64,000 nt of DNA from Pyropia yezoensis. Taxonomy: Eukaryota > Rhodophyta > Bangiophyceae > Bangiales > Bangiaceae. This document shows positions 1 to 64,000 of this stretch, one piece after another. The stretch covers positions 13,817,777 through 13,881,776 of the forward strand of contig CM020619.1 of NCBI GenBank assembly GCA_009829735.1, given 5' to 3'. The first letter of the stretch is position 1, and every line of letters begins with the position of its first letter. The position numbers were made by a program, and so were the translations under genes. The notes beneath the pieces are model-generated. The model was not told the DNA's origin and made no database searches. It saw only the letters and a program-made list of their open reading frames with translations.

Positions 1-2
1 TC

Positions 3-761
3 ATGCCGATGGAGTTCCAGCGCACGCTCATCGATAGCCAGTACTATGACGCTGCCGCCCCTGGTATGGGCTTTTGGCGGACCTTTGCTGAGATCAACCG
101 CGTGATGTTCACATCGAACCGCGATATTGTGGATGACCACAACTGGGCGTCCAAGTGGTGGCAGTGGGTCATCAACGCGCGGGGCATCCTGTACTACACC
201 CAAGAGTCCCCACCTGGCTCTGGGTTGTTCGCGCAGATCTACCTCATTGGCAACCCCTTCGTCATTCTGATGGTGCTGGTGGCCAACACTCTGTTTGTGG
301 GTTGGCTTCTCTACTCCCTGCGTTACTCGGTCAGTCAGTCTGAGCGGGCACCCGCCAGTGACAAGCCAACTGCAACTGCTGATACAAAGGCCAAGCTGGC
401 AGCCCCTGCTGCTCGTCCGAGCGCGCCGTCGGCAGGGACTGGCTACATGCCCGCGCCGACAGAGCGGAGCGTTGTGGCCACTGGTGTTTTTCTGCTCTTT
501 GGGTGGCTTACGTCCCTGTTGCCGTTTGTGCTCGTGGACCGCACAAGCTTCCTGTACCACTACCTGCCGGCGCTCATGTATGGCCAGCTGCTCGCGGCGC
601 TACTGGTGGACCAGCTCCCGCGCCGGCTGCGTTATCTCGTGTGTTGTCTCATCATGTGCGCAGTGCTAACTGCCTACGTGTACTGGGCCCCGTGGGTGTA
701 CGCCCTGCCCAGGACGTCAGATTGGCATCAGTCCCGTCGGTGGATGTCCAGGTGGGACTGA
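3..761 (+). CDS. Protein O-mannosyltransferase (PMT), C-terminal part
   Basis: This is the last 252 residues of an ORF that is open at the left window edge. PMT enzymes move mannose from dolichyl-phosphate-mannose to Ser/Thr of secretory proteins in the ER membrane. The visible part matches the C-terminal multi-span domain of the family: a lumenal stretch with HNWASKWWQW and a following R-G-I-x-Y motif, then a GNP turn entering the first of about four hydrophobic helices, and the FLYHYLPAL motif typical of the last loop and helix. A Thr/Ala/Pro-rich loop of about 50 residues (about residues 112-158) separates the helices and looks lineage-specific. The DE-containing N-terminal catalytic loop lies outside the window. 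The stop is TGA at 759-761. The family is secure; the subfamily (PMT1, 2 or 4) cannot be decided. Confidence 0.85.
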   Translation: MPMEFQRTLIDSQYYDAAAPGMGFWRTFAEINRVMFTSNRDIVDDHNWASKWWQWVINARGILYYTQESPPGSGLFAQIYLIGNPFVILMVLVANTLFVGWLLYSLRYSVSQSERAPASDKPTATADTKAKLAAPAARPSAPSAGTGYMPAPTERSVVATGVFLLFGWLTSLLPFVLVDRTSFLYHYLPALMYGQLLAALLVDQLPRRLRYLVCCLIMCAVLTAYVYWAPWVYALPRTSDWHQSRRWMSRWD

Positions 762-1450
762 ATTCTGTAGACGGCCGCTTCCCACTTTGGAGAGTGCGTT
801 TTCGTAGTGCTGATGGGCCCCTTGAGCACAGTATGCCTACCGAACAAACCGGGCTTTTGAGGCGTGACAGCCCGGTCGCTGCGTCTCCACGCTCTGGACT
901 CCCTACTGCGGGTTGATAGGTACGAGAGGCGCCCGTGTCGCTGAGCGGCGTGACAGTCCCTGAAACTGTCGTCTCTCCGGCGGAGCCACCGCCCATCCTT
1001 TGCCCGCTTCTCGTCACGCCACTGGCCCTGCGAGTGCGATTGGCATGGCACGTGACCCTGTCATCGACGGCGCCACGTTGTTGACCGACCGTCTGCTGCG
1101 ACGCGTGTCGTGCCCGGCGACGCGTGTCGTGCCCGGCGACGCAGTGCCCATGGTCACTCGCGACACGTTTTTTTCTCTCGAAGTTTCACATTCTTCAATA
1201 AGGTATGTACTGTATTCAAACGCTCTCAGAAACCTGATGCTGCGACGTGTGCATACCGTCGACGGCTCACACACGTGGCGTTTGTAGGTGGATCATCGCC
1301 GTGGACGCGTCGACGCGTCTCCGCTGTCATCCACGACGAGGCATGCTTCCCGCCTGCTCACCCACTGACCTTGCCGCTGCTCTCCCCCCTTCTCCTCCCC
1401 CTGAAGGCTCCATCGCCTCTTTCCCTCTGTACCCGACCCGTGTATTCTCA
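762..1450. other. Intergenic region and tRNase Z leader
   Basis: No gene is seen between the mannosyltransferase stop and the tRNase Z start. A 19-bp direct repeat (CGCGTGTCGTGCCCGGCGA) occurs twice at about 1101-1140. The last 110 bases before 1451 are strongly pyrimidine-rich (CCCCCCTTCTCCTCCCCC around 1384-1401), like the leaders of other genes here. An in-frame ATG at 1343 would add 36 residues and could supply an organelle presequence. Confidence 0.5.
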
Positions 1451-4129
1451 ATGCGGGCCTTTGCCGAGGTTATCGGCACCGCCACTGGCGACGCCTCCCC
1501 CGCCGTACTCCTCTTTTTCGACGATGCGCGCTACGTGTTCAACGCCGGCGACGGTACACAGCGTTACTGCAACGAGGCGGGCATCAAAGTTACGGCCAAA
1601 CTCCGGACAGTGCTATTGACGGGGCTAGCGCCACCGGCGGTGGGGGGCCTCCTGGGGCTTCTCCTCACTGCCGCCGACGCCGGGATGGAGGCGGTGTCGG
1701 TGGTGGCGCCTGTCGGGCTGCGCCCCTTTTTCGACGCCGCCCGCCCATTTTATCACCGCCCCGCGCTGGCGACGCGGCTCGTAGAGGTGGCAGGCGTTGG
1801 TGCTCGTGCTGGTGTTGGTGCAACCGCGAACGCCGGCGCAGCCGAGCCGGTGGTGGTGGTAGAAGACGCCAACGTGGTGGTAACGGCTGTGCCACTCGTG
1901 CCGCTACCCCCCGCTGTCGAGGAGGGCGATGCGCTAGGGGCGGCGCCCCCTCCAACGCTTCCCGTGGTGATTGCCTACATTGCGCGCCTCCGCCCGGGCC
2001 CGGGAAAGTTTGACGCTGCCCGAGCGGCTGCGCTGGGCGTCCCCCCTGGCCCCGACCGGGGGCGCCTGGTGCGTGGCGAGGCCGTCACGGTGGCCACTGC
2101 CGACGGCGGGACGACGACCGTCTCGCCCGCTGACGTGCTGTCGCCGCCCACGCCAGGACCAGTGGTCGTTGTCCTCGACATCCCGTCCATGGCGTACCTG
2201 CCGCCCGCCAAGGCCTCCGCTGCCTTGGCTGCTGTTGCGGCGGCTGCCGCATTTACGCCGGCGACGGGTGGCGGTGGCGGCAGCGGTGGTGTGCCGACGG
2301 TTGTTTTCCACATGGGGCCCGCCGATGTGGTGCGGTCGCCCGCCTACACCGCGTGGGCGACCGCCTGGGGCGCCCCCGCCGCCGCCCACGTTGGCCTCGG
2401 CGAGGGTGTCGTTGACGAGCGCCCCCTCTATGCCGCCGCCGCCGAGGACGGCGCGGCACTCGCGGGCGCCGTGTCGGGACAGCTCTTCCCGTTGGTAGTG
2501 GGCGCCCGCGGCGTTCCGCCGGGGGGCGCCCGGGAGGGTCCCCGCCGGCCCCCACCAGCAGCGCCGGCCAAGCGGAAAAAGGTGGGGGGTGAGGCGCCGC
2601 GGCCGGCGGCCGCCGCGGCGGCGGCTCCCCGTGGCGGCGGGAACGGCGCCGCCGCCGCCGCAGAGTGGACAGCCGGCGCGCCGCGGTTGCGGTTCATGCT
2701 TGCCCCTGCCGCGGCGGTTGGCCTCGACTGGTGTGCCGTGCCGCCGTGGACGGACGTCACGGCATCACCGTTTGTGGTGGCAGGGCTGGTGCGGCAGGCT
2801 TCGGAGGGGGACGGTGACGGGAGTGGGGAGCCCCCGCCGACCGCCGCGGCGCCCCCGCCCTCCGCGGGAGGTGCTCCCTCCCCCCTCGAGTCTCCGCCAG
2901 TGTGGTCCCCCGCCCCCCCGCCCCTGTGGAATCCCCCCCCCCCGTCCTCCTCCGATGCAGGCGCTTACGGCCCGTCCCCACCCCCTCCCGCCTGCCTGGC
3001 GACCCTCCGCCGCGGGGACGTGGCGCTCCGCGTCCTTGGCACGGGCGCGTGCCTGCCCGGCAAGCACCGCAACGTGTCTGGCTCGATGCTGCACCTGGCC
3101 GGCCGGGGCAACGTCCTGCTCGACGCGGGTGAAGGCACCTATGGCCAGCTGGTCCGCGCGCTTGGCCGCGCCGCCGCGGACGCGGCGGTGGCGGCCACGC
3201 GGCTCGTCTTTATCTCCCACCTGCACGCTGACCACCACCTGGGGTTGCTCTCCTTTTTGCACCGCCGGCGGGGGCTCACCGCCCATCCGCTGCTGCTGGT
3301 TGGGCCCGCCGGCCTCGACCGGTGGCTGCGGGGGTACTTTGCGGCCGCCGCGGGCGGGGGGGGGGAGGCGGCGGCGGTAGCGGTGGGGGCGGCGGCGACC
3401 ACCCCCGGTGCCGGTGGAGCGGCGCCCACGAATGGGGTTGGTGGTGATGGTGGTGGCGGCGGCAGTGGTGCGGCCGTAGCAGGCGCTCCCGCAGTCCGCG
3501 GCGCACCCCACCCCCCCCCCCCCGACGTTGGCTACCTCTTCACCGACGCGGCGGCGCTGACGGCCCCCCCCGCCCCCCCTTCGTCCCCCTTCCCCGCGCA
3601 GCTGGGCCTCTCCCTCGTGACCGTCCCCGTGGATCATTGCCCCGCCGCGTACGGCGTGACGCTCACCGACACGGTGCGGGGGTGGTCGTTTGTCTACTCG
3701 GGCGACACCCGCCCGTGCGCGGGCCTCGCCGCCGCGGGCGCGGCCGTGGCCCCCGTGTTGGCCCTCCACGAGGCCACCCTCGACGACGCCCTCTCCGCCG
3801 AGGCCGCGGCCAAGGCGCACTGCACGACCGGCGACGCGCTGGGCGTGTGCGCCGCGCCCCCCGCCGCGGGCGGCATGGGCGCCTACCGCACCCTCCTCAC
3901 CCACTTTTCGCAGCGCTACGGGCGGGTGCCGACGCTGACGCCCGCCGCGCCGGCAGTGGGCCGCCTCGCCGCCGCCCGCGCGGCGGTCGCGTTTGACCAC
4001 ATGCTCGTCGACTGGGTGGACCTGCCGGCGCTGCCGGCAACGGTCGGACGCGTCGCCCGCCTCTTCCGGGGGGTGGGGGACGGCGTCAGTGACGCGCCAG
4101 AGCCGTCGGTGGCGGCGGTGACTGCGTGA
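1451..4129 (+). CDS. tRNase Z, long form (ELAC2-type 3' tRNA endonuclease)
   Basis: The enzyme removes 3' trailers from tRNA precursors in the nucleus and/or organelles. It is a metallo-beta-lactamase-fold protein of the long, duplicated type. The degenerate N-terminal half has the typical FNAGDGTQRYCNE signature (about residues 32-45). The C-terminal half begins GTGACLPGKHRN and carries the metal-binding motif H590-x-H592-x-D594-H595 (SHLHADHH). The later family motifs VDHCPAAYG, YSGDTRP, LHEAT, an AHCT/GDA variant and HFSQRYG all follow in order. All catalytic positions appear present. Length is about 892 aa against roughly 800-930 for the family, swollen by Gly/Ala/Pro tracts, one of them inside the catalytic half (nt 3340-3530). 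The start at 1451 sits where homology begins; 1343 is the alternative if a targeting peptide is used. No intron is needed. Confidence 0.9.
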   Translation: MRAFAEVIGTATGDASPAVLLFFDDARYVFNAGDGTQRYCNEAGIKVTAKLRTVLLTGLAPPAVGGLLGLLLTAADAGMEAVSVVAPVGLRPFFDAARPFYHRPALATRLVEVAGVGARAGVGATANAGAAEPVVVVEDANVVVTAVPLVPLPPAVEEGDALGAAPPPTLPVVIAYIARLRPGPGKFDAARAAALGVPPGPDRGRLVRGEAVTVATADGGTTTVSPADVLSPPTPGPVVVVLDIPSMAYLPPAKASAALAAVAAAAAFTPATGGGGGSGGVPTVVFHMGPADVVRSPAYTAWATAWGAPAAAHVGLGEGVVDERPLYAAAAEDGAALAGAVSGQLFPLVVGARGVPPGGAREGPRRPPPAAPAKRKKVGGEAPRPAAAAAAAPRGGGNGAAAAAEWTAGAPRLRFMLAPAAAVGLDWCAVPPWTDVTASPFVVAGLVRQASEGDGDGSGEPPPTAAAPPPSAGGAPSPLESPPVWSPAPPPLWNPPPPSSSDAGAYGPSPPPPACLATLRRGDVALRVLGTGACLPGKHRNVSGSMLHLAGRGNVLLDAGEGTYGQLVRALGRAAADAAVAATRLVFISHLHADHHLGLLSFLHRRRGLTAHPLLLVGPAGLDRWLRGYFAAAAGGGGEAAAVAVGAAATTPGAGGAAPTNGVGGDGGGGGSGAAVAGAPAVRGAPHPPPPDVGYLFTDAAALTAPPAPPSSPFPAQLGLSLVTVPVDHCPAAYGVTLTDTVRGWSFVYSGDTRPCAGLAAAGAAVAPVLALHEATLDDALSAEAAAKAHCTTGDALGVCAAPPAAGGMGAYRTLLTHFSQRYGRVPTLTPAAPAVGRLAAARAAVAFDHMLVDWVDLPALPATVGRVARLFRGVGDGVSDAPEPSVAAVTA

Positions 4130-4255
4130 GGTGGGGTTGGGGGGGGGGGGGGTTGGACGTTACGGCGCGTGGGGGGGGAGTAGGGCGTGTGGCGCGGGGT
4201 CACGCCGTCTGGTGGAGTTTACCTTCTTTGTCGCGGCGCTGGTGGATTCCAATTA

Positions 4256-4283
4256 TCTGTCCGACCGCTAATAGCGACCACCG
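4256..4283 (+). repeat. Left TIR of the pogo-like element
   Basis: The 28-bp left end, preceded by TA at 4254-4255. It pairs with 7013-7040 and has the sub-repeat CTAATAGCGACC. Confidence 0.8.
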
Positions 4284-4747
4284 ACCTCTAATTGCGACCC
4301 CCGGATTTCCACAGTGTTTTCCTATGAAACCGGGGTCTCTCACACCGGCAGAAGGGGCATCAGGCACCTATCCGCCCCAGAAAGGCCTTTGAAGAAAAAT
4401 GCTGGGCAAGAAATGTTTATACCACTGGACGCGCGAAGTCCAGGGCTACCCAAGCGTATGTGCAGGCGCGCAAACGCCCTTCAGCAGCCTGAGCTATGCC
4501 CTCCCAGGTGCTCCACACGGCATCCAAGAAAAGGGGCCTCATATACATTACATCCGGCAATTCCGGTGTGTGTGACCCGTCTGGCTGATATCCTGCCCAG
4601 CCGTGCAGACGTGCAGCACGTAGGGTACCCTCCTCCTTCCTGCCACATCGTCCGCGCCATCGCCGGGGCAACTCGCCCCCACCAGGGCCCTCGCCCGGCT
4701 TCCTGAGGGTGACGGGCACTCTCTGGCTGGCTCCCTGACAGGCAGTC

Positions 4748-6590
4748 ATGGTCGCCGGGTCCTCCCGCGGCGGCCGGGCCGCCGGCCAGCCCTCTGGACC
4801 CGAGGTAGACTCCTCCCCCCCCCCCCCCCCACCTGCCAAGCCCACCCCGGAGCAGCGGACACTGATGGCGGACCTCGCGTCCAAGGGCAAGAGCGCGGCA
4901 GAGATCATGGCGGCCGCCTCAGTATCGAGGTCGGCCGCCCGCCACGCCATCAACTCTGTCGGGCAGACGTCCTCACCGGGACGCAGGCCGTTTTTTCTGC
5001 CGGAGGAGGAGGAGCTGCTGGTGAGATACGTCCGGACAAGGGCTCTGATTGGCAGGGGGCTGACGCGGGACGCCTTCCTCGACACATGCGAAGAGTACAT
5101 CCTGGCGTTATCCCCTGAACGTCAGGCTATGGCGAGGGCTAGGTTCAACGCGAAGACGAGGCCCGGTAAAGGTTTTTTTAACTCTTTCTTGAGCCGTTGG
5201 CCAGCCTTGAAGCGGTACAGAGTTTGCACGCTCGAGGACGCGAGGGCCAAGAACTCGAGGCCAGAGGTCCTCGCCCGGTGGTTCGCAACTGTGCAGCTGT
5301 GCATGCGAGACCTGAGCATCAAGCACGGGCGTCAGCTGTTCAACATGGACGAAACTCATGTGCGAGCGCGAGACTTGCTGCAAGGCGCTCGCGTGTCCAT
5401 TGTCGGGCCGGTGGGCATGGACAAGCCAGAGGTCATTCGCGCCGTCCCTCGGCAGTGCGGCGTCAGGGTGCACTGTGGCGTTTACAGTGTCCCCCAGTGG
5501 GACGGTAGCACCATACTTTGCGGTGGTGGAGGGGAGCGGGCCCGGTCACGCTTTCGTGACCGTTGCGGACGATGGAGGCTCCCGGCAGGTTGCCCTCGCG
5601 TCAAGGCTCAACGATGGGGCGGTGGTAGTTCGGCGAAAGCCGCCGGGCTTTGACAAGGCCCTCTTTGACCTGTTCGCGGCAATGTTCGCCAAGTGGGCCA
5701 AGCAGTTTTTCCCCAATGAGTAGAAGCTGCTGTGTCTGGATGGGGCGAAGGTTCATCTGTCTGTGGCTGGGCTGCTCGCGCTGCTGGAGGCCAAGGTGAC
5801 AGTGATTGCTGAACCTTCAAAGACGAGCCACGTCTTGCAGGCGCTTGGCACGCCCTTTCTCTTCGGAAGATTCCAGCAAGCGGTGCGGCGCGGCATCCGG
5901 ACACAAGGCGATGCCTGTGTTATGGAGGGACGCCGGTTCAACGTGTTGGACCTGATGGATTGCGTGCGAGCCGCAGCGCTGGAGGCGTTAATAGAGCGCT
6001 CTCTCGCGTCGGCCTTCCAGCGTGTTTGATTGTGGCCGCTAGACCCTTCGCGGGTGTCACAGGAGATGCTCAGAAAAGGCGCCGACGGACCCGCGCCGGA
6101 CGTGGACCTGGCGCTGCTGGCTGCGCGTCTGGTGCCTGTCGTCCGCAAGGATATGGCGCAGCCGGTAGTGACGAACGGGACACTGTCGACGGCCGGGACC
6201 GCGGTGGTGCTCACAGCGCCACAGGTCATCCAGGCGCTGCAGGACTTGGAGCAGGACAAGCTGGATATGGATGAGGCCAAGGAAGCCGGCAAGCGCGCAC
6301 GCGAGCAGCGGGCATCCGACAAACTGGCAGAGAAGGCCGCCAAGGACGCAGCTGCCAAGCGGAGGAGGGCGGAGCTGGTTTGGCGCCAGGTCTGCCAGCT
6401 GACGGCCGAGGTGGCCCAGCTGAGGGTGTCTGCCGTGCTGCCAACCCGACGCAAGCAGACACATCGTCTGCGCGCGGCGCGGCAGCAGCGACGGGTGGGC
6501 GCTGGCGAGAGTGCGGCCCCCTTCTCGGTGCTGTGGTGGCAAGTCGGCCAGCTGGCTGCTCGTGTTGCTCGAGGCTCGACTGGGCGTTGA
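4748..6590 (+). pseudogene. pogo/Tigger-like DDE transposase, frameshifted
   Basis: The N-terminal frame (4748 to about 5500) has a poly-Pro stretch, a helix-turn-helix around residues 33-68 (TPEQRTLMADLASKGKSAAE region), a CENP-B-like second DNA-binding region, and the first catalytic block NMDETHV (about 5343-5363), the family's NMDET motif. Homology then moves to another frame after about 5490. It continues through a TAG (5721-5723) to the second catalytic Asp in LCLDGAKVHLS, then to EPSKTSHVLQALG. After a TGA (6027-6029) it runs into a basic, coiled-coil-like tail rich in Lys, Glu and Arg. At least one frameshift and two nonsense codons make it a pseudogene. Both stops could have arisen by single C-to-T changes (from CAG and CGA). 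Confidence 0.8.
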
Positions 6591-7012
6591 GTGTGTTTGT
6601 GGGTGTGCCCCGGGCGCGTCCTGCGTGCCCCGGGCGCGTACCTCGGTGTTTTGTTTTGGAGGGCAGAGGGAGTCGACTAGCGCTGCAAGAAGAAACACGA
6701 GACTGGTTGAATGTGTGCCGGTCGCGAGGTTGTCGGCACTCGACTCACTGGATGGGCGCACCTCATCCGGCTTGTTGCAAGTGAGTTACTGAAGAAATTG
6801 TTTCCCTTTCACTGGACAGACAAGCGGCCTTCCTATGAGAAATCACTGGTCGCGATTAGGCGCCCCCCCTTCGACAAACACGCGTCCCTGTAACAGAATG
6901 AACGCGTCAAAAAAAAAAAAAATGATGAACACCCTCGTGCTCAGGAGGGCAAGAGGAGTCCAACGGTGTGCACCACTTCGTAAGCGCATGGTCGCTCTTC
7001 GAGATCTCGCCG

Positions 7013-7040
7013 GAGTGGTCGCAATTAGCGGTCGGACGGA
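7013..7040 (-). repeat. Right TIR of the pogo-like element
   Basis: Inverted copy of 4256-4283, followed by TA at 7041-7042. About 24 of 28 positions match. Confidence 0.8.
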
Positions 7041-7804
7041 TATTGTGCATCCCCCAAAAAGTAGACCTGCAGCAGTCGTGAAGGTGCAATTCGTGTGCAT
7101 GACGCGCCTGGAACGTGAAGGAGAGATGCAATTTCAGGCGTAATTCTTTAGCAGTCATGTGCAAGGGATGCCTCTCATTGGCTGCTCAGTTTTCATCGGA
7201 AGATCATCACCTGTGAAAGTCTGACCCACATACAGGAACGGCGGAACATTGCAGAACACAGACAGAAGAGACCCCAGATTTGGGGCATGCGGGAGGTGTC
7301 TCACACCACGCAGGGGGCGCATGCTGCAGTCGTGACCTGCCCGAGGTCAAAGAGTCATGCAGAAACCGTGCAGGGGCACACCGGTTGGCTTCGTGTGGCC
7401 CCGAGCCGGCTTTGTGTGGCTCTGAGCCACCCTCGAGTCCAACGGACACAAGTATTGCTCTGCCTGCAGGCTCCGGGTGCAATGGGCCCTGTCGCAGTCG
7501 TGCACCCGCAAGGGAGCAGGTGCCGTACTTCCGGAAGCGCATCGGTGACCCATGCGAGGCCAGCAGGCGCAGAGATCTGTTCCAACAGACTGGCGGGAAA
7601 TCAGAAGCGCCTGAGATCGCGCGGCCCGATGCCGTTGCGCCTCAAGGCTGCACTAGACGTCAACCGAATCCTCTGAGGACCTTAAATGCGGTCCGCGGAA
7701 TGCAAGACTTCCCAGGACGAGAAATGCGACATGCAGACGTCCTCAGACCCGACAACCCCCATGTGACCATTGGGGCCATCAGGAGCTCCTGTGAGTTACC
7801 TCTG
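7041..7804. other. Non-coding stretch
   Basis: No gene is recognised. There is a CCAAT box in inverted orientation (ATTGGCTGCTC at about 7178), also found word for word near 26198. The open frames here lack family signatures. Confidence 0.4.
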
Positions 7805-7915
7805 TCACCCAACTGTAGATGTCCACCACCACAGAGGGCCAGTAGTACCGGATCCTCAGGGTCTGGTAAAGTTTACTAGACCCCATTTCTCCACCTATAG
7901 GAGCGTAGTGCTCCC
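7805..7915 (-). pseudogene. Ty3/gypsy integrase scrap (zinc-binding segment)
   Basis: The minus strand encodes LYQTLRIRYYWPSVVVDIYS, nearly identical to the H2C2 integrase segment of the inner retrotransposon at 16-18 kb (LYQTLRTRYYWPSMVVDIYS). Only about 35 codons survive, and the sequence on either side is unrelated to integrase. It is a relic, joined at its upstream side to the dispersed repeat at 7916-8125. Confidence 0.75.
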
Positions 7916-8125
7916 CCTCGTGCGCGCTGGGCCTGTCTGTTGTCACGACTCCTGGGGACATTCCAGAGTCAGGTGGTGCACGCGTGCTGGCAAGAGTGGA
8001 ATTCATTGGCTTCGGCTTGCCCGACAGCACCGCCTGACCTCCCATCGCGTCAGCAGGCTGCAAAGAAGCTCCTCACTCGCCCCACCCAGGGGACCGCCCC
8101 GAGGGCCCGTGGGACCTCGGCGACG
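7916..8125 (-). repeat. Dispersed repeat, copy 1
   Basis: The reverse complement of this stretch matches 30570-30790 over about 200 bp with moderate divergence. Both read GGGCCCTCGGGGCGG, then TTTGCAGCCTGCTGA, then GTCGTGACAACAGACAGGCC. It abuts the integrase scrap here but not at the other copy. A minor shared motif, TACGCTTGACAACCCCTG, also occurs at about 8413 and 30799. Confidence 0.7.
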
Positions 8126-11100
8126 CATCCAGGGTTGTTGTGGCGGGTGCGCCTGGGGGGCGTCGGTTCGAGGAGCGGAAACACATCAGAATCCGAGTCG
8201 ACAGGGTCGCGCTACGCTTGAGTTTTCGAACTCCGCGTATCACGGGCCGCGAAAAGAGTCCATGAGTACTGGCCGCCAATACTCGGGTGATTTCCATGCA
8301 AGCGTATGGTGGATGCACGCTCATGAAGCAAGAGAGTATTGGGCATGCTGAGCAATCACGGCACGAGTACCGTCACTACGTTTGAAAAATACTCGCGTAT
8401 ACGCTTGAGTCAGATACGCTTGACAACCCCTGAGGTGTACAGTGAATTACTCGATTGGTCGTATTTGTGACATGCTGCGGTCGTGCACGACACATGTTGC
8501 ATTGCATGTCACGCATGACAACATACATGAGCAACTTTTTGGGGGACGCACAAGAGCTAAATAGGCCGGTTTGCACGGTCCATTTTTGACCGGTCGTAGC
8601 TCAGGCACTACTACCCCGTTTTACACAGGTCTTCTTTCAAGAGGAAGAGCAACTGACAGGCTTTCTGTTTCTGTGACAAGTATGTCTGCTTGCTGTACAA
8701 GGCATGTATGAGAAAACTTTCCACGTCATGAGCCCCGAGAAGTCAGGCACTTTTTTGCAGTTAAAGTGCGCTTGCCCGCCTGTGAACATGTCTTGACAAG
8801 TGGCGTGACTGCAGACCGTGTCAAGACACACACGAGGGTCGAACTTTCATACCATTGGGTACCTCCAGCAGGTGTGCGCTTCTGGGTGGGGCGTAGAAGA
8901 AGCGCCGTCAGAGCAGGTGTACGAGTCGATTCTGACCCGAGTGCAACATTGAATGTGCTCGATGGGGAACATACTGGGGGCTACTTTATCATCAATCCAT
9001 CTTGGATGCGCCCGCCCATTGCCGCGATCCCACCTTGATACGGCCTGGGGAGTGCCCGCCTTTTTTTTATTCTTTGACTTTAGTGACCAGGCGTGGCTGC
9101 GCCCGCCCCAGGCGCCCTGCGTGCCCCCCTCAGCTGCCCTGCTGAGCCCTCTACAGACACTTCCCGAGCGGTGGGGCGTCAGCGGGAGCTTGAAAGGGTG
9201 GAGGCTGCCGATGTGAACTCCTACTCGGAGGGCTCAGAGAGTGGAGGTAGTGGCGCCAGCGGTAATGGCTCTGAAGGTATGGAGGATGAGGAGGAGGGAT
9301 AAGAGAGGTCCCACCTCACTTTTCTCTTTTGGATTAGCACGCCATTCGCTCACACCCCCCCCCCCTCCCAGCCAGTCAGTAGGACTCGCACTCCCGTCAT
9401 CTTACCCGACAAAGCCAAGGGGAGCATCCCCCCGCCCCCCCCACCTCCGCCACGGAGAGGCACTGGTAGCGACCTCCTAGACCCCATCCTAGCAATAGGG
9501 TGCTTCAGGTGGTGCACCTTGCCACTGTTTCCGTCCCCGCAACCGATCGCCGCAGGAGCACCGCTACCGTCCCCAGTCTCCCCCCCCCCCCCCGCCCCCC
9601 GACAGCTGCAACTGTCGCGAGATGCCGGGACCCCCCCCCCCACCCAGCCCCTCAGCTTTAATCGCGACGAGACCCCGCTGCCGCCCGTTCTATCGCCGCA
9701 ACCGCCGTCACTTTTCGCACGGGCTACCGATAACTTACACTGAGCGTTGACGGCCCGTGGACGCTTGGGCGTCGTGCCCGTCGCTTTTACCATCAGCGGC
9801 GGCTGGGCCGTCGCAGCCGCGGCAGCCACCTCGGGTGCCGCTGTTGCGAGAGAGGTCGCCTCCAGCGCACCCGCCGCCGTCATGGGAGCCACAGACTTTC
9901 CTCGAAGACGCGTCCCCACCTCTTTCCCACCACAGCGCAGTGATCCTTAAAGCGGGATCCACGACAAGCCGGTTTTTCCCCAGAAACGCTTGTACGCGGC
10001 TTGTCAAGTGGCCCTTCGAACCCCCCTCCGCACCCCCATACAGGCCGATTTTTAATTGTTCTTTTCTTTGAGGCTTGTCAAATGCCCCTAGACGTCGCTC
10101 CCACACGATAATGATGGTACGACAAGACGCGCAGCGACGGTGCGTACCAGAAGATGTAAAAAAAAAGTGTGTTCTGCCGTCTTTCAGGACCATCCAACAA
10201 CACTTGTCTAGCATCGTAAAAGCACTTGGGCGTGGCAGCATGTCGGTCGCAGTCCGCATTTAGGCCTGTTCGGCCCGAAGTCAGAGAAAGAACCTCTGGA
10301 AAAGGAGGCCGGACTGGAATCTGACCTGGAAGTGTTGGGACTGGAGAGCACACTTTGTTGTCTTATGGGACTCGCGAAGCCCCTCGTCGGCCAACCCACA
10401 ACCTCCGAGAAGGAGTCGGGATGGATTGACAGAGGCAACTGACCGATACATTACACAGAAATAAACTAACACTCCACAGGTGAGTGTTCAGCTTCGTGCT
10501 CCCTACACTGCAATCGTCACATCGCTACAAAGTGCTGGGCTCATTGGAAATACGCTCGTCATGCGTTGGCGTCACCCCGCGACAAACAGTTCATACTACC
10601 TGTGCTTCCGCCCTGACGACGTACCTTCCCCCCGCCATGGTCCACCTCCCCCCCCCCCCCCCCCCCCACCGTTTGCTCCCCTGCCCCCCCCCTGCCTCCG
10701 CGACCGAAAATGTGGCCGAGATGCTCATCCGGGTTGGCTGGCGACGGTGGCCGGCGACGGTGGTCTGCGTGGGGAGCTGACGGGGTGAGTCTGGTATTTC
10801 TTGTGTGATTTCTAGGAACTTAATCGGTACTGCTTCTCCATCTATTAGCGATGCGTTAGCTGAACTTGATGCACCTTGTCGCACCCACTCCTGCTTTAAG
10901 TCGGCTTCGCAACCAAGATTCGTGGTCGTTTCCCCAGTCGCTTCAGCGGCAGAGCCTCCCTAGCAAGCCCCGTACAAGCCGTTTATGCGAGGAACCACCC
11001 ACACTTGGGCAGCCCTCAACGTACTCGTGATGGTGTCAGCGATCCGTGCCAGCCAATAGGTCAACAGGGTGCGGGGAAGAGGATGGAGATTGTGGCGGTG

Positions 11101-11517
11101 GTGGGTCTGGGGAAGAAGACGGCGCGACGTCGGTGGTGATCAAGGGGGGTTGAAAGGGTTAAGGTCGTCTTTAGTCTGTGTCTGTGGTTGCCCGTCCGGT
11201 CTCCCCCGGTGGCGCCGACACCCACGCACTACATACTCGCGTCGGGGCACCCGAGGTGCTCCAAAGCATGCGTTTCCCCGTCGCGCCGCCGGTAGGCACA
11301 AAACGGCCCAAAAACAAAGCATGGCTCTCAGAACGAAGCATGGGCGGGCGTGCGCACTAAAGGGGTGCAGCCCCAGTCTGCCCCAAACGAAGGGGTCCGG
11401 CGTGCGGCGCCTAGTGCGCCGTCCCAGCTGGCCCCAGACGCCAGTCGTTCCGAAGGTCCGAGAGGCGCGTAAGCACGGTTCGATCGAGTCGATCGAATCT
11501 GCCAGTCGGCTAGCCAG
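8126..11517. other. Long non-coding stretch
   Basis: 3.4 kb without a convincing gene. It holds poly-C runs (about 9580-9600 and 10648-10668), an AT-richer part at 8360-8760, and a short acidic Ser/Gly/Glu-rich frame ending at 9302 that could be the tail of a decayed ORF. The 3' flank of the outer retrotransposon lies near 11000-11517, but I could not identify its LTR. Confidence 0.4.
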
Positions 11518-12642
11518 TCACATCGCTGCAATGCTGCAGCGAGGACATTCTAACGGACTCCCCAGCTGTGGCAGATGTGGCTCGTCATGGGCGCTGACGG
11601 TGGCGCCTTTCGACAGGCCATGTGCGTTATCGAGGTCTTGCTTGGTTAGCCAGGTGTTCTCACTGACATCGCAGCCTTTCCACTTGACCAGGTACTGCAG
11701 TTGTCCACGGCGTTTTCGTGACCGTATAATGGGGTCCACTTCGTACTCAACCGAACCGTCCGGAAATGCTACCGGAGGTGGAGCGGGAGGAAGTCGACCA
11801 TACGGATCAGCGCTGTACGGCTTTAGTAGACTGGCGTGAAAGGCGTTGTGCACCTTTCGATCAAGGACTGCTTGAGGAAGATCCAGACGAAACGTAACAT
11901 CGTTGATGCTTTCAGTGACTCGGTATGGCCCCGAAAACTCGGGCATTAGCTTGCGAGCGCCTTGGAAGGCGTCCGGCATAAGATTCGTGGTGCTCCGGAG
12001 CACGAGATCGTCGACAGCGATAGTACATGGTCGGCGTCGGCGGTTAGCGCACGCCGAGCGTGTCTCATTTGCCTTCTTGATGGCGGTAATGGCAGTCTCC
12101 TGGGCTGCTTGCAGACTGCTGAGCCAATCTGAGACTGCTGCTAGTTTCCATTCCTTGCTGTCGAGGATGTCCACAGGTACCGTCCTTGGTTTAACCACAT
12201 AGTTCCGAAAGAATGGAGAGTACGTCGTGACTGCATTGGGTGACTGGTTGTAAGCTACTTCTGCAGCAACAAGAAAGAGGTCCCAATCAGCCTGGTGATG
12301 GTTCACGAAGTTTTGCAGGATTTCTTCAATCTTCTTGTTCATGTTCTCGGTTTGTCCGTCCGTCTGGGGATGAAAGGCCGAAGATGCCTTGATCTTGACC
12401 TTGAGAATTTTGGTGAGCGACTGCCAGAAGGTGGAGAAGAAGATACGGTCTCGGTCGCAGACGACGTCGGATGGTAGACCGTGGTGACGGTAGACGTGAT
12501 CATGGTAGAGTTGCGCTACGACTGGTGCAGTACAGTCGGGCTTCATTGGTGCTAGTCGAAGTATCTTCGACAGTCGGTCTACAATGACGTAGATGCCATT
12601 GTGGCCCCTTGGGGTCAGTGGAAGAGGGGTGATAAAGTCCAT
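11518..12642 (-). pseudogene. Outer element: integrase core and chromodomain
   Basis: This 374-codon frame starts inside the integrase catalytic core (MDFITPLPLTPRGHNG, with the first catalytic Asp). The second Asp is in VVCDRDRIF and the Glu in QTDGQTENMN. A GPYRV/HVSLLKPY-type C-terminal region follows, then a chromodomain near the end (YEVDPIIRSRKRRGQLQYLV, followed by KWKGCDVSENTW). It is separated from the upstream RNase H frame by a frameshift just before 12642. Confidence 0.85.
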
Positions 12643-13369
12643 GAAGACACTTGCCCATCGTTGGTTTTGGTGGATCTAATGGCTTGAGGTGACCCAGAAG
12701 TGAAAGGGTGCCAGCCTTGTTTCGTTGGCACAAATCACGTAATTGTACGTATCTTTGGATGTCCTTCCGCATCGTCTTCCAGTAGTATTTGGAAGCAATA
12801 GCGTTGATGGTTTTCTTGCCCCCCATGTGACCTTGGCTTGGGGTGTCGTGGTAGTCATGGAGTAGTCTCTGGCGTAGAGTACCAGCGGGGATGCACGTAC
12901 GGTCACCTCGTTTCAACAACCCCATGTGAAGCCGGTCGGGAGATACCAGGTCTTTGACTAGGTCGGCAAACTCGGGGTCCGCGTTGTACTCTTTGTCTAG
13001 GGTGGCAAGGTCTTGATCACTTTGGCTTATGGTCATGAGGCTGTTGATTTCAGTTTTCTCGGGTAGGTTTACGGCGGTCTTGGTTAGCACGCGACTAAGG
13101 AGATCTTGATTGGGAGCGTGCTTGTCGGGGGCGTCTTGTGGTTGCCTCGAATGGGCATCAGCTACGGGGTTGGATGTGCCCTTGATGGGGATGATCTTGA
13201 AATTGAATTGCTCACACAGCTCCAGCCACTTGACTTGATGGTCGTTGAGCATTTCTTGGGTTTTCAGGTACCTTAGGGACTCATGGTCGGTGTGCACCTC
13301 GAAAGGTCCTCGATGGAGGTAGCAGCGCCAGTGTCGAATGGCTTGTACTACTGCGAGCAGCTCGCGCTC
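12643..13369 (-). pseudogene. Outer element: RNase H C-terminal part and integrase zinc-binding domain
   Basis: The frame encodes RELLAVVQAIRHWRCYL, then HTDHESLRYL (RNase H motif), NPVADAHSRQP, and the integrase H2C2 segment (HDTPSQGHMGGKKT, KYYWKTMRKDI). It shifts frame at about 12650. Its upstream half lies 9.4 kb away at 22761 onwards. Confidence 0.8.
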
Positions 13370-13374
13370 CCGGA

Positions 13375-13847
13375 TGTGGCAAAAACCCACTAGCACACGC
13401 GGCACCCAAGTTGGGGCGGTGCGCAAGGGCTGCCTCCCGTGTCGGGGGAATCGGAAGAAGTGCAAGTCGTACACACGCTGTCCCTGTTGTGGGGTAATCC
13501 CCCCACTGACAAACAAGAAGATGGTGTGTGGGCCAACAGTTTCTTGGTCGGGACGGGGACGCGAGGCCAAGCCCCGCTGTCCCTCCCCTTATCCCCCCAG
13601 GGTCCCCCCAGAATCTCGCCACTCAGAATCTCCCACCCCAGCACCTGCCCACCGGGCCACACGAAAAAAATCGAGACGATAAAATGCAGAAACCCCTCAA
13701 ATCCACGTTGGATTTACTACTACGCTAACTATCGCAAACTTAGAGAATATGGACCCGAATGCAGGGGGAGGAACTGTTCAGGCTAGTGGCCTGCCGCCCC
13801 TTGCATGGCACGTGTTGCCCCCCTACCTGCGGGTCAATACTGCCACA
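13375..13847 (-). repeat. 3' LTR of the inner retrotransposon
   Basis: 473 bp, the same length as the other LTR. The first 340 bp differ at one position by my reading (13615 region, C versus A). The last 130 bp hold about a dozen differences. Confidence 0.95.
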
Positions 13848-13860
13848 CTCCCCTCTCCTC
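13848..13860 (-). other. Polypurine tract of the inner retrotransposon
   Basis: Thirteen purines (GAGGAGAGGGGAG on the minus strand) touch the 3' LTR, as expected for the plus-strand primer. This fixes the element's orientation. Confidence 0.8.
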
Positions 13861-14172
13861 AGTTCCGACCGACCCGGTCGGCCCTGCGAGGAGGTGTAGA
13901 AACGCATATCGCGGCGTTGGGGGCGCGACTTGCTGTCCCCCCCCCGGTACGTCACGTGGGCGTGGAGGCGGTCACGTCGACCGCCCATCTCCTCAAGCTT
14001 GCCCACTTGGCAGCTTTCTCTTAACGGTACTCACCTCACCACCACCAACGCTTCCCCTTCACATTACCCTGGGCCGCCCCAATCTGGGGAGGCCACCCAT
14101 CTACCCGCGATCCGAGACCCCTCAACTTGAGGCGGGTCTCGTGAAGCTGCAACCGCGCTGTATCTCGCTAAC

Positions 14173-14936
14173 TTGGGGAGAGCCATGGTGACCCAGGGGT
14201 TGGAGTCTGACTCCCTGGACAAACGAATGGAGGACACATCTTACGGTGTAGCGCCCGCCGGGACTTCCGGCGGGGACTCCGCGGTCGCTCCGAGGGATGG
14301 GATGCCCGCGTCACCCGGCTTTGGGTTGGCGGCGGGATCTCCCCCGGAGGTAGGCCCCGTTGTTCCACGGGGGGCCTTGGGGCGGTGGTTTTACCCCGCT
14401 TGGCCTCTGTATGAGAAGGGGTCGACGGTTCTCCGCTGTGGCCGACTTGGCACAGCGATGAGTCGCGTATGGGACCGCCTACGGGAGAAAGTACCCCGTA
14501 GGGTCGGGTTTCCTCCCGACTTCAGGACGGACCAGTTTGCCTTCCTGGATGAGGACGCGGTCGAAGACGTGCAGCGGGCCAAGACCATGGTGGTCCGCGG
14601 GGGTACTATCGCGGGCACTCGCGACGTGCCGACCTTCACTTGGGACGCGGTGGCAACTCGCCACCCGTACCTCGCGACATCGATCCGCACACTCATCACT
14701 TTGACGTGCGGGTGGAGAAGGACAACCGGCGAGGTCCCTTCTTGGTGACATCGTCTCAACTCGAGCTTCCGCAGCAGTCGCCTGCCAGCAAGGAGCAATA
14801 CTACGCCAAGAAACCCGAGTGGTGGCCTCAAGTCGAGATCCCCTACGGGTTCCCGGCGCTACTACGACGGTTGCTCGACCACTTCGGCTCCGTCATGTTG
14901 ACGGCTAGCCCGGACCACCTGGTGTTCGCCATGTAG
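14173..14936 (+). pseudogene. Antisense extra ORF in the inner retrotransposon, part 1
   Basis: A plus-strand frame from 14173 (a Met-initiated, Gly/Pro-rich start, then GALGRWFYPAWPLYEKGST and a VPRRVGFPPDF segment) passes by frameshift near 14700 into a second frame. The second frame contains FDVRVEKDNRRGPF and KKPEWWPQVEIPYGFPALLR, ending TAG at 14934-14936. The composition is protein-like (W, F, Y, D balanced), unlike the low-complexity shadows elsewhere. It lies opposite to gag-pol, between integrase and the 3' LTR. I do not recognise the family. Extra antisense genes are known in some plant LTR elements; this could be one, decayed. Confidence 0.45.
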
Positions 14937-15032
14937 GCAACCCAGTGGCTCCTCAAGGTCATGTCGACCAGGGTGTCTTGTATCCAACGGCGGGGAATGT
15001 TCTGACATCTACCCCCCCGACTTATCCAAGGT

Positions 15033-16127
15033 TTGGAGCAGCTCACCCCTCAGCTAGTTGCTGAGGGGTGCTCATCGGGACAGCTCACTCTACTCGAGGA
15101 GATGCTGCGCCTCCATAAACTCATCGAGTGGGAGAGCATCGTGCACAAGTTGCGCCGATCTTCCCGCGGGCCCAAGGACGATGGCATACTTCGCCAGTTC
15201 GTCTGGGTCGGTCGTGAACTTCACGACGGCCGCGTGGTACTCAAGGAGGGGTAGGGCATCGGGCACTACCCGTATGCCCCGGGGGTGGAACGCCACACTG
15301 CGCCTCCCCCGGACAAGGCAATCGTGGTGGCCGTGGCCTCCCAAGATGACTACATTACTCAACCCACTGCGGGGGCCCCGAATAGGGGTCGAAGTTACTC
15401 TCGGGCTCCGCCTACTCGGCGGGCCCCTCCGCTCCCTCCTGTCCCATTCCAGCGGCACGGGGACATCCCGATAAGCGTTGCTGTTGAGACATCCACTCCG
15501 GTGACCCCCAACTTGGGGGCCACCCTACTCACGGTCTACCCCAAGTTGGTACTGCCGGCCACGCCCTTGACCTCCGAGATGACGACCACCATGTTGGTGC
15601 GCACCATTTCTTGATCGGCCGCGTCGGCTGCAACACTTCAAGCTTCCGAGACTCCTCAACTTGAGGAGCGCGTTCGTACTGTTGTGGCGACCGCGAGTTG
15701 CGAGTCGGTAGCGGGGCCCATGACGACCCAGTTGGCTCGTATCGGGTCAATCGTGCCCCAGTAGGCCCCACTTGGGTGCGGCAAGCGTCGGGCAAGCCGG
15801 GCATACTCGCCTCCTCGCCGTCGTCGCCGTCACTCGCGGCGGTCTCCCTCCGTGTCGGAAGACGAGTTGTCTTATTCCGTCTCGAAGTCCTCTACCCCGG
15901 CGAAGACGGAGTCTGTCCGGCGTCTGCGTCGCCAACTTGCGCGCGAGACCAAGCAGAAGAGTAGCCGCGGTCGCCGCCACTTGCGCGACCGTGAGGTGCG
16001 CGACGGCTCCGACTTGGAGCCGCCGCCCCCGCCGACGGGTGGGGAACGTTTTCGGCGTGGGTCTCGCCGCTCGCCTCCACGTGAGGGCGAGGGCCGTGGT
16101 GTTGGGGAGTCTAGCATGCGTGCCTAG
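15033..16127 (+). pseudogene. Antisense extra ORF in the inner retrotransposon, part 2
   Basis: The same frame as the end of part 1 resumes with MEQLTPQLVAEGC, then LEEMLRLHKLIEWESIVHKL and QFVWVGRELHDGRVV. Stops at 15252, 15612 and 15762 break it. It ends with a charged Arg/Ser/Glu tail (SVRRLRRQLARETKQKSS region) and a stop at 16125-16127. The middle is Pro-rich. It may be the continuation of one ancestral antisense protein of roughly 600 codons, with a basic C-terminus that could bind nucleic acid. Confidence 0.4.
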
Positions 16128-16238
16128 TTGGCAGCTGCCTTTGGTGTGAGAGTGCGTGGGTGAGGGCTGTAGCTAAAAGCCACTCTGCGTACCACTTCGA
16201 CTTGAAGCACTCTCTTGGCACCGTAACTTGGCCTTCGC

Positions 16239-18074
16239 TCACGTCGAGGGGGGGCAGTTAGGGTCGATATCATTCCGGGCGCAGTATGCCCGGACCTTCT
16301 CAGCGGGAAGATCCTCCACGTATTCCCACGTATCATCCTTAGCCTTATAGCTGAACCAACGCACCCTCAACATGAGGCGGTTAGTGTCCTCATCCCAGCC
16401 GTTGTCGATGAACTTATCGAACACGTACTCCTGTGGGCCCTGTTTGGCCGCAGGTAGCGAAGGCAGGCGCCACGCTTTCAGCGCACGCGCCCAAGCCGGG
16501 TCGCCTGCAGGAGGTGGTGCAACTTTTACCACGTCCTGTCCGTTTACTGTGCGGACCCCATCGTCACTTTCAATGGTAAACCACCGTCCATCCGTACGAA
16601 GGACCTGGTATGGCCCCTTTGTCTGGAACATCAACTTACCCCCAGTTGGGGTGTGTGAGTGAGCCAGCACCCAGTCACCCTGCTTGGGGACGTGCTTGGC
16701 GTTGCGCACCTTCTTGTCGAAAGTACGCTTGTAGCGCTTTTGCGCTTTGTCCATCTCAGCCCTGACTTTAGGGATGAGTTTTTCGAGCCTAGCAGCGAAC
16801 TCCACCTTACTCTCAGTGGGAGTAGGGGCACTGCCATCGGCCTCCCTAGTTGGGAGCGGCCGCCGTACGGCAATAGACCGCACGCGACGGGGAGTCACAA
16901 AAGCGAGAGGTACTTCCCCGGTAGATGAGTGAACCTGCGAATTGTAGGCGGTCGTGAGAATAGAACTGTATTGGTCCCCCGTTTTCACGTGCTCACTCAC
17001 ATAGTGGCGCAGCTGCCGAACAGTAGTTTTGTTGAAGCGCTCCACCTGCCAATTATTTTGTAGGTGGTAGGGGGTGGCATAGTTTGCCTGAACCCCCAAC
17101 ATATCCAGCACTCCCTGAAACAGTACGGACGCGAACTGCGGTCCGTTGTCCGACAGTGTCCTGTCCGAGATGCCATAAGCGGCAACCCTGTGATCTAGGA
17201 AGGCTGACACGACCGACATGACCGTGATCTCTGCCAGAGGGATCGCTCGCGTAAGTTCCGTGAAGCGATCACAGATGACCAGGAGGTACTGGTTGCCCTC
17301 CTCGGTCACTGGCAGGGGCCCACGGATGTCCATTGCCAACGTGGAAAAGGGCTCCTTGGCCGGAAACAGCAACATAGCCGTAGAAGGCCTCCGTTCCATA
17401 AAACGGTTCTGCGTACAACTTGTGCAGGCAGCCACCCAGCTGTAGATATCCACCACCATGGACGGCCAGTAGTATCTGGTCCTCAGGGTCTGGTATAGTT
17501 TCCTAGATACCAGGTGTCCACCTGTGGGAGCGTTATGATCCCTCTCACGAATACTGTCCTTGAGGGATGCGGGAGCGACAAGCTGTTCAGTCCCCTGAAT
17601 TTCCCCCCTCCTGAAGTGGAGGCCATCGTCTCCGATGAAGAACCGCGTCTCCGCCACTGTATCTAGGGTATCCCTCTGCGACTTACAGAAGGAATCTTCG
17701 GCTTGGGCCTTCACCACCTCGTCCAGGGACAGGGGTAAGTTCTTCCTGTTCCCTGGCGCCTCGGGGTTCAACGCCTGACCCGAGCGCGTGACTACCCCCA
17801 CGATGGGGATGTCATCATCGACTGAGTTAGTGTCCAGCCCCTCGGTAGGTACCCGAGAAAGGCCGTCGGCTAGGGCATGTTGCCTGCCGGGACGGTACTC
17901 AGTATCAAAGGTGAAGGGTTCCAGTCGCACCCTCCACCTGTTGAGGCGTGTGTTCGTGCAATCCGTCTTAAAGATGAACTGCAAAGCGCGGTGGTCACAG
18001 CGGATGAGGAAGTTCTCACCATTTAGGTAATGACGAAGTGACGTCACTGCCCACACCACCTCGAGTCCCTCCAT
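16239..18074 (-). pseudogene. Inner element: RNase H, integrase and chromodomain
   Basis: 611 open codons. The RNase H C-terminal part (CDHRALQFIF, ADGLSRVP) is followed by the integrase zinc domain (HNAPTGGHLVSRKLYQTLRT, CTSCTQN) and the catalytic core with D in AMDIRGPLP, D in LSDNGPQF and E in NNWQVERFN. Near the C-terminus is a chromodomain (VFDKFIDNGWDEDTNRLMLR, then VRWFSYKAKDDTWEY). The catalytic triad is intact. It is cut from RT only by an amber codon at 18102, in the same frame. Confidence 0.9.
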
Positions 18075-18101
18075 CTCGGTGACTCCATAGTTCTTCTCGG
18101 C

Positions 18102-18917
18102 CTAGTTCAGCCCCTTGCTGAAGTATCCTACCGGCAAGTACTCCCTGTCCGGCTGCTGCTGAAGCAACACACAACCAAGTTGGTCGTAGCTAGCATCCAC
18201 GTCTAGGATGTAGTGGCCTCCCAACCTGGGAATGGCCAAGATAGGGGGCTTCAGCAGTAGATCCGGAAGAGTCTCAAAGGATTCCTGCTCCACCCGACTT
18301 GGGGGAGGCAGGTTCTTCGGTAGCGTCGAGCTTACTAGCTCATTCAGCGGCTTCGCGACCTTGGCGAAGCCCTTGGTGAAGCGTCCGTATACGTTACACA
18401 TCCCGAGGAAGCTCCTCATCTGGGTCTGGGTCCGGGGGTACCGAGCCTTACGGATGGCTCTCAAGTTCTTCTCATTGACACTGAGGCGCCCGGGACGGAC
18501 AACATGTCCCAAGTATTCCACCTCCTGAGTGAAGAGGTGGCACTTGCTCGTTTTCAGTGACACACCGGCGTCAGCAAGTAGCTTGAGCACCTGACCAAGA
18601 TGGCCAATGTGCTCCTCCGGACTTCGGGAGAACACAATGATATCGTCTAGGTACACAAGACAGATCTGCCACCGTACTCCGGCCAGAATCATGTCCATGG
18701 CGCGCTGGAAAGCTGCCGGCGCGTTGCATAGTCTAAACGGTAGTCGTCTGCACTGGTATGTACCCCAGTAACAGGTTAAGGTAGTTTTATGCCTGTCTTC
18801 CGGGGCAATGGAAATTTGCCAATACCCCGCGTTACAGTCTAGGGTAGAGAACACGTTAGCTTCCCCCAGAGAGTCCAGACAGTCGTCCATCCTAGGTAGG
18901 GGATACCTGTCCTTCAC
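18102..18917 (-). pseudogene. Inner element: reverse transcriptase
   Basis: Contains YPLPRMDDCLD, LDCNAGYWQI, LPFRLCNAPAAFQRAMD and the polymerase active site YLDDIIVFS, then the thumb/connection and the start of RNase H (LDVDASYDQLGCVLLQQ). The frame ends at TAG 18102-18104. The next codons (AEKNYGVTEMEG) continue the homology, so the stop is a nonsense change. Confidence 0.9.
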
Positions 18918-19707
18918 CGTTTCTCGTTGGGCTTACGGTAGTCGATACAGAACCGTGGGGTCCCATCAACTATGGGGACAATGACAACCGGACTCGCCCA
19001 CTCGGCGTTGCTGGCCTCAATCACATCGAGGGCCTCCATGCGAGCGACTTGCTCCTTGACGAGGGCCCTTGAACGGGGTCCTCCCCTATACGGTAGTTGA
19101 CGTATAGGGGTGCACCGGGCTTCAACTCGATCCGGTGTTCGGTGGCTCTCATGAGTCCCAATTGACCATTCCACAGCTTGTGATATTGGTCCAAGAGGCG
19201 TTCGACTTGAACCCTCAACCTGGGCGGAACTCTCTCCATGTTCACATGGTGTCGAAGAGAGGCAGCCGGCTTGGCTTGCTGCTTCTCCTTTCCAGACTTC
19301 GGGTCGCTACTCGCGCCCGCGTTGAGGGTGACCGCTACTACTGGTCCCTCATGTTGGTCGATATAGCCGAACTTGGCTCCCGACTTGAAGTACTTGGGCG
19401 AAGAGCTCAGGTTCATCACCGGAACCCTCCACGGGACCCCGGCTTTGGATTCCATCGTGCCAGGGGCAACATGCACTTGGTGCTTACGAGCAAGAGGGGG
19501 GTAGGGGTATACCAACACGTTCCCCGTATAATCAGTTACAACGTCAACGTGCGCCACCGAGTTGGGGGGCAACGTGACCTTACGGGCTAAACGCACGGTA
19601 GCAGTAAACCCTTCTCTCACGGAGCAAACAGGCTTAGACTGTGGGACTGTCAGAGGAGCCACAGACTTTCCCTTACCAAGGATGGGGATGGTCTCCCCAT
19701 TCATCAA
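18914..19707 (-). pseudogene. Inner element: protease-RT linker and RT N-terminus
   Basis: The segment 19707-19021 encodes VAHVDVVTDYTGNVLVYP and an RVQVERLLDQYHKLWNG stretch, the usual lead into RT. A frameshift near 19080 moves homology to the frame ending at 18914 (MEALDVIEASNAEWASPVV, PRFCIDYRKPNEK: the RT fingers). A second shift leads into 18917. Confidence 0.8.
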
Positions 19708-19713
19708 CTTGAC

Positions 19714-20220
19714 TCAATACTCCGGGCCACAAATCAGAGGCACTTGTGTTACAACATACGGGGTACCCAGAAGCAGGGGTACCGATATATTCTCAACTAC
19801 GCCATAGGTCACGTCGACCTCATGGGTCCCCAACCTAGTTGGTAGGGTCACGGCACCAACGATGGGAAGTACCCCACCATTGATGTCAATCATATGGTCA
19901 GCTTTGGACCTCCAGCGTTGGAGCTTCACCTCCTTTGGTAATAGCGACTTGCGTATCAAGGAGGCTCTTGACCCGGTATCAAGTACGATACGGGCACAGC
20001 AGGCACGGCCGGGGGCTAGTTGCACCCGGCCAGCCACCTGGAAGTTCTCAACCGTCAGCACCGCGATGACCCGACGTGGGTTTGCGTTCTTGGGGAGTCC
20101 TACCCGAGGTGGGCGGACTCCCATTGGTCGGCGCAGTATCCGGCAGGGTTGGTTTGTCCTCTTGACCCACTTGGCCGAGGCTGCCGTTGTGAGCTTAGGA
20201 CGGCCAGCTCCAACGGCCAT
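19714..20220 (-). pseudogene. Inner element: aspartic protease
   Basis: The retropepsin signature ARIVLDTGSRASLIRKSLL has the catalytic Asp in DTGS; a later GTPYV-type flap/ILG region follows. The frame overlaps the gag frame over 20100-20220 in the -1 register, consistent with gag-pol frameshifting. TGA at 19714-19716 interrupts the same frame that continues to 19021. Confidence 0.85.
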
Positions 20221-20657
20221 TCGTTTCCCGCCGACTTGGCGTCGGAGTCCGAGGGCGAAGGGGAAGACGACGAGTCCGAGGACGACGTGTCCGCCCCATC
20301 CGCCGAGGGTGTGGCGACCGCCACTACCGGTTGAGGTCCACCCTCGCGGCGTGAACGTACTTCGTACGTAGACGTCTTCTTACTCGTATTCTTAACTAGT
20401 TGTTGAATGCGTTTACTCAACATAGGGCCATCATATGCCCAGTGTCCATCGGAGTTGCAGTTCCAACACCGATGGTCAGTTCCAGGAGGAGTCTTCCCGA
20501 CTTGGGAAGCCGATGAGGTACCCAAAGAAGTTCCCACGGCAGCTACTACCTTATCCTTGCGGATTCGGCGTGCCTCTCGTAGCTCTCTGGCCTGGCGCGC
20601 CTCCTCTCGTTCCTTGGCCAGCTTGGCCTGGCGCTCCTGGCGTTGCTCCTCCCGCAA
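20100..20657 (-). pseudogene. Inner element: gag nucleocapsid part
   Basis: A highly charged coiled-coil-like stretch (REEQRQERQAKLAKEREEAR) is followed by a zinc-knuckle remnant CWNCNSDGHWAYDGP. The last Cys of the CCHC pattern is missing, so zinc binding is probably lost. A Ser/Asp-rich acidic tail follows. It is in frame with 20658-22163 and separated only by one amber codon. Confidence 0.8.
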
Positions 20658-22163
20658 CTAGCGGTAGGCCTCATCTCTGCGGTAGGCGAACCTGGCCAAC
20701 TCGGCTAGTGTCGCCTGGGCAGTATTATGCTCCCGGGTCTCCATACGGACTGACCAATGGAGACCCGCCACAAACCGACTCTTCACCACAGCTTGTGGAT
20801 GAAGAAAGCCACAAAGATTATTGAGCTTACGGACCCGCTCCGCAAAGGACAACTCGTCCTCAGTCTCTTCCTGATGAGCTTGCGTATACTCCTCGACTTG
20901 AGAAGCCAACGCGGCTTTATCCACCATAGCTCTCAACAACCAGTTGACGAGCTCCGAGTAGAACGTCACCTCACCAGCGCCTCCACTTGAGGAACTGGGC
21001 ATGACGGACATGAGTTCTGTCCGTAGGTCGCCCTTGGTAAACTCCTGTAGCATGTAGAAAGCCATGTCTTCACTTATGGCATTGTCGTCACAGGCTTCAG
21101 TGAAACGACGTAGAAACTCAAAGACACGGAGGGGGGGAGTTCCATCCCACTCCGCTTTGTGCCCAAAAGAGTGAAGTGCATTCTTCTTGGCACGGCCCAT
21201 AGCTCGGGCGTGAATAGGACCGTACGCCACCGACTTGTTGTGGAGGGCGTAGGTCTCACAGTCGGAGATCCTCTGATAGACCGCGTTGGCTACGTGGATC
21301 TTGGGCGGCACCTCACGTTGAGGGAAAAGCCGCTGAGGCAATGGGGTGAGTTGACCCGCAGTGCCTGTAGTCTGCCACGGCGAGCTTGGTGTAGCCACCG
21401 GCGTTTCCGAGGGGAACTCCCCCGTAAAGGGCGTGCGCCCCACCGATAATGGTGTGGCTCCCTCGTTGGGAGTCACAGGGGTCGCCTCCGGTACAGGGCG
21501 ACCCGAGACAGGCGTAGGGAGGGATTCCCCCTGCGTCTGCGGGCTCGAAAGCCCCAATCCGGTCTGGACATTGAGACCATCTGGCAAACTCGCCACAATC
21601 TGATTCATAATAGTGTTCGTCATCGTGACCACCAGGTCCGGCAAAGTCTGCCGCAACACATTGGTCGCCTCCCGACGGACAGTTTCCGCGAGGAGTGGAT
21701 TATCGAGTCCAGTTGAGTCTCGGTCCGCCTCCGGGAGTCCACCTGAGGGGTATCCACGATCCTCAGAGGTCTCAACCGGGGGCATGGACGCGAGCCCATC
21801 GTCGACCAACGGAGGTCCGCCGTCCTCCGAAAGCCTAGTTGGCGACGGTTCCAAGCCAAAGTTGGCTCCAACCCGAGTGGATCCCGCTAGGACAGTCCTC
21901 TCACCTTCGGACGTACCCGTTGAGTGTACCACACGGTGGCCAGACTTCGGCCCACCAACATCAGAAGTGTCTCCCGAATGAACTCCCGACAGAATCAGGG
22001 TGGCCTGTTGCCCGCCCGTACTCCCAGTCCTGCTGGCTTGAGGGACCTCCAGTCCCTCTGCGACCCCAGGTACACCTACCTGAGTCTCACCAGTATTCAA
22101 AGGCACCGGAGTACGTCCGTCACCCGTGTACTCCCCAGACGACGGGGGGTCCGAACCAGCCAT
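20658..22163 (-). pseudogene. Inner element: gag
   Basis: 501 codons: a low-complexity Gly/Ser/Thr/Pro N-terminal half, then a helical capsid-like region (AMGRAKKNALHSFGHKAEWD, VFEFLRRFTEACDDNAISED, FYSELVNWLLRAMVDKAAL, ELSFAERVRKLNNLCGFLH). This is the layout of retrotransposon gag. It stops at TAG 20658-20660. Confidence 0.8.
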
Positions 22164-22263
22164 GTTGGCTAACGATTCGCAAGACGCGGTCCAAGTCCAC
22201 CGTTCCTCTGAGACAGAGGGCCCCCTACACCCGGGTGCACCCGGAGGTAAAGTTTACCTCTGT

Positions 22264-22280
22264 CCCCTGCTGCTCCACCA
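22264..22280 (-). other. Primer binding site of the inner retrotransposon
   Basis: Two bases after the 5' LTR the minus strand reads TGGTGGAGCAGCAGG, which would pair with a tRNA 3' end terminating in CTCCACCA. I cannot tell which tRNA. Confidence 0.7.
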
Positions 22281-22282
22281 AA

Positions 22283-22755
22283 TGTGGCAAAAACCCACTA
22301 GCACACGCGGCACCCAAGTTGGGGCGGTGCGCAAGGGCTGCCTCCCGTGTCGGGGGAATCGGAAGAAGTGCAAGTCGTACACACGCTGTCCCTGTTGTGG
22401 GGTAATCCCCCCACTGACAAACAAGAAGATGGTGTGTGGGCCAACAGTTTCTTGGTCGGGACGGGGACGCGAGGCCAAGCCCCGCTGTCCCTCCCCTTAT
22501 CCCCCCAGGGTCCCCCCAGAATATCGCCACTCAGAATCTCCCACCCCAGCACCTGCCCACCGGGCCACACGAAAAAAATCGAGACGATAAAATGCAGAAA
22601 CCCCTCAAATCCACGTTGGATTTACTACTAAGCTAACTATCCCTAACTTAGGGATTATGGACCCAAATGCAGGGGGAGGAACGGGTCAGGCTAGTGGCCT
22701 GCCGCCCATTGCATGGCACGTGTTGCCCCCCCATCTGGGGGTCAATACTGCCACA
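22283..22755 (-). repeat. 5' LTR of the inner retrotransposon
   Basis: 473 bp, followed on its plus-strand right side by the target duplication CCGGA (22756-22760). As the element reads leftwards, this is its promoter-side LTR. Confidence 0.95.
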
Positions 22756-23909
22756 CCGGATACTGTGGCGCTGTTCGTGGATGTTCAGTGTCAATGAGAA
22801 GTAGGCCACTGGGCGTCGTCCTTGTCCGTCATCTTGTTCAAGGACAACGCCAACAGCATACCCACTGGCATCTGTGGACACAAGGATTGGGTACCTCTTG
22901 TCAAATGGCCTCAGTACTGGTGCACTTGTCGTCAGGGTTTGTAGTTGCTCAAAAGCCTTCTGGGCGTCAGAGTTCCATTCAAAGTCGACGCTTCCAGTGA
23001 GCCTCGTGAGTGGTGCAGCCTCGGATGCCATTCCCTCAATAAGTCGACGATAGAAGTTGACCACGCCAAGGAAGGATTGCACATCCTTTTTGCTCTGTGG
23101 AGTTGCCCATGATCTAATGGCTTGGACCTTGTACTCCTCCATAGAGAAACCTTCGTTGGAAATGACGTGGCCGAGGTAGTCCATAGTTGTTCGAGCAAAT
23201 TGGCATTTGCTGAGCTTGGCATAGAGCCTATGCTCTCGCAACTTGTCCAGGGCTCGCCTTGGGTGCTTCAGGTGATCTTCGTAAGTTTCACTGTAGACCA
23301 GGATGTCGTCGAGGTAGACACAGATGAAATCGTAGAGATAAAGTCGGAAGACGTGATTCATTAGGTTCATGAAGACCGCAGGGGCATTCGTTAGCCCAAA
23401 GGGTAGCACAGTAAACTCGTAGAACCCGTTTTTCATTCGGAACGCCGTCCGCGGGATAGTATCCGGGTCAAGCCGGATCTGGTGGTACCCTGATCGAAGA
23501 TCGATCTTCGTGAAGTACTTGGCCCTTCGCAGTTGGTCGAAGATGTCGTCAATTCGTGGTAAGAGATATGCGTTCCTGGTAGTGGCGTGTTCAATGCTCG
23601 ATAACCAATGCACATTCGCCAGCCACGGTCCTTCTCCGCTGCAAAGAGTACAGAGGAGCCCCACGGTGAGGCGCTTGGTTGGATAAACCCCTTTCGTATG
23701 AGGGTTGCAAGTTGTGTCTTGAGTTCATCGAGTTCCCACTCAGATAGGCGATAAATGCCACTGCTACGTAGTTGAGCGTCCTCCGTAAGCTTGACGCTAA
23801 ACTTGTGACTGCGTTCGGGAGGAAGTCCATCCGGAAGCTCTTCTGGGAAGACGTCGGCGTACTCCTTCAGAATCGCTTGGACGTCATTCTTGTCTTCAGC
23901 TGTTCCCAA
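22756..23909 (-). pseudogene. Outer element: reverse transcriptase and start of RNase H
   Basis: From 23909: YADVFPEELPDGLPPER, LIRKGFIQPSASPWGS, a frameshift near 23600-23660, then LLPRIDDIFDQL, KIDLRSGYHQIR, LPFGLTNAPAVFM, the active site YLDDILVYS, and the connection and RNase H (LVSTDASGYAVGVVLEQDD, YFSLTLN). Homology stops at the insertion boundary; codons beyond 22756 are LTR sequence. Confidence 0.85.
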
Positions 23910-23948
23910 ATTTTTGGATAAGGTCCTTGGCGAGGCGTTGCCTACTAA

Positions 23949-24362
23949 TCAGGCCATGGGGCTTCTTGAGGGAGGCAGAATGGAGATGTTCTTGTGGTTA
24001 AACTTGAAGGAGATCTTGATCTTCTTGTTGTTGATTTTGACGTCCTTGTCGTCACGCCATTTCTTTCCGAGGATGATGTCGTATGCACTTAGGTCGCGTA
24101 CAGCAAACCGAAGGCGTTCATGGCATGGACCGATGTGAATCTCTAAGGGTTCAATGGTCTCTGCGAGGACGTGGGTGCGGCCATCGGGCATGTTAGCCGT
24201 GAAGTGCGTTTCTTTTGTAGTCACATTCAGGGTATTCACGAGGCGCCTTGATACGACGTTAATGGGAGATCCGTCGTCAAACAGCACCTTAACAACATGT
24301 CCATTGACAGAGGCAGTAGAAAGCAGAAGCCCGAGACGCGGGCCTTCAAATGAAGACGACAT
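23949..24362 (-). pseudogene. Outer element: retropepsin-like protease
   Basis: 138 codons. VKVLFDDGSPINVVSRRLV is the catalytic region (DDGS in place of the usual D-T/S-G), then AETIEPLEIHIG and AYDIILGKKWR, the ILG-x-x-W flap of gypsy proteases. The frame is intact but lies between separate gag and RT frames. Confidence 0.75.
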
Positions 24363-24414
24363 GTTTCAGCAACCGAAGAAGCGTCTGGCACCGGGTTTGA
24401 TGACGGTTGCTGCT

Positions 24415-25014
24415 TCAGTTCCGCTGGCCTATTGGGCAGTCCTTGGCCATATGTCCTTTTTCACGGCAGCGGAGGCAGAGACCTTCACGCATGCAGCGTT
24501 GACGTTCTTCAGGCGTGAGTTTCTCGACTTTGATGCTGGGGATATCCATGGGAATGATACCCGTCGTGGACGGCTTCGCAGATGTGCCGCCGAGGTGCGT
24601 CGAGGCACCAGCCTTGGCAGCCTCCACGCGCAAAGCGTCAGTCATGAGAGACTCAAGATCTGAGGAGGTTTTGAGACAAAGAGCCTGCCAGATGTCCCGC
24701 TTCAAGCCTCGGGTGTAGCGGTCAATCTTCTCGGCTTCCGTGATGTCAGGGATGTCCAAGAGGACGCTCAGAAGCGTCCTGTTGAACGTTCCGACGTCTT
24801 CGATTTGGCGCCAAGAGTACAGCTTGTATCGTGCCGCTTGTTTCTTGTTCAGTGGACTGAAGCGTCGGATAAGCGCAGAACGGAAGGACTCCCAGTTCGG
24901 GACAGCTGTAGTCTGGCTGGAGACCTTCCACCAGTCGAACGCTTCACCGTCGAGGAAGGTGCAAGCGATACTGCACGCATCGTCGGGGTCACTCAGTCGC
25001 ACATAGAAATCCAT
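24415..25014 (-). pseudogene. Outer element: gag C-terminal part with zinc knuckle
   Basis: The 199 codons hold a retrotransposon gag region (GEAFDWWKV, FRSALIRRFSPLNKKQAARY, FNRTLLSVLLDIPDI) and an intact CCHC zinc knuckle CLRCREKGHMAKDC. The upstream half of gag and the 5' LTR are not recognisable. Confidence 0.85.
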
Positions 25015-26160
25015 ATGCGAGCATCACGCTTCAACTGTCCCAGGTTTTGCCCTGCGCTGCGACTGCTTCCCGTTCACACCGGGTTTCTCTGCCGTCCCTC
25101 CATGCTGTCATTGTCTTGACTCCGTGATGTGCGTCCCCTCCTCGCCCCTTGCCGCCCCTGCAAATGACCGCTGCGCGAAGCATTTGGCCAACTTCGTCTC
25201 CCTCTGTTCGTGGCGGTTGGCGGCGGCCGTCGGTAGGCGTAGACGGCAGCTCGCGAACGGGGGCACCCGCAGGCTGCTGGTCAGTGGTCGGCCGCGGGCG
25301 GTCACGGGCGGGCCGAGGCGGCTAGTGTTCGGTGCGATCGTTAGCCCGTCCGAAGGCTGCTGGCCGGCGGAGGCAGGCGCGCTTGCGGCAGCCGCCCCCG
25401 CCAGCCGGCAGCCGCTATCGCCCACATGCTCGCTCGTGTGGGTGGTGGCGGCGACCTGCTGGTGGGGGCGCTGCTGGCATGCACGGACGGCTGGCGGTTG
25501 GCGTGGGCGGCTCTTCGCCATGGGCGCGACTGCCGGCGAGAGGAGCTGGCTGCTGGCCGGCGGAGGCGCTCGTTGGTGCGTAGGAGCGGTCAGGAGTGGG
25601 CGTGGATAGGCAGCTAACCGGCGGGTGCCGGCGGGTGCTGACGGATGGAGGCGCCCTGGGGCTACTGGCCGGCGGGGACGAACAGCTTTGGCGGCTCTTG
25701 CCAGCGGCGGGCGGGGTGGCTGGCCGCCGTGCTAGCGGGTGCCGCTGGCTAGCAGAGCTGGCTGCTGGCTGGCAGGGGCGGCCGCTGGCGAGCGGAGGTG
25801 GGCACGGGCGGGCGGGGGTACTGTCGGGCAAGGGCGGCTAAACGTGCATTCCACGTAGCTAGGCGCACGGAAAAATCGACCTGGTGATGTGTTTGTTGCA
25901 CGCGGCGACCTGTAACTTTGTGGAAGTGTTCCTTGGTGTCTTCCGGGCCGTGCGTGCTGAAGGCCGTTTCTCAAAAGAGCATGTAGCAGCCGTACGAGTG
26001 ACGTTTTGCGATTTACGTCCTCTCTCATGTACGCTTCGGACGGCGGGCATGCTCTCCCTCTCCTGCAAGGCCTCAAAGTTTTAATCTGTGAGGGATCTTT
26101 TGTTGAAGCTAGATATTGTGTGTGAAAACTCAGGCACGTTCCGAGACACGACGTGGCGTG
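25015..26160. other. Non-coding, Gly/Ala/Trp-coding simple repeats
   Basis: The stretch 25340-25830 repeats short GCTGGCTGCTGGCCGGCGG-like words many times. The frames across it are low complexity and I call no gene. Confidence 0.4.
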
Positions 26161-26760
26161 CTGTGAGGCGATTGTGGCGAGCTTTCTTGTAATTTGATTG
26201 GCTGCTCGAGAAGCGGGGCATCGGGGGCCGCCGCCACAAACGCAGCGCCACAACCGAGTGGCTTGTGGCGAACGCCATGTGGCGCCACAATGTGGCAGTC
26301 GAGCCCATAATTGTCTCTGGGGCTACACACGGACTGGTCGTGTAGACGAGGAATTCAGAACTGTTGAACGCCCCTGCCGGCGGCATGACCGATCTGGGTG
26401 GTCGACGTCGATAGAGCGCCCTGCAGCCGCTTTTCGGCCCTCTGGCCCTCGCCATATGATCCCGCCTCAGTCGAAGCGCCCACGAGCCCCTTGGCAAGGT
26501 TGCCACCAGCGACGCTGCGTCCTCTTCACCTCTGCTGCGCCGCCATCTACTGCCAACCCGCACGTCAGCCCACGCCTGAACACGCCTCGGAGAGAACATG
26601 AGCTGTGGACAGGCTGTATTCTCGCACTTAGATTCAATTCATGCACTGCGCGTTGCCATGAAGGTCTGAGTGCGAGGATGTCTAGGAAAGGCTTGATGGT
26701 TGTGGCGCCCTGTTTGTGGCGCCACAATCGCTTCGCCACATCGCCGCCACAATGTCTCGG
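26161..26760. repeat. Two clusters of TTGTGGCG motifs, possible transposon ends
   Basis: About ten copies of TTGTGGCG or its complement lie in two clusters (26168-26300 and 26699-26755), about 400 bp apart. Part of the left cluster (about 26262-26295) resembles the reverse complement of part of the right one (about 26713-26745), with the core GTGGCGCCACAA in both. Clustered short motifs near both ends are usual for hAT- or Mutator-like elements. No transposase is visible. Confidence 0.4.
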
Positions 26761-29559
26761 AACGCCGCTCAGCTTTTGAGACTGGCGCCCACCCCAGGAG
26801 CGAAGGGCAGTATGGTCGATGCGACACCGCTGGCGCGCGCTACAACGACGGTTCCTACTCCTCGTCCCACACGACGCGGTACAGCCTCGTGTGCTCTCGC
26901 GTCCCGCTGCCCCATTGGTTGACGCCCCCCCCACCCGCAGTTTCCTCGCGCGCAACGCCGCTATGTGGGCCGCCGCCTTGTCTGCACCAGCGTCCCGCTG
27001 CCCTTTCACACCCCCCCTCCCGCCCCCCCTCTAGTCCCTGCCCTCCAGGAAACATATTCGCCTTTCTTTGCCGCACCACGCTGTCCCTCTGCTCCCAACT
27101 CACCCCCCCCACCTCCCCGTACCTGTCGCCGCGCCGGGTACTGCTCAGCTTCGCAGCACCCGCCTCCCTCTGGCTATTCGCCTTCTCCGCGGCCCCTCCC
27201 TCCACCCCAAACTTTCCGTTCTCCAGGACGCTTTCCCACCTCGTCTGTTGCCTTGCCTCTTTCTGCGATCCCCGCCGTTGCCTCGGCTATCCCCTCGCTC
27301 GGTGCGCCGCCTTCTTCCGCCTCCCCCGACATTCCACCCTCCTGGATGCTGTGCTTCCTCGTCTGCTCCCGCTTCCCTCTCTTCCTATGCTTGCCGCTCC
27401 CCCCCACTTCACGTTGCCAGGCCCAGGTAACCAAACGCTGGGCCGCATTGTCTGCTCTCGCAGCGCTACGCTCGCTGGTCTCTCCCCCCCGCTCGCTGGT
27501 CTCTCCTCCCCTCCTCCTCCCCGTGTACAGTATACCACGCCACACGATCCATGCTGGATGACGGTGGAATCAGGGCGTACCCACCCACGTGAATATCCGA
27601 CAATGGACTATAATCTAACGTTATGGAGCGAAATCGCTCATTCTTGTAACGAACCGACAGCCAATCAGATGACGACCAGGGAGACCTCCGTTGGTCCGTA
27701 GACCATCCGAGAGACCAAAGCAGCGAGTTTGAGCCACACCGATAGTCAACTGACTATCGGCCGCGTGGTGATACGCGCGTCTAATTGGCTGAAGTGACTT
27801 TTAACTTGTGACGAAAGGTGAGTAGGACTTGCATGCCAAAAACCAATATGTGGCCTCGTTTTAGTTACCCCGTTAGTCCACGTGGGTGGGTATGCCCTCA
27901 GGGCCAGAGGGCAATGCACGATTCACAAGTAGGCCCCATCAAATGGAATTTTCAACGATTTCCAACTCATTATATCTGTAGCGCTGGCACGCAGATACTT
28001 ATGCGCTTCTTGCGCTTCACCTCCTGCATCGTACAAACCATGCGAGTGCCTTGCATAGGCACAAAAAGGTGCCTATGTGCAAAAGTGTCCGATTTTGCGA
28101 GCCTGATCGCGCGGATATTATTGCTGTACGAGCGTCGCCGCAATATGGGATACATAAAGCACTCAGAACGAGACACCCTGAGCTGCCTTAGCCACACGAG
28201 AGGGCAGATTGCAGAACGCTTGCGTAACAGCGAAGCTATGCCCGGTCAAAAAAGGGTCGTGCAGCCGCCTAGCTATGGTACGTTGCACAAAAAAAATACA
28301 TCGAGGTTTTTCTCTGCTCGGGCCCGGGCAGGACATCGGCCGTGACGGGGTCCACGGCCGCTATGCTGACAGAAGGATCATAGAGGTCCTTGCGAACTAA
28401 TGAGGTCCTTGGGTCTCCTGGTTTGTGTACCGCTCTGCGGGACACCCTGAGTGGACCAGATGCTGACGAACCTGAAATGGGGCCTTTCTTTTCGCACTGA
28501 TTTGCACTGCTCGGGGGCTGATTCGGGCCCATGTGCTAACTGAGGCTTGGAAGGGGGGTAGTCGAGATAGGGGAGCTTCGCGGGGACAGCTGGAGGGCAC
28601 TTTTTTCAGATTCTTTTTTCGCTCGCGAGACCTCGTGTATAAAATGGTCTCGCGAGAGGAAATAGTTCCAACCAATGCGCTCGTGTGATTGGTCGATGAG
28701 CAAGACTGGTGCTCGTGCGTTAGTCATGCTTCGAGACCGTTAGCGTGCGCCCCGACGGTCGCCGATGAGGAAGCGGAGAGCGCCTCTCTCGCCTTCTGGT
28801 TCCCTCTCATCGTCCTGCCCCTCCCGCCAGCCAGTGCCAAGCAACCCCTTCCACCCTTTCCTCCCGCCTGGCACGACAGGTCCATTGTTGGCGACTTAGG
28901 TGGTGCCAGCCTCGGTGCATCCAACGTGGCTCGGGGGATGGGGGGACGGGGTAACCAGGGAGAAGGTGCCGCCAGCCTCAACGTTAGATGAGCTGTGGTG
29001 GGCGTGCCAGGGTGAGGAAAACGCACCCCGGGCGTGTGGGCGAGGCGGGGGGAGGGGAATGATAATGGGAGGCAGACGGGAGGGAAAAAAAAGAAAAAGC
29101 GGAACGCGACGGTCTGCTTGGCTCTTGTGGTCTAGGGCCGGGGCGCAAAAGAAAATAGGGAAAAGAAGCGCCTGTTCTCTTTCGCGCGGGGGTGCGAGAG
29201 AGGGGGTAGTCTGCATGCATTGTGCGTTGCTCCGCCGCGCCCTACACTCCCGCCACCGATTTCCTGCACGAGACATTCTGGGATACCTTGCCTGGCTATG
29301 ACATCGTCGACAAGGCACCCATGACCGCCCTCCTTTACTATAAAAAAACAATCGTGCCGACGCCGGCGATTCACCCAGCGCTGGCGGCATCACCGCCCCT
29401 AACAACCCCACCAGCAACACCGCCACCCCCTACGCTTCCCATTCCGTCACATAAATCACACCGCCCACGACCCCCCCCCCCCGCATACTGCCAACCTCTC
29501 CCCCCCTCTCCCAAACACGTGGCCGACCCCACCGTCAGAAAAAGCTCTCCGTCTCCACC
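26761..29559. other. Non-coding stretch
   Basis: A Pro/Ser/Leu-rich frame at 26700-27701 is a composition artefact of CT-rich DNA. CCAAT boxes (either strand) occur near 26915, 27661, 27783, 28675 and 28690. A 30-bp word beginning TATGGTACGTTGCACAAAAA at 28273 recurs inverted at about 30505-30535. Confidence 0.4.
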
Positions 29560-30330
29560 GCCACCAAAGCAAGCCCCCCACTCCACAGCCAAAGCTACCC
29601 AAACCCCCGTCGCCACGTATAGCCCCGTCGCCACGGCCACCCCCGTCGCCACGGCCACGCCCGTCGCCACCACCACGCCCGTCGCCACCGCCGTCGCCAC
29701 CACCACGGCCGTCGCCACCAACGCCGCCGCCGCCGCCGTCGCCCCCGCCACCCCGTCGCCACCGCCACCCCAGTCGCCACCGCCGTCGCCTCCGCCACGG
29801 CCGTCGCCCCCGCCACCGCGTCGCCACCGCCGTCGCCACCGCCACGGCCGTCGCCCCCGCCACCGCGTCGCCACCGCCGTCGCCTCCGCCACGGCCGTCG
29901 CCCCCGCCACCGCGTCGCCACCGCCGTCGCCACCGGCACGGCCGTCGCCCCCGCCACCGCGTCGCCTGCGCCACCGTAGTCGCTACCATCGCCACCGCCA
30001 TGGCCGTCGCCACCGACGCCGCCGTCGCCACCGTCGCCACCGTCGCCACCGTCGCCACCGCCACCCCAGTCGCCACCGCCGTCGCCTCCGCCACGGCCGT
30101 CGCCCCCGCCACCGCGTCGCCACCGCCGTCGCCACCGCCACGGCCGTCGCCCCCGCCACCGCGTCGCCACCGCCGCCCCAGGCGCTACCGTCGCCACCGC
30201 CACGGCCGTCGCCACCGACGCCGCCGCCGCCACTGCCACCCCCGTCGCCACCGTCGCCACCGTCGCCGCCGTCGCCGACGCCGACCGCAGCACCGGCGAC
30301 ACCCCTGGCGTGGCCACCGCGGCGGCCGTC
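29560..30330. repeat. GC-rich minisatellite (CCGTCGCCACCG-type units)
   Basis: About 700 bp of nested short repeats built from CCGTCGCCACCGCCACGG, with a higher-order period near 48 bp in the central part. It opens long frames on both strands (Val/Ala/Thr-Pro repeats on plus, Arg/Gly on minus), which I regard as non-genic. Confidence 0.7.
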
Positions 30331-30569
30331 AAAACCCTGCACACTTTCCCAAAAGCCTGACTAATGAGCGTGCACACCACACCCGAAAGGAGCCCACCAT
30401 CAAGCAGGACCAGTCCATTACACCGGGGCAAATTCCCGAGGCACCTGATTGGCCGAGGGGTGTGGCCCGAACAACGCCGGAGAAGAAAGAAAGTAATGCT
30501 CGATGTATCTTTTTTGTGCAACGTACCATACCTTCTCGATGGCCGTGTCGCCCGCATTGTGGCGGGGGC

Positions 30570-30790
30570 AGATGCGGGCCCTCGGGGCGGTTCCCAGGGT
30601 GGGGCGGGTGAGGGGCTAACATATTTCTTTGCAGCCTGCTGATGCGACGGAAGGGCAGGCAGTGCTCTCAGGCAAGCCGAAGCCAATGACATCCATTGTT
30701 GCCAGCGCCCGTGCACCACCTGGCTCTGGAATGTCCTCAGGTGTCGTGACAACAGACAGGCCCAGCACAGGATCCCGTGCTCCCTTCGCT
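30570..30790 (+). repeat. Dispersed repeat, copy 2
   Basis: Inverted relative to 7916-8125. It contains GGGCCCTCGGGGCGG, TTTGCAGCCTGCTGA and GTCGTGACAACAGACAGGCC. Short insertions separate the copies (CTAACATATT before the TTTGCAG word here). Confidence 0.7.
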
Positions 30791-31547
30791 GTGTCAGGTA
30801 CGCTTGACAACCCCTGGTAAAGACTGCGAGAGGGAGAAAGAGGGGGTCTGCTGTTTTCCTGGTGGGGAGGAGCGAAAGCTGCCACCGTACTGTACCGTAC
30901 AGTCCGTACGTAAACACACAGAGAGCCCGTCGACGGGGGAGCACCCAATCGCCTTGCCACCATCATGAAGGTATCACCAGTCGACCATGTATTGGGCAAT
31001 GCCATATCTCAGGGACCGATCCAAGGGGCCGCCCGCAAAAGGCGTGGAAGGGCGTTATTCATGCACGGATCATCGAGCGCCCCCCATTTCCATGATGGGA
31101 AAGCTCCCCTCGGCAGCTTTGCCTCGGCCTCCAAGAAACCTATCCCGCCCTTGCCATCATGCGGTGCTCCTCCTCTTCTGCCGACCGTCGCGCGTCGATG
31201 GATCCCTCCAAGGCTCTGCTTGGGCCCTTCCGACCGCGAGGAGGCTCCCCCAGGCGTATGCTCCGCACCCCCACCACGTGCATTGTCCGTTTTCCTGCGC
31301 GACAGGTGTGTTCGTACCATTAAAGCTTGGCTCCCCCGACGCCGCATCCCTTGGCTGGCCGCCCCTGCGCCGACGCACCGCCCTCCTCGAGCCAGCCCTC
31401 CCTGCTCGCCCGCTTCCTAAACGGAAGGGGCCCGCACCCCCCCCACCCACCCCATCCCCCATCTCTGGCCTTCTACCCCCCAGACTCACTCTCCACGTGC
31501 TCGCCCCTCCCTGCCCCCGTCCGTCTCCCCCCCCGCCCCTCGGCATC
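30791..31547. promoter_or_regulatory. Upstream region and C-rich leader of the FAD monooxygenase
   Basis: Contains CGTACTGTACCGTACAG at about 30886, a motif related to ones seen near other gene borders. In the last 120 bases before the ATG the plus strand is C-rich (ACCCCCCCCACCCACCCCAT around 31436-31455, then CCCCCCCGCCCC). No TATA box is obvious. Confidence 0.3.
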
Positions 31548-33698
31548 ATGGATCCCGCCGAGGTGCCCCTCGGCGTACCCCCCACGCCGACTGTCATTGT
31601 GGGTGGGGGGCCCGTCGGCCTGACGCTCGCGCTCGGCCTGGCCGCCCGTGGCTGGCGGCAGGTGACCGTCGTGGAGCGGGCGGCCGCGCTGGTGGCCCCC
31701 GACGACCTCCGCACCTACGCCATGGGCATCAGCCACGAGGGGCAAGACGTCCTTGCCGGCGTCGAAGCGGCGGCGACGGCGATGGCGGCGGCGGCCGCAC
31801 GCGCCAGCGCTGGCGACAATGGCCATGCTGATGACAGCGGTGAGGGGGGTGCCAACGGCAGCAGCGTGACAAGCAAGGGCGGCGGACGCGGCGCGAATGA
31901 CGATGACGCCCGGGGCCGAGGTCAGCCGCCTTCCCGCTGCGCAGGGGGTGAGCAGGCGGCCGCCCCAGAGCTGCTGTCCGCCCTCCGGCGGCACGGGCAC
32001 GCTGCGCCGCCCACTGGGTTCCGCGCGGTGGAGTACACCAAGGCGGGGGGCGGGCCGCCCGCCGTCTTTACGTGGCCACCCCTCCCCGGTCGGCGGTACT
32101 CATTGGTGCTCCGCCGGCAGCGGCTGCAGCAGGTTCTGGCAGCGGGCGTAGAGGCGGCGGGGGTGCGGGTGCTGCTGCACACGGCGGTGGTGGGCGTGAC
32201 GTGGGGGCTGCAGGGGGGGGGGGGGGCGGAGCGCGGGGGGCAGCAGCTCCCCATTGGGGTCCGCCTCGCGCCCACAGCGGGCGGCGTTGGGGGGGTGGAG
32301 ACGACGCTGCGGGTGGGGCTCCTCCTCGGCTGTGACGGCTGCTCATCGGTTGTGCGGGGGGCTCTGGGGGGGGCGCCCGCCGCGGCGGGCGCGGCGGTGG
32401 AGACCGAGCCGGCCCGGGCGGGGCGGCACGCCGCCGCCGGGTGGCCTTTTTCGGCAGCCTGCCGGCGGCGGCCGCAGGGCCGGGGCGCCCTGCTGCCGGC
32501 GTTACGCGGCGCGGCCGCCCAGGCGGGCGTACGCTTCACCGCCGGCGGCGTGCGGGTGGAGGTGCCGTGCGGCTTTGGCGCCAGCTACTACCCCTACCAC
32601 ACGCAGGGGTGGCGCTACAAGGCCATCCCGCTCCCTGCCGGTCACCCCCTACTGGGCTATCCCCCCCCCGCGACCGCGGCGGGGACGACGGGCGACCACC
32701 CGGCGGCGGCCACCCCCCGCCCCAGCCACCCACCCCCGCTGCTCTCCGAGATGGTGACCGTCTATGGCGCAACGTGGGCGGGCGGCGCCCCCCGCCCGCG
32801 GCGGCGGCGGTTCAACCTGCTCGCCTTTCGCACCGGTGACGATGACGCCCCCGGGGGGCTGCCGCTCTCCATCGTGCTCGCCCCCCCCGACAGTGACCTG
32901 TGGGGGCTCCCAACGGCGGCGGCGCTGCGGGAGCTCTTTGACGAAAACTTCCCCGCCGCCCCGGGCGGCGGTGGCCGCTCCCTCCTGCCCGACGACGCGG
33001 TCGCCGCGGGGGTGGTGGCCGCCCCGGCGGGCACCCTCCCGCGGATGGTGGTGCCGCACTCGCTGGTGGCGGCGGTGGGGGGGGCGACACCGCCCGGGGG
33101 GGGGAACGCGGCCGTTGGGGGCGCCGCCCTGCTCGGCGACGCCGCCCACCCGGTGCCGCCCGACCTGGGCCAGGGCGTCAACGCGGGGCTGGCAGACGTC
33201 GGCGCCTTTTTGGCTGCGCTCGATGCCGCCGCCCGCCGCCCCCAGCGGGGGGCTCCCACCGGCGGCGGTGGCGGCGACACCCCCCGCGGTGGCCCGCCGC
33301 CGCTGCTGCCCCTTCACGCGGCGCTTGCCGCCTACGCCGCCGCCCGGTCGGCCGAGGCGGCCGCCCTGTGCACCCTGTCGGCGTGGGCCGGCGGCCACCC
33401 GTACGCGGCCGCCCCGTCGGCGGATGGGCTCCTGGGGTGGGCGGCGGGGGGGGCCCGCGTGGCCGCATCGAGGGCCCTGCTGCGGCTGCACGTTGCCGCG
33501 TGGCTGGCGCTGCGCACGGTGTGGGGGGAGGGGGAGGTCCTCCCCCCGCCCGTCATGCTGTGCCTCTACCGGGGGGACCCGTACGCGTCGATTGTGGCGG
33601 CGCAGGCGGCGGCGATGCGGAGGGTGGTGTGGGGCGTGCTGGTGGTGGGGGGGGGGGTCGCGGCGGCTGTGCTGGCCGCCTGGCTGTCGGGGCGGTGA
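31548..33698 (+). CDS. FAD-dependent monooxygenase, kynurenine 3-monooxygenase-like, C-terminally anchored
   Basis: 716 residues. The N-terminus has the dinucleotide-binding motif VIVGGGPVGLTLALGLAARG (about residues 16-35). Next come an Arg-containing substrate/FAD region (YSLVLRRQRLQQVL), the DG motif LLGCDGCSSVVR (about residue 259), and the GD motif LLGDAAHPVPPDLGQGVNAG (about residues 527-546), closest in style to kynurenine 3-monooxygenase. The last 24 residues (VVWGVLVVGGGVAAAVLAAW) form a tail anchor; KMO is also anchored at its C-terminus in the mitochondrial outer membrane. Length exceeds the usual 450-490 because of Gly/Ala/Asn insertions (about residues 80-140 and elsewhere). The start at 31548 puts the FAD motif near the N-terminus. 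It could instead be another class A aromatic hydroxylase; the family is secure, the substrate is not. Confidence 0.75.
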   Translation: MDPAEVPLGVPPTPTVIVGGGPVGLTLALGLAARGWRQVTVVERAAALVAPDDLRTYAMGISHEGQDVLAGVEAAATAMAAAAARASAGDNGHADDSGEGGANGSSVTSKGGGRGANDDDARGRGQPPSRCAGGEQAAAPELLSALRRHGHAAPPTGFRAVEYTKAGGGPPAVFTWPPLPGRRYSLVLRRQRLQQVLAAGVEAAGVRVLLHTAVVGVTWGLQGGGGAERGGQQLPIGVRLAPTAGGVGGVETTLRVGLLLGCDGCSSVVRGALGGAPAAAGAAVETEPARAGRHAAAGWPFSAACRRRPQGRGALLPALRGAAAQAGVRFTAGGVRVEVPCGFGASYYPYHTQGWRYKAIPLPAGHPLLGYPPPATAAGTTGDHPAAATPRPSHPPPLLSEMVTVYGATWAGGAPRPRRRRFNLLAFRTGDDDAPGGLPLSIVLAPPDSDLWGLPTAAALRELFDENFPAAPGGGGRSLLPDDAVAAGVVAAPAGTLPRMVVPHSLVAAVGGATPPGGGNAAVGGAALLGDAAHPVPPDLGQGVNAGLADVGAFLAALDAAARRPQRGAPTGGGGGDTPRGGPPPLLPLHAALAAYAAARSAEAAALCTLSAWAGGHPYAAAPSADGLLGWAAGGARVAASRALLRLHVAAWLALRTVWGEGEVLPPPVMLCLYRGDPYASIVAAQAAAMRRVVWGVLVVGGGVAAAVLAAWLSGR

Positions 33699-34707
33699 CT
33701 TTGGGGCAGCAAGCTGCACGGCGAAATGCCGGGCATTGGAGGGGACGTACATACAGTAGACGATCTGTACTGCACGTACAAGAGATTTCTCAGCAACAGA
33801 CCAAACGGTGCGTCATGAGCTGAGTACTTCAGTGGTACTCTACTTGCAGAGGGAGTCGGCACTCACTACCACCACCACCACCACCGAAGCCGCCGCCTTC
33901 AACGCCGCTGCCGCCGCCTCCCCCTTCCGCAGGCCACGGGTGGGGGCCCGGCAGTCGCGGCCAGGAGCAATCCACCGCCTGGCAACCCCACCCCCTGACG
34001 CGACGGGCGCCCACGTCCTCGCCAGCGAGGAAACCACCGCCACCGCCGCCCTGACCGGGATGCTGCGGGTAGCCAGCGGTGACGGCGCCGCAGGCGCCAT
34101 CATGTCCCCCGCCCTCACCTCGGCCGCCCCGCGCGCTCCATGACGTTGGAGGGCCCGGGGGCGTGTTGCGCCTGCCGCACAAGCCAACGGCTGTCGGGTG
34201 GCGGCAGTGCGGCGCGGCGCCGCCGTCGGCAGGGCGGGGGGGGGGCGGCGAAAAGCGGAGAGACATTGCCAATGAGGGGGCGACGTCAGACGGCGGCGGT
34301 CACCGCCAAAAAGGACATGGCAGGACGACGGCAGCGGCTGTCACCGGCGCGGGGATGATGAGGGGCAGCGGCGGCCGCGGCCGCCACGGACGTCGCCGCC
34401 ATAGCCGCCGCGCCGGAGCCGAGCCCAAACCCCCATCCACCACCACCGCCACACCTTGGAGGCCTGACAGCTCTCGATACTGCACACGTACTGTACTGTA
34501 CATAGGAACCTAATACTTTATGACTCTGCACGACTTAAGTCTCTGCCGCCGTCCTTCTGTCAGACACCCAGAAAGATCCCGATTTGAGTCTGCAACGGAC
34601 AAGTAGGGCGCACAAGAGGCACATGCGGAATTCAAGTTCGCCCAGCCTCCCGCCCGTTCCGGCGTAGGTCGTCAGCTACCCAACGGCGCTTCGCGCGTCG
34701 TCGAACC
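33699..34707. other. Non-coding stretch
   Basis: No gene is recognised. There are CCACCA/GCCGCC repeats at 33870-33930 and GTAC-rich motifs at 33769 (CTGTACTGCACGTAC) and 34485 (CACGTACTGTACTGTACAT). Confidence 0.4.
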
Positions 34708-34791
34708 CAGTCTGCACACCCATTGGTCCGGCGCCACAATGTCATTGGGCAGTCTGTACACCCATTGGTCGAGCGCTACAAAGTCGCAGGG
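34708..34791 (+). promoter_or_regulatory. 42-bp tandem repeat with inverted CCAAT boxes
   Basis: Two 42-bp units (34708-34749 and 34750-34791), each starting CAGTCTGYACACCCATTGGT. ATTGG is the reverse of CCAAT; a third ATTGG is at 34744. They lie about 400 bp upstream of the possible gene at 35165. Confidence 0.4.
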
Positions 34792-35030
34792 CACGATGGA
34801 GGGGGGGGGGGCGTGAACGAACGGCGGGCGCCATCTCTGGTTGAGCTTTCCGTCATGCCCCAGCACACACAACTGCGCGCGCGCGCCGTGCAGCACCGAA
34901 AAAGGCCCGCGCTTGCGGGCATTTAAGAACCCCACCCCGGACGGCCAACGAGTCCGGCGCCGGCCGCCCCACCTACTCACGGTCATTGAGCATCTCCCTG
35001 TCACTTCTCCTTCATTTCTTTCTGTTGTCA

Positions 35031-35056
35031 CCCCCCCCCCCCCCCCCCCCCCCCCC
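35031..35056 (+). repeat. Poly-C run (26 C)
   Basis: A homopolymer about 110 bp before the ATG at 35165. Confidence 0.9.
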
Positions 35057-35164
35057 TCTCCTGCATCTCTCCCACCCCGCCCGCCCCCCTTCCATTGTCA
35101 CTTCTATACCACCCCCGACGTACACCCTGCCCCTTACCTTTATCATCTGTCTCTTTCGCCCGTC

Positions 35165-36148
35165 ATGGTGGCAGTCACAACCCACTCACCCGGCGGTGCG
35201 ATCTGCGGGTTGGCGGTGGCGGCGCTGGTCGTCGCTGAGTACACCCTCCGTGCGCTGATTTCGGCTCTGCTCTGGGGTCGCGCTGCGGCTGGGCTCCTCA
35301 CGATTGCTGCCGTGGCCGCTGCCGGCTGGGCAGCTGTTCCGCTCGTCATCGCTGTGGTTTGTGCTCTGGCCGCGCAGGCGCCGGCCGTTGGCAAGACGGT
35401 GGCCGCCGCAATCACCCGCTGCGCCGTGCCCGGGCTCGCGCCGCGTGCGTGGCGGCCATCCGTGCAGCGTGCGCCGCATTGCGGGCGGGCCTCGTTGCGG
35501 CCGCCGTCGCCGCCGGGGCCACCACCGGGAAACGCCCTGGGCAGACGCCCCGTCACCACCACTGCCGTCATTGCCGGTCGCAACAACCCTCGACCACCTT
35601 CCACCAAGCCCGACCCCCACCGCCCACTTATGATCGCAGAGAGCTTGCACGTGGTCATTCATATGAGACGCTCGCACGCCGCCGCCCGTGGCCCGCGGGG
35701 AGGTGACGCGGCCATCCTCAGGTTGCCCCTGCGTCGCTGCCGGCATCGTGGCGCGAGCGAGCCGCCACCTCGATGGCGCCGCGGGCCGAGCAGCGCTTGG
35801 CGGCAGCGCGGCGCCGCAGGGAGCGCAACCCCCTCCTGGCCGCCTGACATCACCGCCAGCGGCACCGGCGGTGGCGGGGACGTAGGCCATGACAAAAGGC
35901 GGTTAAAGAGAGTGCCACGCGGGGGCGCTCGTCGAGCGAGGGCATCGCCACGACTGCCTCCCCTGCCACCGCCGCCGCCGCCACCGCCACCGCCGCCGCC
36001 ACCGCCACCGCCAAAGCCGTCGCCATCTTCACCACCCGCCGCAACCCCCTGCCTCGCGAGCGAGGGCGCAAGGAAGCTGCAGCGACGCGACGCTTCCCAG
36101 ACAGCATCAACGAGCTCAAGCGTACGCGGCGAAAGGCGCGCAGGCTGA
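35165..36148 (+). CDS. Possible membrane protein gene, unrecognised
   Basis: From the ATG at 35165 the frame gives three hydrophobic segments in the first 80 residues (AICGLAVAALVVAEYTL, GLLTIAAVAAAGWAAVPL, VIAVVCALAAQ), then turns Pro/Arg-rich and less protein-like. Another frame has protein-like pieces: CVAAIRAACAALRAGLVAA near 35450, and a charged end FPDSINELKRTRRKARRLTA near 36090-36150. An intron or frameshift may therefore join them. The CCAAT repeat and C-rich leader upstream support a promoter. I do not recognise a family; the whole frame as given is probably not the true gene model. Confidence 0.3.
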   Translation: MVAVTTHSPGGAICGLAVAALVVAEYTLRALISALLWGRAAAGLLTIAAVAAAGWAAVPLVIAVVCALAAQAPAVGKTVAAAITRCAVPGLAPRAWRPSVQRAPHCGRASLRPPSPPGPPPGNALGRRPVTTTAVIAGRNNPRPPSTKPDPHRPLMIAESLHVVIHMRRSHAAARGPRGGDAAILRLPLRRCRHRGASEPPPRWRRGPSSAWRQRGAAGSATPSWPPDITASGTGGGGDVGHDKRRLKRVPRGGARRARASPRLPPLPPPPPPPPPPPPPPPPKPSPSSPPAATPCLASEGARKLQRRDASQTASTSSSVRGERRAG

Positions 36149-37543
36149 CGGCGGAAAGCGCCTACTTGTTTTTTACTCTTTTTTTTTTCCTTGAAGGCCG
36201 CCTGCATGACCGGGGTAGTGGTGGGGGGACTTCCCTCGCGGCGGACCGCGAGCCACCGTTGGGACGCTGTACATGTGGTGGCGCTCGGCGAGGCCCGCCG
36301 TGATGCGAGGCGAAGGGGGTGAGGGGGGGGGGGAGGTGCGGAGTCAACCAACACCGCTGCCGCTACCGCCGCTGCGGCGGTGCTGCTGTTCATGCCCGTG
36401 CGCCCGCACCGTCGGGGTGCCGGGCGCGCCCTCTCCCCCCAGCCGACGTCCGCCCGTTCGCCGCCACCACTGCGGTCGCCGAGGGCAGACCGGCAGCCGC
36501 CGCCGTCGCCGCCGTCGCCGCCGCGGCCACTGCCACCATTACTGCCAAACCCAGGCGGCCAGTCCACGACGCCATGGCGACCACGCTTCTAAAGAAAGAC
36601 GCGGAGTGAAGGAAAAGGAGGACGCGGGGGGGGGGGAGGCACACCACAATGAGGGTCGAGCGTTCAAAGGAGAATGGGGGAGCGGGAAGAGGGGGATGGC
36701 AGTGCCGACGGCGCCGGCACCCTGCCGCAGGGAGACGCCACGGGAGGTGACGGCCGCACCAGCGGGGGCGGCCGCAGCAGCAGCAGCAGCAGTGGCAGCA
36801 GCAGTGGCAGCGGCAACAACAGCGACAGCTGCAGCGGCAGCGGTAGCGGTAGCGCCGGCTCGCGGAAGCTATCGGCGGCTAGAAGCAGCTGGTGGTGGCA
36901 GCCCAGCCTCAAACTAAACACCGCCACCCGTCCTCTGCGTCCCAGTCCTTGTCCCCTTGGGCCTCCGCGGTGGTGGATGCCGATGAGGTGCCGACGGAGG
37001 GAGCGGCCCCCTGTCCCACGCAAGGGACGACGCGCCTTTTGAGCACAAGGGGGGGGGGCTCGGGTTACGGGGTGCCCCAGAGGTGGGGGCTGGGGGGGCG
37101 GCCACTCAGGGCATCCATCCATCCCCCCCCCCCCCCCCCCCACCCCGCCCCCCACCCCCCGCCGGGGCGCTTGGGGAATACGCCCGCCGTGCTGCCCGTC
37201 GGCCGACGCTACGAATGCCACGATGGCCGCCGCGTCGGCAAGCGGGTGGAGGTGGCGGCGGTTAGCGACCACCGCGACCGGGTGGGGGCGCCACGGCGGG
37301 GAGGCAGTGGGGGAGGGAGGGAGCGGGGGACAGGGGCGAGGCGGCGTCCACGGGCGCGCCCGCCGTACGGCGCCCCGCCCGCTCGGCGCTGCCACCTCGG
37401 TCGCCTTCTTACACGCCGCCCCATCCCCCCCCCCCCCCCCCAACTTCCCACCCCCCCCCCCCCCCCCCTGCCACCTCGTCATCCTCTGCCACGCGTCACG
37501 CCGCGCCGTGCCGCGCGCAGTCACCTCCGTAGCTGCCACCCAC

Positions 37544-37574
<31 letters not shown>

Positions 37575-37637
37575 CGGCCACCGCTGACGTTGCCAAGGCG
37601 CACCCGGCCGCTGACGCCCCCCTCTGCGCCGTCGGCC

Positions 37638-37693
<56 letters not shown>

Positions 37694-38206
37694 TGCTGCT
37701 GCGGCGCCATCCGTGCGGGGTGCCCGCACACGGCGGTCCGCCGGGCGGCCGCGTGGCACCGCGCGCCCCACCCCACCCGTGGCCCGCCACCGCCGCCGCC
37801 GCTGCGGCCGCCGCCGCCGCGGCGGCGGCCGCGCCACCAGCGGCGGCCGCCTCGGCCGCGCGTGGCATGGCCACGCCCCGGAGGCTCGCGCGCGGGGGCG
37901 TGGGGGGGCGGTGCGCGGGTGGGACGAGAAGAGGGGGGGAAAGGGAGGAGCGGGGCGTGGGGGGGGGGAGTGGGGGAGGGGGGGGGGGGGGCAGGGCAGA
38001 GAGGAGAGGAGGGAGAGGGCAAAGAGTGCAAGCGAGAACCTGGCGCGTGGGGGGGGGGGGGTGCGGGGGGGGGGAGGCCACGCCGTGCTGGCCGCCCCCC
38101 GCCCAGTGGCCACGTGGGGGGTCCGTTGGGAGGGAGAGGGGAGCCAGCCGCCCGGTGCGCACTGCGGCTGCGCCCGCGCACGAGGCGCGCCGCTCCCCGG
38201 TGGGCC
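36149..38206. other. Low-complexity GC-rich stretch
   Basis: No gene is seen. Contents: AGC/GGC trinucleotide arrays (36770-36860, 37640-37695), poly-C runs (37126-37141, 37425-37468) and poly-G runs (37978-37991, 38050-38062). Long Ala/Gly/Pro/Arg frames open on both strands purely from composition. Confidence 0.5.
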
Positions 38207-38366
38207 ACTGCCAACGACACGTGGGCGCTGCCGTGACCAGGCCACGCGTGGGCCCACTCGTGTGCCGTGACCAGGCCACGCGTGGGCCCACTCGTGTGCC
38301 GTGACCAGGCCACGTGTGGGCCCACGCGTGGCCTTGTCACGGCAGCGCCACGAGTCGTTGGCAGTG
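38207..38366. repeat. Tandem-plus-inverted repeat, long hairpin
   Basis: Three 34-bp units (38233, 38267, 38301) begin GTGACCAGGCCACG. The third unit continues into its own complement, giving a 46-bp near-perfect palindrome at 38298-38343 centred on GGGCCC. Outer arms 38207-38238 and 38336-38366 (CACTGCCAACGAC, then CGCTGCCGTGAC) are also inverted copies of each other. The run of 22 G at 38461-38482 follows closely. Confidence 0.85.
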
Positions 38367-38993
38367 CCACCGCAAGGTCATTGCCCATTGGAAGGGCGGG
38401 GGCGGGGCCTGCGGCAGCTGGGCTCCTCCGGCCGCTGCTGGGCGGGGTCCGTGTGGCTGCGGGGGGGGGGGGGGGGGGGGGGCGTGCGCCCTGGCGCGGC
38501 GTGGCCAGCGCTGGCAGACGGGCGGGGGGCGGCGTCGCGGGGGGGGCGCGCCGAGTCTTGCTGCTCGTTCCCGGTGCTAGCACCCCCGCGCGGGCGGGGC
38601 GGGGCGGCGGCACGCGGCGGGTGCCCAGCCGCGTGAGACGGGTGAGGCGGGACGAGCGTGGTACGTCATGGCCTCGTCGGTGCGGTGCACAGTCGGTGTT
38701 GATATGTATCTACACCCTGCTCAAAGGAGGACGTCGGTGCTACTATGTACATGCGAAGAAAAAAAAAAAAAAAAAAGGACCGAGCTGACACTGACACTGA
38801 CAAGGGAAGACGTCGATGCTACGCACGAAGGGGAAAAAAAAAAAAAAAAGAAGAGCGAGCTGCCCCGCACCTGAGGAGACACAGGAGGGCGGTACCCCAC
38901 TCGCCGGCGGCTGACACTCTCTCCCCCCACCCGACGCCCACACACCCACCTCCCAGCGCCGTCGGGTGGGGTCCTCCCCGCTGACGCGCCCCC
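38367..38993. other. Downstream flank of the linker gene
   Basis: Holds the 22-G run at 38461-38482 and a rough 75-bp tandem duplication (38728-38875) in which each half carries a poly-A tract (17-18 A) flanked by GACGTCGRTGCTAC and CGAGCTG. No gene is seen. Confidence 0.5.
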
Positions 38994-40111
38994 TTACTGG
39001 GCCGTTGCCCCCGTCGACAGGAGGTAGCCAATGACCGCCGCCGCCAGGATCCCGACCACGACCAGCGCGGCGGCGGCGCTCGCGTCGCCCTCCCCGGCGG
39101 CCTCGTCGCCCAGGCGGATGCCCGCCGGCGTCACGGCGCGGCGGTACGCGGCCGCCCCCGTCACCGGCAGGCCGTGCGTGCGGCAGTAGGGGACGGTGGC
39201 GTCGCCAAACGCCGCGTCGTACTCCCCGCCGTCCATCATGGCGTTGACCATGGCGCCGTAGCCGGCAGCGTCGTACACCCGCGCCCACTGGCGGTACTCG
39301 TCCACGCCGTCGGGGCGGCGGCCGAGGAGGTGGCCGGCCAGCACCTCAATGTTGGCGTACGTCGTTTGCTTGTGGAAGAAGCGCTCCATGTAGGCGGGGG
39401 ACTTGGCCACCGCCCGCACCAGGTCCTTGACGGTCAGGGCGCCGCGGCGAAAGGCGCTCTCGGCGGGCACCAGGCTCCCCCGTTCGGCCGCGAATAGGTA
39501 GGCCTGCCCAAACATGTGGTCGTAGACGGCGCGGAGGAGCTCGTCGTCGGTGCGGGCGGTGGCCTGCAGCGTCGCCGCGGCGGGCGCCGCGGCCGTGCCG
39601 CCGCCGCGGCCGGCGGCCGCGTCGGGCGCTTCCGCAGGCGGCGCCTTGGCCGCCGCGCTGGTGCCCTTGCCCTCACGCGACGGCTGGCTGTTGACGGCCT
39701 TGATGGGCGTCCACGCGCGGGGCTTGGCCACGACGGCGGGACGACGGCTCACGCTGCGCAAGCCTGGCATAGGAAAGTACGAATGTGGTACCGTAGGAGG
39801 CACAGCAAGGCAATGTAGGAGGCGCAAGCAAGGCAGTGTAGGAGGCACCAGCAAAGCACGCAGGCCAAGAGGAAGCAAAGGCAAGAGGTCGCGTCACTTC
39901 AGTCAGACTCTGCACCGTGGGCTCTCCTGGCGGGTGGCAGGGCGAGAAAGAGCACAGCGAGACAAATTGCACGCCAAAGCGCACCCCGGGAGCGCGCCCA
40001 CCCTGAGAGACCGTGCTGGCGCACGCGGGACAGCGTACTTGTCGTCTCACGCCGAAGCGTCGCGCCAGTTGAAAGGAACGAGGCGCTGACAAAGGCGGGA
40101 GCGGGAGCCAT
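38994..40111 (-). CDS. Plastid-targeted phycobilisome linker with C-terminal membrane anchor (CpcL-like)
   Basis: I propose two exons, 40051-40111 and 38994-39763. The 287-bp intron has GTGAGA at the donor and TATGCCAG at the acceptor, is phase 1, and gives a 276-residue protein. The N-terminus MAPAPAFVSASFLSTG followed by an Arg/Ser-rich region is a good red-algal plastid transit peptide. Residues about 92-215 are a PBS linker domain: AVYDHMFGQAYLFAAER, LTVKDLVRAVAKSPAYMERF, NIEVLAGHLLGRRP, YDAAGYGAMVNAMMDGGEYD, FGDATVPYCR. Such domains bind phycobiliprotein hexamers in antenna rods. Residues about 249-269 (AAAALVVVGILAAAVIGYLL) form one transmembrane helix just before the end. One linker domain plus a C-terminal helix is the layout of cyanobacterial CpcL (CpcG2), which attaches rods to the thylakoid without a core. 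A gamma-type or core-rod linker is the alternative, but those lack the helix. If the intron is not used, the frame alone starts at 39884. Confidence 0.85.
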
Positions 40112-42652
40112 CGTGGCGGTAGCAGAGGACCGGGCGGGCGCTGGATCAGTTTGACACGATCGGTCCGCCTCGTCAGTCTCACGACCACGGCCCGGGTGCC
40201 ACAGCGGAGCAGTCGCGGCCACAGCGGACAGCAAACGCCTTTGGCACGGGGGAGGCGGAAGCGGAACGCCGCCAGGAGAGTCGTTTTGAGCTGCTGTGGG
40301 CTCAAGAGCATGCGTCCACACCACACTCAACACCTCGGGGCGCAACCCTGCGTGCCAGCCGCCGCGGGGCCCCTCATTTATGGAAGCTGTCAAGTAGCTG
40401 CTCGAGCAGCCAAAACAGCTGGAGAAACTCCGCCCAACGGACGCTCGCGCCGCCACCACCATCGGGGGCGCGCCCCCCGCTGCGGGGGCCCCGCCATCAG
40501 GTCATGCCCTCGCCGCTAAACTGTCGGGGTGCGCTACAGCTGTATCGCCTCATCGACAGGCGCGCAGCCAAAGCAGAAAAGAGCCTATAGCAGCGTTTCT
40601 GCTTCATGCGGTCCGGCCAGAACCAGTCACGTGACAGCCTGCGTGAGCTGCGCAGACCGCGTTGATCTCGGCTGCGGGGGCCGCGCCGCTCCCCCGTTTG
40701 GCCATCCCATTGGTGGTACCACAACGGGCCACGGGCGTTGGGTCCGTAGGCCCGTGGTCAATCCGACCCCACATCCACGACTGCTTCAGAACGTTCTACG
40801 CCCGCTGGGTCCCATTCGTTGAATTCATGCGGCCATAGCGATCCCTTGCAGATCCCTCGGGAGCCCTGGCAAGTGTAGCCGCCTCGGTGGCCACTCGACG
40901 GGCCGCTCGCGCCGCCCCTCGCAGAATCTTCTCTCGTATCCTCTCCGAATGAGTTTAAACTGTATTTGTTTCGAGTCGTCCGTTCAAGTGAACGAATGTA
41001 CAGTACTGTACATGGCACGGACTTCAGATGCCGAATACGAAGGCAATCCGTGCCAGCAATGTGACCAGGAAAAAACAATGTCCCACGACCAGCTCGTCCT
41101 CCCGTCCCCACGGCTTCTCCACCATCTCCCCCCCCCGCCTACCGACCACCTCAAGGAACCTGCCCCACCCCCGCGTGGCCTCTAGCAGGCGCTGCAGGTG
41201 CACGCTGCTGCACGTCGTTGCTCAGGTGTTTCGGGCTTCGCTCGTGCCCCTGACAGGCGATCGCAGCCCCGCCGCCACTCGCGCCGCAGCCGCGCCCCGA
41301 GGGCCAACTCAGCCGCCGCTGCTGCTGATGCCGCCGTCGACTCACGCCACGCTCTCTACCCCCCGCGCAACGCGACAAACGACATTGTAGGACAGCCGCG
41401 TCAGCGTGGCGCCCCGTGATGCAGAGGAGCGTGAAGAAAGAAAACACACTGCATACATCCCGACCAAGGCCAGTATCGAGGAAGAGCGCGGACATGCAGC
41501 TTCATGTCGGTGCTGTTCCCTGTTTCCGAAATATCTTCAGCCTGCAGGCTGTTCAGCCTGCAGGCTGAGGTCAGCTGACGGCGACGGTTGACTTGCTGCC
41601 GCCCAGCGTGAAATCCACAGCGGCCCGAGGCCTTTTTTCTCCCCACCACTATTGCGACAAACGCCCCGTACGTCGCCGTTGCAGTCGCTGTCGCCGCGGC
41701 GGCGGTCCACTATCTAAATTTTAGTCCACGGCCGCCCCACGCCCGTAGGCGGTCGCGGCGGCGGCGGCAAGGCCATGCTGTTGCATGGTTATATGAAAGA
41801 CCGGCAGCGTGCGGTGCGGTCCTTTTTGCCGCTGCGGGTGGGCCTCGGCTATAGTTAGAAACCACTAACGCCGATGCCGTTTAGGGCTGCCGGAAGGCAA
41901 CGTCGGGGACAACCATACCCCTGGCCCACAGTCCAATATCGGCTTCTGCTGGCATCTGCGGCTGGACCCGCGTGTGCCGGCCGCGGTCTCGGCAAGATCC
42001 GCCCGCCGTCGGCCCATGTGGGACGACTCCAGTCAGGAAAAAGGTTTCAGTCTTTCTCCTTTGCTGGGCACCCTTTGTGGCGACCGTAAGCCCAAGGATG
42101 GTAACTTGATTCCGCCCTCTGATTGGTCGGTGACAACGATCGAATGCTGACACATGCGTTGATCGCACCGTAGAGGTCGGTCGACCTGCATTGGTTACTA
42201 GACACCGTGCCCAAGAAAGGATGTCACAGCAATGGAGAAAGACTGTACCCCGCCTCGTCAGCGGTCAACGGATGAGGTGGCGTCCGCCCGAGACAATCGA
42301 GTGCTTACGAAATATGGGACACGAGTCGGATCAATTGATCTTTGTCATTGTCCCCGTCGGTTTTGCGATCCTCTTTCCACTGTCGGCATCCCCAGTCATT
42401 CCGGCCCCCTGCCCGTCTCATCCCTCCATGACCCCCACCATCATGGTCCTGCCCCCGCATTGTTCTACCCCAGCATCCACAGTCCCCTTGAGCCAGACAC
42501 CCGCGCCCGCCAAGGCTGCCTCTTCCATCGCACCAATGTCCTCCCCCCCCCCCCCCCCCACCCCCTCGACCTTCTGCCCTCCCGCCCCGACCTCCCATTG
42601 TCCTCATTGTCTTCCCCTCTCACAACCGCCCCAGGCCGCGGGGGTGTGCGCC
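40112..42652. other. Intergenic region, linker promoter to glycosyltransferase leader
   Basis: No gene is seen. Possible linker promoter marks: an inverted CCAAT box (CCCATTGGTGG) at about 40704 and GTCACGTGAC at 40627-40636. Also present: the palindrome GTACAGTACTGTAC near 40998, two 14-bp palindromes CAGCCTGCAGGCTG (41538-41551 and 41554-41567), and TGATTGGTCGG at 42119. A 17-C run at 42542-42558 lies in the glycosyltransferase leader. Confidence 0.4.
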
Positions 42653-44296
42653 ATGCGGTCCCCTCCTCCCCCCCGGTCGGCGGTGCTGCTGGTGACCCTC
42701 GCCACCCTCTCGGCGGCCCTCTCTGCGCCGTTGCTGTTTGGGGTGGCCTCCCGCCCGCCAGGCGTCGGCAGCAACATGGTCATGGGCCGACCCGGCCCAC
42801 CGAGGGTGACCGGCCTCCGGGCGGCGGCGGCCGACCCCGCCGCGCCCGCGCCAGTGACCGACCTCCGGGCGGCGGCGGCCGCCCGCGCCGCGCCCGCGCC
42901 GGCGACCGAGCTCCTAGCGGCGGCGGCCGCGTCCGCCGCGCCCGCGGCTGGAACCGTCCTCGTGGGGGCGGTCGCCCCCGCTGCGCCGTCTGTGCTCCGC
43001 GACATCTCGCGGGTGTACATGCCGTATCAGTCGGGCCCCGCGGCGGCAGAGGCGGCAGCCGTCGCCGCCGCCGCCGCCGCCCCTTCCCCGCCCACTGGCA
43101 GGCTGGTGCTGCTGGCAGGCGCCGTCGAGGGCGACTGCGCCGGCCGATACAACGTTGGGTGCAAGTTTTTCCACTACCTTCGGTGCGGTGTCTTTGGTCA
43201 CCTCCCCGTCTTTCGGTGGGTCCGTTCTGTTGACGAGTACCTGCCGCACGCGGCGGCGGGGGATGTGGTGATGGTCATCGACCGCCCATCCGACACGACG
43301 GCAGCACCGCCCGAGGTAGCGGCGCTCCTCGCCGCCCGTGACACTGCGCACACCATCCCTGCCGCCGTTGCGGTGGGCATCTACCATACCGCCGACGAGG
43401 GCAAACACCCGGTGTGGGGCTGGTACGACCGCCTCGACCTAGTCCTCCGCAACTATTGGGTTGCGGACCTCGCCAACACCACCGCCCACCCGGCGCTGCT
43501 GCACGTGCCCATTGGGCCGGCGGCGCCCAACGCGTGCGTGCCCGCCAGCCCGGCGGGCCTCGCCATCAATGACCTGTCGTCGGCAGTGCCCGACGCGGGT
43601 GTCGACGTTGCATCGTCGGCCTACTGCACGTGCCCGGGGCTGCCACCGCTGGCACGCGCGTCAGCCCGGCCGGTCGGCTACCACCTGTCGGCGTTTGTGC
43701 ACCAGTCGCGGCAGGACCTCTTTGACGCTGTCGCCGCCTCTGCCGCCGCCGACGCCGCCGCCGACGCGGCGGCGGCCGCCGGCGGCGCCCCCCGGCCGCC
43801 GCGCCTCGGCAATGGCACGGGCATTGTCGTTGCGCACAACACGTTTGGCGGCGCGTCGGGGACGGTGGGCAGCCCCGTCGACGACCCCAAGATTGCCTAC
43901 CTCGCCGCCATGGCGTCGGCCGCCCTCGTCTACGTGCCGTGTGGCAATGTAGGGGAGACCCACCGGCTGTACGAAGCGATGCTCACAGGCGGCGTGCCGC
44001 TGGTCGCCCGCTGCGAAGAGTCCCCGCGCGACTGGATGCCCGCCCCGCCGGGAGAGCTCCTCCACGGCGACGCCGCGGGGAGGGGCGCCCACGCGGGGAT
44101 GGTAGCGACCGCGCAGCGGCTGCTCGCCGACCCGGCCGCCGCCGACGCGTTGCAGGCCGAGACGGCCCGCCGGTGGGCAGACCAGCTGGACGGCCTCGCG
44201 GCGGGGGTGCGCCGGCTGGTCGTGGCCGCTGTGGCGCGGCGGGCGGCCGTAGCGGCCCGACCGTCAGCGGCAGCAGCGGCGGCGGCGGTAGCGTGA
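42653..44296 (+). CDS. Exostosin-like type II membrane glycosyltransferase
   Basis: 547 residues from the ATG at 42653. A signal anchor (SAVLLVTLATLSAALSAPLL, about residues 9-28) is followed by three roughly 20-residue Ala/Pro stem repeats (42808-42960). The catalytic region has GDCAGRYNVGCKFFHYLRCG, DVVMVIDRP, GIYHTADEGKHPVWGWYD, LVLRNYWVADL and, near the C-terminus, VPCGNVGETHRLYEAMLTGG, then VPLVARCEE. The last block is the nucleotide-sugar-binding region of exostosin/GT47- and RXYLT1-like enzymes (compare the G-N-x-x-E-T-x-R-x-Y-E-A pattern). A Golgi enzyme acting on wall or glycoprotein glycans is the likely role; donor and acceptor are unknown. A 20-residue Ala/Asp run interrupts the domain (about nt 43730-43790). 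The ATG follows a C-rich leader and no intron is needed. Confidence 0.7.
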   Translation: MRSPPPPRSAVLLVTLATLSAALSAPLLFGVASRPPGVGSNMVMGRPGPPRVTGLRAAAADPAAPAPVTDLRAAAAARAAPAPATELLAAAAASAAPAAGTVLVGAVAPAAPSVLRDISRVYMPYQSGPAAAEAAAVAAAAAAPSPPTGRLVLLAGAVEGDCAGRYNVGCKFFHYLRCGVFGHLPVFRWVRSVDEYLPHAAAGDVVMVIDRPSDTTAAPPEVAALLAARDTAHTIPAAVAVGIYHTADEGKHPVWGWYDRLDLVLRNYWVADLANTTAHPALLHVPIGPAAPNACVPASPAGLAINDLSSAVPDAGVDVASSAYCTCPGLPPLARASARPVGYHLSAFVHQSRQDLFDAVAASAAADAAADAAAAAGGAPRPPRLGNGTGIVVAHNTFGGASGTVGSPVDDPKIAYLAAMASAALVYVPCGNVGETHRLYEAMLTGGVPLVARCEESPRDWMPAPPGELLHGDAAGRGAHAGMVATAQRLLADPAAADALQAETARRWADQLDGLAAGVRRLVVAAVARRAAVAARPSAAAAAAAVA

Positions 44297-44906
44297 GGGC
44301 GTTTGGGGCCAAACGCGCGCGCGCGCTCCATCCCGCCATATCTATATAAGTAGTCGCTACGATGGAACTATTTTTTTCAATAATTAGCAAAGAAAATAAA
44401 AAATGTGACTGTGCGCAGGTATCGGGGACGCCCCCCTATTCCCTGTTAGACGGCAGCGGCGTTGACGACGGCGGGCTTAGCCGTGAAGAGTGCCGCGCTC
44501 ACCCCACCACTACGACCCTCATGCCTGCGAAAAGAAAAAAAGACCACCTGACCGCCGCCGCCGCCCTCGTCCTCCCCGCTGCCGCCCCCCCTCGTCTCTC
44601 GCTGGCTACGGTCGCCGCTCCCAAGCCCCCCCCCCGCCCATCTCTCTACTAATGCGGCCACTAAGGGCCGCCACAGTGCACCACGACCAGCAGGGTGGGT
44701 GGTCGCCTTTCCCTTACCACCCCGTCGGAGGCGGCGGTCCCTACAATTGTAGTAGGGGGAGGGCCCACCTTGCCCTTCCCCGTGCCCCTCATTGGGGCAC
44801 GGGGAAGGACAACGCCATCGGACCCGCGCCCGCATCGGCCTGTCACTGGCCTCCCTCCCCATCACCACACCTCTTCTTGAATTCCCCTCCACCCCCCCCA
44901 CTGCGG
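44297..44906. other. Convergent intergenic region
   Basis: Lies between the ends of the glycosyltransferase and lipase genes. Contains an AT-rich patch with TATCTATATAAG (44338-44349) and AATAAA (44394), plausible 3'-end signals for the plus-strand gene. A minus-strand frame ends in FTAKPAVVNAAAV at 44446 and looks somewhat protein-like, but I cannot support a gene. Confidence 0.4.
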
Positions 44907-46094
44907 TTACGCAACGCCCATCTCCCCCATCTCTCTCACGAACTCGGCCATGCCCTCCAGCTGAGAACGGTGGTCCTTGAGCGCCGCTGCGTAGGTGGTC
45001 AGCCTGTGGAAGTGGGTCGTGGACAGCGCGCGCGTCGGCTGGTCAGGTCTCCGTCGCTCTGCTGTCCGCGCCGGCGCCAACTCCCACCCGCCAACTTGAG
45101 GGATCACCGTGCCGCCGTGCGGTGCATACCAGAAAGGCAACGCGGGGATGGGGTCCCGGAGAACGTACAGGTGCGTGTGGTCAATGAGCGCGTCGAGCGT
45201 CGCACGGAACGCCGCGTCGCCGAGGCGAGAGCAGCCAAAGGACACGACAGAGGAGCTGACGCGCTTTGACATTTGGACGTGACGGTTTCTCCGGCTGGAG
45301 CGCTGCTGTGCGTACACCACGCCCAACAGCTGAGCCAGCGCGCCGCCCAAGCTGTGGCCACAAAAGATAACGTGCTCCACGTCCTCGTCTTGAACGAGCT
45401 TGTCAACGCGCTGTAGCACATCCGCCGCTTGTTCTCGAAACGCGTAGAGGAAGCCTGTGTGCACGCAACCTGTGCCACGTAGCCCCTGGACGCCGTCGAC
45501 GGCCCACGAAGCTATGCTCAAGTCCCCAATCAGCTCATTCTGCTTCATTGATCCGCGGCATGCTACGTACAGGGTCCTCCTGTGAAGCACCAGAGCCGCA
45601 GGGCAGCGCGGCGCGTGGGAGAGGCCGACAACTCTGTAGGGAAGCGCCCTATTCCCGTCAGTGTGGTTCAGCACGAGCCTTTCCAGATGGGCAATACGCG
45701 TGTTCTCGTCAGGGGCTGTCGTGTCTGTCGGAGATGCGTACACAGCCCACCAGCACAGAAACGACATGAACAGTGCGTGGTATACAGGGAAGTCCAGATC
45801 GTCGTCGACTGGTGGGTCTTGAACGCCAGCTTCGCTCTCCTGCTCCATGCGGCTTATGAGCTGGAAGAGCTCCCTATGACACGGATTCACGCCCCCGTCC
45901 AGCTCCTCGGAGGCTACTACGATCCTTTCCTGCGAGGCCAGACCCCGCCGATATCGCCGCATGACCGCCTGTATAGCCATCCTGCCCCGTGAACTCATGG
46001 TGCGAGCTTTGGCTTGACCGCTTCGCCTTGGCAAGCTCCTCGTGTTGTGCCTGCCGCCGCGTTGCTTGGGGGTCACGGGAATGGACGGTCTCAC
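44907..46094 (-). CDS. Class 3 lipase (alpha/beta hydrolase)
   Basis: 395 residues. The nucleophile elbow VIFCGHSLGGALAQLLG puts the catalytic Ser at 248. Asp314 in LRDPIPALPF and His361 or His363 in STTHFHRLTTY complete a lipase_3-type triad. YVACRGS (about residues 176-182) is the usual oxyanion-hole region and is followed by DLSIASWAVDGV and VHTGFLYAF, family features. A hydrophobic segment (FPVYHALFMSFLCWWAVYA, about 102-120) may touch or cross a membrane. The N-terminal 50 residues are very basic and could target an organelle; Met33 or Met39 are alternative starts. The substrate (tri-, di- or galactolipid) cannot be told. An inverted CCAAT box lies at about 46566. Confidence 0.85.
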   Translation of the reverse strand: MRPSIPVTPKQRGGRHNTRSLPRRSGQAKARTMSSRGRMAIQAVMRRYRRGLASQERIVVASEELDGGVNPCHRELFQLISRMEQESEAGVQDPPVDDDLDFPVYHALFMSFLCWWAVYASPTDTTAPDENTRIAHLERLVLNHTDGNRALPYRVVGLSHAPRCPAALVLHRRTLYVACRGSMKQNELIGDLSIASWAVDGVQGLRGTGCVHTGFLYAFREQAADVLQRVDKLVQDEDVEHVIFCGHSLGGALAQLLGVVYAQQRSSRRNRHVQMSKRVSSSVVSFGCSRLGDAAFRATLDALIDHTHLYVLRDPIPALPFWYAPHGGTVIPQVGGWELAPARTAERRRPDQPTRALSTTHFHRLTTYAAALKDHRSQLEGMAEFVREMGEMGVA

Positions 46095-46928
46095 GGTTCC
46101 GACGGTTCCAGCTCCGATGGCGGTCAGCAGTGCTTGAGGGCTTTTAAGCGCGCGGGGAGTTGAAGGCGAGCCCCCTTTTGCAGCTGCATCCCGCTACCCA
46201 GAAATCTGAAGGAGCGGCCACGCAGTGCTTTCTCCCGCTTGGATCGTGCCGGGGCCACGCCCTGCTCCGCCCATGTGCGTCGTAGTCATTGCTGTGGGCT
46301 TGACCTTCCGAGAACAGCGGTGTCCGCGGAGTTTCTTTTTGCACAGCGTCAGCAAAGAATCCAGAAAACTCTTTCCCGCGCTCTGACAAGGACCCTCTAG
46401 CGCTTACGGGACACCTACCTCGCAAGCGCTGCGGGGTTACGTGGGCCGGTCACGCAAGACGGCCCCAGGCGCACCGCTCAGAGTAGCCAAACCCATGTCC
46501 TGTACCAAGACTGTGGTGCCCCCACCCCCCACTCTCGCTGGCGTTACATACCACTGGGCGGCTGCTGATTGGTGGATTTCACAAGGCAAGGGCCGCAGCG
46601 CCCTGCCCTGCTGGCCGCCATTCGCAGCGCGGTTTCCGGATACAGTAGGGATAAATTGACAAGGTCAATATCCGGTGTGCGAGGCACGGGGGTGATCCTT
46701 GCCTGTCCCATCAACTCCCCGTCTGAAATTTACTGTGTATGTACAGAACAATCGGTTAAACCCCTCCGGGAAACATCCGGCTCATCCTGGGAAAGGTCCC
46801 CGGGAAAAGCCGGCGTCTAACCTGCTAGTGAACGGCCGACAATTACCCATAATTGGCTCGTCGGCGAAAAAGGGGGCGGCTGACGCACCCCGTGGTAGGT
46901 GAGGGTCACGGGCAAGATGTGCGCTGTC
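46095..46928. other. Region between the lipase promoter and the Fanzor 3' end
   Basis: No protein gene. On the minus strand the last 490 bases (46928-46440) are the immediate 3' flank of the Fanzor ORF, the place where guide (omega) RNA is usually encoded in this family. It is less GC-extreme than its surroundings and has several short inverted repeats (for example around GATAAATTGACAAGGTCAA at 46649). Confidence 0.4.
46835..46865 (-). other. Stem-loop just 3' of the Fanzor ORF
   Basis: GCCGAC (46835-46840) pairs with GTCGGC (46860-46865), and AATTA pairs with TAATT around a CCCA loop, with a 5-base bulge. It begins 64 bases beyond the stop codon. It could be part of a guide RNA or a 3'-end signal. 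Confidence 0.4.
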
Positions 46929-49900
46929 TTAGCGTCTTGCAGTGTCCACCAGACCACGGGGCGCGTCTGTCGCCCCCGTCTCCGCCCGACGTACCCCGTC
47001 CATGGTACTGCCGGCCGCCGCCACCCGTTCCCCACCAGGAGCACCGCGTCGCGTCGTACAGGACGCCGCCGTCGCGTCGCCGTCGACAACCTCCCTACCG
47101 CCACCACCACCACCACCACCACCGCCACCACCACCACCACCGTCGCCGACAGTGTCCACTGCAGCCAGTACGGGCCATACATCGACCCGCGTGATCGCAC
47201 GGGTGCAACGTACAGGCGGGACGGGAACACCACTTGGAGGACGCTTGGTCGTCCAGGCCCACCTCATATCAAACGGGCGCTTGAAAGGCCACACGTTGGT
47301 ACCCGTAAGACGACGAGCGGCCACCCACGCCATGTTGCGGGCCGCAACGTCGTCCCGATTGCGAATGACGGGCGGGTGTGGCGCTGGGTGACCGGGTCCT
47401 TGCGGGGCCGCGAGACAGCACGTGTAGCAGCCCTTGGCCACCCACTCGCTCAGCCGCCTCGGGTCGGCATAGACGGCGCGGTCCTCGACGGCACAGGCGG
47501 CCAGCGCGGCCGCGCGCCGCGCCACAGCAGCAGCACGGGCAGTGGCTCGGACGGCCGCCCGGTAGGCGTCGGGGTCTGGCCCTCGGCGCGTCACGTGGGT
47601 AGCAGAGGGGAGGGCCCGCTTTGGCCGCCCCCGACGCGAACCCGCCGCCATCCGCACACGCCGTGTCGACGGCAGAGGGCCGGCCGGCGGCCCGTACAGC
47701 TGTCTTGGAATCTTGGGGGGGGAGTTGCCCGTCGAGTAGATGAGCACCATCTTGTCGTGACACTCGGAGCACGCCTTGCTGGTGTTGAACTCGTCCTGGT
47801 CGACAAACCAGCACAGCCGTCGGAGGTGGCGGCGGAGCCAGGCGTCCCCCCCGCGCACGCGCGCAGTGCCCATGGCCACGACGACCGCGCCGCCGCCACG
47901 GACCTGGCGAAGGAGGCCGCCGGTCAGGTCCTGCGCCACCGAGGCAGCAAAGCGGCCGCGTTGGATGGCCTTGCGCACACACGCCGCCCGCAGGTGTCGC
48001 GTGGCTTGGGCGCCAAATCGCTGGCCGTACGCGGCCGTGTCGCGACGGGCGGCCCACTCGAGCGTTGCCTGCAGGTGCTTGCCGCCGTCGCCGGTACGCA
48101 TCGTTCCGTGTGCTGCTGCCACGTCGACGGGTGGTGTGTGGCCAGCGACGCCGCCTCCCTCACCCGCCGCCGCCACCAGTCCCGCCACCGGTCCCGCCTC
48201 AGTACCGCTGCGTGCCCGCCACTGCTTCCACGCACGGGCCAAAAAGTTACCGCCGCTGGCCTCGCGAAAGTGGGCGGCTCTCAGGCTGTAGCGAAGGCCG
48301 GGGACGGGTGCCTGTCGACGACACCCCTTGCGCCGGGGCAGCGCGTCCACCCGGTCCTGCAGCGGCGCGTCTGAGGTGGTGCCGCTGGCACTGTCGCCCG
48401 CCGCGGCAGTGGGGTCCACCAGCCACCGTGCCACCTTTTCCGCCTCGTGACGGGGCACAGTCCACCGGGACAGGCGCGTGCGACGCAGCACACGCCGCAC
48501 CGAGGTGGCGAGCTGGGTGCGGCGGGCCCGTCGGATGGACGCCTGCGGCCCACGCCGCACGCGCCCATGGCCACCGCCGGGGCTCGCCGTCTGGTAGGTC
48601 TTTGCCTCGGGGGGCGTCGTCGCACCCGCCGCCGCCGGGGCCACCGCCGCCGCATCATCGTCGCTCCCGTCGGGTGACGACCGCCGCGCTTGTCGCTTGG
48701 AACGGCTCCCCCCTGTCCCCGCCCCTGCAGCCGGGGCGCCCGCCGCCGCCCGCTTCCTAGACCCCCCCGGTGGGTGGCCGTCGGGCACGGTTGCGGCTGC
48801 CGCCACCCCGTCTTGGACGCCCGCCCCACGCAGGAGCGCCACGGCCGCCCGGTTGAGCGCGTCCAAGCCCATGTGGCGGGACCACGCGGCGCGCATCGCG
48901 TCTACAACGGGGCGGGCGGGGAGGTCTGCCGTCGCCACGCGCTCACCCGGTGCTGCCGACAGCACGGCAGACCGCCCCGGGTCTCCCCCGACCATCTGGA
49001 GCCACCGGACGCGCGCCAACGGCAGGCCAGCCCGCTCGAGCTGCGTCAGTACCCCCGCCCGGGACGCAAAGCCTTTGCCGCCGCGGTCCCGCGCACGTCC
49101 ACCGCCGTCCAGCTTCTTGGCCCAGGCCACCGCCCGCGCCTCGGCCTCTGCGGCCGTGTCGGGTCGAGACAGAAAAAACGTTACCGCCACGCCGTCGATA
49201 GACAGCTGGGAGGCGGCCCGGTTGGCGCGGCCACCGACACCAGCCATGGCGGCCAGCACCGCTGCACCGCCCGTTCGCAGCTCTGGCCATGCCCGAAGAC
49301 TGGGGTGGCCACGCACCCCCACGCCAGTGGCGGCCGAAACTGCCCGCAACAGGGCGAGCATCTTGTCCGGCACCAGCGTGCCGTGACCGTGGAGCACCGC
49401 TCGGGCGCCAGGGATGAGGGCGTACGGGCTCCCCACACCCACATTCAGGACGTGGAGGAGAAACGGCACGTACGCCCACCAGCGGCGCTTCTTCACAGGC
49501 GTTGCTGGAAAGAGGCCCGCCACAGAGGGTGGCATGGCCGCCCGCATGACGGCCACCCGTTGCGCCAGCGCCTGGACCAGGTGCTGGGGGACGCCGTCGA
49601 GGCCCCGCCGGCCCGGCGTTGCCTTGTACGCGGTACCCGCACGGAAGCGCGCGGCCGCCCACCGCGTCAGCCGCCGCTCCGTGTCCCAGGCAGAGCCGCC
49701 CGCTGGAGCAGCCGTGGCAGCGGGGGAGGTGGCCAGCGCGTCCTTGGCCGCCTTGGCGCCCAGCTTGCGACACGCCGCGTCCACACACCGCCCGGCGTGG
49801 GTGGCCACGATGGTGGCGACGGGCTCCCATCGTGCCGTGTTGTTGCTCGCCGGAAGATACCGGTCGCACGCAGCTGCCGTGACGGCCATCATCTGCGTCA

Positions 49901-51104
49901 GGGCGTAGGAGAGCGCCTCTGCCAGCAGCGGGTGGCTCGTCGTCACCACAGAGCGGGCGCGCGCCATCCGCGTGTTGGTCCGCCCCTTGCCACACCCCGC
50001 ACACACGGTGCCCGCCTGCAGGGGACTGCCAGACACACCCTCGCAGCCGCAGGCATAGGCCAACCACAGCCAGACGGGCGCCCAGTTTGCGGGCACGGCC
50101 CCCGCCCAGTCGGCGTCGTCGGCGGCTGCGTCCGCGACGGTCGACACCAGGCGGCGCAATGCCACGTCGAGGACGCGGAGCATGAGGAAGCGGAGCTTGG
50201 TAGCCGCCCCAGAGAGGTCCTCCAGCTCTGCTTGCAGCGCCGTCTCTACCGCCGCGCGCGTGTCGGCGTCGTCCTTGTCGTCCCCAAACACCGCCCTCGC
50301 GAGGACGCCCACCGGCACGGTACACGCCCGCGTCTGCCGTCCCGTGCTCTGAAGCGGGTCCTTGCAGTCGGGGTCGACGCCGCGGTCGCAGGCCGCTGAC
50401 ACACCCCCACAGTGCCGCTGCACCGGGCAGGCGGCGTCCCCGCTGCTGTGGCCCCCTCCCAGGCAGTCGCGACACTTGGACGCGGCCGCCGCCGCCGCCG
50501 CCGGGACGGCGGCGGCAGCGGCGGCGGCAGCTGCTGACGCCGGCCCTGCACCAGCCGGGGCCTTGCAAGAGGTGACCTTGTGCCCCGGCTCGCCACATCC
50601 GCCACACTTTTGCGTCCGCCCCTTGCGGGCGGGCTGTGCGTCAGTGGCAGCCTCGCGCCGGGGCAAGCCCGCGGCGACCACGCCAATCAGACCAGCGGCC
50701 GTCTGGGCGCGTGCGGCGAGCTCCACCTCGGCCTCGCTTGCCGCCGCCCGACCACCACAGTACACGCTGACCGCCTGTGCCGCGCCTGTGATGGCCGCGA
50801 CGAGGTCCTCGCCGGCGCCGTCGAGGGGGCCCGCCGCCTCCTCATCCTTGGCCGCCTGCTGCACCTGCGCGACGGCGGCAGACCAGCCGGCCGACGAGGC
50901 CGCGTCGCCCCCTGGCGGTGCAGACACGCCCTGCAGGCGGCTCAGGTTGGCGGCGAGCACCGCCCGCTTGAGCGTCACCACGTTGCGTGCGTCTTGAACG
51001 TACGCCTGCTCTTGTACCGGGTCCCACTCCTCGTCCGAGGTGGCGTCGCCGTCCAGCTCGTCGACGCCAATGTCTTGGTCGCTGCCGTCGTCATCATCGT
51101 TCAT
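46929..51104 (-). CDS. Fanzor-type RNA-guided RuvC nuclease (eukaryotic TnpB relative), very large
   Basis: About 1391 residues from the ATG at 51104; the frame stays open 265 codons further up (to 51899), but that part is low complexity. Fanzors are eukaryotic OMEGA nucleases descended from transposon TnpB. Signs of the family: SIDGVAVTFFLSRP before the nuclease; RuvC-I MVGGDPGRSAVLS with Asp708; VVVAMGTARVRG where TnpB has its RuvC-II Glu; DEFNTSKACSEC with Glu1105 and zinc Cys1112/1115; CYTCC with Cys1226/1229; and RuvC-III NRDDVAARN with Asp1251. The DEF-x-TSK block and the missing RuvC-II Glu fit the rearranged Fanzor site. Unusual are an acidic N-terminus, two zinc knuckles (C167-C170-H175-C180 and C211-C214-H219-C226), a further CxC/CxxC cluster near 350-375, and a length about twice normal. 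The C-terminus has a poly-Gly tail. The frame is uninterrupted. The only weak point is that identification is by motif, not search. Confidence 0.85.
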   Translation of the reverse strand: MNDDDDGSDQDIGVDELDGDATSDEEWDPVQEQAYVQDARNVVTLKRAVLAANLSRLQGVSAPPGGDAASSAGWSAAVAQVQQAAKDEEAAGPLDGAGEDLVAAITGAAQAVSVYCGGRAAASEAEVELAARAQTAAGLIGVVAAGLPRREAATDAQPARKGRTQKCGGCGEPGHKVTSCKAPAGAGPASAAAAAAAAAVPAAAAAAASKCRDCLGGGHSSGDAACPVQRHCGGVSAACDRGVDPDCKDPLQSTGRQTRACTVPVGVLARAVFGDDKDDADTRAAVETALQAELEDLSGAATKLRFLMLRVLDVALRRLVSTVADAAADDADWAGAVPANWAPVWLWLAYACGCEGVSGSPLQAGTVCAGCGKGRTNTRMARARSVVTTSHPLLAEALSYALTQMMAVTAAACDRYLPASNNTARWEPVATIVATHAGRCVDAACRKLGAKAAKDALATSPAATAAPAGGSAWDTERRLTRWAAARFRAGTAYKATPGRRGLDGVPQHLVQALAQRVAVMRAAMPPSVAGLFPATPVKKRRWWAYVPFLLHVLNVGVGSPYALIPGARAVLHGHGTLVPDKMLALLRAVSAATGVGVRGHPSLRAWPELRTGGAAVLAAMAGVGGRANRAASQLSIDGVAVTFFLSRPDTAAEAEARAVAWAKKLDGGGRARDRGGKGFASRAGVLTQLERAGLPLARVRWLQMVGGDPGRSAVLSAAPGERVATADLPARPVVDAMRAAWSRHMGLDALNRAAVALLRGAGVQDGVAAAATVPDGHPPGGSRKRAAAGAPAAGAGTGGSRSKRQARRSSPDGSDDDAAAVAPAAAGATTPPEAKTYQTASPGGGHGRVRRGPQASIRRARRTQLATSVRRVLRRTRLSRWTVPRHEAEKVARWLVDPTAAAGDSASGTTSDAPLQDRVDALPRRKGCRRQAPVPGLRYSLRAAHFREASGGNFLARAWKQWRARSGTEAGPVAGLVAAAGEGGGVAGHTPPVDVAAAHGTMRTGDGGKHLQATLEWAARRDTAAYGQRFGAQATRHLRAACVRKAIQRGRFAASVAQDLTGGLLRQVRGGGAVVVAMGTARVRGGDAWLRRHLRRLCWFVDQDEFNTSKACSECHDKMVLIYSTGNSPPKIPRQLYGPPAGPLPSTRRVRMAAGSRRGRPKRALPSATHVTRRGPDPDAYRAAVRATARAAAVARRAAALAACAVEDRAVYADPRRLSEWVAKGCYTCCLAAPQGPGHPAPHPPVIRNRDDVAARNMAWVAARRLTGTNVWPFKRPFDMRWAWTTKRPPSGVPVPPVRCTRAITRVDVWPVLAAVDTVGDGGGGGGGGGGGGGGGREVVDGDATAASCTTRRGAPGGERVAAAGSTMDGVRRAETGATDAPRGLVDTARR

Positions 51105-51117
51105 CGTGAATCCGGGG

Positions 51118-51148
<31 letters not shown>

Positions 51149-52780
51149 CGGAGGAGCGGGTTGTGTGTGTGGGAACTACTGTGAGGAGGGTGGGTGGGAG
51201 GGATTGTCGACGGTGGCTGACGGGGTTGGCAAAGATGAGGAACCTCGGGGCACCACCTACCGCCCTATTTATCGTCTGGAAAGGCACCATCCGGGCCGGG
51301 GTCCTCACTCGATGCCGTACGCATGCTGTAGACGCTGGCGATGGGCTGCATGGGCCGTCAGGCGGCCGGCAGTCCAGGTCCTCCCAACCCCCCCCCCCTC
51401 CCCCCTCCTCTCCCCCCCGCCGCCCGCCCCCCGCCACCCCCCAACCGACGCAACCTCTCGGGCAGGGGGCAGAGCGGAGGATGCTCGCACCGCCACGTGC
51501 CCCTGTGGGCTGTCGCGTGGCCTTGGCTCGCCGCCCCGGAAATGAAAGGTCCTTCTCATCTCTGCGGCACCCGTGACCGACGGTGGCTGCCGTGAGAGTG
51601 TCCTGTGGCGCGGCGGCGGTGGTGGCGGAGGGGCTCGCGGTGGCGGTGGCGGTGGTGGGGCTGGCGGTGGTGGTGTGGCGGCGGCGGCGGTGGTGGTGAT
51701 GGGTTGGCGGCCCAATTGCAGACCGCGCACAGACGCTGTGCTCATGGCAGCCGCCAGTAGCACGACGGTGGGTGCGGGACGGAGTGCACCGCATGCACTG
51801 CGGCATTTGAGCCGACTGACACGCCAGCATCCGTGCGGCTCGCCCAACCATGGCGAGCGAGCGCCCCCCCCCCCCCCCCTCCCCCCCTCCCGACGGCACG
51901 TATTGGGAGAGTGACTGCCACCGTGCTGCGGGGCAATAACAACACTACAATTAAACCCACCCTCGGCACTGCCTGCTCGCCACGGTGCATGTGGAGCGGC
52001 GTGCCGGGACGCGGGCACCCAGCCTTTTGGTGCTTCCGGTAGGCCCCGTCCGTTTGCAATGCACTACGAGCACCGTTTGGGAAAAATGTCATCCTGGACG
52101 TCTTGTTGGGGGGGGGGGTGCAGTCGTGTAATGCAAACCCACCGCCACAGACGGCATTGCCATGCTGCGAGCTCACCGCGCGGTGCCTCCAAATGGCCTG
52201 TCACCAGCACACGACACCGCGCGGGCCGCGTGGACCTGCGGCTCTCGTCAGACCCGGGGGGCGCCGAGGGAAGCGACTGACCGGACCTGCCTGTGGCTGA
52301 ACGTGCGGCCGACGGATGAGAGCACCCATCCCCGGACACCCACGTCACCGTCCAATTCAACATCATCTCGTGCCGCCGCCCAAATCCCCTCCCCTCCCGT
52401 TTGATCCGCGTCGGTGTCAGCCGGTGGTCGGGGATCTCAGATATCGAAATTCAATTCGCCCCCCCTCCCCCGCCCGTCGCCCTCTCTTTATGGTTTACCC
52501 CCCCACCATGACGCAATCGGAAGACACTAATTCACGCGCCCACACAAAAGAACAACTATGTGACCCCCCAGCTCGTTTCGTTATGCACCAAACGCGAGAC
52601 GTCAGCTCTGGCGAACAATGTCTACAAAGATCCGAAGAGCGTTACGTACAGTCGGTACCCAATATTATCCCAATATTATCCGTACTGCGAAAAACGAGAT
52701 CCGTACGGATCGATTTGACAACAGGCCACCCATCAAATCAAGGCCCTGGGCTGGACAATACCTCGTGCTAGCACCCCCAG
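51105..52780. other. Fanzor 5' flank
   Basis: A run of 30 G (51119-51148) means the Fanzor leader carries poly-C ending 14 bases before its ATG. More C runs follow at 51395-51430 and 51866-51890. Near 52655-52680 the word CCAATATTATC is doubled, and ATCCGTACGGAT at 52700 is a palindrome. No gene is seen. Confidence 0.4.
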
Positions 52781-53442
52781 CGTAGCGGGTCTTAAACCGT
52801 GTATCTTATTTTTCCGTGCCGGCACGTGCGCGCACTGTCAAATGCCTGTTTGCAGGCCCCGCGGTCCCGGGCGTCGCCGCTTCTGCAAAGCCGTAAAATG
52901 TCACATTGTCAGCGGTGCACGCCTTGGCATCATGTAAAACGCTGCAGGGCATGCACAATTTGAAGTGCGGCCCTGGTCGCGCAAAACACCGTGCCTGCAG
53001 CAACATTCACAAACACGTGAATGCCGTGCCCGTCGCATGCATTGCAATGCGCGGTCACGTGAGAAAGCCTGCACAGCAGTGCAGCAGTGCAGCACCAGCG
53101 ACTGACACCATTCGGGCACGTCATGAAACGTGGATAATGCTGCATAGACACGTACTCTCGGGTCACGGTCGCCTTGTTGTGCGCCCCGCGGCACGCCCCT
53201 CTGGCGAGACGCACACAGGCCGTGGGAATGTAGGCCTTGCCGTCCTGATGACGGTCGTCGAGGAGAAAAAAAAAAAAAAAAAAAAAGAGTAGGAAGCACG
53301 GTCACAACGCGGCCGTGTGCGCTCTAGCACGCGGAAATCGGGCTTTACGGGGCCCCCCCTGGGCGCCCCCCTGCAATCCACTGCCCGCCTGTTTGGGCCA
53401 GATGCACGGAAAATAAGATACACGGTTTTAGATCCGCTGCGC
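52781..53442. mobile_element. Non-autonomous TIR element (MITE-like)
   Basis: The 40-bp left end (52781-52820) starts GCGTAGCGGGTCTTAAACCG and is repeated inverted at 53404-53442 with about five differences (GCGCAGCGGATCTAAAACCG). The right end overlaps the stop codon of the adjacent Tc1-like fragment. The interior (about 580 bp) has a poly-A tract (53265-53286) and no transposase. A TA may flank it (52770-52771, and in GGCTATC at 53446-53452), as for Tc1/mariner relatives. A related end occurs at 62810. Confidence 0.75.
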
Positions 53443-54006
53443 AGCGGCTATCACACCCCCCACACGACAGGGCATCGACTCCACGAGAGACTTGAAAAAC
53501 AAAGCAGGAATGGCGTCCCACCCGTCGCGCAGAGCCATCCAGCCGCGGTGCGCTGTGGCCCACACAAGGCGCTTGGCGACGTTCTTGGCAGACAGGAAGG
53601 GTTTCTTGGCCGCTTCCCCCTGGAGTGAAAACCCAAGCTCCAGACGGCCCTGCGGACAGCGGAGACGGACACTGGTCCCTTCTCGGGCCCTCTGGTCGCT
53701 TGGGTGGGTGCGCGTGTTATTCACCATCTCCTTCAGGGATGCCACAGAGGAAAACCCGTCGGTGTCAAGCGCCTGCCTGAGGTTACAGAGCTCACGGTCC
53801 GTCAAAACCTTGGGGCGACCCCGCTTGTCCACCCTGGCGCGGGCGGACTCTGTGCGGATGGCCCATAGCTGCGCAGGCGATGGTGCTCTTGGAGCGCCCC
53901 AAATCCGTACCGATGGCCCGGAAGGACCTCTGGTGTTGGAGGAGGCCAGTGATGATGACCCCGCGCGCTCACCGTCGGACAGAGAGCGACGCGATGAGCC
54001 CGCCAT
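53428..54006 (-). pseudogene. Tc1/mariner-like transposase lacking its catalytic core
   Basis: 192 open codons. The N-terminal part has helix-turn-helix features and a GRP linker (VDKRGRPKVLTDREL), then LSAKNVAKRLVWATAHRGW, the usual block just before the DDE domain of Tc1 transposases. The next residues are already the very C-terminal block, WDAIPALFFKSLVESMPCRV, followed by GGVIAAA. The roughly 150 residues that hold the D-D-E triad are missing with no loss of frame. It is either an internally deleted transposase or a truncated DNA-binding derivative. Its stop codon lies in the TIR of the neighbouring element. Confidence 0.75.
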
Positions 54007-54277
54007 CGTGCCTGCCGACCACGGCGGAGTCCTGGGCGCTGAGCTGTGGGCTCACATACACGGACGGTGCTGTGGCACTTGGGCGCGACCTTGCCATATG
54101 AGCCTTTGTCCAACTGGTCACGCAACTCAAAACATCAACGACAGCAGTTGGGAACAACACTGGGGAACAACCGACAACCACATGAAATGCGACACCTTCA
54201 AAGCATAAAAAGGAGGGGGTGCCGTACAGCCCCCCCCCCCCCCACTTTCCCCCCCCAGAAACAAAAGATACTCCCGA

Positions 54278-57200
54278 CTAGTACACCCTGTCGGGAGCCA
54301 CAATGTTGATGTGCTCGCGGTCCCGTCGATCTGGACGGCTCCACCTACGGCGGACATTGTCCCACCAGCTCTTCCACACACCCCCAGAGCTTGAAAGGAA
54401 GTCCATGTCACCAATCACGTGGAGATGGCTCTGTGCCCGCGACATCATGACGTTCACGCGCCGCTCGTCGGACAAAAAGTCGGTGTTCCCGCCGGGTGGC
54501 GCCCCAGGCTCTGACCGCACGAGGGAGAGTATGACACAATCCACAGAAGCGCCTTGACAGCCATCCACGGTGGACACCCTGACGTCGGCACATGGTCTGC
54601 GGGGCAGCCGCCTGCTGTCTCTCACCGACTGCACCACTTCCTTCAGCTTGTTCCGCTGCGCAGTGTACGGGGTGATGAGCATCACCTTGAGCTCGGTAGC
54701 CCCGCTGGACGTCGCCCACGCCAGCAGTAGATCCGTAAGAGCCATCTCGACCAACCGAAGCTCTGCAACGTTCATCAGGCTCTTGTTGTTGGAGGTGGTG
54801 GAACCCGACTTGTGCGCCCGATCGTTGGCCGGCAGGCGGGAAGTGTCTGTCACTTGCAGCCCTCCAAAGCGAATACGCCGACTCGGATGGTTTAGCCACG
54901 CGGGTGTTCCAAACCCCTCCTCATGGCGGGCCTTGGGCCCGCGCCCGTCCGACCATATGCCAATGTGCCGGTAAAAGACTTGTCGGAGGAGGGACCATAA
55001 CAGCGGCCGCATGCGGTACTGCACGGAGAGGATGACGCAAGCGGACAGAAACCGGGCGATTCGCTCAAAAACGCTGGATGCCATCGGCCGTGTCTCGCCC
55101 CTGTACTCCATGCCGGCGCTCGGCCTCAGCTGGGCATTGTCGCCAACAAGGACAATGCACTTGGTCCGCTCTGCCGGATGACCGTCCTCTTCTTTATCTG
55201 ACGAGCCACCCGCACGCCCTGCCCGCTTGGCGCGAACAATGGCGGCGACAGACGCAGGGACGCTTGTTGCCGCACCCTCGTCAATGATAATGGCGTCGAA
55301 GCCTTAAGCCCCCACGAGCGCCCCCGTCGACGTTGACGTCGTTGTGACAATGACGGACGCGCCGCCCACGATGCGCTTGCGGAGCTCCCGTTCCGCACGC
55401 TGCTGGCGACGCAAGGCAGCCTCCAGGGCTTGCTCCGCAACGGCACATTCCTCGAGGAGGTTTTGTGACCCACCCGCGCCCGGCTCTGCACCCTGGGCGC
55501 GGGAACGATCATCCACACGGCGGCCCACATCGGCCACCCGTGCCCTTGCCCGTTCCACCGCGTCTGTCACGGACGGGTAGGCGACGGGGAGGCGCTCGTC
55601 CACCACGGCGTCAATGTGCGTTGTCTTGGCACGGTGGCCATCCGGAGGGGGCTCACCCACACGGAGGAGCGTCACGGCATCGGGTTTCGCGACGCCGTGT
55701 GGACTGGCAGCCCCCGACGGACAGAACAACTCGTGCACTGCGTCCAACAGCTCGTCGCACGCCGTGTTGGTGCGCGACGTCAACAGCACCCGCCCGTCTT
55801 GCAGGGTCCCAAGGACCATGTCCACCATGGAGACAATGGCGCGTGTCTTGCCCGTCCCGGGGGGGCCCGTCACCAGCTGCACGTCACACTCGTCCGACAA
55901 CAGCCCCCGGCGCATGCAATCGACTGCGCGCCACTGGAACTCGTCCAGGTGGGCGTAGTGTGGAGGAGCACTCTGCAGGGGGGGAGGCCCTGGTGCCGGT
56001 ACAGGTACCACCTGCTGTCCCCCGTGCGGAGGCGTTGCGTGGATGGCGAGCGCCCTCTGCATGACTGGCGGAAGAAGGTCCCAGTGGCCGAGGCCGCCAA
56101 ACTCGCGGCTGTCCGACAGGACACTATGAGACAGGGTGACGACCACATTCGCCGTCCGGCGATGGAGCATCCGCCGCACATCTGAACGACGCACCGCAAA
56201 CCACCACCGCCGGGGGGGACTGGATGCGCCACCGTGGCGCGCCGTGCCGGCGTCATTGTCCTGCTCGTCCAGCCCCGGGCCAGGCGTCTTGTCCATCCAC
56301 CACTGGCCTGCCCCCGCGGGCGGTGGGCCACCAACCCCCCCGCCGGGCTTCCCCTCCTTGTCCTCGCAGCGGCCAATAAACACGGCGTCCACGGGGGTGC
56401 TGCACACCGAGCCGACGGGTTCCGGTACCCAAAAGGCACACAAATCACCCGGGGTGGCGTCTGTGGGGTCCACTTGACACTCTCCCCCGCGGTCCTTGTG
56501 GCGGCGGTGGTGGCGGCCGCCCCCACCGGGGGGACCACCCCGGGGGGCGGGCATACGCACGAGCACGTTGCACATACGACACGCCCGCGTGTCGTCCAAG
56601 ATGGACCCCCCCACCTGCGGCGACGACAGGGTTATGGCCGCGTCGATGCGAGCCACGCCAAAGCGGGAGCACAATGACGATGTGGTCACGCGCCCACTGC
56701 GTCCGCCGCCGCCGCCATGGCCCTTGTTGCTCCCTTCGGTAGACTGCTCCACCTCATCAGTACCGCGGGCGGCTAGCTGACACACGGTGGCGACAACGAT
56801 GGCCTGCCAGCGGCCCCCAGGTCCTCTTGCGTACAACGGGGACGGGCGCAGGTGGGTTGGGACACCTGTCCACCCCGACTCGGACGTACAGAGCGTCAAC
56901 TGACCGAGCGCCACCCGGTCACCATCCGCGCCACACAGTGTGGGAGGACTGGCCTGGCTGGCACCACCCCCCGCCGCCGCCGCCGCCGCCGCCGCCGCGG
57001 GCAGAGGTGCTGCAGTGGGAGACGCGTCCCCCCCACCACCCGGAAAACCGATACAAGGACCTCCCACGCCGGCAGTCCCACCTCCAACAACTGCCGCCTC
57101 CGCGTCTGCAACTGCAGGCAAAGCGGGAGAGGGCTCCTCCCCCCGAGCCACTGCCGTGCCTACCGCAGCCACCCCCCGCCGTGTCAGTTGCTGCAGCAGT

Positions 57201-57301
57201 ACCAGGTTCAGCAGGTGCACCTCCGCCAACACCCGCGTCGGCCACGGCCGCCGTGCCCGCAGGAGCCCCACCAACGCCAGGAGCACCCACAGCCACAGCA
57301 T
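54278..57301 (-). pseudogene. Superfamily 1 helicase (UPF1/DNA2-like), one in-frame stop
   Basis: A helicase frame of 1008 codons interrupted by a single TAA at 55304-55306. Before the stop: the Q-motif-like LDEFQWRAVDCMRRGLL, Walker A LVTGPPGTGKTRAIVSM, motif Ia LLTSRTNTACDELLDAV, and VIVTTTSTSTGALVGA. After it, in the same frame: GFDAIIIDEGAATS (Walker B), VGDNAQLRPSAG (motif III), VQYRMRP (motif IV), a motif V block (DGCQGASVDCVILSLVRS) and RRVNVMMSRAQSHLHVIGD (motif VI). These are the SF1 UPF1-like motifs. All seven survive, so the gene is recently broken or the stop is read through. The N-terminal region has Cys pairs (CRMC) and Gly/Ala tracts. The stop could come from CAA by one C-to-T change. 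Confidence 0.85.
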
Positions 57302-58993
57302 CCACCGCGCCTGTGGCTATACCCGCCGCCGATGGAGCATCGGAAGCAGCAGCAGCAGCGGTAACAGCAACCTCGGGTGTAGAGGGCCCGCCTGGGACGG
57401 CTGCCGTCGCGGAGGAGGTGCCAGCTACAGTCGCGACAGAGGTGGCAGCCACTGCCACACGGGGGGCCGCCCCAGTGGCGGAGGACGTACGCCGCTGCCC
57501 GACCAGTTGGCCGGCCCGGACCACCCGGGCCACACTGACGACAGTCACATCATCGTTCTCTGCGTCATGCCAGTCATCGTCGTCGTCAACAAACAAAATG
57601 ATGCTAGGGGGTTCCGCATCATACGCAGGGGAAACGGCCTGCGCAGCCAAAACATTGTCTGGGACCGCCACCGCGGGCAGGTAGCACACAAACTGGACTT
57701 CGTCCCCCGTGTCGTCGCCAATGGTTATGCCGTCGGGGTCACCGTCACCGGACGGAATCGCCATGGTCGCATCGGGCGCTGGGGGAGGCCGCCCATCTTT
57801 GTCGGCACCTGACCCGGCACCTACCTCATCGGCAGGTGCAGCAGCCCCCGCCCCAGCGTCGTCTGGCGCAGCACCCGCCCCAGTGTCGTCTGGCGCAGCA
57901 GACCCGCCGAGTAATTCGTCGATACGCTGACGAAGTTCTTCGACCAGGGGGCTGACCCGCTTGCCAGGCTTGGCAGGCGGACAGAGCAAACTCCTCAGCT
58001 TGTGCAGGGCCTGGGAGGTATTCTCCCCATCTCGTCCGATCCAGGGCGACATACCCGAGGGGGACGCCAACCAGGCAATCGCTGCGTTGGCCAGCGCCCT
58101 CCGAGATGCTCGCACACCAGACGCAAGCGGTATACTCCCCAGGTTGTAAATGGCCGCATAGTACACCCAGCTGTATCGCGACCGCGCCGCCTTGTCGTGC
58201 TCGACGGCAACCTCCCAAAGGCTCGGCAGCGAGTCATCCCACTCGTTGACAACGGGGGCGATGTGTCCCGCGTCCAAGATGTCAAAATGGGTGGAGCACC
58301 CAGCGGGATCGGCGAATCGGGCGAGGCACCCGACGAGCGCGAAGAGGATGACACTCCGTGCTTGCGACACGTCTCGGTGGATGCCCAGCCGCATGAGCAG
58401 GTGCAGGACACGGGCGAGCGCCCCACCCTCTGACATTTTGTCCGAATCGCCTTGAGAGCCCACAGCCGCAGCCGGGGGTTGCCCCGCGCTCACGTCCGTC
58501 AGCACCTGTCGGCCGCCCCGCACAAACGCCGTACTTACGGCAAACAGCTGCAGGGGGATGCCGTTCCAGTGACGAGCCGCGCGAGCAGTGCGCGCACTAA
58601 CATCCAGCAAGTGCAGGGCGTTTTGGATGACGCGCAGGGCGTCAAAAGGTCGCGGGCCACCACAAAGCGGACCCGGGGCGGCAGCGCTGGTGGTCTCGCA
58701 GGCGGAGTCACCGCGCCCCCCCCCGTCGGGCAGGACGGGTGAGCACCCATCCAACAGGTCCATGACGGACCACGAATCAGACCGACCGCCCCCCGCTCAC
58801 CCACACCACCGGCTAGGCGACGGATGACGTCCCGGGCGGACAGTCGGAACTTTGAGCTGGGCGCCACCAGCCACCCGACGCCAGTGTCCGAGGCAGTGAC
58901 GCTCGCAAAACGTGAAAACAGGGCCGCAGCCGGGGCGGCAGCAGGAGCAGCGCCCGGGTGTCCCAGAACGGTTGGGAAGAGCAAAGCCGCCAT
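56919..58993 (-). pseudogene. Middle part of the helicase locus, unrecognised helical region
   Basis: The frame resumes at 58993 (MAALLFPTVLGHPG, ASVTASDTGVGWLVAPSSKF), 18 bases below the stop at 59012 and in the same register. It then slips -1 near 58770 into MDLLDGCSPVLPDGG and on through helical stretches (ALRVIQNALHLLDVSARTAR, RVLHLLMRLGIHRDVSQARS, SRYSWVYYAAIYNLGSIPLA) and Ala/Val/Thr-rich sequence. The helicase frame returns by a +1 slip around 57000-57300. I recognise no domain. The two slips cancel, which suggests compensating indels in what was one protein. Two introns near the slips would be the alternative. Confidence 0.5.
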
Positions 58994-59011
58994 GTCACAT
59001 ATGGCCGTTCT

Positions 59012-61126
59012 TCACGCCTTGACTTCTTTAAAAGCATCGAAGAAGTCCGTCGGCAACATTGCCAGCGTCCCTGGCATGGACATCAGCAGGGCAACGTCCT
59101 CAGGGCTGCCCGCACCGGCCGGGACAGGCTCGTCGTCACCGCCACCCCGCTCCACGACGGCAGGTACGAAGGCCGACTCGACCAGATGCGACCACAGGCG
59201 GGTGTGCAGTTTTAACGGCTGCTGGGGCGCTCCAGTACCACCCTTGCCCGCCAGCACCGCCTGATGCACGGTGGCAGTGTCTGTCGCACATGCGTCGAGC
59301 AGGAAGCGCTGGGCCTCGGGTGGCCAGACGCCCATGGACCAGGCGGTACGGAAAAACCGCACTTGTTCCGGCCAGGAAGGAGAATCGACCAGCGGCCCGT
59401 GCTCGCGCAGCCATTTCGAGCAGACGGCGCCGACAGCAGCGACCATCTCGCGGCTGAAGTGGGCGAGCTCCTGGCCACCACCACTGCCAGCGTCCGCTAC
59501 AACATGCGCATCTTGCCGGGGAAGCGTCACCGGCGGCTCGTCCGCCCTAGGGTGTCGAAAATCCGCGCGGGGGGGGGTCAACGCCAATGAACGGGAAGAC
59601 GGCATCGCAGCCGGACCCGCAGGGCCCCCAGGACCGCCCAAGGCCGGGCCGGCAGGGCCACCAGGGGCGGTGAGACGCAGCCGCTTCCGCCCAGACCGGC
59701 CGGTCACCAGCATCTGTGTGGGCGCCGCCACCGCCGCCGCCCGCACCGCCAGGCGGTGGATCGTTGTTTTTGCCCGCCACACGTCAGGAACCATGACGGG
59801 GAGGACAAACATGTCCACGAGTGCCTCGAGGTTGTCGCGAGGCAGGTTTGCCAAACCCGGGCCGCGAAGGGCATGTCGAACGGCGGTTGCCATCTCTCGT
59901 GCCACGACCGGGTCGCCCGCGTGTGGCAGGTACACGTGGGACAGGTGGGCAACAGCGGCCTGGGCAACCTGCACACCTTGGTCCGTACGAAGAGGCGTCG
60001 ACGTGGCCTGGATCACGCACAGGGCGTCGGCCTGGGTCGTCTCCCGAGGGCCGACGCGAGCAAAGAGGGCGTCGCACTCATGCACCAGTCCGAGGGCACC
60101 CGTGTTGTGTGCCCGCCTGGCCACTGCAACCCCTGACTGGTCGGTGCCAACCGCCACAGCCGGCCCCGTTACCGCTGGCCCCACCTCAGGGCCTGTGAAG
60201 TCCAGCATCTCCACCACCGACTCGTCCGCCATGATGGGTGCACACCGGCCCATTCGCAACGGTACGATTTCGTCGTCGTCAACGGGCACCTCTTGCTGCC
60301 GCGCCAACGGCTCAGTTGCAGACGCGGCCATCGTCCCGGGCACCGCGCCCGCCGACACGACAGACACCGCACCCGCTGGCGCGGCCGTCGCGGCCATCGT
60401 CCCGGGCACCGCGCCCGTCGACGTGCCCGACACCGCACCCGCACCCGCAGGCGCGGACGGCACCGCACCCGCTGGCGCGGCCGACGCGGCCATCGTCCTG
60501 GGCACCGCGCCCGCCGACACGAAGGGCACCGCGCCCGCCGACACGACGGGCACCGCACCCGCTGGCGCGGCCGACGCGGCCATCTTCCCGGGCGCCGCGC
60601 CCACCGACACGACGGGCACCGCGCCCGCCGACACGACGGGCTCCGCACCCGCTGGCGCGGCCGACGCGGCCATCGTCCCGGGCACCGCGCCCGCCGACAC
60701 GACGGGCACCGCGACCGCCACCGCGTCCGCCGCCACCGTCCACTTGCCCGCCGACGCCGCCGCCGTCGACGTGCCCGACACCGCGACGGCCGGCTCAGCC
60801 GGCGAGACCGCCGACGCCTCGGCCGACGCCGCCCTTGACATGCCCGCCGACGCGGGCGGCGGCTCGGCCGGAGCCGCCGGAGCCACGACCGTCGGCACTG
60901 CACCCGCCACATCCACCGGCCCGGTCACCGGGTCAGCCACCTCCGACGCCGACGCGGCGGGCACGACCACCGGCGACGCGACCGATTCCGCTGCCGACAC
61001 GGCCGCCGGGCCAGCCACTGGCTCAGCCGCCGGTGGTGTGACCGCCATCGCCGCCAGCGGCCCCACCGACCTCGTTGCCGCCCCCCACCTGCGGGCTGTG
61101 CCGCCAGACGCACCAGCGGCTGCCAC
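59012..61126 (-). CDS. Repeat-rich N-terminal part of the helicase locus, unrecognised
   Basis: 704 codons from the Met at 61126 to a stop at 59012. The first 300 are Ala/Val/Pro/Ser-rich with about six 22-residue tandem repeats (AASAAPAGAVPVVSAGAVPG plus two residues). A globular region follows: DESVVEMLDFTGPEVGPAV, ECDALFARVGPRETTQADAL, VAHLSHVYLPHAGDPV, NLEALVDMFVLPVMVPDVW, and a C-terminal part ending MPGTLAMLPTDFFDAFKEVK. No family is recognised. It shares the reading register with the helicase 3.7 kb downstream. It may be an independent gene or the N-terminus of one large protein. Confidence 0.45.
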   Translation of the reverse strand: MAAAGASGGTARRWGAATRSVGPLAAMAVTPPAAEPVAGPAAVSAAESVASPVVVPAASASEVADPVTGPVDVAGAVPTVVAPAAPAEPPPASAGMSRAASAEASAVSPAEPAVAVSGTSTAAASAGKWTVAADAVAVAVPVVSAGAVPGTMAASAAPAGAEPVVSAGAVPVVSVGAAPGKMAASAAPAGAVPVVSAGAVPFVSAGAVPRTMAASAAPAGAVPSAPAGAGAVSGTSTGAVPGTMAATAAPAGAVSVVSAGAVPGTMAASATEPLARQQEVPVDDDEIVPLRMGRCAPIMADESVVEMLDFTGPEVGPAVTGPAVAVGTDQSGVAVARRAHNTGALGLVHECDALFARVGPRETTQADALCVIQATSTPLRTDQGVQVAQAAVAHLSHVYLPHAGDPVVAREMATAVRHALRGPGLANLPRDNLEALVDMFVLPVMVPDVWRAKTTIHRLAVRAAAVAAPTQMLVTGRSGRKRLRLTAPGGPAGPALGGPGGPAGPAAMPSSRSLALTPPRADFRHPRADEPPVTLPRQDAHVVADAGSGGGQELAHFSREMVAAVGAVCSKWLREHGPLVDSPSWPEQVRFFRTAWSMGVWPPEAQRFLLDACATDTATVHQAVLAGKGGTGAPQQPLKLHTRLWSHLVESAFVPAVVERGGGDDEPVPAGAGSPEDVALLMSMPGTLAMLPTDFFDAFKEVKA
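60319..60720 (-). repeat. 66-bp tandem repeat inside the helicase-locus ORF
   Basis: About six units of 66 bp (22 codons), some with an added half unit of 33 bp. The frame is kept in all units, as expected for a translated repeat. Confidence 0.8.
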
Positions 61127-61200
61127 CTCCCAACGTCTGGGCCACGACCGGTGGGGGAAGCGGGCGGGGGAAGGGGTGAATGAGGAGCGAGCGGAAGGAC

Positions 61201-61848
61201 CAGCGGCCGTGGGGTGGGGGCGCGGCTCGGGGGCGGCCCACCAGCAGCGGCGGCGGCGCGGTTTAAAGAAACCGCGCCGCCGGTGCTGGCGCGACCTGCC
61301 CCCCTCTCTGAACAGAGCCGCCGCGCCCGTGCCCCCCCCCGGCCGGCCGCCGATCCTCCACCGCCGCCCCTCTCACACTCTCCTCCCCTCCTCACACCCC
61401 CCCTCCTCACGCCCCCCCCACAACAAACGCACAGGTCCGGTCGCAACCCGCCGCCACACCACCCGCCGCCTTGGCCGCTGCCACCTGCGGGGGGGGGAGG
61501 GGGTGGGGAAAGGGGGTGGGGGGGAAGAGGGGAAAAAGGCACGGCAGAGAATCAGCGGCCGTGGGGTGGGGGCGCGGCTTGGGGGCGGCACACCAGCAGC
61601 GGCGGCGGCGCGGTTTAAAGAAACTGCGCCGCCGGTGCTGGCGCGACCTGCCCCCCTCTCCCAACAGAGCCGCCGCGCCCGTGCTCCCCCCCGGCCGGCC
61701 GCCGATCCTCCACCGCCGCCCTTCCCACACTCTCCCCCCCTCCTCACGCCCCCCCCCTCCTCACCCCCCCCTCTCCGTCCACAACAAACGCACAGGTCCG
61801 GTCGCAACCCGCCGCCACACCACCCGCCGCCTTGGCCGTCACCGGCTG

Positions 61849-61850
<2 letters not shown>
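61201..61850. repeat. 352-bp tandem duplication with an internal hairpin
   Basis: The copies start at 61201 and 61553 (CAGCGGCCGTGGGGTGGGGG). Each holds a hairpin with 13-bp arms, GGCGGCGCGGTTT and its complement around AAAG (61252-61281; second copy 61604-61633 with one mismatch). Just after both copies the DNA is C-rich, then contains CAACAAACGCACAGGTCCGG. It lies upstream of the minus-strand ORF that starts at 61126. Confidence 0.85.
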
Positions 61851-61881
<31 letters not shown>

Positions 61882-62022
61882 TGGGGGAAGGGAGGGGGCG
61901 CGGCACACCGTGGGGAGGGTGGTCGGGAATGGGGGAGAGGGCGCGGCACAACCGGGAAAGGGAGGGGTGTGGGAAGGGAAGGGGCGCGGCACACCGGGGA
62001 GAGGGCGGTGGGGGGTGGGCGC
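61851..62022. repeat. Poly-G run and G-rich repeats
   Basis: About 30 G with almost no interruption at 61850-61880, followed by GGGGAGAGGGCGCGGCACACC-like words repeated three to four times to 62005. Confidence 0.7.
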
Positions 62023-62157
62023 CGCGCGTGCACGCATGCGCGCGCGCATGCCCGAGGATACACGCGCACGGTCCGCGCGCACGCATGAGCGAGGGCGCGG
62101 GCGGGCGCTCGCGCGCATGCGCGCATGCATTCGCGCGCGCACGTCCGCGAGACGTGC
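62023..62157. repeat. Alternating purine-pyrimidine tract (Z-DNA-prone)
   Basis: Rich in GCGCGCGCATGC and CACGCATGCGCGCG words with strict purine-pyrimidine alternation over several stretches of 12-24 bp. No coding content. Confidence 0.7.
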
Positions 62158-62317
62158 GCCCCGGGAAGCGACGACTTTTGGTCCGACGATTTTTGTCCTG
62201 CGTATTACACACTGGCAGTTTGCGGAAAAGCCACAAGATTTTTCAGCACATCCCTTAGCGGTCGTCGCCCCCAAGATCTACGTGCCGGGAAAGGTCCCTC
62301 ATTATGTACAGAGTGAG

Positions 62318-62402
62318 GGGCGGTTCATTAGGAGGGGCGATTAATTAGGATGGGCGGTTCATTAGGAGGGGCGATTAATTAGGATGGGCGATTCATTAGG
62401 AG
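62318..62402 (+). repeat. 17-bp satellite, five units in alternating pairs
   Basis: Units alternate GGGCGGTTCATTAGGAG and GGGCGATTAATTAGGAT, giving a 34-bp dimer. A degenerate sixth unit runs into a poly-G tract at 62417-62434. Confidence 0.85.
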
Positions 62403-62635
62403 GGGGCGGTTCCTTTAGGGGGGGGGGGGGGGGGAAGGGTTCGTGGCACGGGTGTGAGCTGTGGGCCCACAAATGGAGAATCGTTCGTAAGATCGACAGA
62501 CGGCTGAATCGTAGAGCAAACCCCGTGTCCGCGGACATCTGAAAAAGCGCGCAGTTTGTGTAACCCCTACTCCAATCGATCAATGGACTGGGAAACGCGG
62601 TGTATCCGGTATTATGCATATAGACCGCCGTCGGT

Positions 62636-62806
62636 CGTCACAGGAAGTGACAATAAGACTACTCGCCGGACAAGCCTGCAGAATCAAAACCTCATAGACT
62701 ACCGGATTTTCGTCCTGGCGTAGACCACCGGACACATGCCGGGACACACCCGTGGCTATTTAGCATGGAATATATCGCTTTGTTCTGATTCGCATTTCCT
62801 GTGACG
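62636..62806. repeat. Short inverted-repeat element
   Basis: CGTCACAGGAAGTG at 62636 pairs with CATTTCCTGTGACG at 62793-62806 (one mismatch). The 171 bp between is AT-richer than its surroundings. It may be a small MITE. Confidence 0.45.
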
Positions 62807-62810
62807 GCCG

Positions 62811-62850
62811 TGCGCAGTGGGTCTAAAACCGAGTACCTACATTTCCGTCC
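62811..62850 (+). repeat. TIR-like end related to the element at 52.8-53.4 kb
   Basis: GCGCAGTGGGTCTAAAACCG continues CTACATTTCCGTCC, about 80% like the ends at 52781 and 53442. It is oriented as a left end, so the element would extend to the right past the window. Confidence 0.55.
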
Positions 62851-63002
62851 AAGACGGCCCTCAGGGGGTCGTGAGGGCCTGCTTATAGAAGCCGACTCCC
62901 CCACAGAGGCCGTAAAGGCCATGCAACTGGCAAACGTTGCCTGGACGCGCCGTTTGCCGGTGTGTGGTCGTCGGCGGCGGCGGCGGGCCCTGCTACGCAG
63001 AC

Positions 63003-64000
63003 ATGCCTCGGCGCGCTGGGCGCCGCGTCTCGGCCGCCAAGGCCCGGCTGGCCGTCGCGCGTGATGTGCAACCAGATGTACTCCGCACTGTCTTTGACGT
63101 TGCTGATGAAGCCGTGGCGTCTTTTCGGCGCCTGGCACTCGAGGCCCATGGTCTGGCGCACGACGGCAGCGGGGCAGGTCCGGCGAGGACCCGACGTAAA
63201 GTCGAGCTGAGGAACCCGGGACGGTTCGAACTTTCGACGGCTGTCAAGGACGCAGTGCTAGACTTTCTGCGGCGCGCGGCTTCCCGGGCGTCTACGACAC
63301 GCGGAAAGCTTGCGCCATCAGATTCGGCCAAGGGCGCAGGCGAGAGGGCCACCGACGCCGAGGCGGCTGCATCGGGCGGCGCATCGGACGTGGGATCGCG
63401 TGCGGTGCCGGCACAGCTGCCCCCGCGCTCTGTCGCCGTCGATGACGAGGAGGAGGGGGAGGCAGGTGGGGCGGGCGCCGCACGCGACGACGCACCCCTT
63501 GCTAGGAACCCGCAAGTAATGACGCGCATCGGGTTTTTCCTGCCGGAAAAAGAGGCTGGCAGTGCCCCCGAAGGGGATGACCCCGCAGGCAGAGTGACAA
63601 AGAGTCAACCCCTTCGTCGCAGACGCTTGGGCGCGCGTCGTGGGGCGATGGAGGACCTCAACCGCCGGGTGGCAGAGGAAGCCGCAAAGGTGCAGCACCT
63701 GCTGCTCGTGACCAACAACTTGGCGGCACTGCTGCGTACTGACGTGCCCAACGTGGCGTCCACTGGCGGACCATCCACGGAGGTAGGTCCCGTGCGCGTG
63801 TCCCTGGAGTCCGACCCCACCACACCCGTCATCACCCAGGCGCTCAGCACGTTGGCCGGCATGTCTGAGAAGCTTCTCACATCGCAAAAAAGTCCGCAGA
63901 CGGTGTCTGACCAGTTGGCACAGGAGACGCGCCGGAACGAGGAGCTCCACGATTCATTCGCCCGTGTGTGCGCTGCACGGCAGCGGGACGACGACTACGA
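63003..64000 (+). CDS. Unrecognised ORF, open at the window end
   Basis: I checked the frame codon by codon: 332 codons from the ATG at 63003 with no stop before the window edge. The N-terminus is basic (MPRRAGRRVSAAKARLAVAR). Then come a helical stretch (VLRTVFDVADEAVASFRRLA), a VELRNPGRFELSTAVKDAVL segment, an acidic DDEEEGEAGG patch, the segment QVMTRIGFFLPEKE, a basic RRRRLGARRG and a helical, coiled-coil-like MEDLNRRVAEEAAKVQHLLL. I see no known domain. It lies 150 bp inside a TIR-like end, so it may be a transposon-encoded accessory protein rather than a cellular gene. Confidence 0.5.
   Translation, partial: MPRRAGRRVSAAKARLAVARDVQPDVLRTVFDVADEAVASFRRLALEAHGLAHDGSGAGPARTRRKVELRNPGRFELSTAVKDAVLDFLRRAASRASTTRGKLAPSDSAKGAGERATDAEAAASGGASDVGSRAVPAQLPPRSVAVDDEEEGEAGGAGAARDDAPLARNPQVMTRIGFFLPEKEAGSAPEGDDPAGRVTKSQPLRRRRLGARRGAMEDLNRRVAEEAAKVQHLLLVTNNLAALLRTDVPNVASTGGPSTEVGPVRVSLESDPTTPVITQALSTLAGMSEKLLTSQKSPQTVSDQLAQETRRNEELHDSFARVCAARQRDDDY

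Follow-up and report, generated by a model that had tools for sequence, protein, structure and literature searches.

A probable giant Fanzor1-type nuclease gene at the right end of a young multicopy mobile element in the nori seaweed Pyropia yezoensis

The window, that is, the whole 64,000-nucleotide stretch of Pyropia yezoensis DNA that was analysed, carries on its minus strand a reading frame of 1391 codons, adjoined by a short non-coding stretch and lying within a much longer repeated element that also encodes a UPF1-like helicase. The features are as follows.

46747..64000, minus strand: window part of the giant repeated element, which continues past the window to at least C2:13907500
46747..46928, minus strand: non-coding right end of the element, with a sharp terminus at 46747 and slow evolution; candidate omegaRNA scaffold
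46747..46866, minus strand: two predicted hairpins at the terminus (z -2.78; 1 of 200 shuffles folds equally well)
46929..51104, minus strand: giant Fanzor1-like ORF, 1391 aa (ATG at 51104, stop ending at 46929)
47352..47354, minus strand: codon of the RuvC-III Asp1251 (NRD), placed by alignment
47418..47429, minus strand: second zinc pair, with C1226 conserved
47760..47771, minus strand: first zinc pair, C1112-x2-C1115, of the TNB finger (motif and alignment)
47790..47792, minus strand: codon of Glu1105 (DEFNTS), aligned to the relocated RuvC-II Glu of Fanzor1
48981..48983, minus strand: codon of the RuvC-I Asp708 (DPG)
49176..49199, minus strand: WED-like strand IDGVAVTF (residues 636–643), which matches the Fanzor1 TDG motif in the alignment
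50427..50606, minus strand: N-terminal region containing two Cys/His motifs that resemble knuckles (residues 167–180 and 211–226; motif reading)
54278-55111 (AAA_12) and 55304-57301 (AAA_11), minus strand: UPF1-like SF1 helicase in two frames (Pfam, 5.6e-36 and 3.3e-15)
56919-58763 and 59012-61126, minus strand: two further long frames of the element, unmatched in Pfam at E values up to 1

A preliminary description of this DNA had reported an intact frame of roughly 1391 residues without naming its strand. The frame does run for 1391 codons from ATG to stop, on the minus strand, the plus-strand translation being interrupted by stops; upstream of the ATG it remains open as far as 51899. The motif order proposed there is also that of the protein, namely DPG with D708, DEFNTS with E1105, CxxC at 1112/1115, CYTC at 1226–1229 and NRD with D1251. 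D708 aligns to the corresponding Asp of SpuFz1, PpFz1, GtFz1 and a viral Fanzor1, while the counterpart of the relocated Glu is E536 in SPu-1-1p (PMC3627910) and E541 in the solved SpuFz1 (PMC10432273). All three catalytic residues (D708, E1105 and D1251) are retained in 20/20 fetched copies of the gene. The second Cys pair held only in part: C1226 and C1229 are both present in the window, and C1229 in 20/20 copies, but across the wider family only C1226 is kept. The fourth zinc Cys is missing in relative P0003 and lies two residues later in P0004 and P0007, which gives C-x4-C, as in SpuFz1, PpFz1 and GtFz1. In the window protein 20 residues separate the zinc finger from RD, the Fanzor1 pattern being a C4 followed by X(5,50)-RD. 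The gap from D708 to T1108 (399 residues) is outside the published Fanzor1 spacing, D-X(125,275)-[TS][TS], because the protein has an insert within RuvC; the order and the residues of the Fanzor1 pattern are retained. The N-terminal knuckles, the first of which is lacking in P0004, returned only zf-CCHC_6 at E 4.2 from Pfam, and the protein contains low-complexity and Gly-rich stretches.

The protein had been described as about twice the usual size, and this is the case, with 1391 aa against 600–700 aa for most Fz1 proteins and ~800 for some, Fanzors being ~500–800 residues long (PMC11423790, PMC10711439). The extra ~750 residues would be divided among an N-terminal extension with the Cys/His knuckles, the long insert in RuvC, an enlarged zinc region and a tail at the C-terminus. 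Among known systems, SpuFz1/SPu-1 of Spizellomyces punctatus shares with it the Asp, relocated Glu and Asp, the Gly before the Glu, the TDG strand, the CxxC plus third Cys and the NRD, and likewise lies on a multicopy element (PMC10432273, PMC3627910); that protein, however, has 638 aa and its element is ~2.1 kb long, has a single ORF and ends in inverted repeats, as against 1391 aa and ~43 kb or more in nori. PpFz1 of Parasitella parasitica has equal core columns and offers a precedent in its RuvC insertion of ~100 aa (PMC11423790). The stretch from Asp to Glu spans 397 residues in the giant protein and 158 in SpuFz1, and the giant protein is also longer in its N- and C-terminal parts. CMe-1A, from the red alga Cyanidioschyzon merolae, is a red-algal Fanzor1 element with ~150 copies, but is ~3 kb long with copies ~80% identical to the consensus, a distinction drawn from the published description (PMC3627910).

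The HMM check suggested in the preliminary description gave a divided answer. Using plain Pfam, the TNB model matched the whole protein at E 1.4, which is below significance and was by itself given no weight as evidence; a slice of the protein reached E 0.055, and a match of any kind was found in 3 of 13 relatives, the best at E 0.0049. Profile-profile comparison, on the other hand, placed the giant family above every decoy: its profile scored 38.4 against Fanzor1s using hhalign, where 113 column-shuffled decoys gave at most 22.4 and the reversed profile 19.2. An alignment made without guidance has 24 columns in common with Fanzor1s, 14 of them invariant, while 82 decoys reached at most 19 (8). 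Among the common columns are D708, E1105, D1251, G1079, T1108, S1109, C1112, C1115, C1226, N1249, R1250 and N1257, so that the catalytic triad falls on that of Fanzor1. G1079 and E1105 fall in columns shared by four giant proteins and four Fanzor1s; G500 and E536 of SPu-1-1p have been described as two additional residues extremely conserved in Fanzor1 (PMC3627910). With a custom Fanzor1 HMM, four of nine family members scored above the best of 1809 decoys and seven were within the top eight rows, the best single E-value being 0.025 and none significant (P0012 and P0016 were not among the listed matches). NCBIfam gave no match for the protein, phmmer against the PDB returned nothing but Gly-rich linkers among the 60 matches listed, and no protein bearing the name Fanzor was found when 5.8 billion proteins were searched by words. 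A Fanzor1 DNA motif was absent from the bacterial and archaeal genomes searched. Fanzor1s have a bilobed fold of WED, REC, RuvC and TNB parts; for the giant protein, two AlphaFold2 runs yielded models of unusably low confidence (mean pLDDT 38.4 and 36.0). The alignment evidence supports the assignment of the giant protein as a divergent Fanzor1 relative.

At least 33 loci, including that of the window, carry the gene in the P. yezoensis genome, the others being 90–96% identical; this count is a lower bound, 33 candidates having been scored. Eleven are full length without a stop, six more lack a stop to residue 1336 or beyond, and 15 have stops. Relatives of 1347 and 1408 aa were found on other contigs. 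Mean divergence among the copies is 2.7%, and the median dN/dS is 0.48 over 190 pairs (20 copies), with 0.26 around RuvC-I and 0.71–0.79 in the insert. By these computations the giant Fanzor family is under purifying selection and has many young copies. Recent activity or selection had been proposed from the unbroken frame in a region of mostly broken mobile genes, which understated the matter, there being dozens of young copies. The same copies, at 33 loci, rule out the gene as a lone intact survivor among wrecks.

The element is ~43 kb or more in length, and the giant Fanzor gene closes its right end, a position that is constant across copies. Carriage by a transposable element, a criterion of Fanzor1, is seen here in the 33 loci, the common terminus and the unrelated flanks. 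At 26 of the 33 loci the helicase segment is found upstream of the Fanzor gene and on its strand; against the PDB its first frame matched UPF1 (4.3e-12) and its second had no match up to 0.001. The segment 57300-60300 recurs in two subfamilies. Further cargo includes a Ulp1-type protease and a DNA-methylase frame. A ParB-like motif was noticed by eye in L032 2883-5042; Pfam and the PDB gave no confirmation. Some giant EnSpm/KDZ/Sola1 transposons of algae encode ParB-like plus N4/N6 methylase proteins (PMC12477816), and the nori element resembles them in its large size, its methylase cargo and the motif seen by eye; it differs in its Fanzor, a word with 0 occurrences in that paper. A left terminus near L034:450 was considered and dropped, two copies having been compared and their flanks lacking a consistent target-site duplication. 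Neither a left end nor a target-site duplication was found for the element. When the right end was sought in inverted orientation as a possible left end, none of 57 sites formed an inverted pair of its exact 16-mer at a distance of 8–90 kb. EnSpm elements have CACTA-type inverted ends; for comparison, the right end of the nori element reads GATAGTT.

The right terminus is common to 20/20 copies, which have 20 different, unrelated flanks, and the right-end sequence was 96–100% identical in 40/40 scored matches (101 candidates). The 182 nt from the stop codon to the terminus have a divergence of 0.017, compared with 0.027 for the ORF and 0.039 for third codon positions, and thus evolve ~2.3 times more slowly than the latter; 3 of 66 ORF windows of equal length are as conserved. 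The predicted fold of the whole 182 nt has a z of -1.69, and Rfam had no match up to E 1 in 46000-52000. We infer from this conservation that the 182 nt may be the scaffold of an omegaRNA whose guide would come from the flanking DNA.

It is likely that the ORF specifies a giant, divergent Fanzor1-type RuvC nuclease and stands last among the genes of a young P. yezoensis mobile element of ~43 kb or more that exists in many copies; the protein is probably an RNA-guided DNA cutter. Among the long frames scanned with Pfam no transposase was recognised, which would also fit a nuclease with a RuvC fold that descends from Fanzors but is no longer guided by RNA, serving instead to cut the element's ends under protein guidance or forming part of its transposase. 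The right end would then be its binding site, and right-end conservation, for which a binding site accounts equally well, could mark a transposase-binding end instead of an RNA; the Cys/His knuckles and long N-terminus may supply extra nucleic acid contacts. We consider such a loss of guidance unlikely, given that the protein keeps the catalytic columns of Fanzor1 together with three of its four zinc columns and that the ORF occupies the right end, where RNA-guided relatives also have it; moreover, Pfam covered long frames, so a transposase in short frames or at the left end may have been missed. To our knowledge, TnpB and Fanzor are not transposases of their own elements, which also counts against it.

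A frame might persist through the youth of its copies and not through function, and the 2.7% divergence, the stops at 15 of 33 loci and the low-complexity, Gly-rich stretches agree with such an inert passenger. This is nevertheless very unlikely in view of a dN/dS of 0.48 that is lowest around RuvC-I, the catalytic residues kept in 20/20 copies, and the same residues at a similar length in P0003 and P0004. The least probable of the readings considered makes the carrier an endogenous DNA virus with the Fanzor as one of its genes. Large DNA viruses are known to carry Fanzors (PMC3627910), and the size, the many genes, the methylase and the protease would suit one, as would a sub-threshold match of an L033 frame to the virion RNA polymerase plug (E 0.048). 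However, no capsid, packaging or DNA polymerase gene was recognised by Pfam in the frames it scanned, and no relative of the giant Fanzor turned up when 2.9 million viral contigs were scanned by pattern (a typical Fanzor1 used as query there matched only itself); algae, besides, have giant multigene transposons with methylases (PMC12477816).

Under the preferred reading of an RNA-guided Fanzor1-type nuclease, the right-end 182 nt would be transcribed as omegaRNA, the scaffold stopping at the terminus. The guide would be read out of the flanking DNA, programming each copy against its own insertion site; the nuclease would cut empty sites or sister copies, and repair would restore or copy the element. 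The Fanzor genes of the two element subfamilies do not separate (between minus within divergence 0.0002, permutation P 0.28), while their neighbouring sequence is only ~77% identical. This would be explained if the giant Fanzor and the neighbouring helicase formed an RNA-guided homing or gene-conversion engine that cuts related copies and has its own cassette copied in, a doubtful proposal at present.

TnpB and Cas12 have their eukaryotic counterparts in the Fanzors. No description of the giant family was found in the part of the open-licence literature on Fanzors that was covered; new here is a giant Fanzor as the right-end gene of an element of ~43 kb or more, which has a UPF1-like helicase as well as a Ulp1-type protease and a DNA-methylase frame. 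A lineage of ~1350–1400 residues would extend the size range of Fanzors, adding one of unusual size to the natural relatives of the programmable nucleases and making natural inserts and N-terminal modules available for study, in a cultivated seaweed whose copies are young and near-identical. With the gene at the end of a giant cargo element that also has a helicase and a DNA methylase, it becomes possible to test whether nucleases guided by RNA contribute to the persistence of giant transposons in eukaryotes or to their conversion of one another.

The preliminary description had reported an unbroken frame of roughly 1391 residues, and this was borne out on the minus strand, in the company of the following features:

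1247-4129, plus strand: tRNase Z-like gene, likely a host gene
11518-13570, 16239-18917 and 22648-23664, minus strand: Ty3/gypsy-type retrotransposon pol pieces (reverse transcriptase, integrase, chromodomain) in separate frames
30987-33698, plus strand: FAD-binding monooxygenase-like gene, likely a host gene
46929-51104, minus strand: giant Fanzor1-like ORF, 1391 codons from the ATG at 51104

A 475-bp repeat (97%) in the same orientation at 13374-13848 and 22282-22756 may represent LTR pieces. Among the matches listed in protein searches, the P. yezoensis NCBI entries for the giant gene are hypothetical proteins, all shorter than the ORF (P0002, 1108 aa; P0005, 612; P0006, 385; P0011, 574; and others). 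Two relatives come close to it in length: P0003 (1347 aa, 59% identity, from a 5.2 kb contig) and P0004 (1408 aa, 33% over part, from a 9.2 kb contig). The partial P. yezoensis protein P0013 (I4F81_002777), which is giant-Fanzor-like and 40-45% identical across part of its sequence, suggests a second family of this kind in the genome.

Homology to Fanzor1 was sought at several levels. Single-sequence searches with the giant protein lent the assignment no support: Pfam gave a TNB (zinc-finger) domain only at E 1.4, NCBIfam gave no match, and the 60 PDB matches listed were to Gly-rich linkers only. When 13 relatives and slices were compared with Pfam, TNB was the family most often matched, yet in only 3 of the 13 (best E 0.0049). 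As a fair comparator, L035, a typical Fanzor1 of 671 aa, was taken from viral contigs by a Fanzor1 DNA motif scan; it matches the solved structures of PpFz1 (4.5e-35), SpuFz1 (2.8e-34) and GtFz1 (4.4e-23). A custom Fanzor1 profile built from these four proteins was run against nine giant-family proteins and 1809 decoys. Giant-family members took places 1-4, the top decoy was fifth, and seven of the nine members stood within the top eight rows, P0012 and P0016 being absent from the listing; the individual matches are weak (best E 0.025). A profile-profile comparison upheld the assignment, the giant-family and Fanzor1 profiles scoring 38.4 with exact alignment at LRR...DEFNTSKACSEC, against 22.4 at most for 113 column-shuffled decoys and 19.2 for the reversed profile.

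An unguided alignment of four giants and four Fanzor1s placed the TDG strand, DPG, the Gly of VVVAMG, E1105, TS, CxxC, C1226, NRD and the subsequent Asn in register, confirming the proposed Fanzor order of the RuvC-I DPG, the E1105/TS/CxxC block and NRD. The two groups share 24 columns (14 invariant), whereas 82 decoys reached 19 (8) at most and the reversed control 10 (5). Saito et al. give D383, E541 and D606 as the metal-binding residues of SpuFz1 (PMC10432273), and Bao and Jurka list two further conserved Fanzor1 residues, G500 and E536 (PMC3627910); by our own count along the SpuFz1 chain the latter are the aligned VVVAMG Gly and the Glu of the E1105 column. AlphaFold2 models of residues 200-1310 and 625-1300 had mean pLDDT values of 38.4 and 36.0, too low to judge the fold.

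The protein is about double the usual Fanzor size, as had been proposed: in two papers most Fz1 proteins have 600-700 aa, one of them bearing a ~100-aa insertion (PMC11423790), and some Fanzor1s reach ~800 aa (PMC10711439). Compared with SpuFz1 (638 aa), the giant has 707 versus 382 residues N-terminal to the first Asp, 397 versus 158 from Asp to Glu, 146 versus 65 from Glu to the last Asp and 140 versus 32 after it, so that the extra size is spread over all parts. Of the second Cys pair described earlier, C1226 aligns with the Fanzor1s; the fourth zinc Cys varies across the giant family, although C1229 is kept in 20/20 copies. Since this Cys is variable and the D-to-TS spacing of 399 falls outside the published Fanzor1 range of 125-275, the protein is assigned, on its sequence, to a giant and divergent Fanzor1 branch and is not called a textbook Fanzor1. 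No description of this family was seen among the open-licence papers listed by literature searches.

A six-frame genome search, with two halves of one locus joined, revealed at least 33 giant Fanzor loci including that of the window, a lower bound since 33 of 20,785 first-look candidates were scored. The others are 90-96% identical to the window copy. Eleven of the 33 have a stop-free match across residues 1 (or 2)-1391, six more are stop-free and extend to residue 1336 or beyond, 15 carry one or more stops, and one is a partial stop-free copy. Twenty of the 33, with flanks, were used for residue, dN/dS and terminus comparisons. All 20 keep D708, E1105, T1108, S1109, C1112, C1115, H1116, C1226, C1229, R1250, D1251 and N1257. 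Across their 190 pairs, with stop and gapped codons left out, dN/dS ranged from 0.28 to 0.97 with a median of 0.48, the medians of dN and dS being 0.021 and 0.044. The ratio has its minimum around RuvC-I (0.26, residues 700-760) and is highest at residues 760-1000, the insert (0.71-0.79), and at residues 1300-1391, the C-terminal tail (0.72).

Consecutive pieces upstream of the gene also recur in the genome (best matches per piece 93-97%, one stretch in shorter blocks), many interrupted by other insertions. The repeat extends past the window end (64000) to at least C2:13907500 on the contig, a distance of 42,977 bases counted from the right end; in the copy on contig C1 the corresponding leftmost point is 44,091 bases away. 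With 40 of 117 candidates scored, the leftmost 6-kb piece has matches of at least 4.8 kb at 15 or more places, one of them in the window's own copy. The 42,977-base reach is thus shown for some copies, these places being fewer than the 33 Fanzor loci. The element carries, on the fetched DNA pieces L029-L031 where so indicated:

Two frames in the element: UPF1-like helicase (Pfam AAA_11 3.3e-15, AAA_12 5.6e-36)
L029 6345-8774, plus, opposite strand within the element: Ulp1/C48 protease frame (PF02902, 2.1e-13)
L030 422-7576, minus, and L031 2276-8950, plus: N6/N4 DNA methylase frame of 2.2-2.4 thousand codons (2.1e-8 and 6.4e-8 in the two copies)

In PDB searches the second half of the helicase matched UPF1 (4.3e-12) and the first half did not. 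The L030 methylase frame also has a SET domain below cut-off (0.001). By eye, a ParB-like motif was noted in one element frame and a second ParB-like frame at L033 4766-5479 (plus), of opposite orientation, in which Pfam found nothing. Judged by 40 matches of the helicase segment, 26/33 Fanzor loci have this segment on their own strand no more than 25 kb upstream, and 0/33 have it in opposite orientation. Neither a left end nor a transposase was found in the DNA examined, and a paper on giant algal transposons (PMC12477816) does not mention Fanzor.

The 20 copies end at a common terminus (window 46747, 182 nt beyond the stop), within ...GGTTTAACCGATAGTT or a close variant, beyond which lie 20 unrelated flanks. 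All 40 matches scored out of 101 candidates, among them that of the window, have a right end that is 96-100% identical. Its exact 16-mer occurs at 57 genomic sites, against none in the reversed control, with no inverted pairs at 8-90 kb; for 28 of them a listed Fanzor locus is found no more than 9 kb upstream. The other 29, with no listed copy nearby, are either unscored copies or Fanzor-less derivatives, comparable to the ghost elements of SpuFz1.

Mean pairwise divergence is 0.0169 in the 182 nt, versus 0.0272 in the ORF and 0.0387 at its third positions, and 3 of 66 equal-length ORF windows are as low. Two hairpins are predicted in the last 120 nt (z -2.78, equalled in stability by 1/200 shuffles), folding being less striking for the whole 182 nt (z -1.69) and for its first 102 nt (z -1.29). 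An omegaRNA scaffold would be expected to have this position, conservation and folding, but conservation would equally be expected of an end bound by a transposase. Segment 57300-60300 falls into two subfamilies, 91-97% and 76-80% identical to the window, whereas scored helicase segments (93-97%) and Fanzors (90-96%) are near-identical in both. Subfamily was assigned for 17 of 20 copies (9 and 8; L012, L020 and L026 dropped), the calls for L013 and L014 depending on a segment ~15 kb distant. Fanzor divergence was 0.0276 between and 0.0274 within subfamilies (permutation P 0.28), and the nearest neighbour came from the other group in 8/17. The Fanzor genes are unseparated by subfamily and have therefore passed from one element background to another by exchange or conversion. 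Ordinary recombination could be the source; in a bolder reading the nuclease itself drives the conversion.

SpuFz1 has a right-end RNA with a guide and edits human cells (PMC10432273). Alongside the observed gene, copies, residues, selection and right-end anatomy, the most likely mechanism is that the giant protein would bind a right-end RNA having the flank as guide and would cut DNA matching the insertion site. Such cutting would restore an excised element or lead to its being copied into a homologous site.
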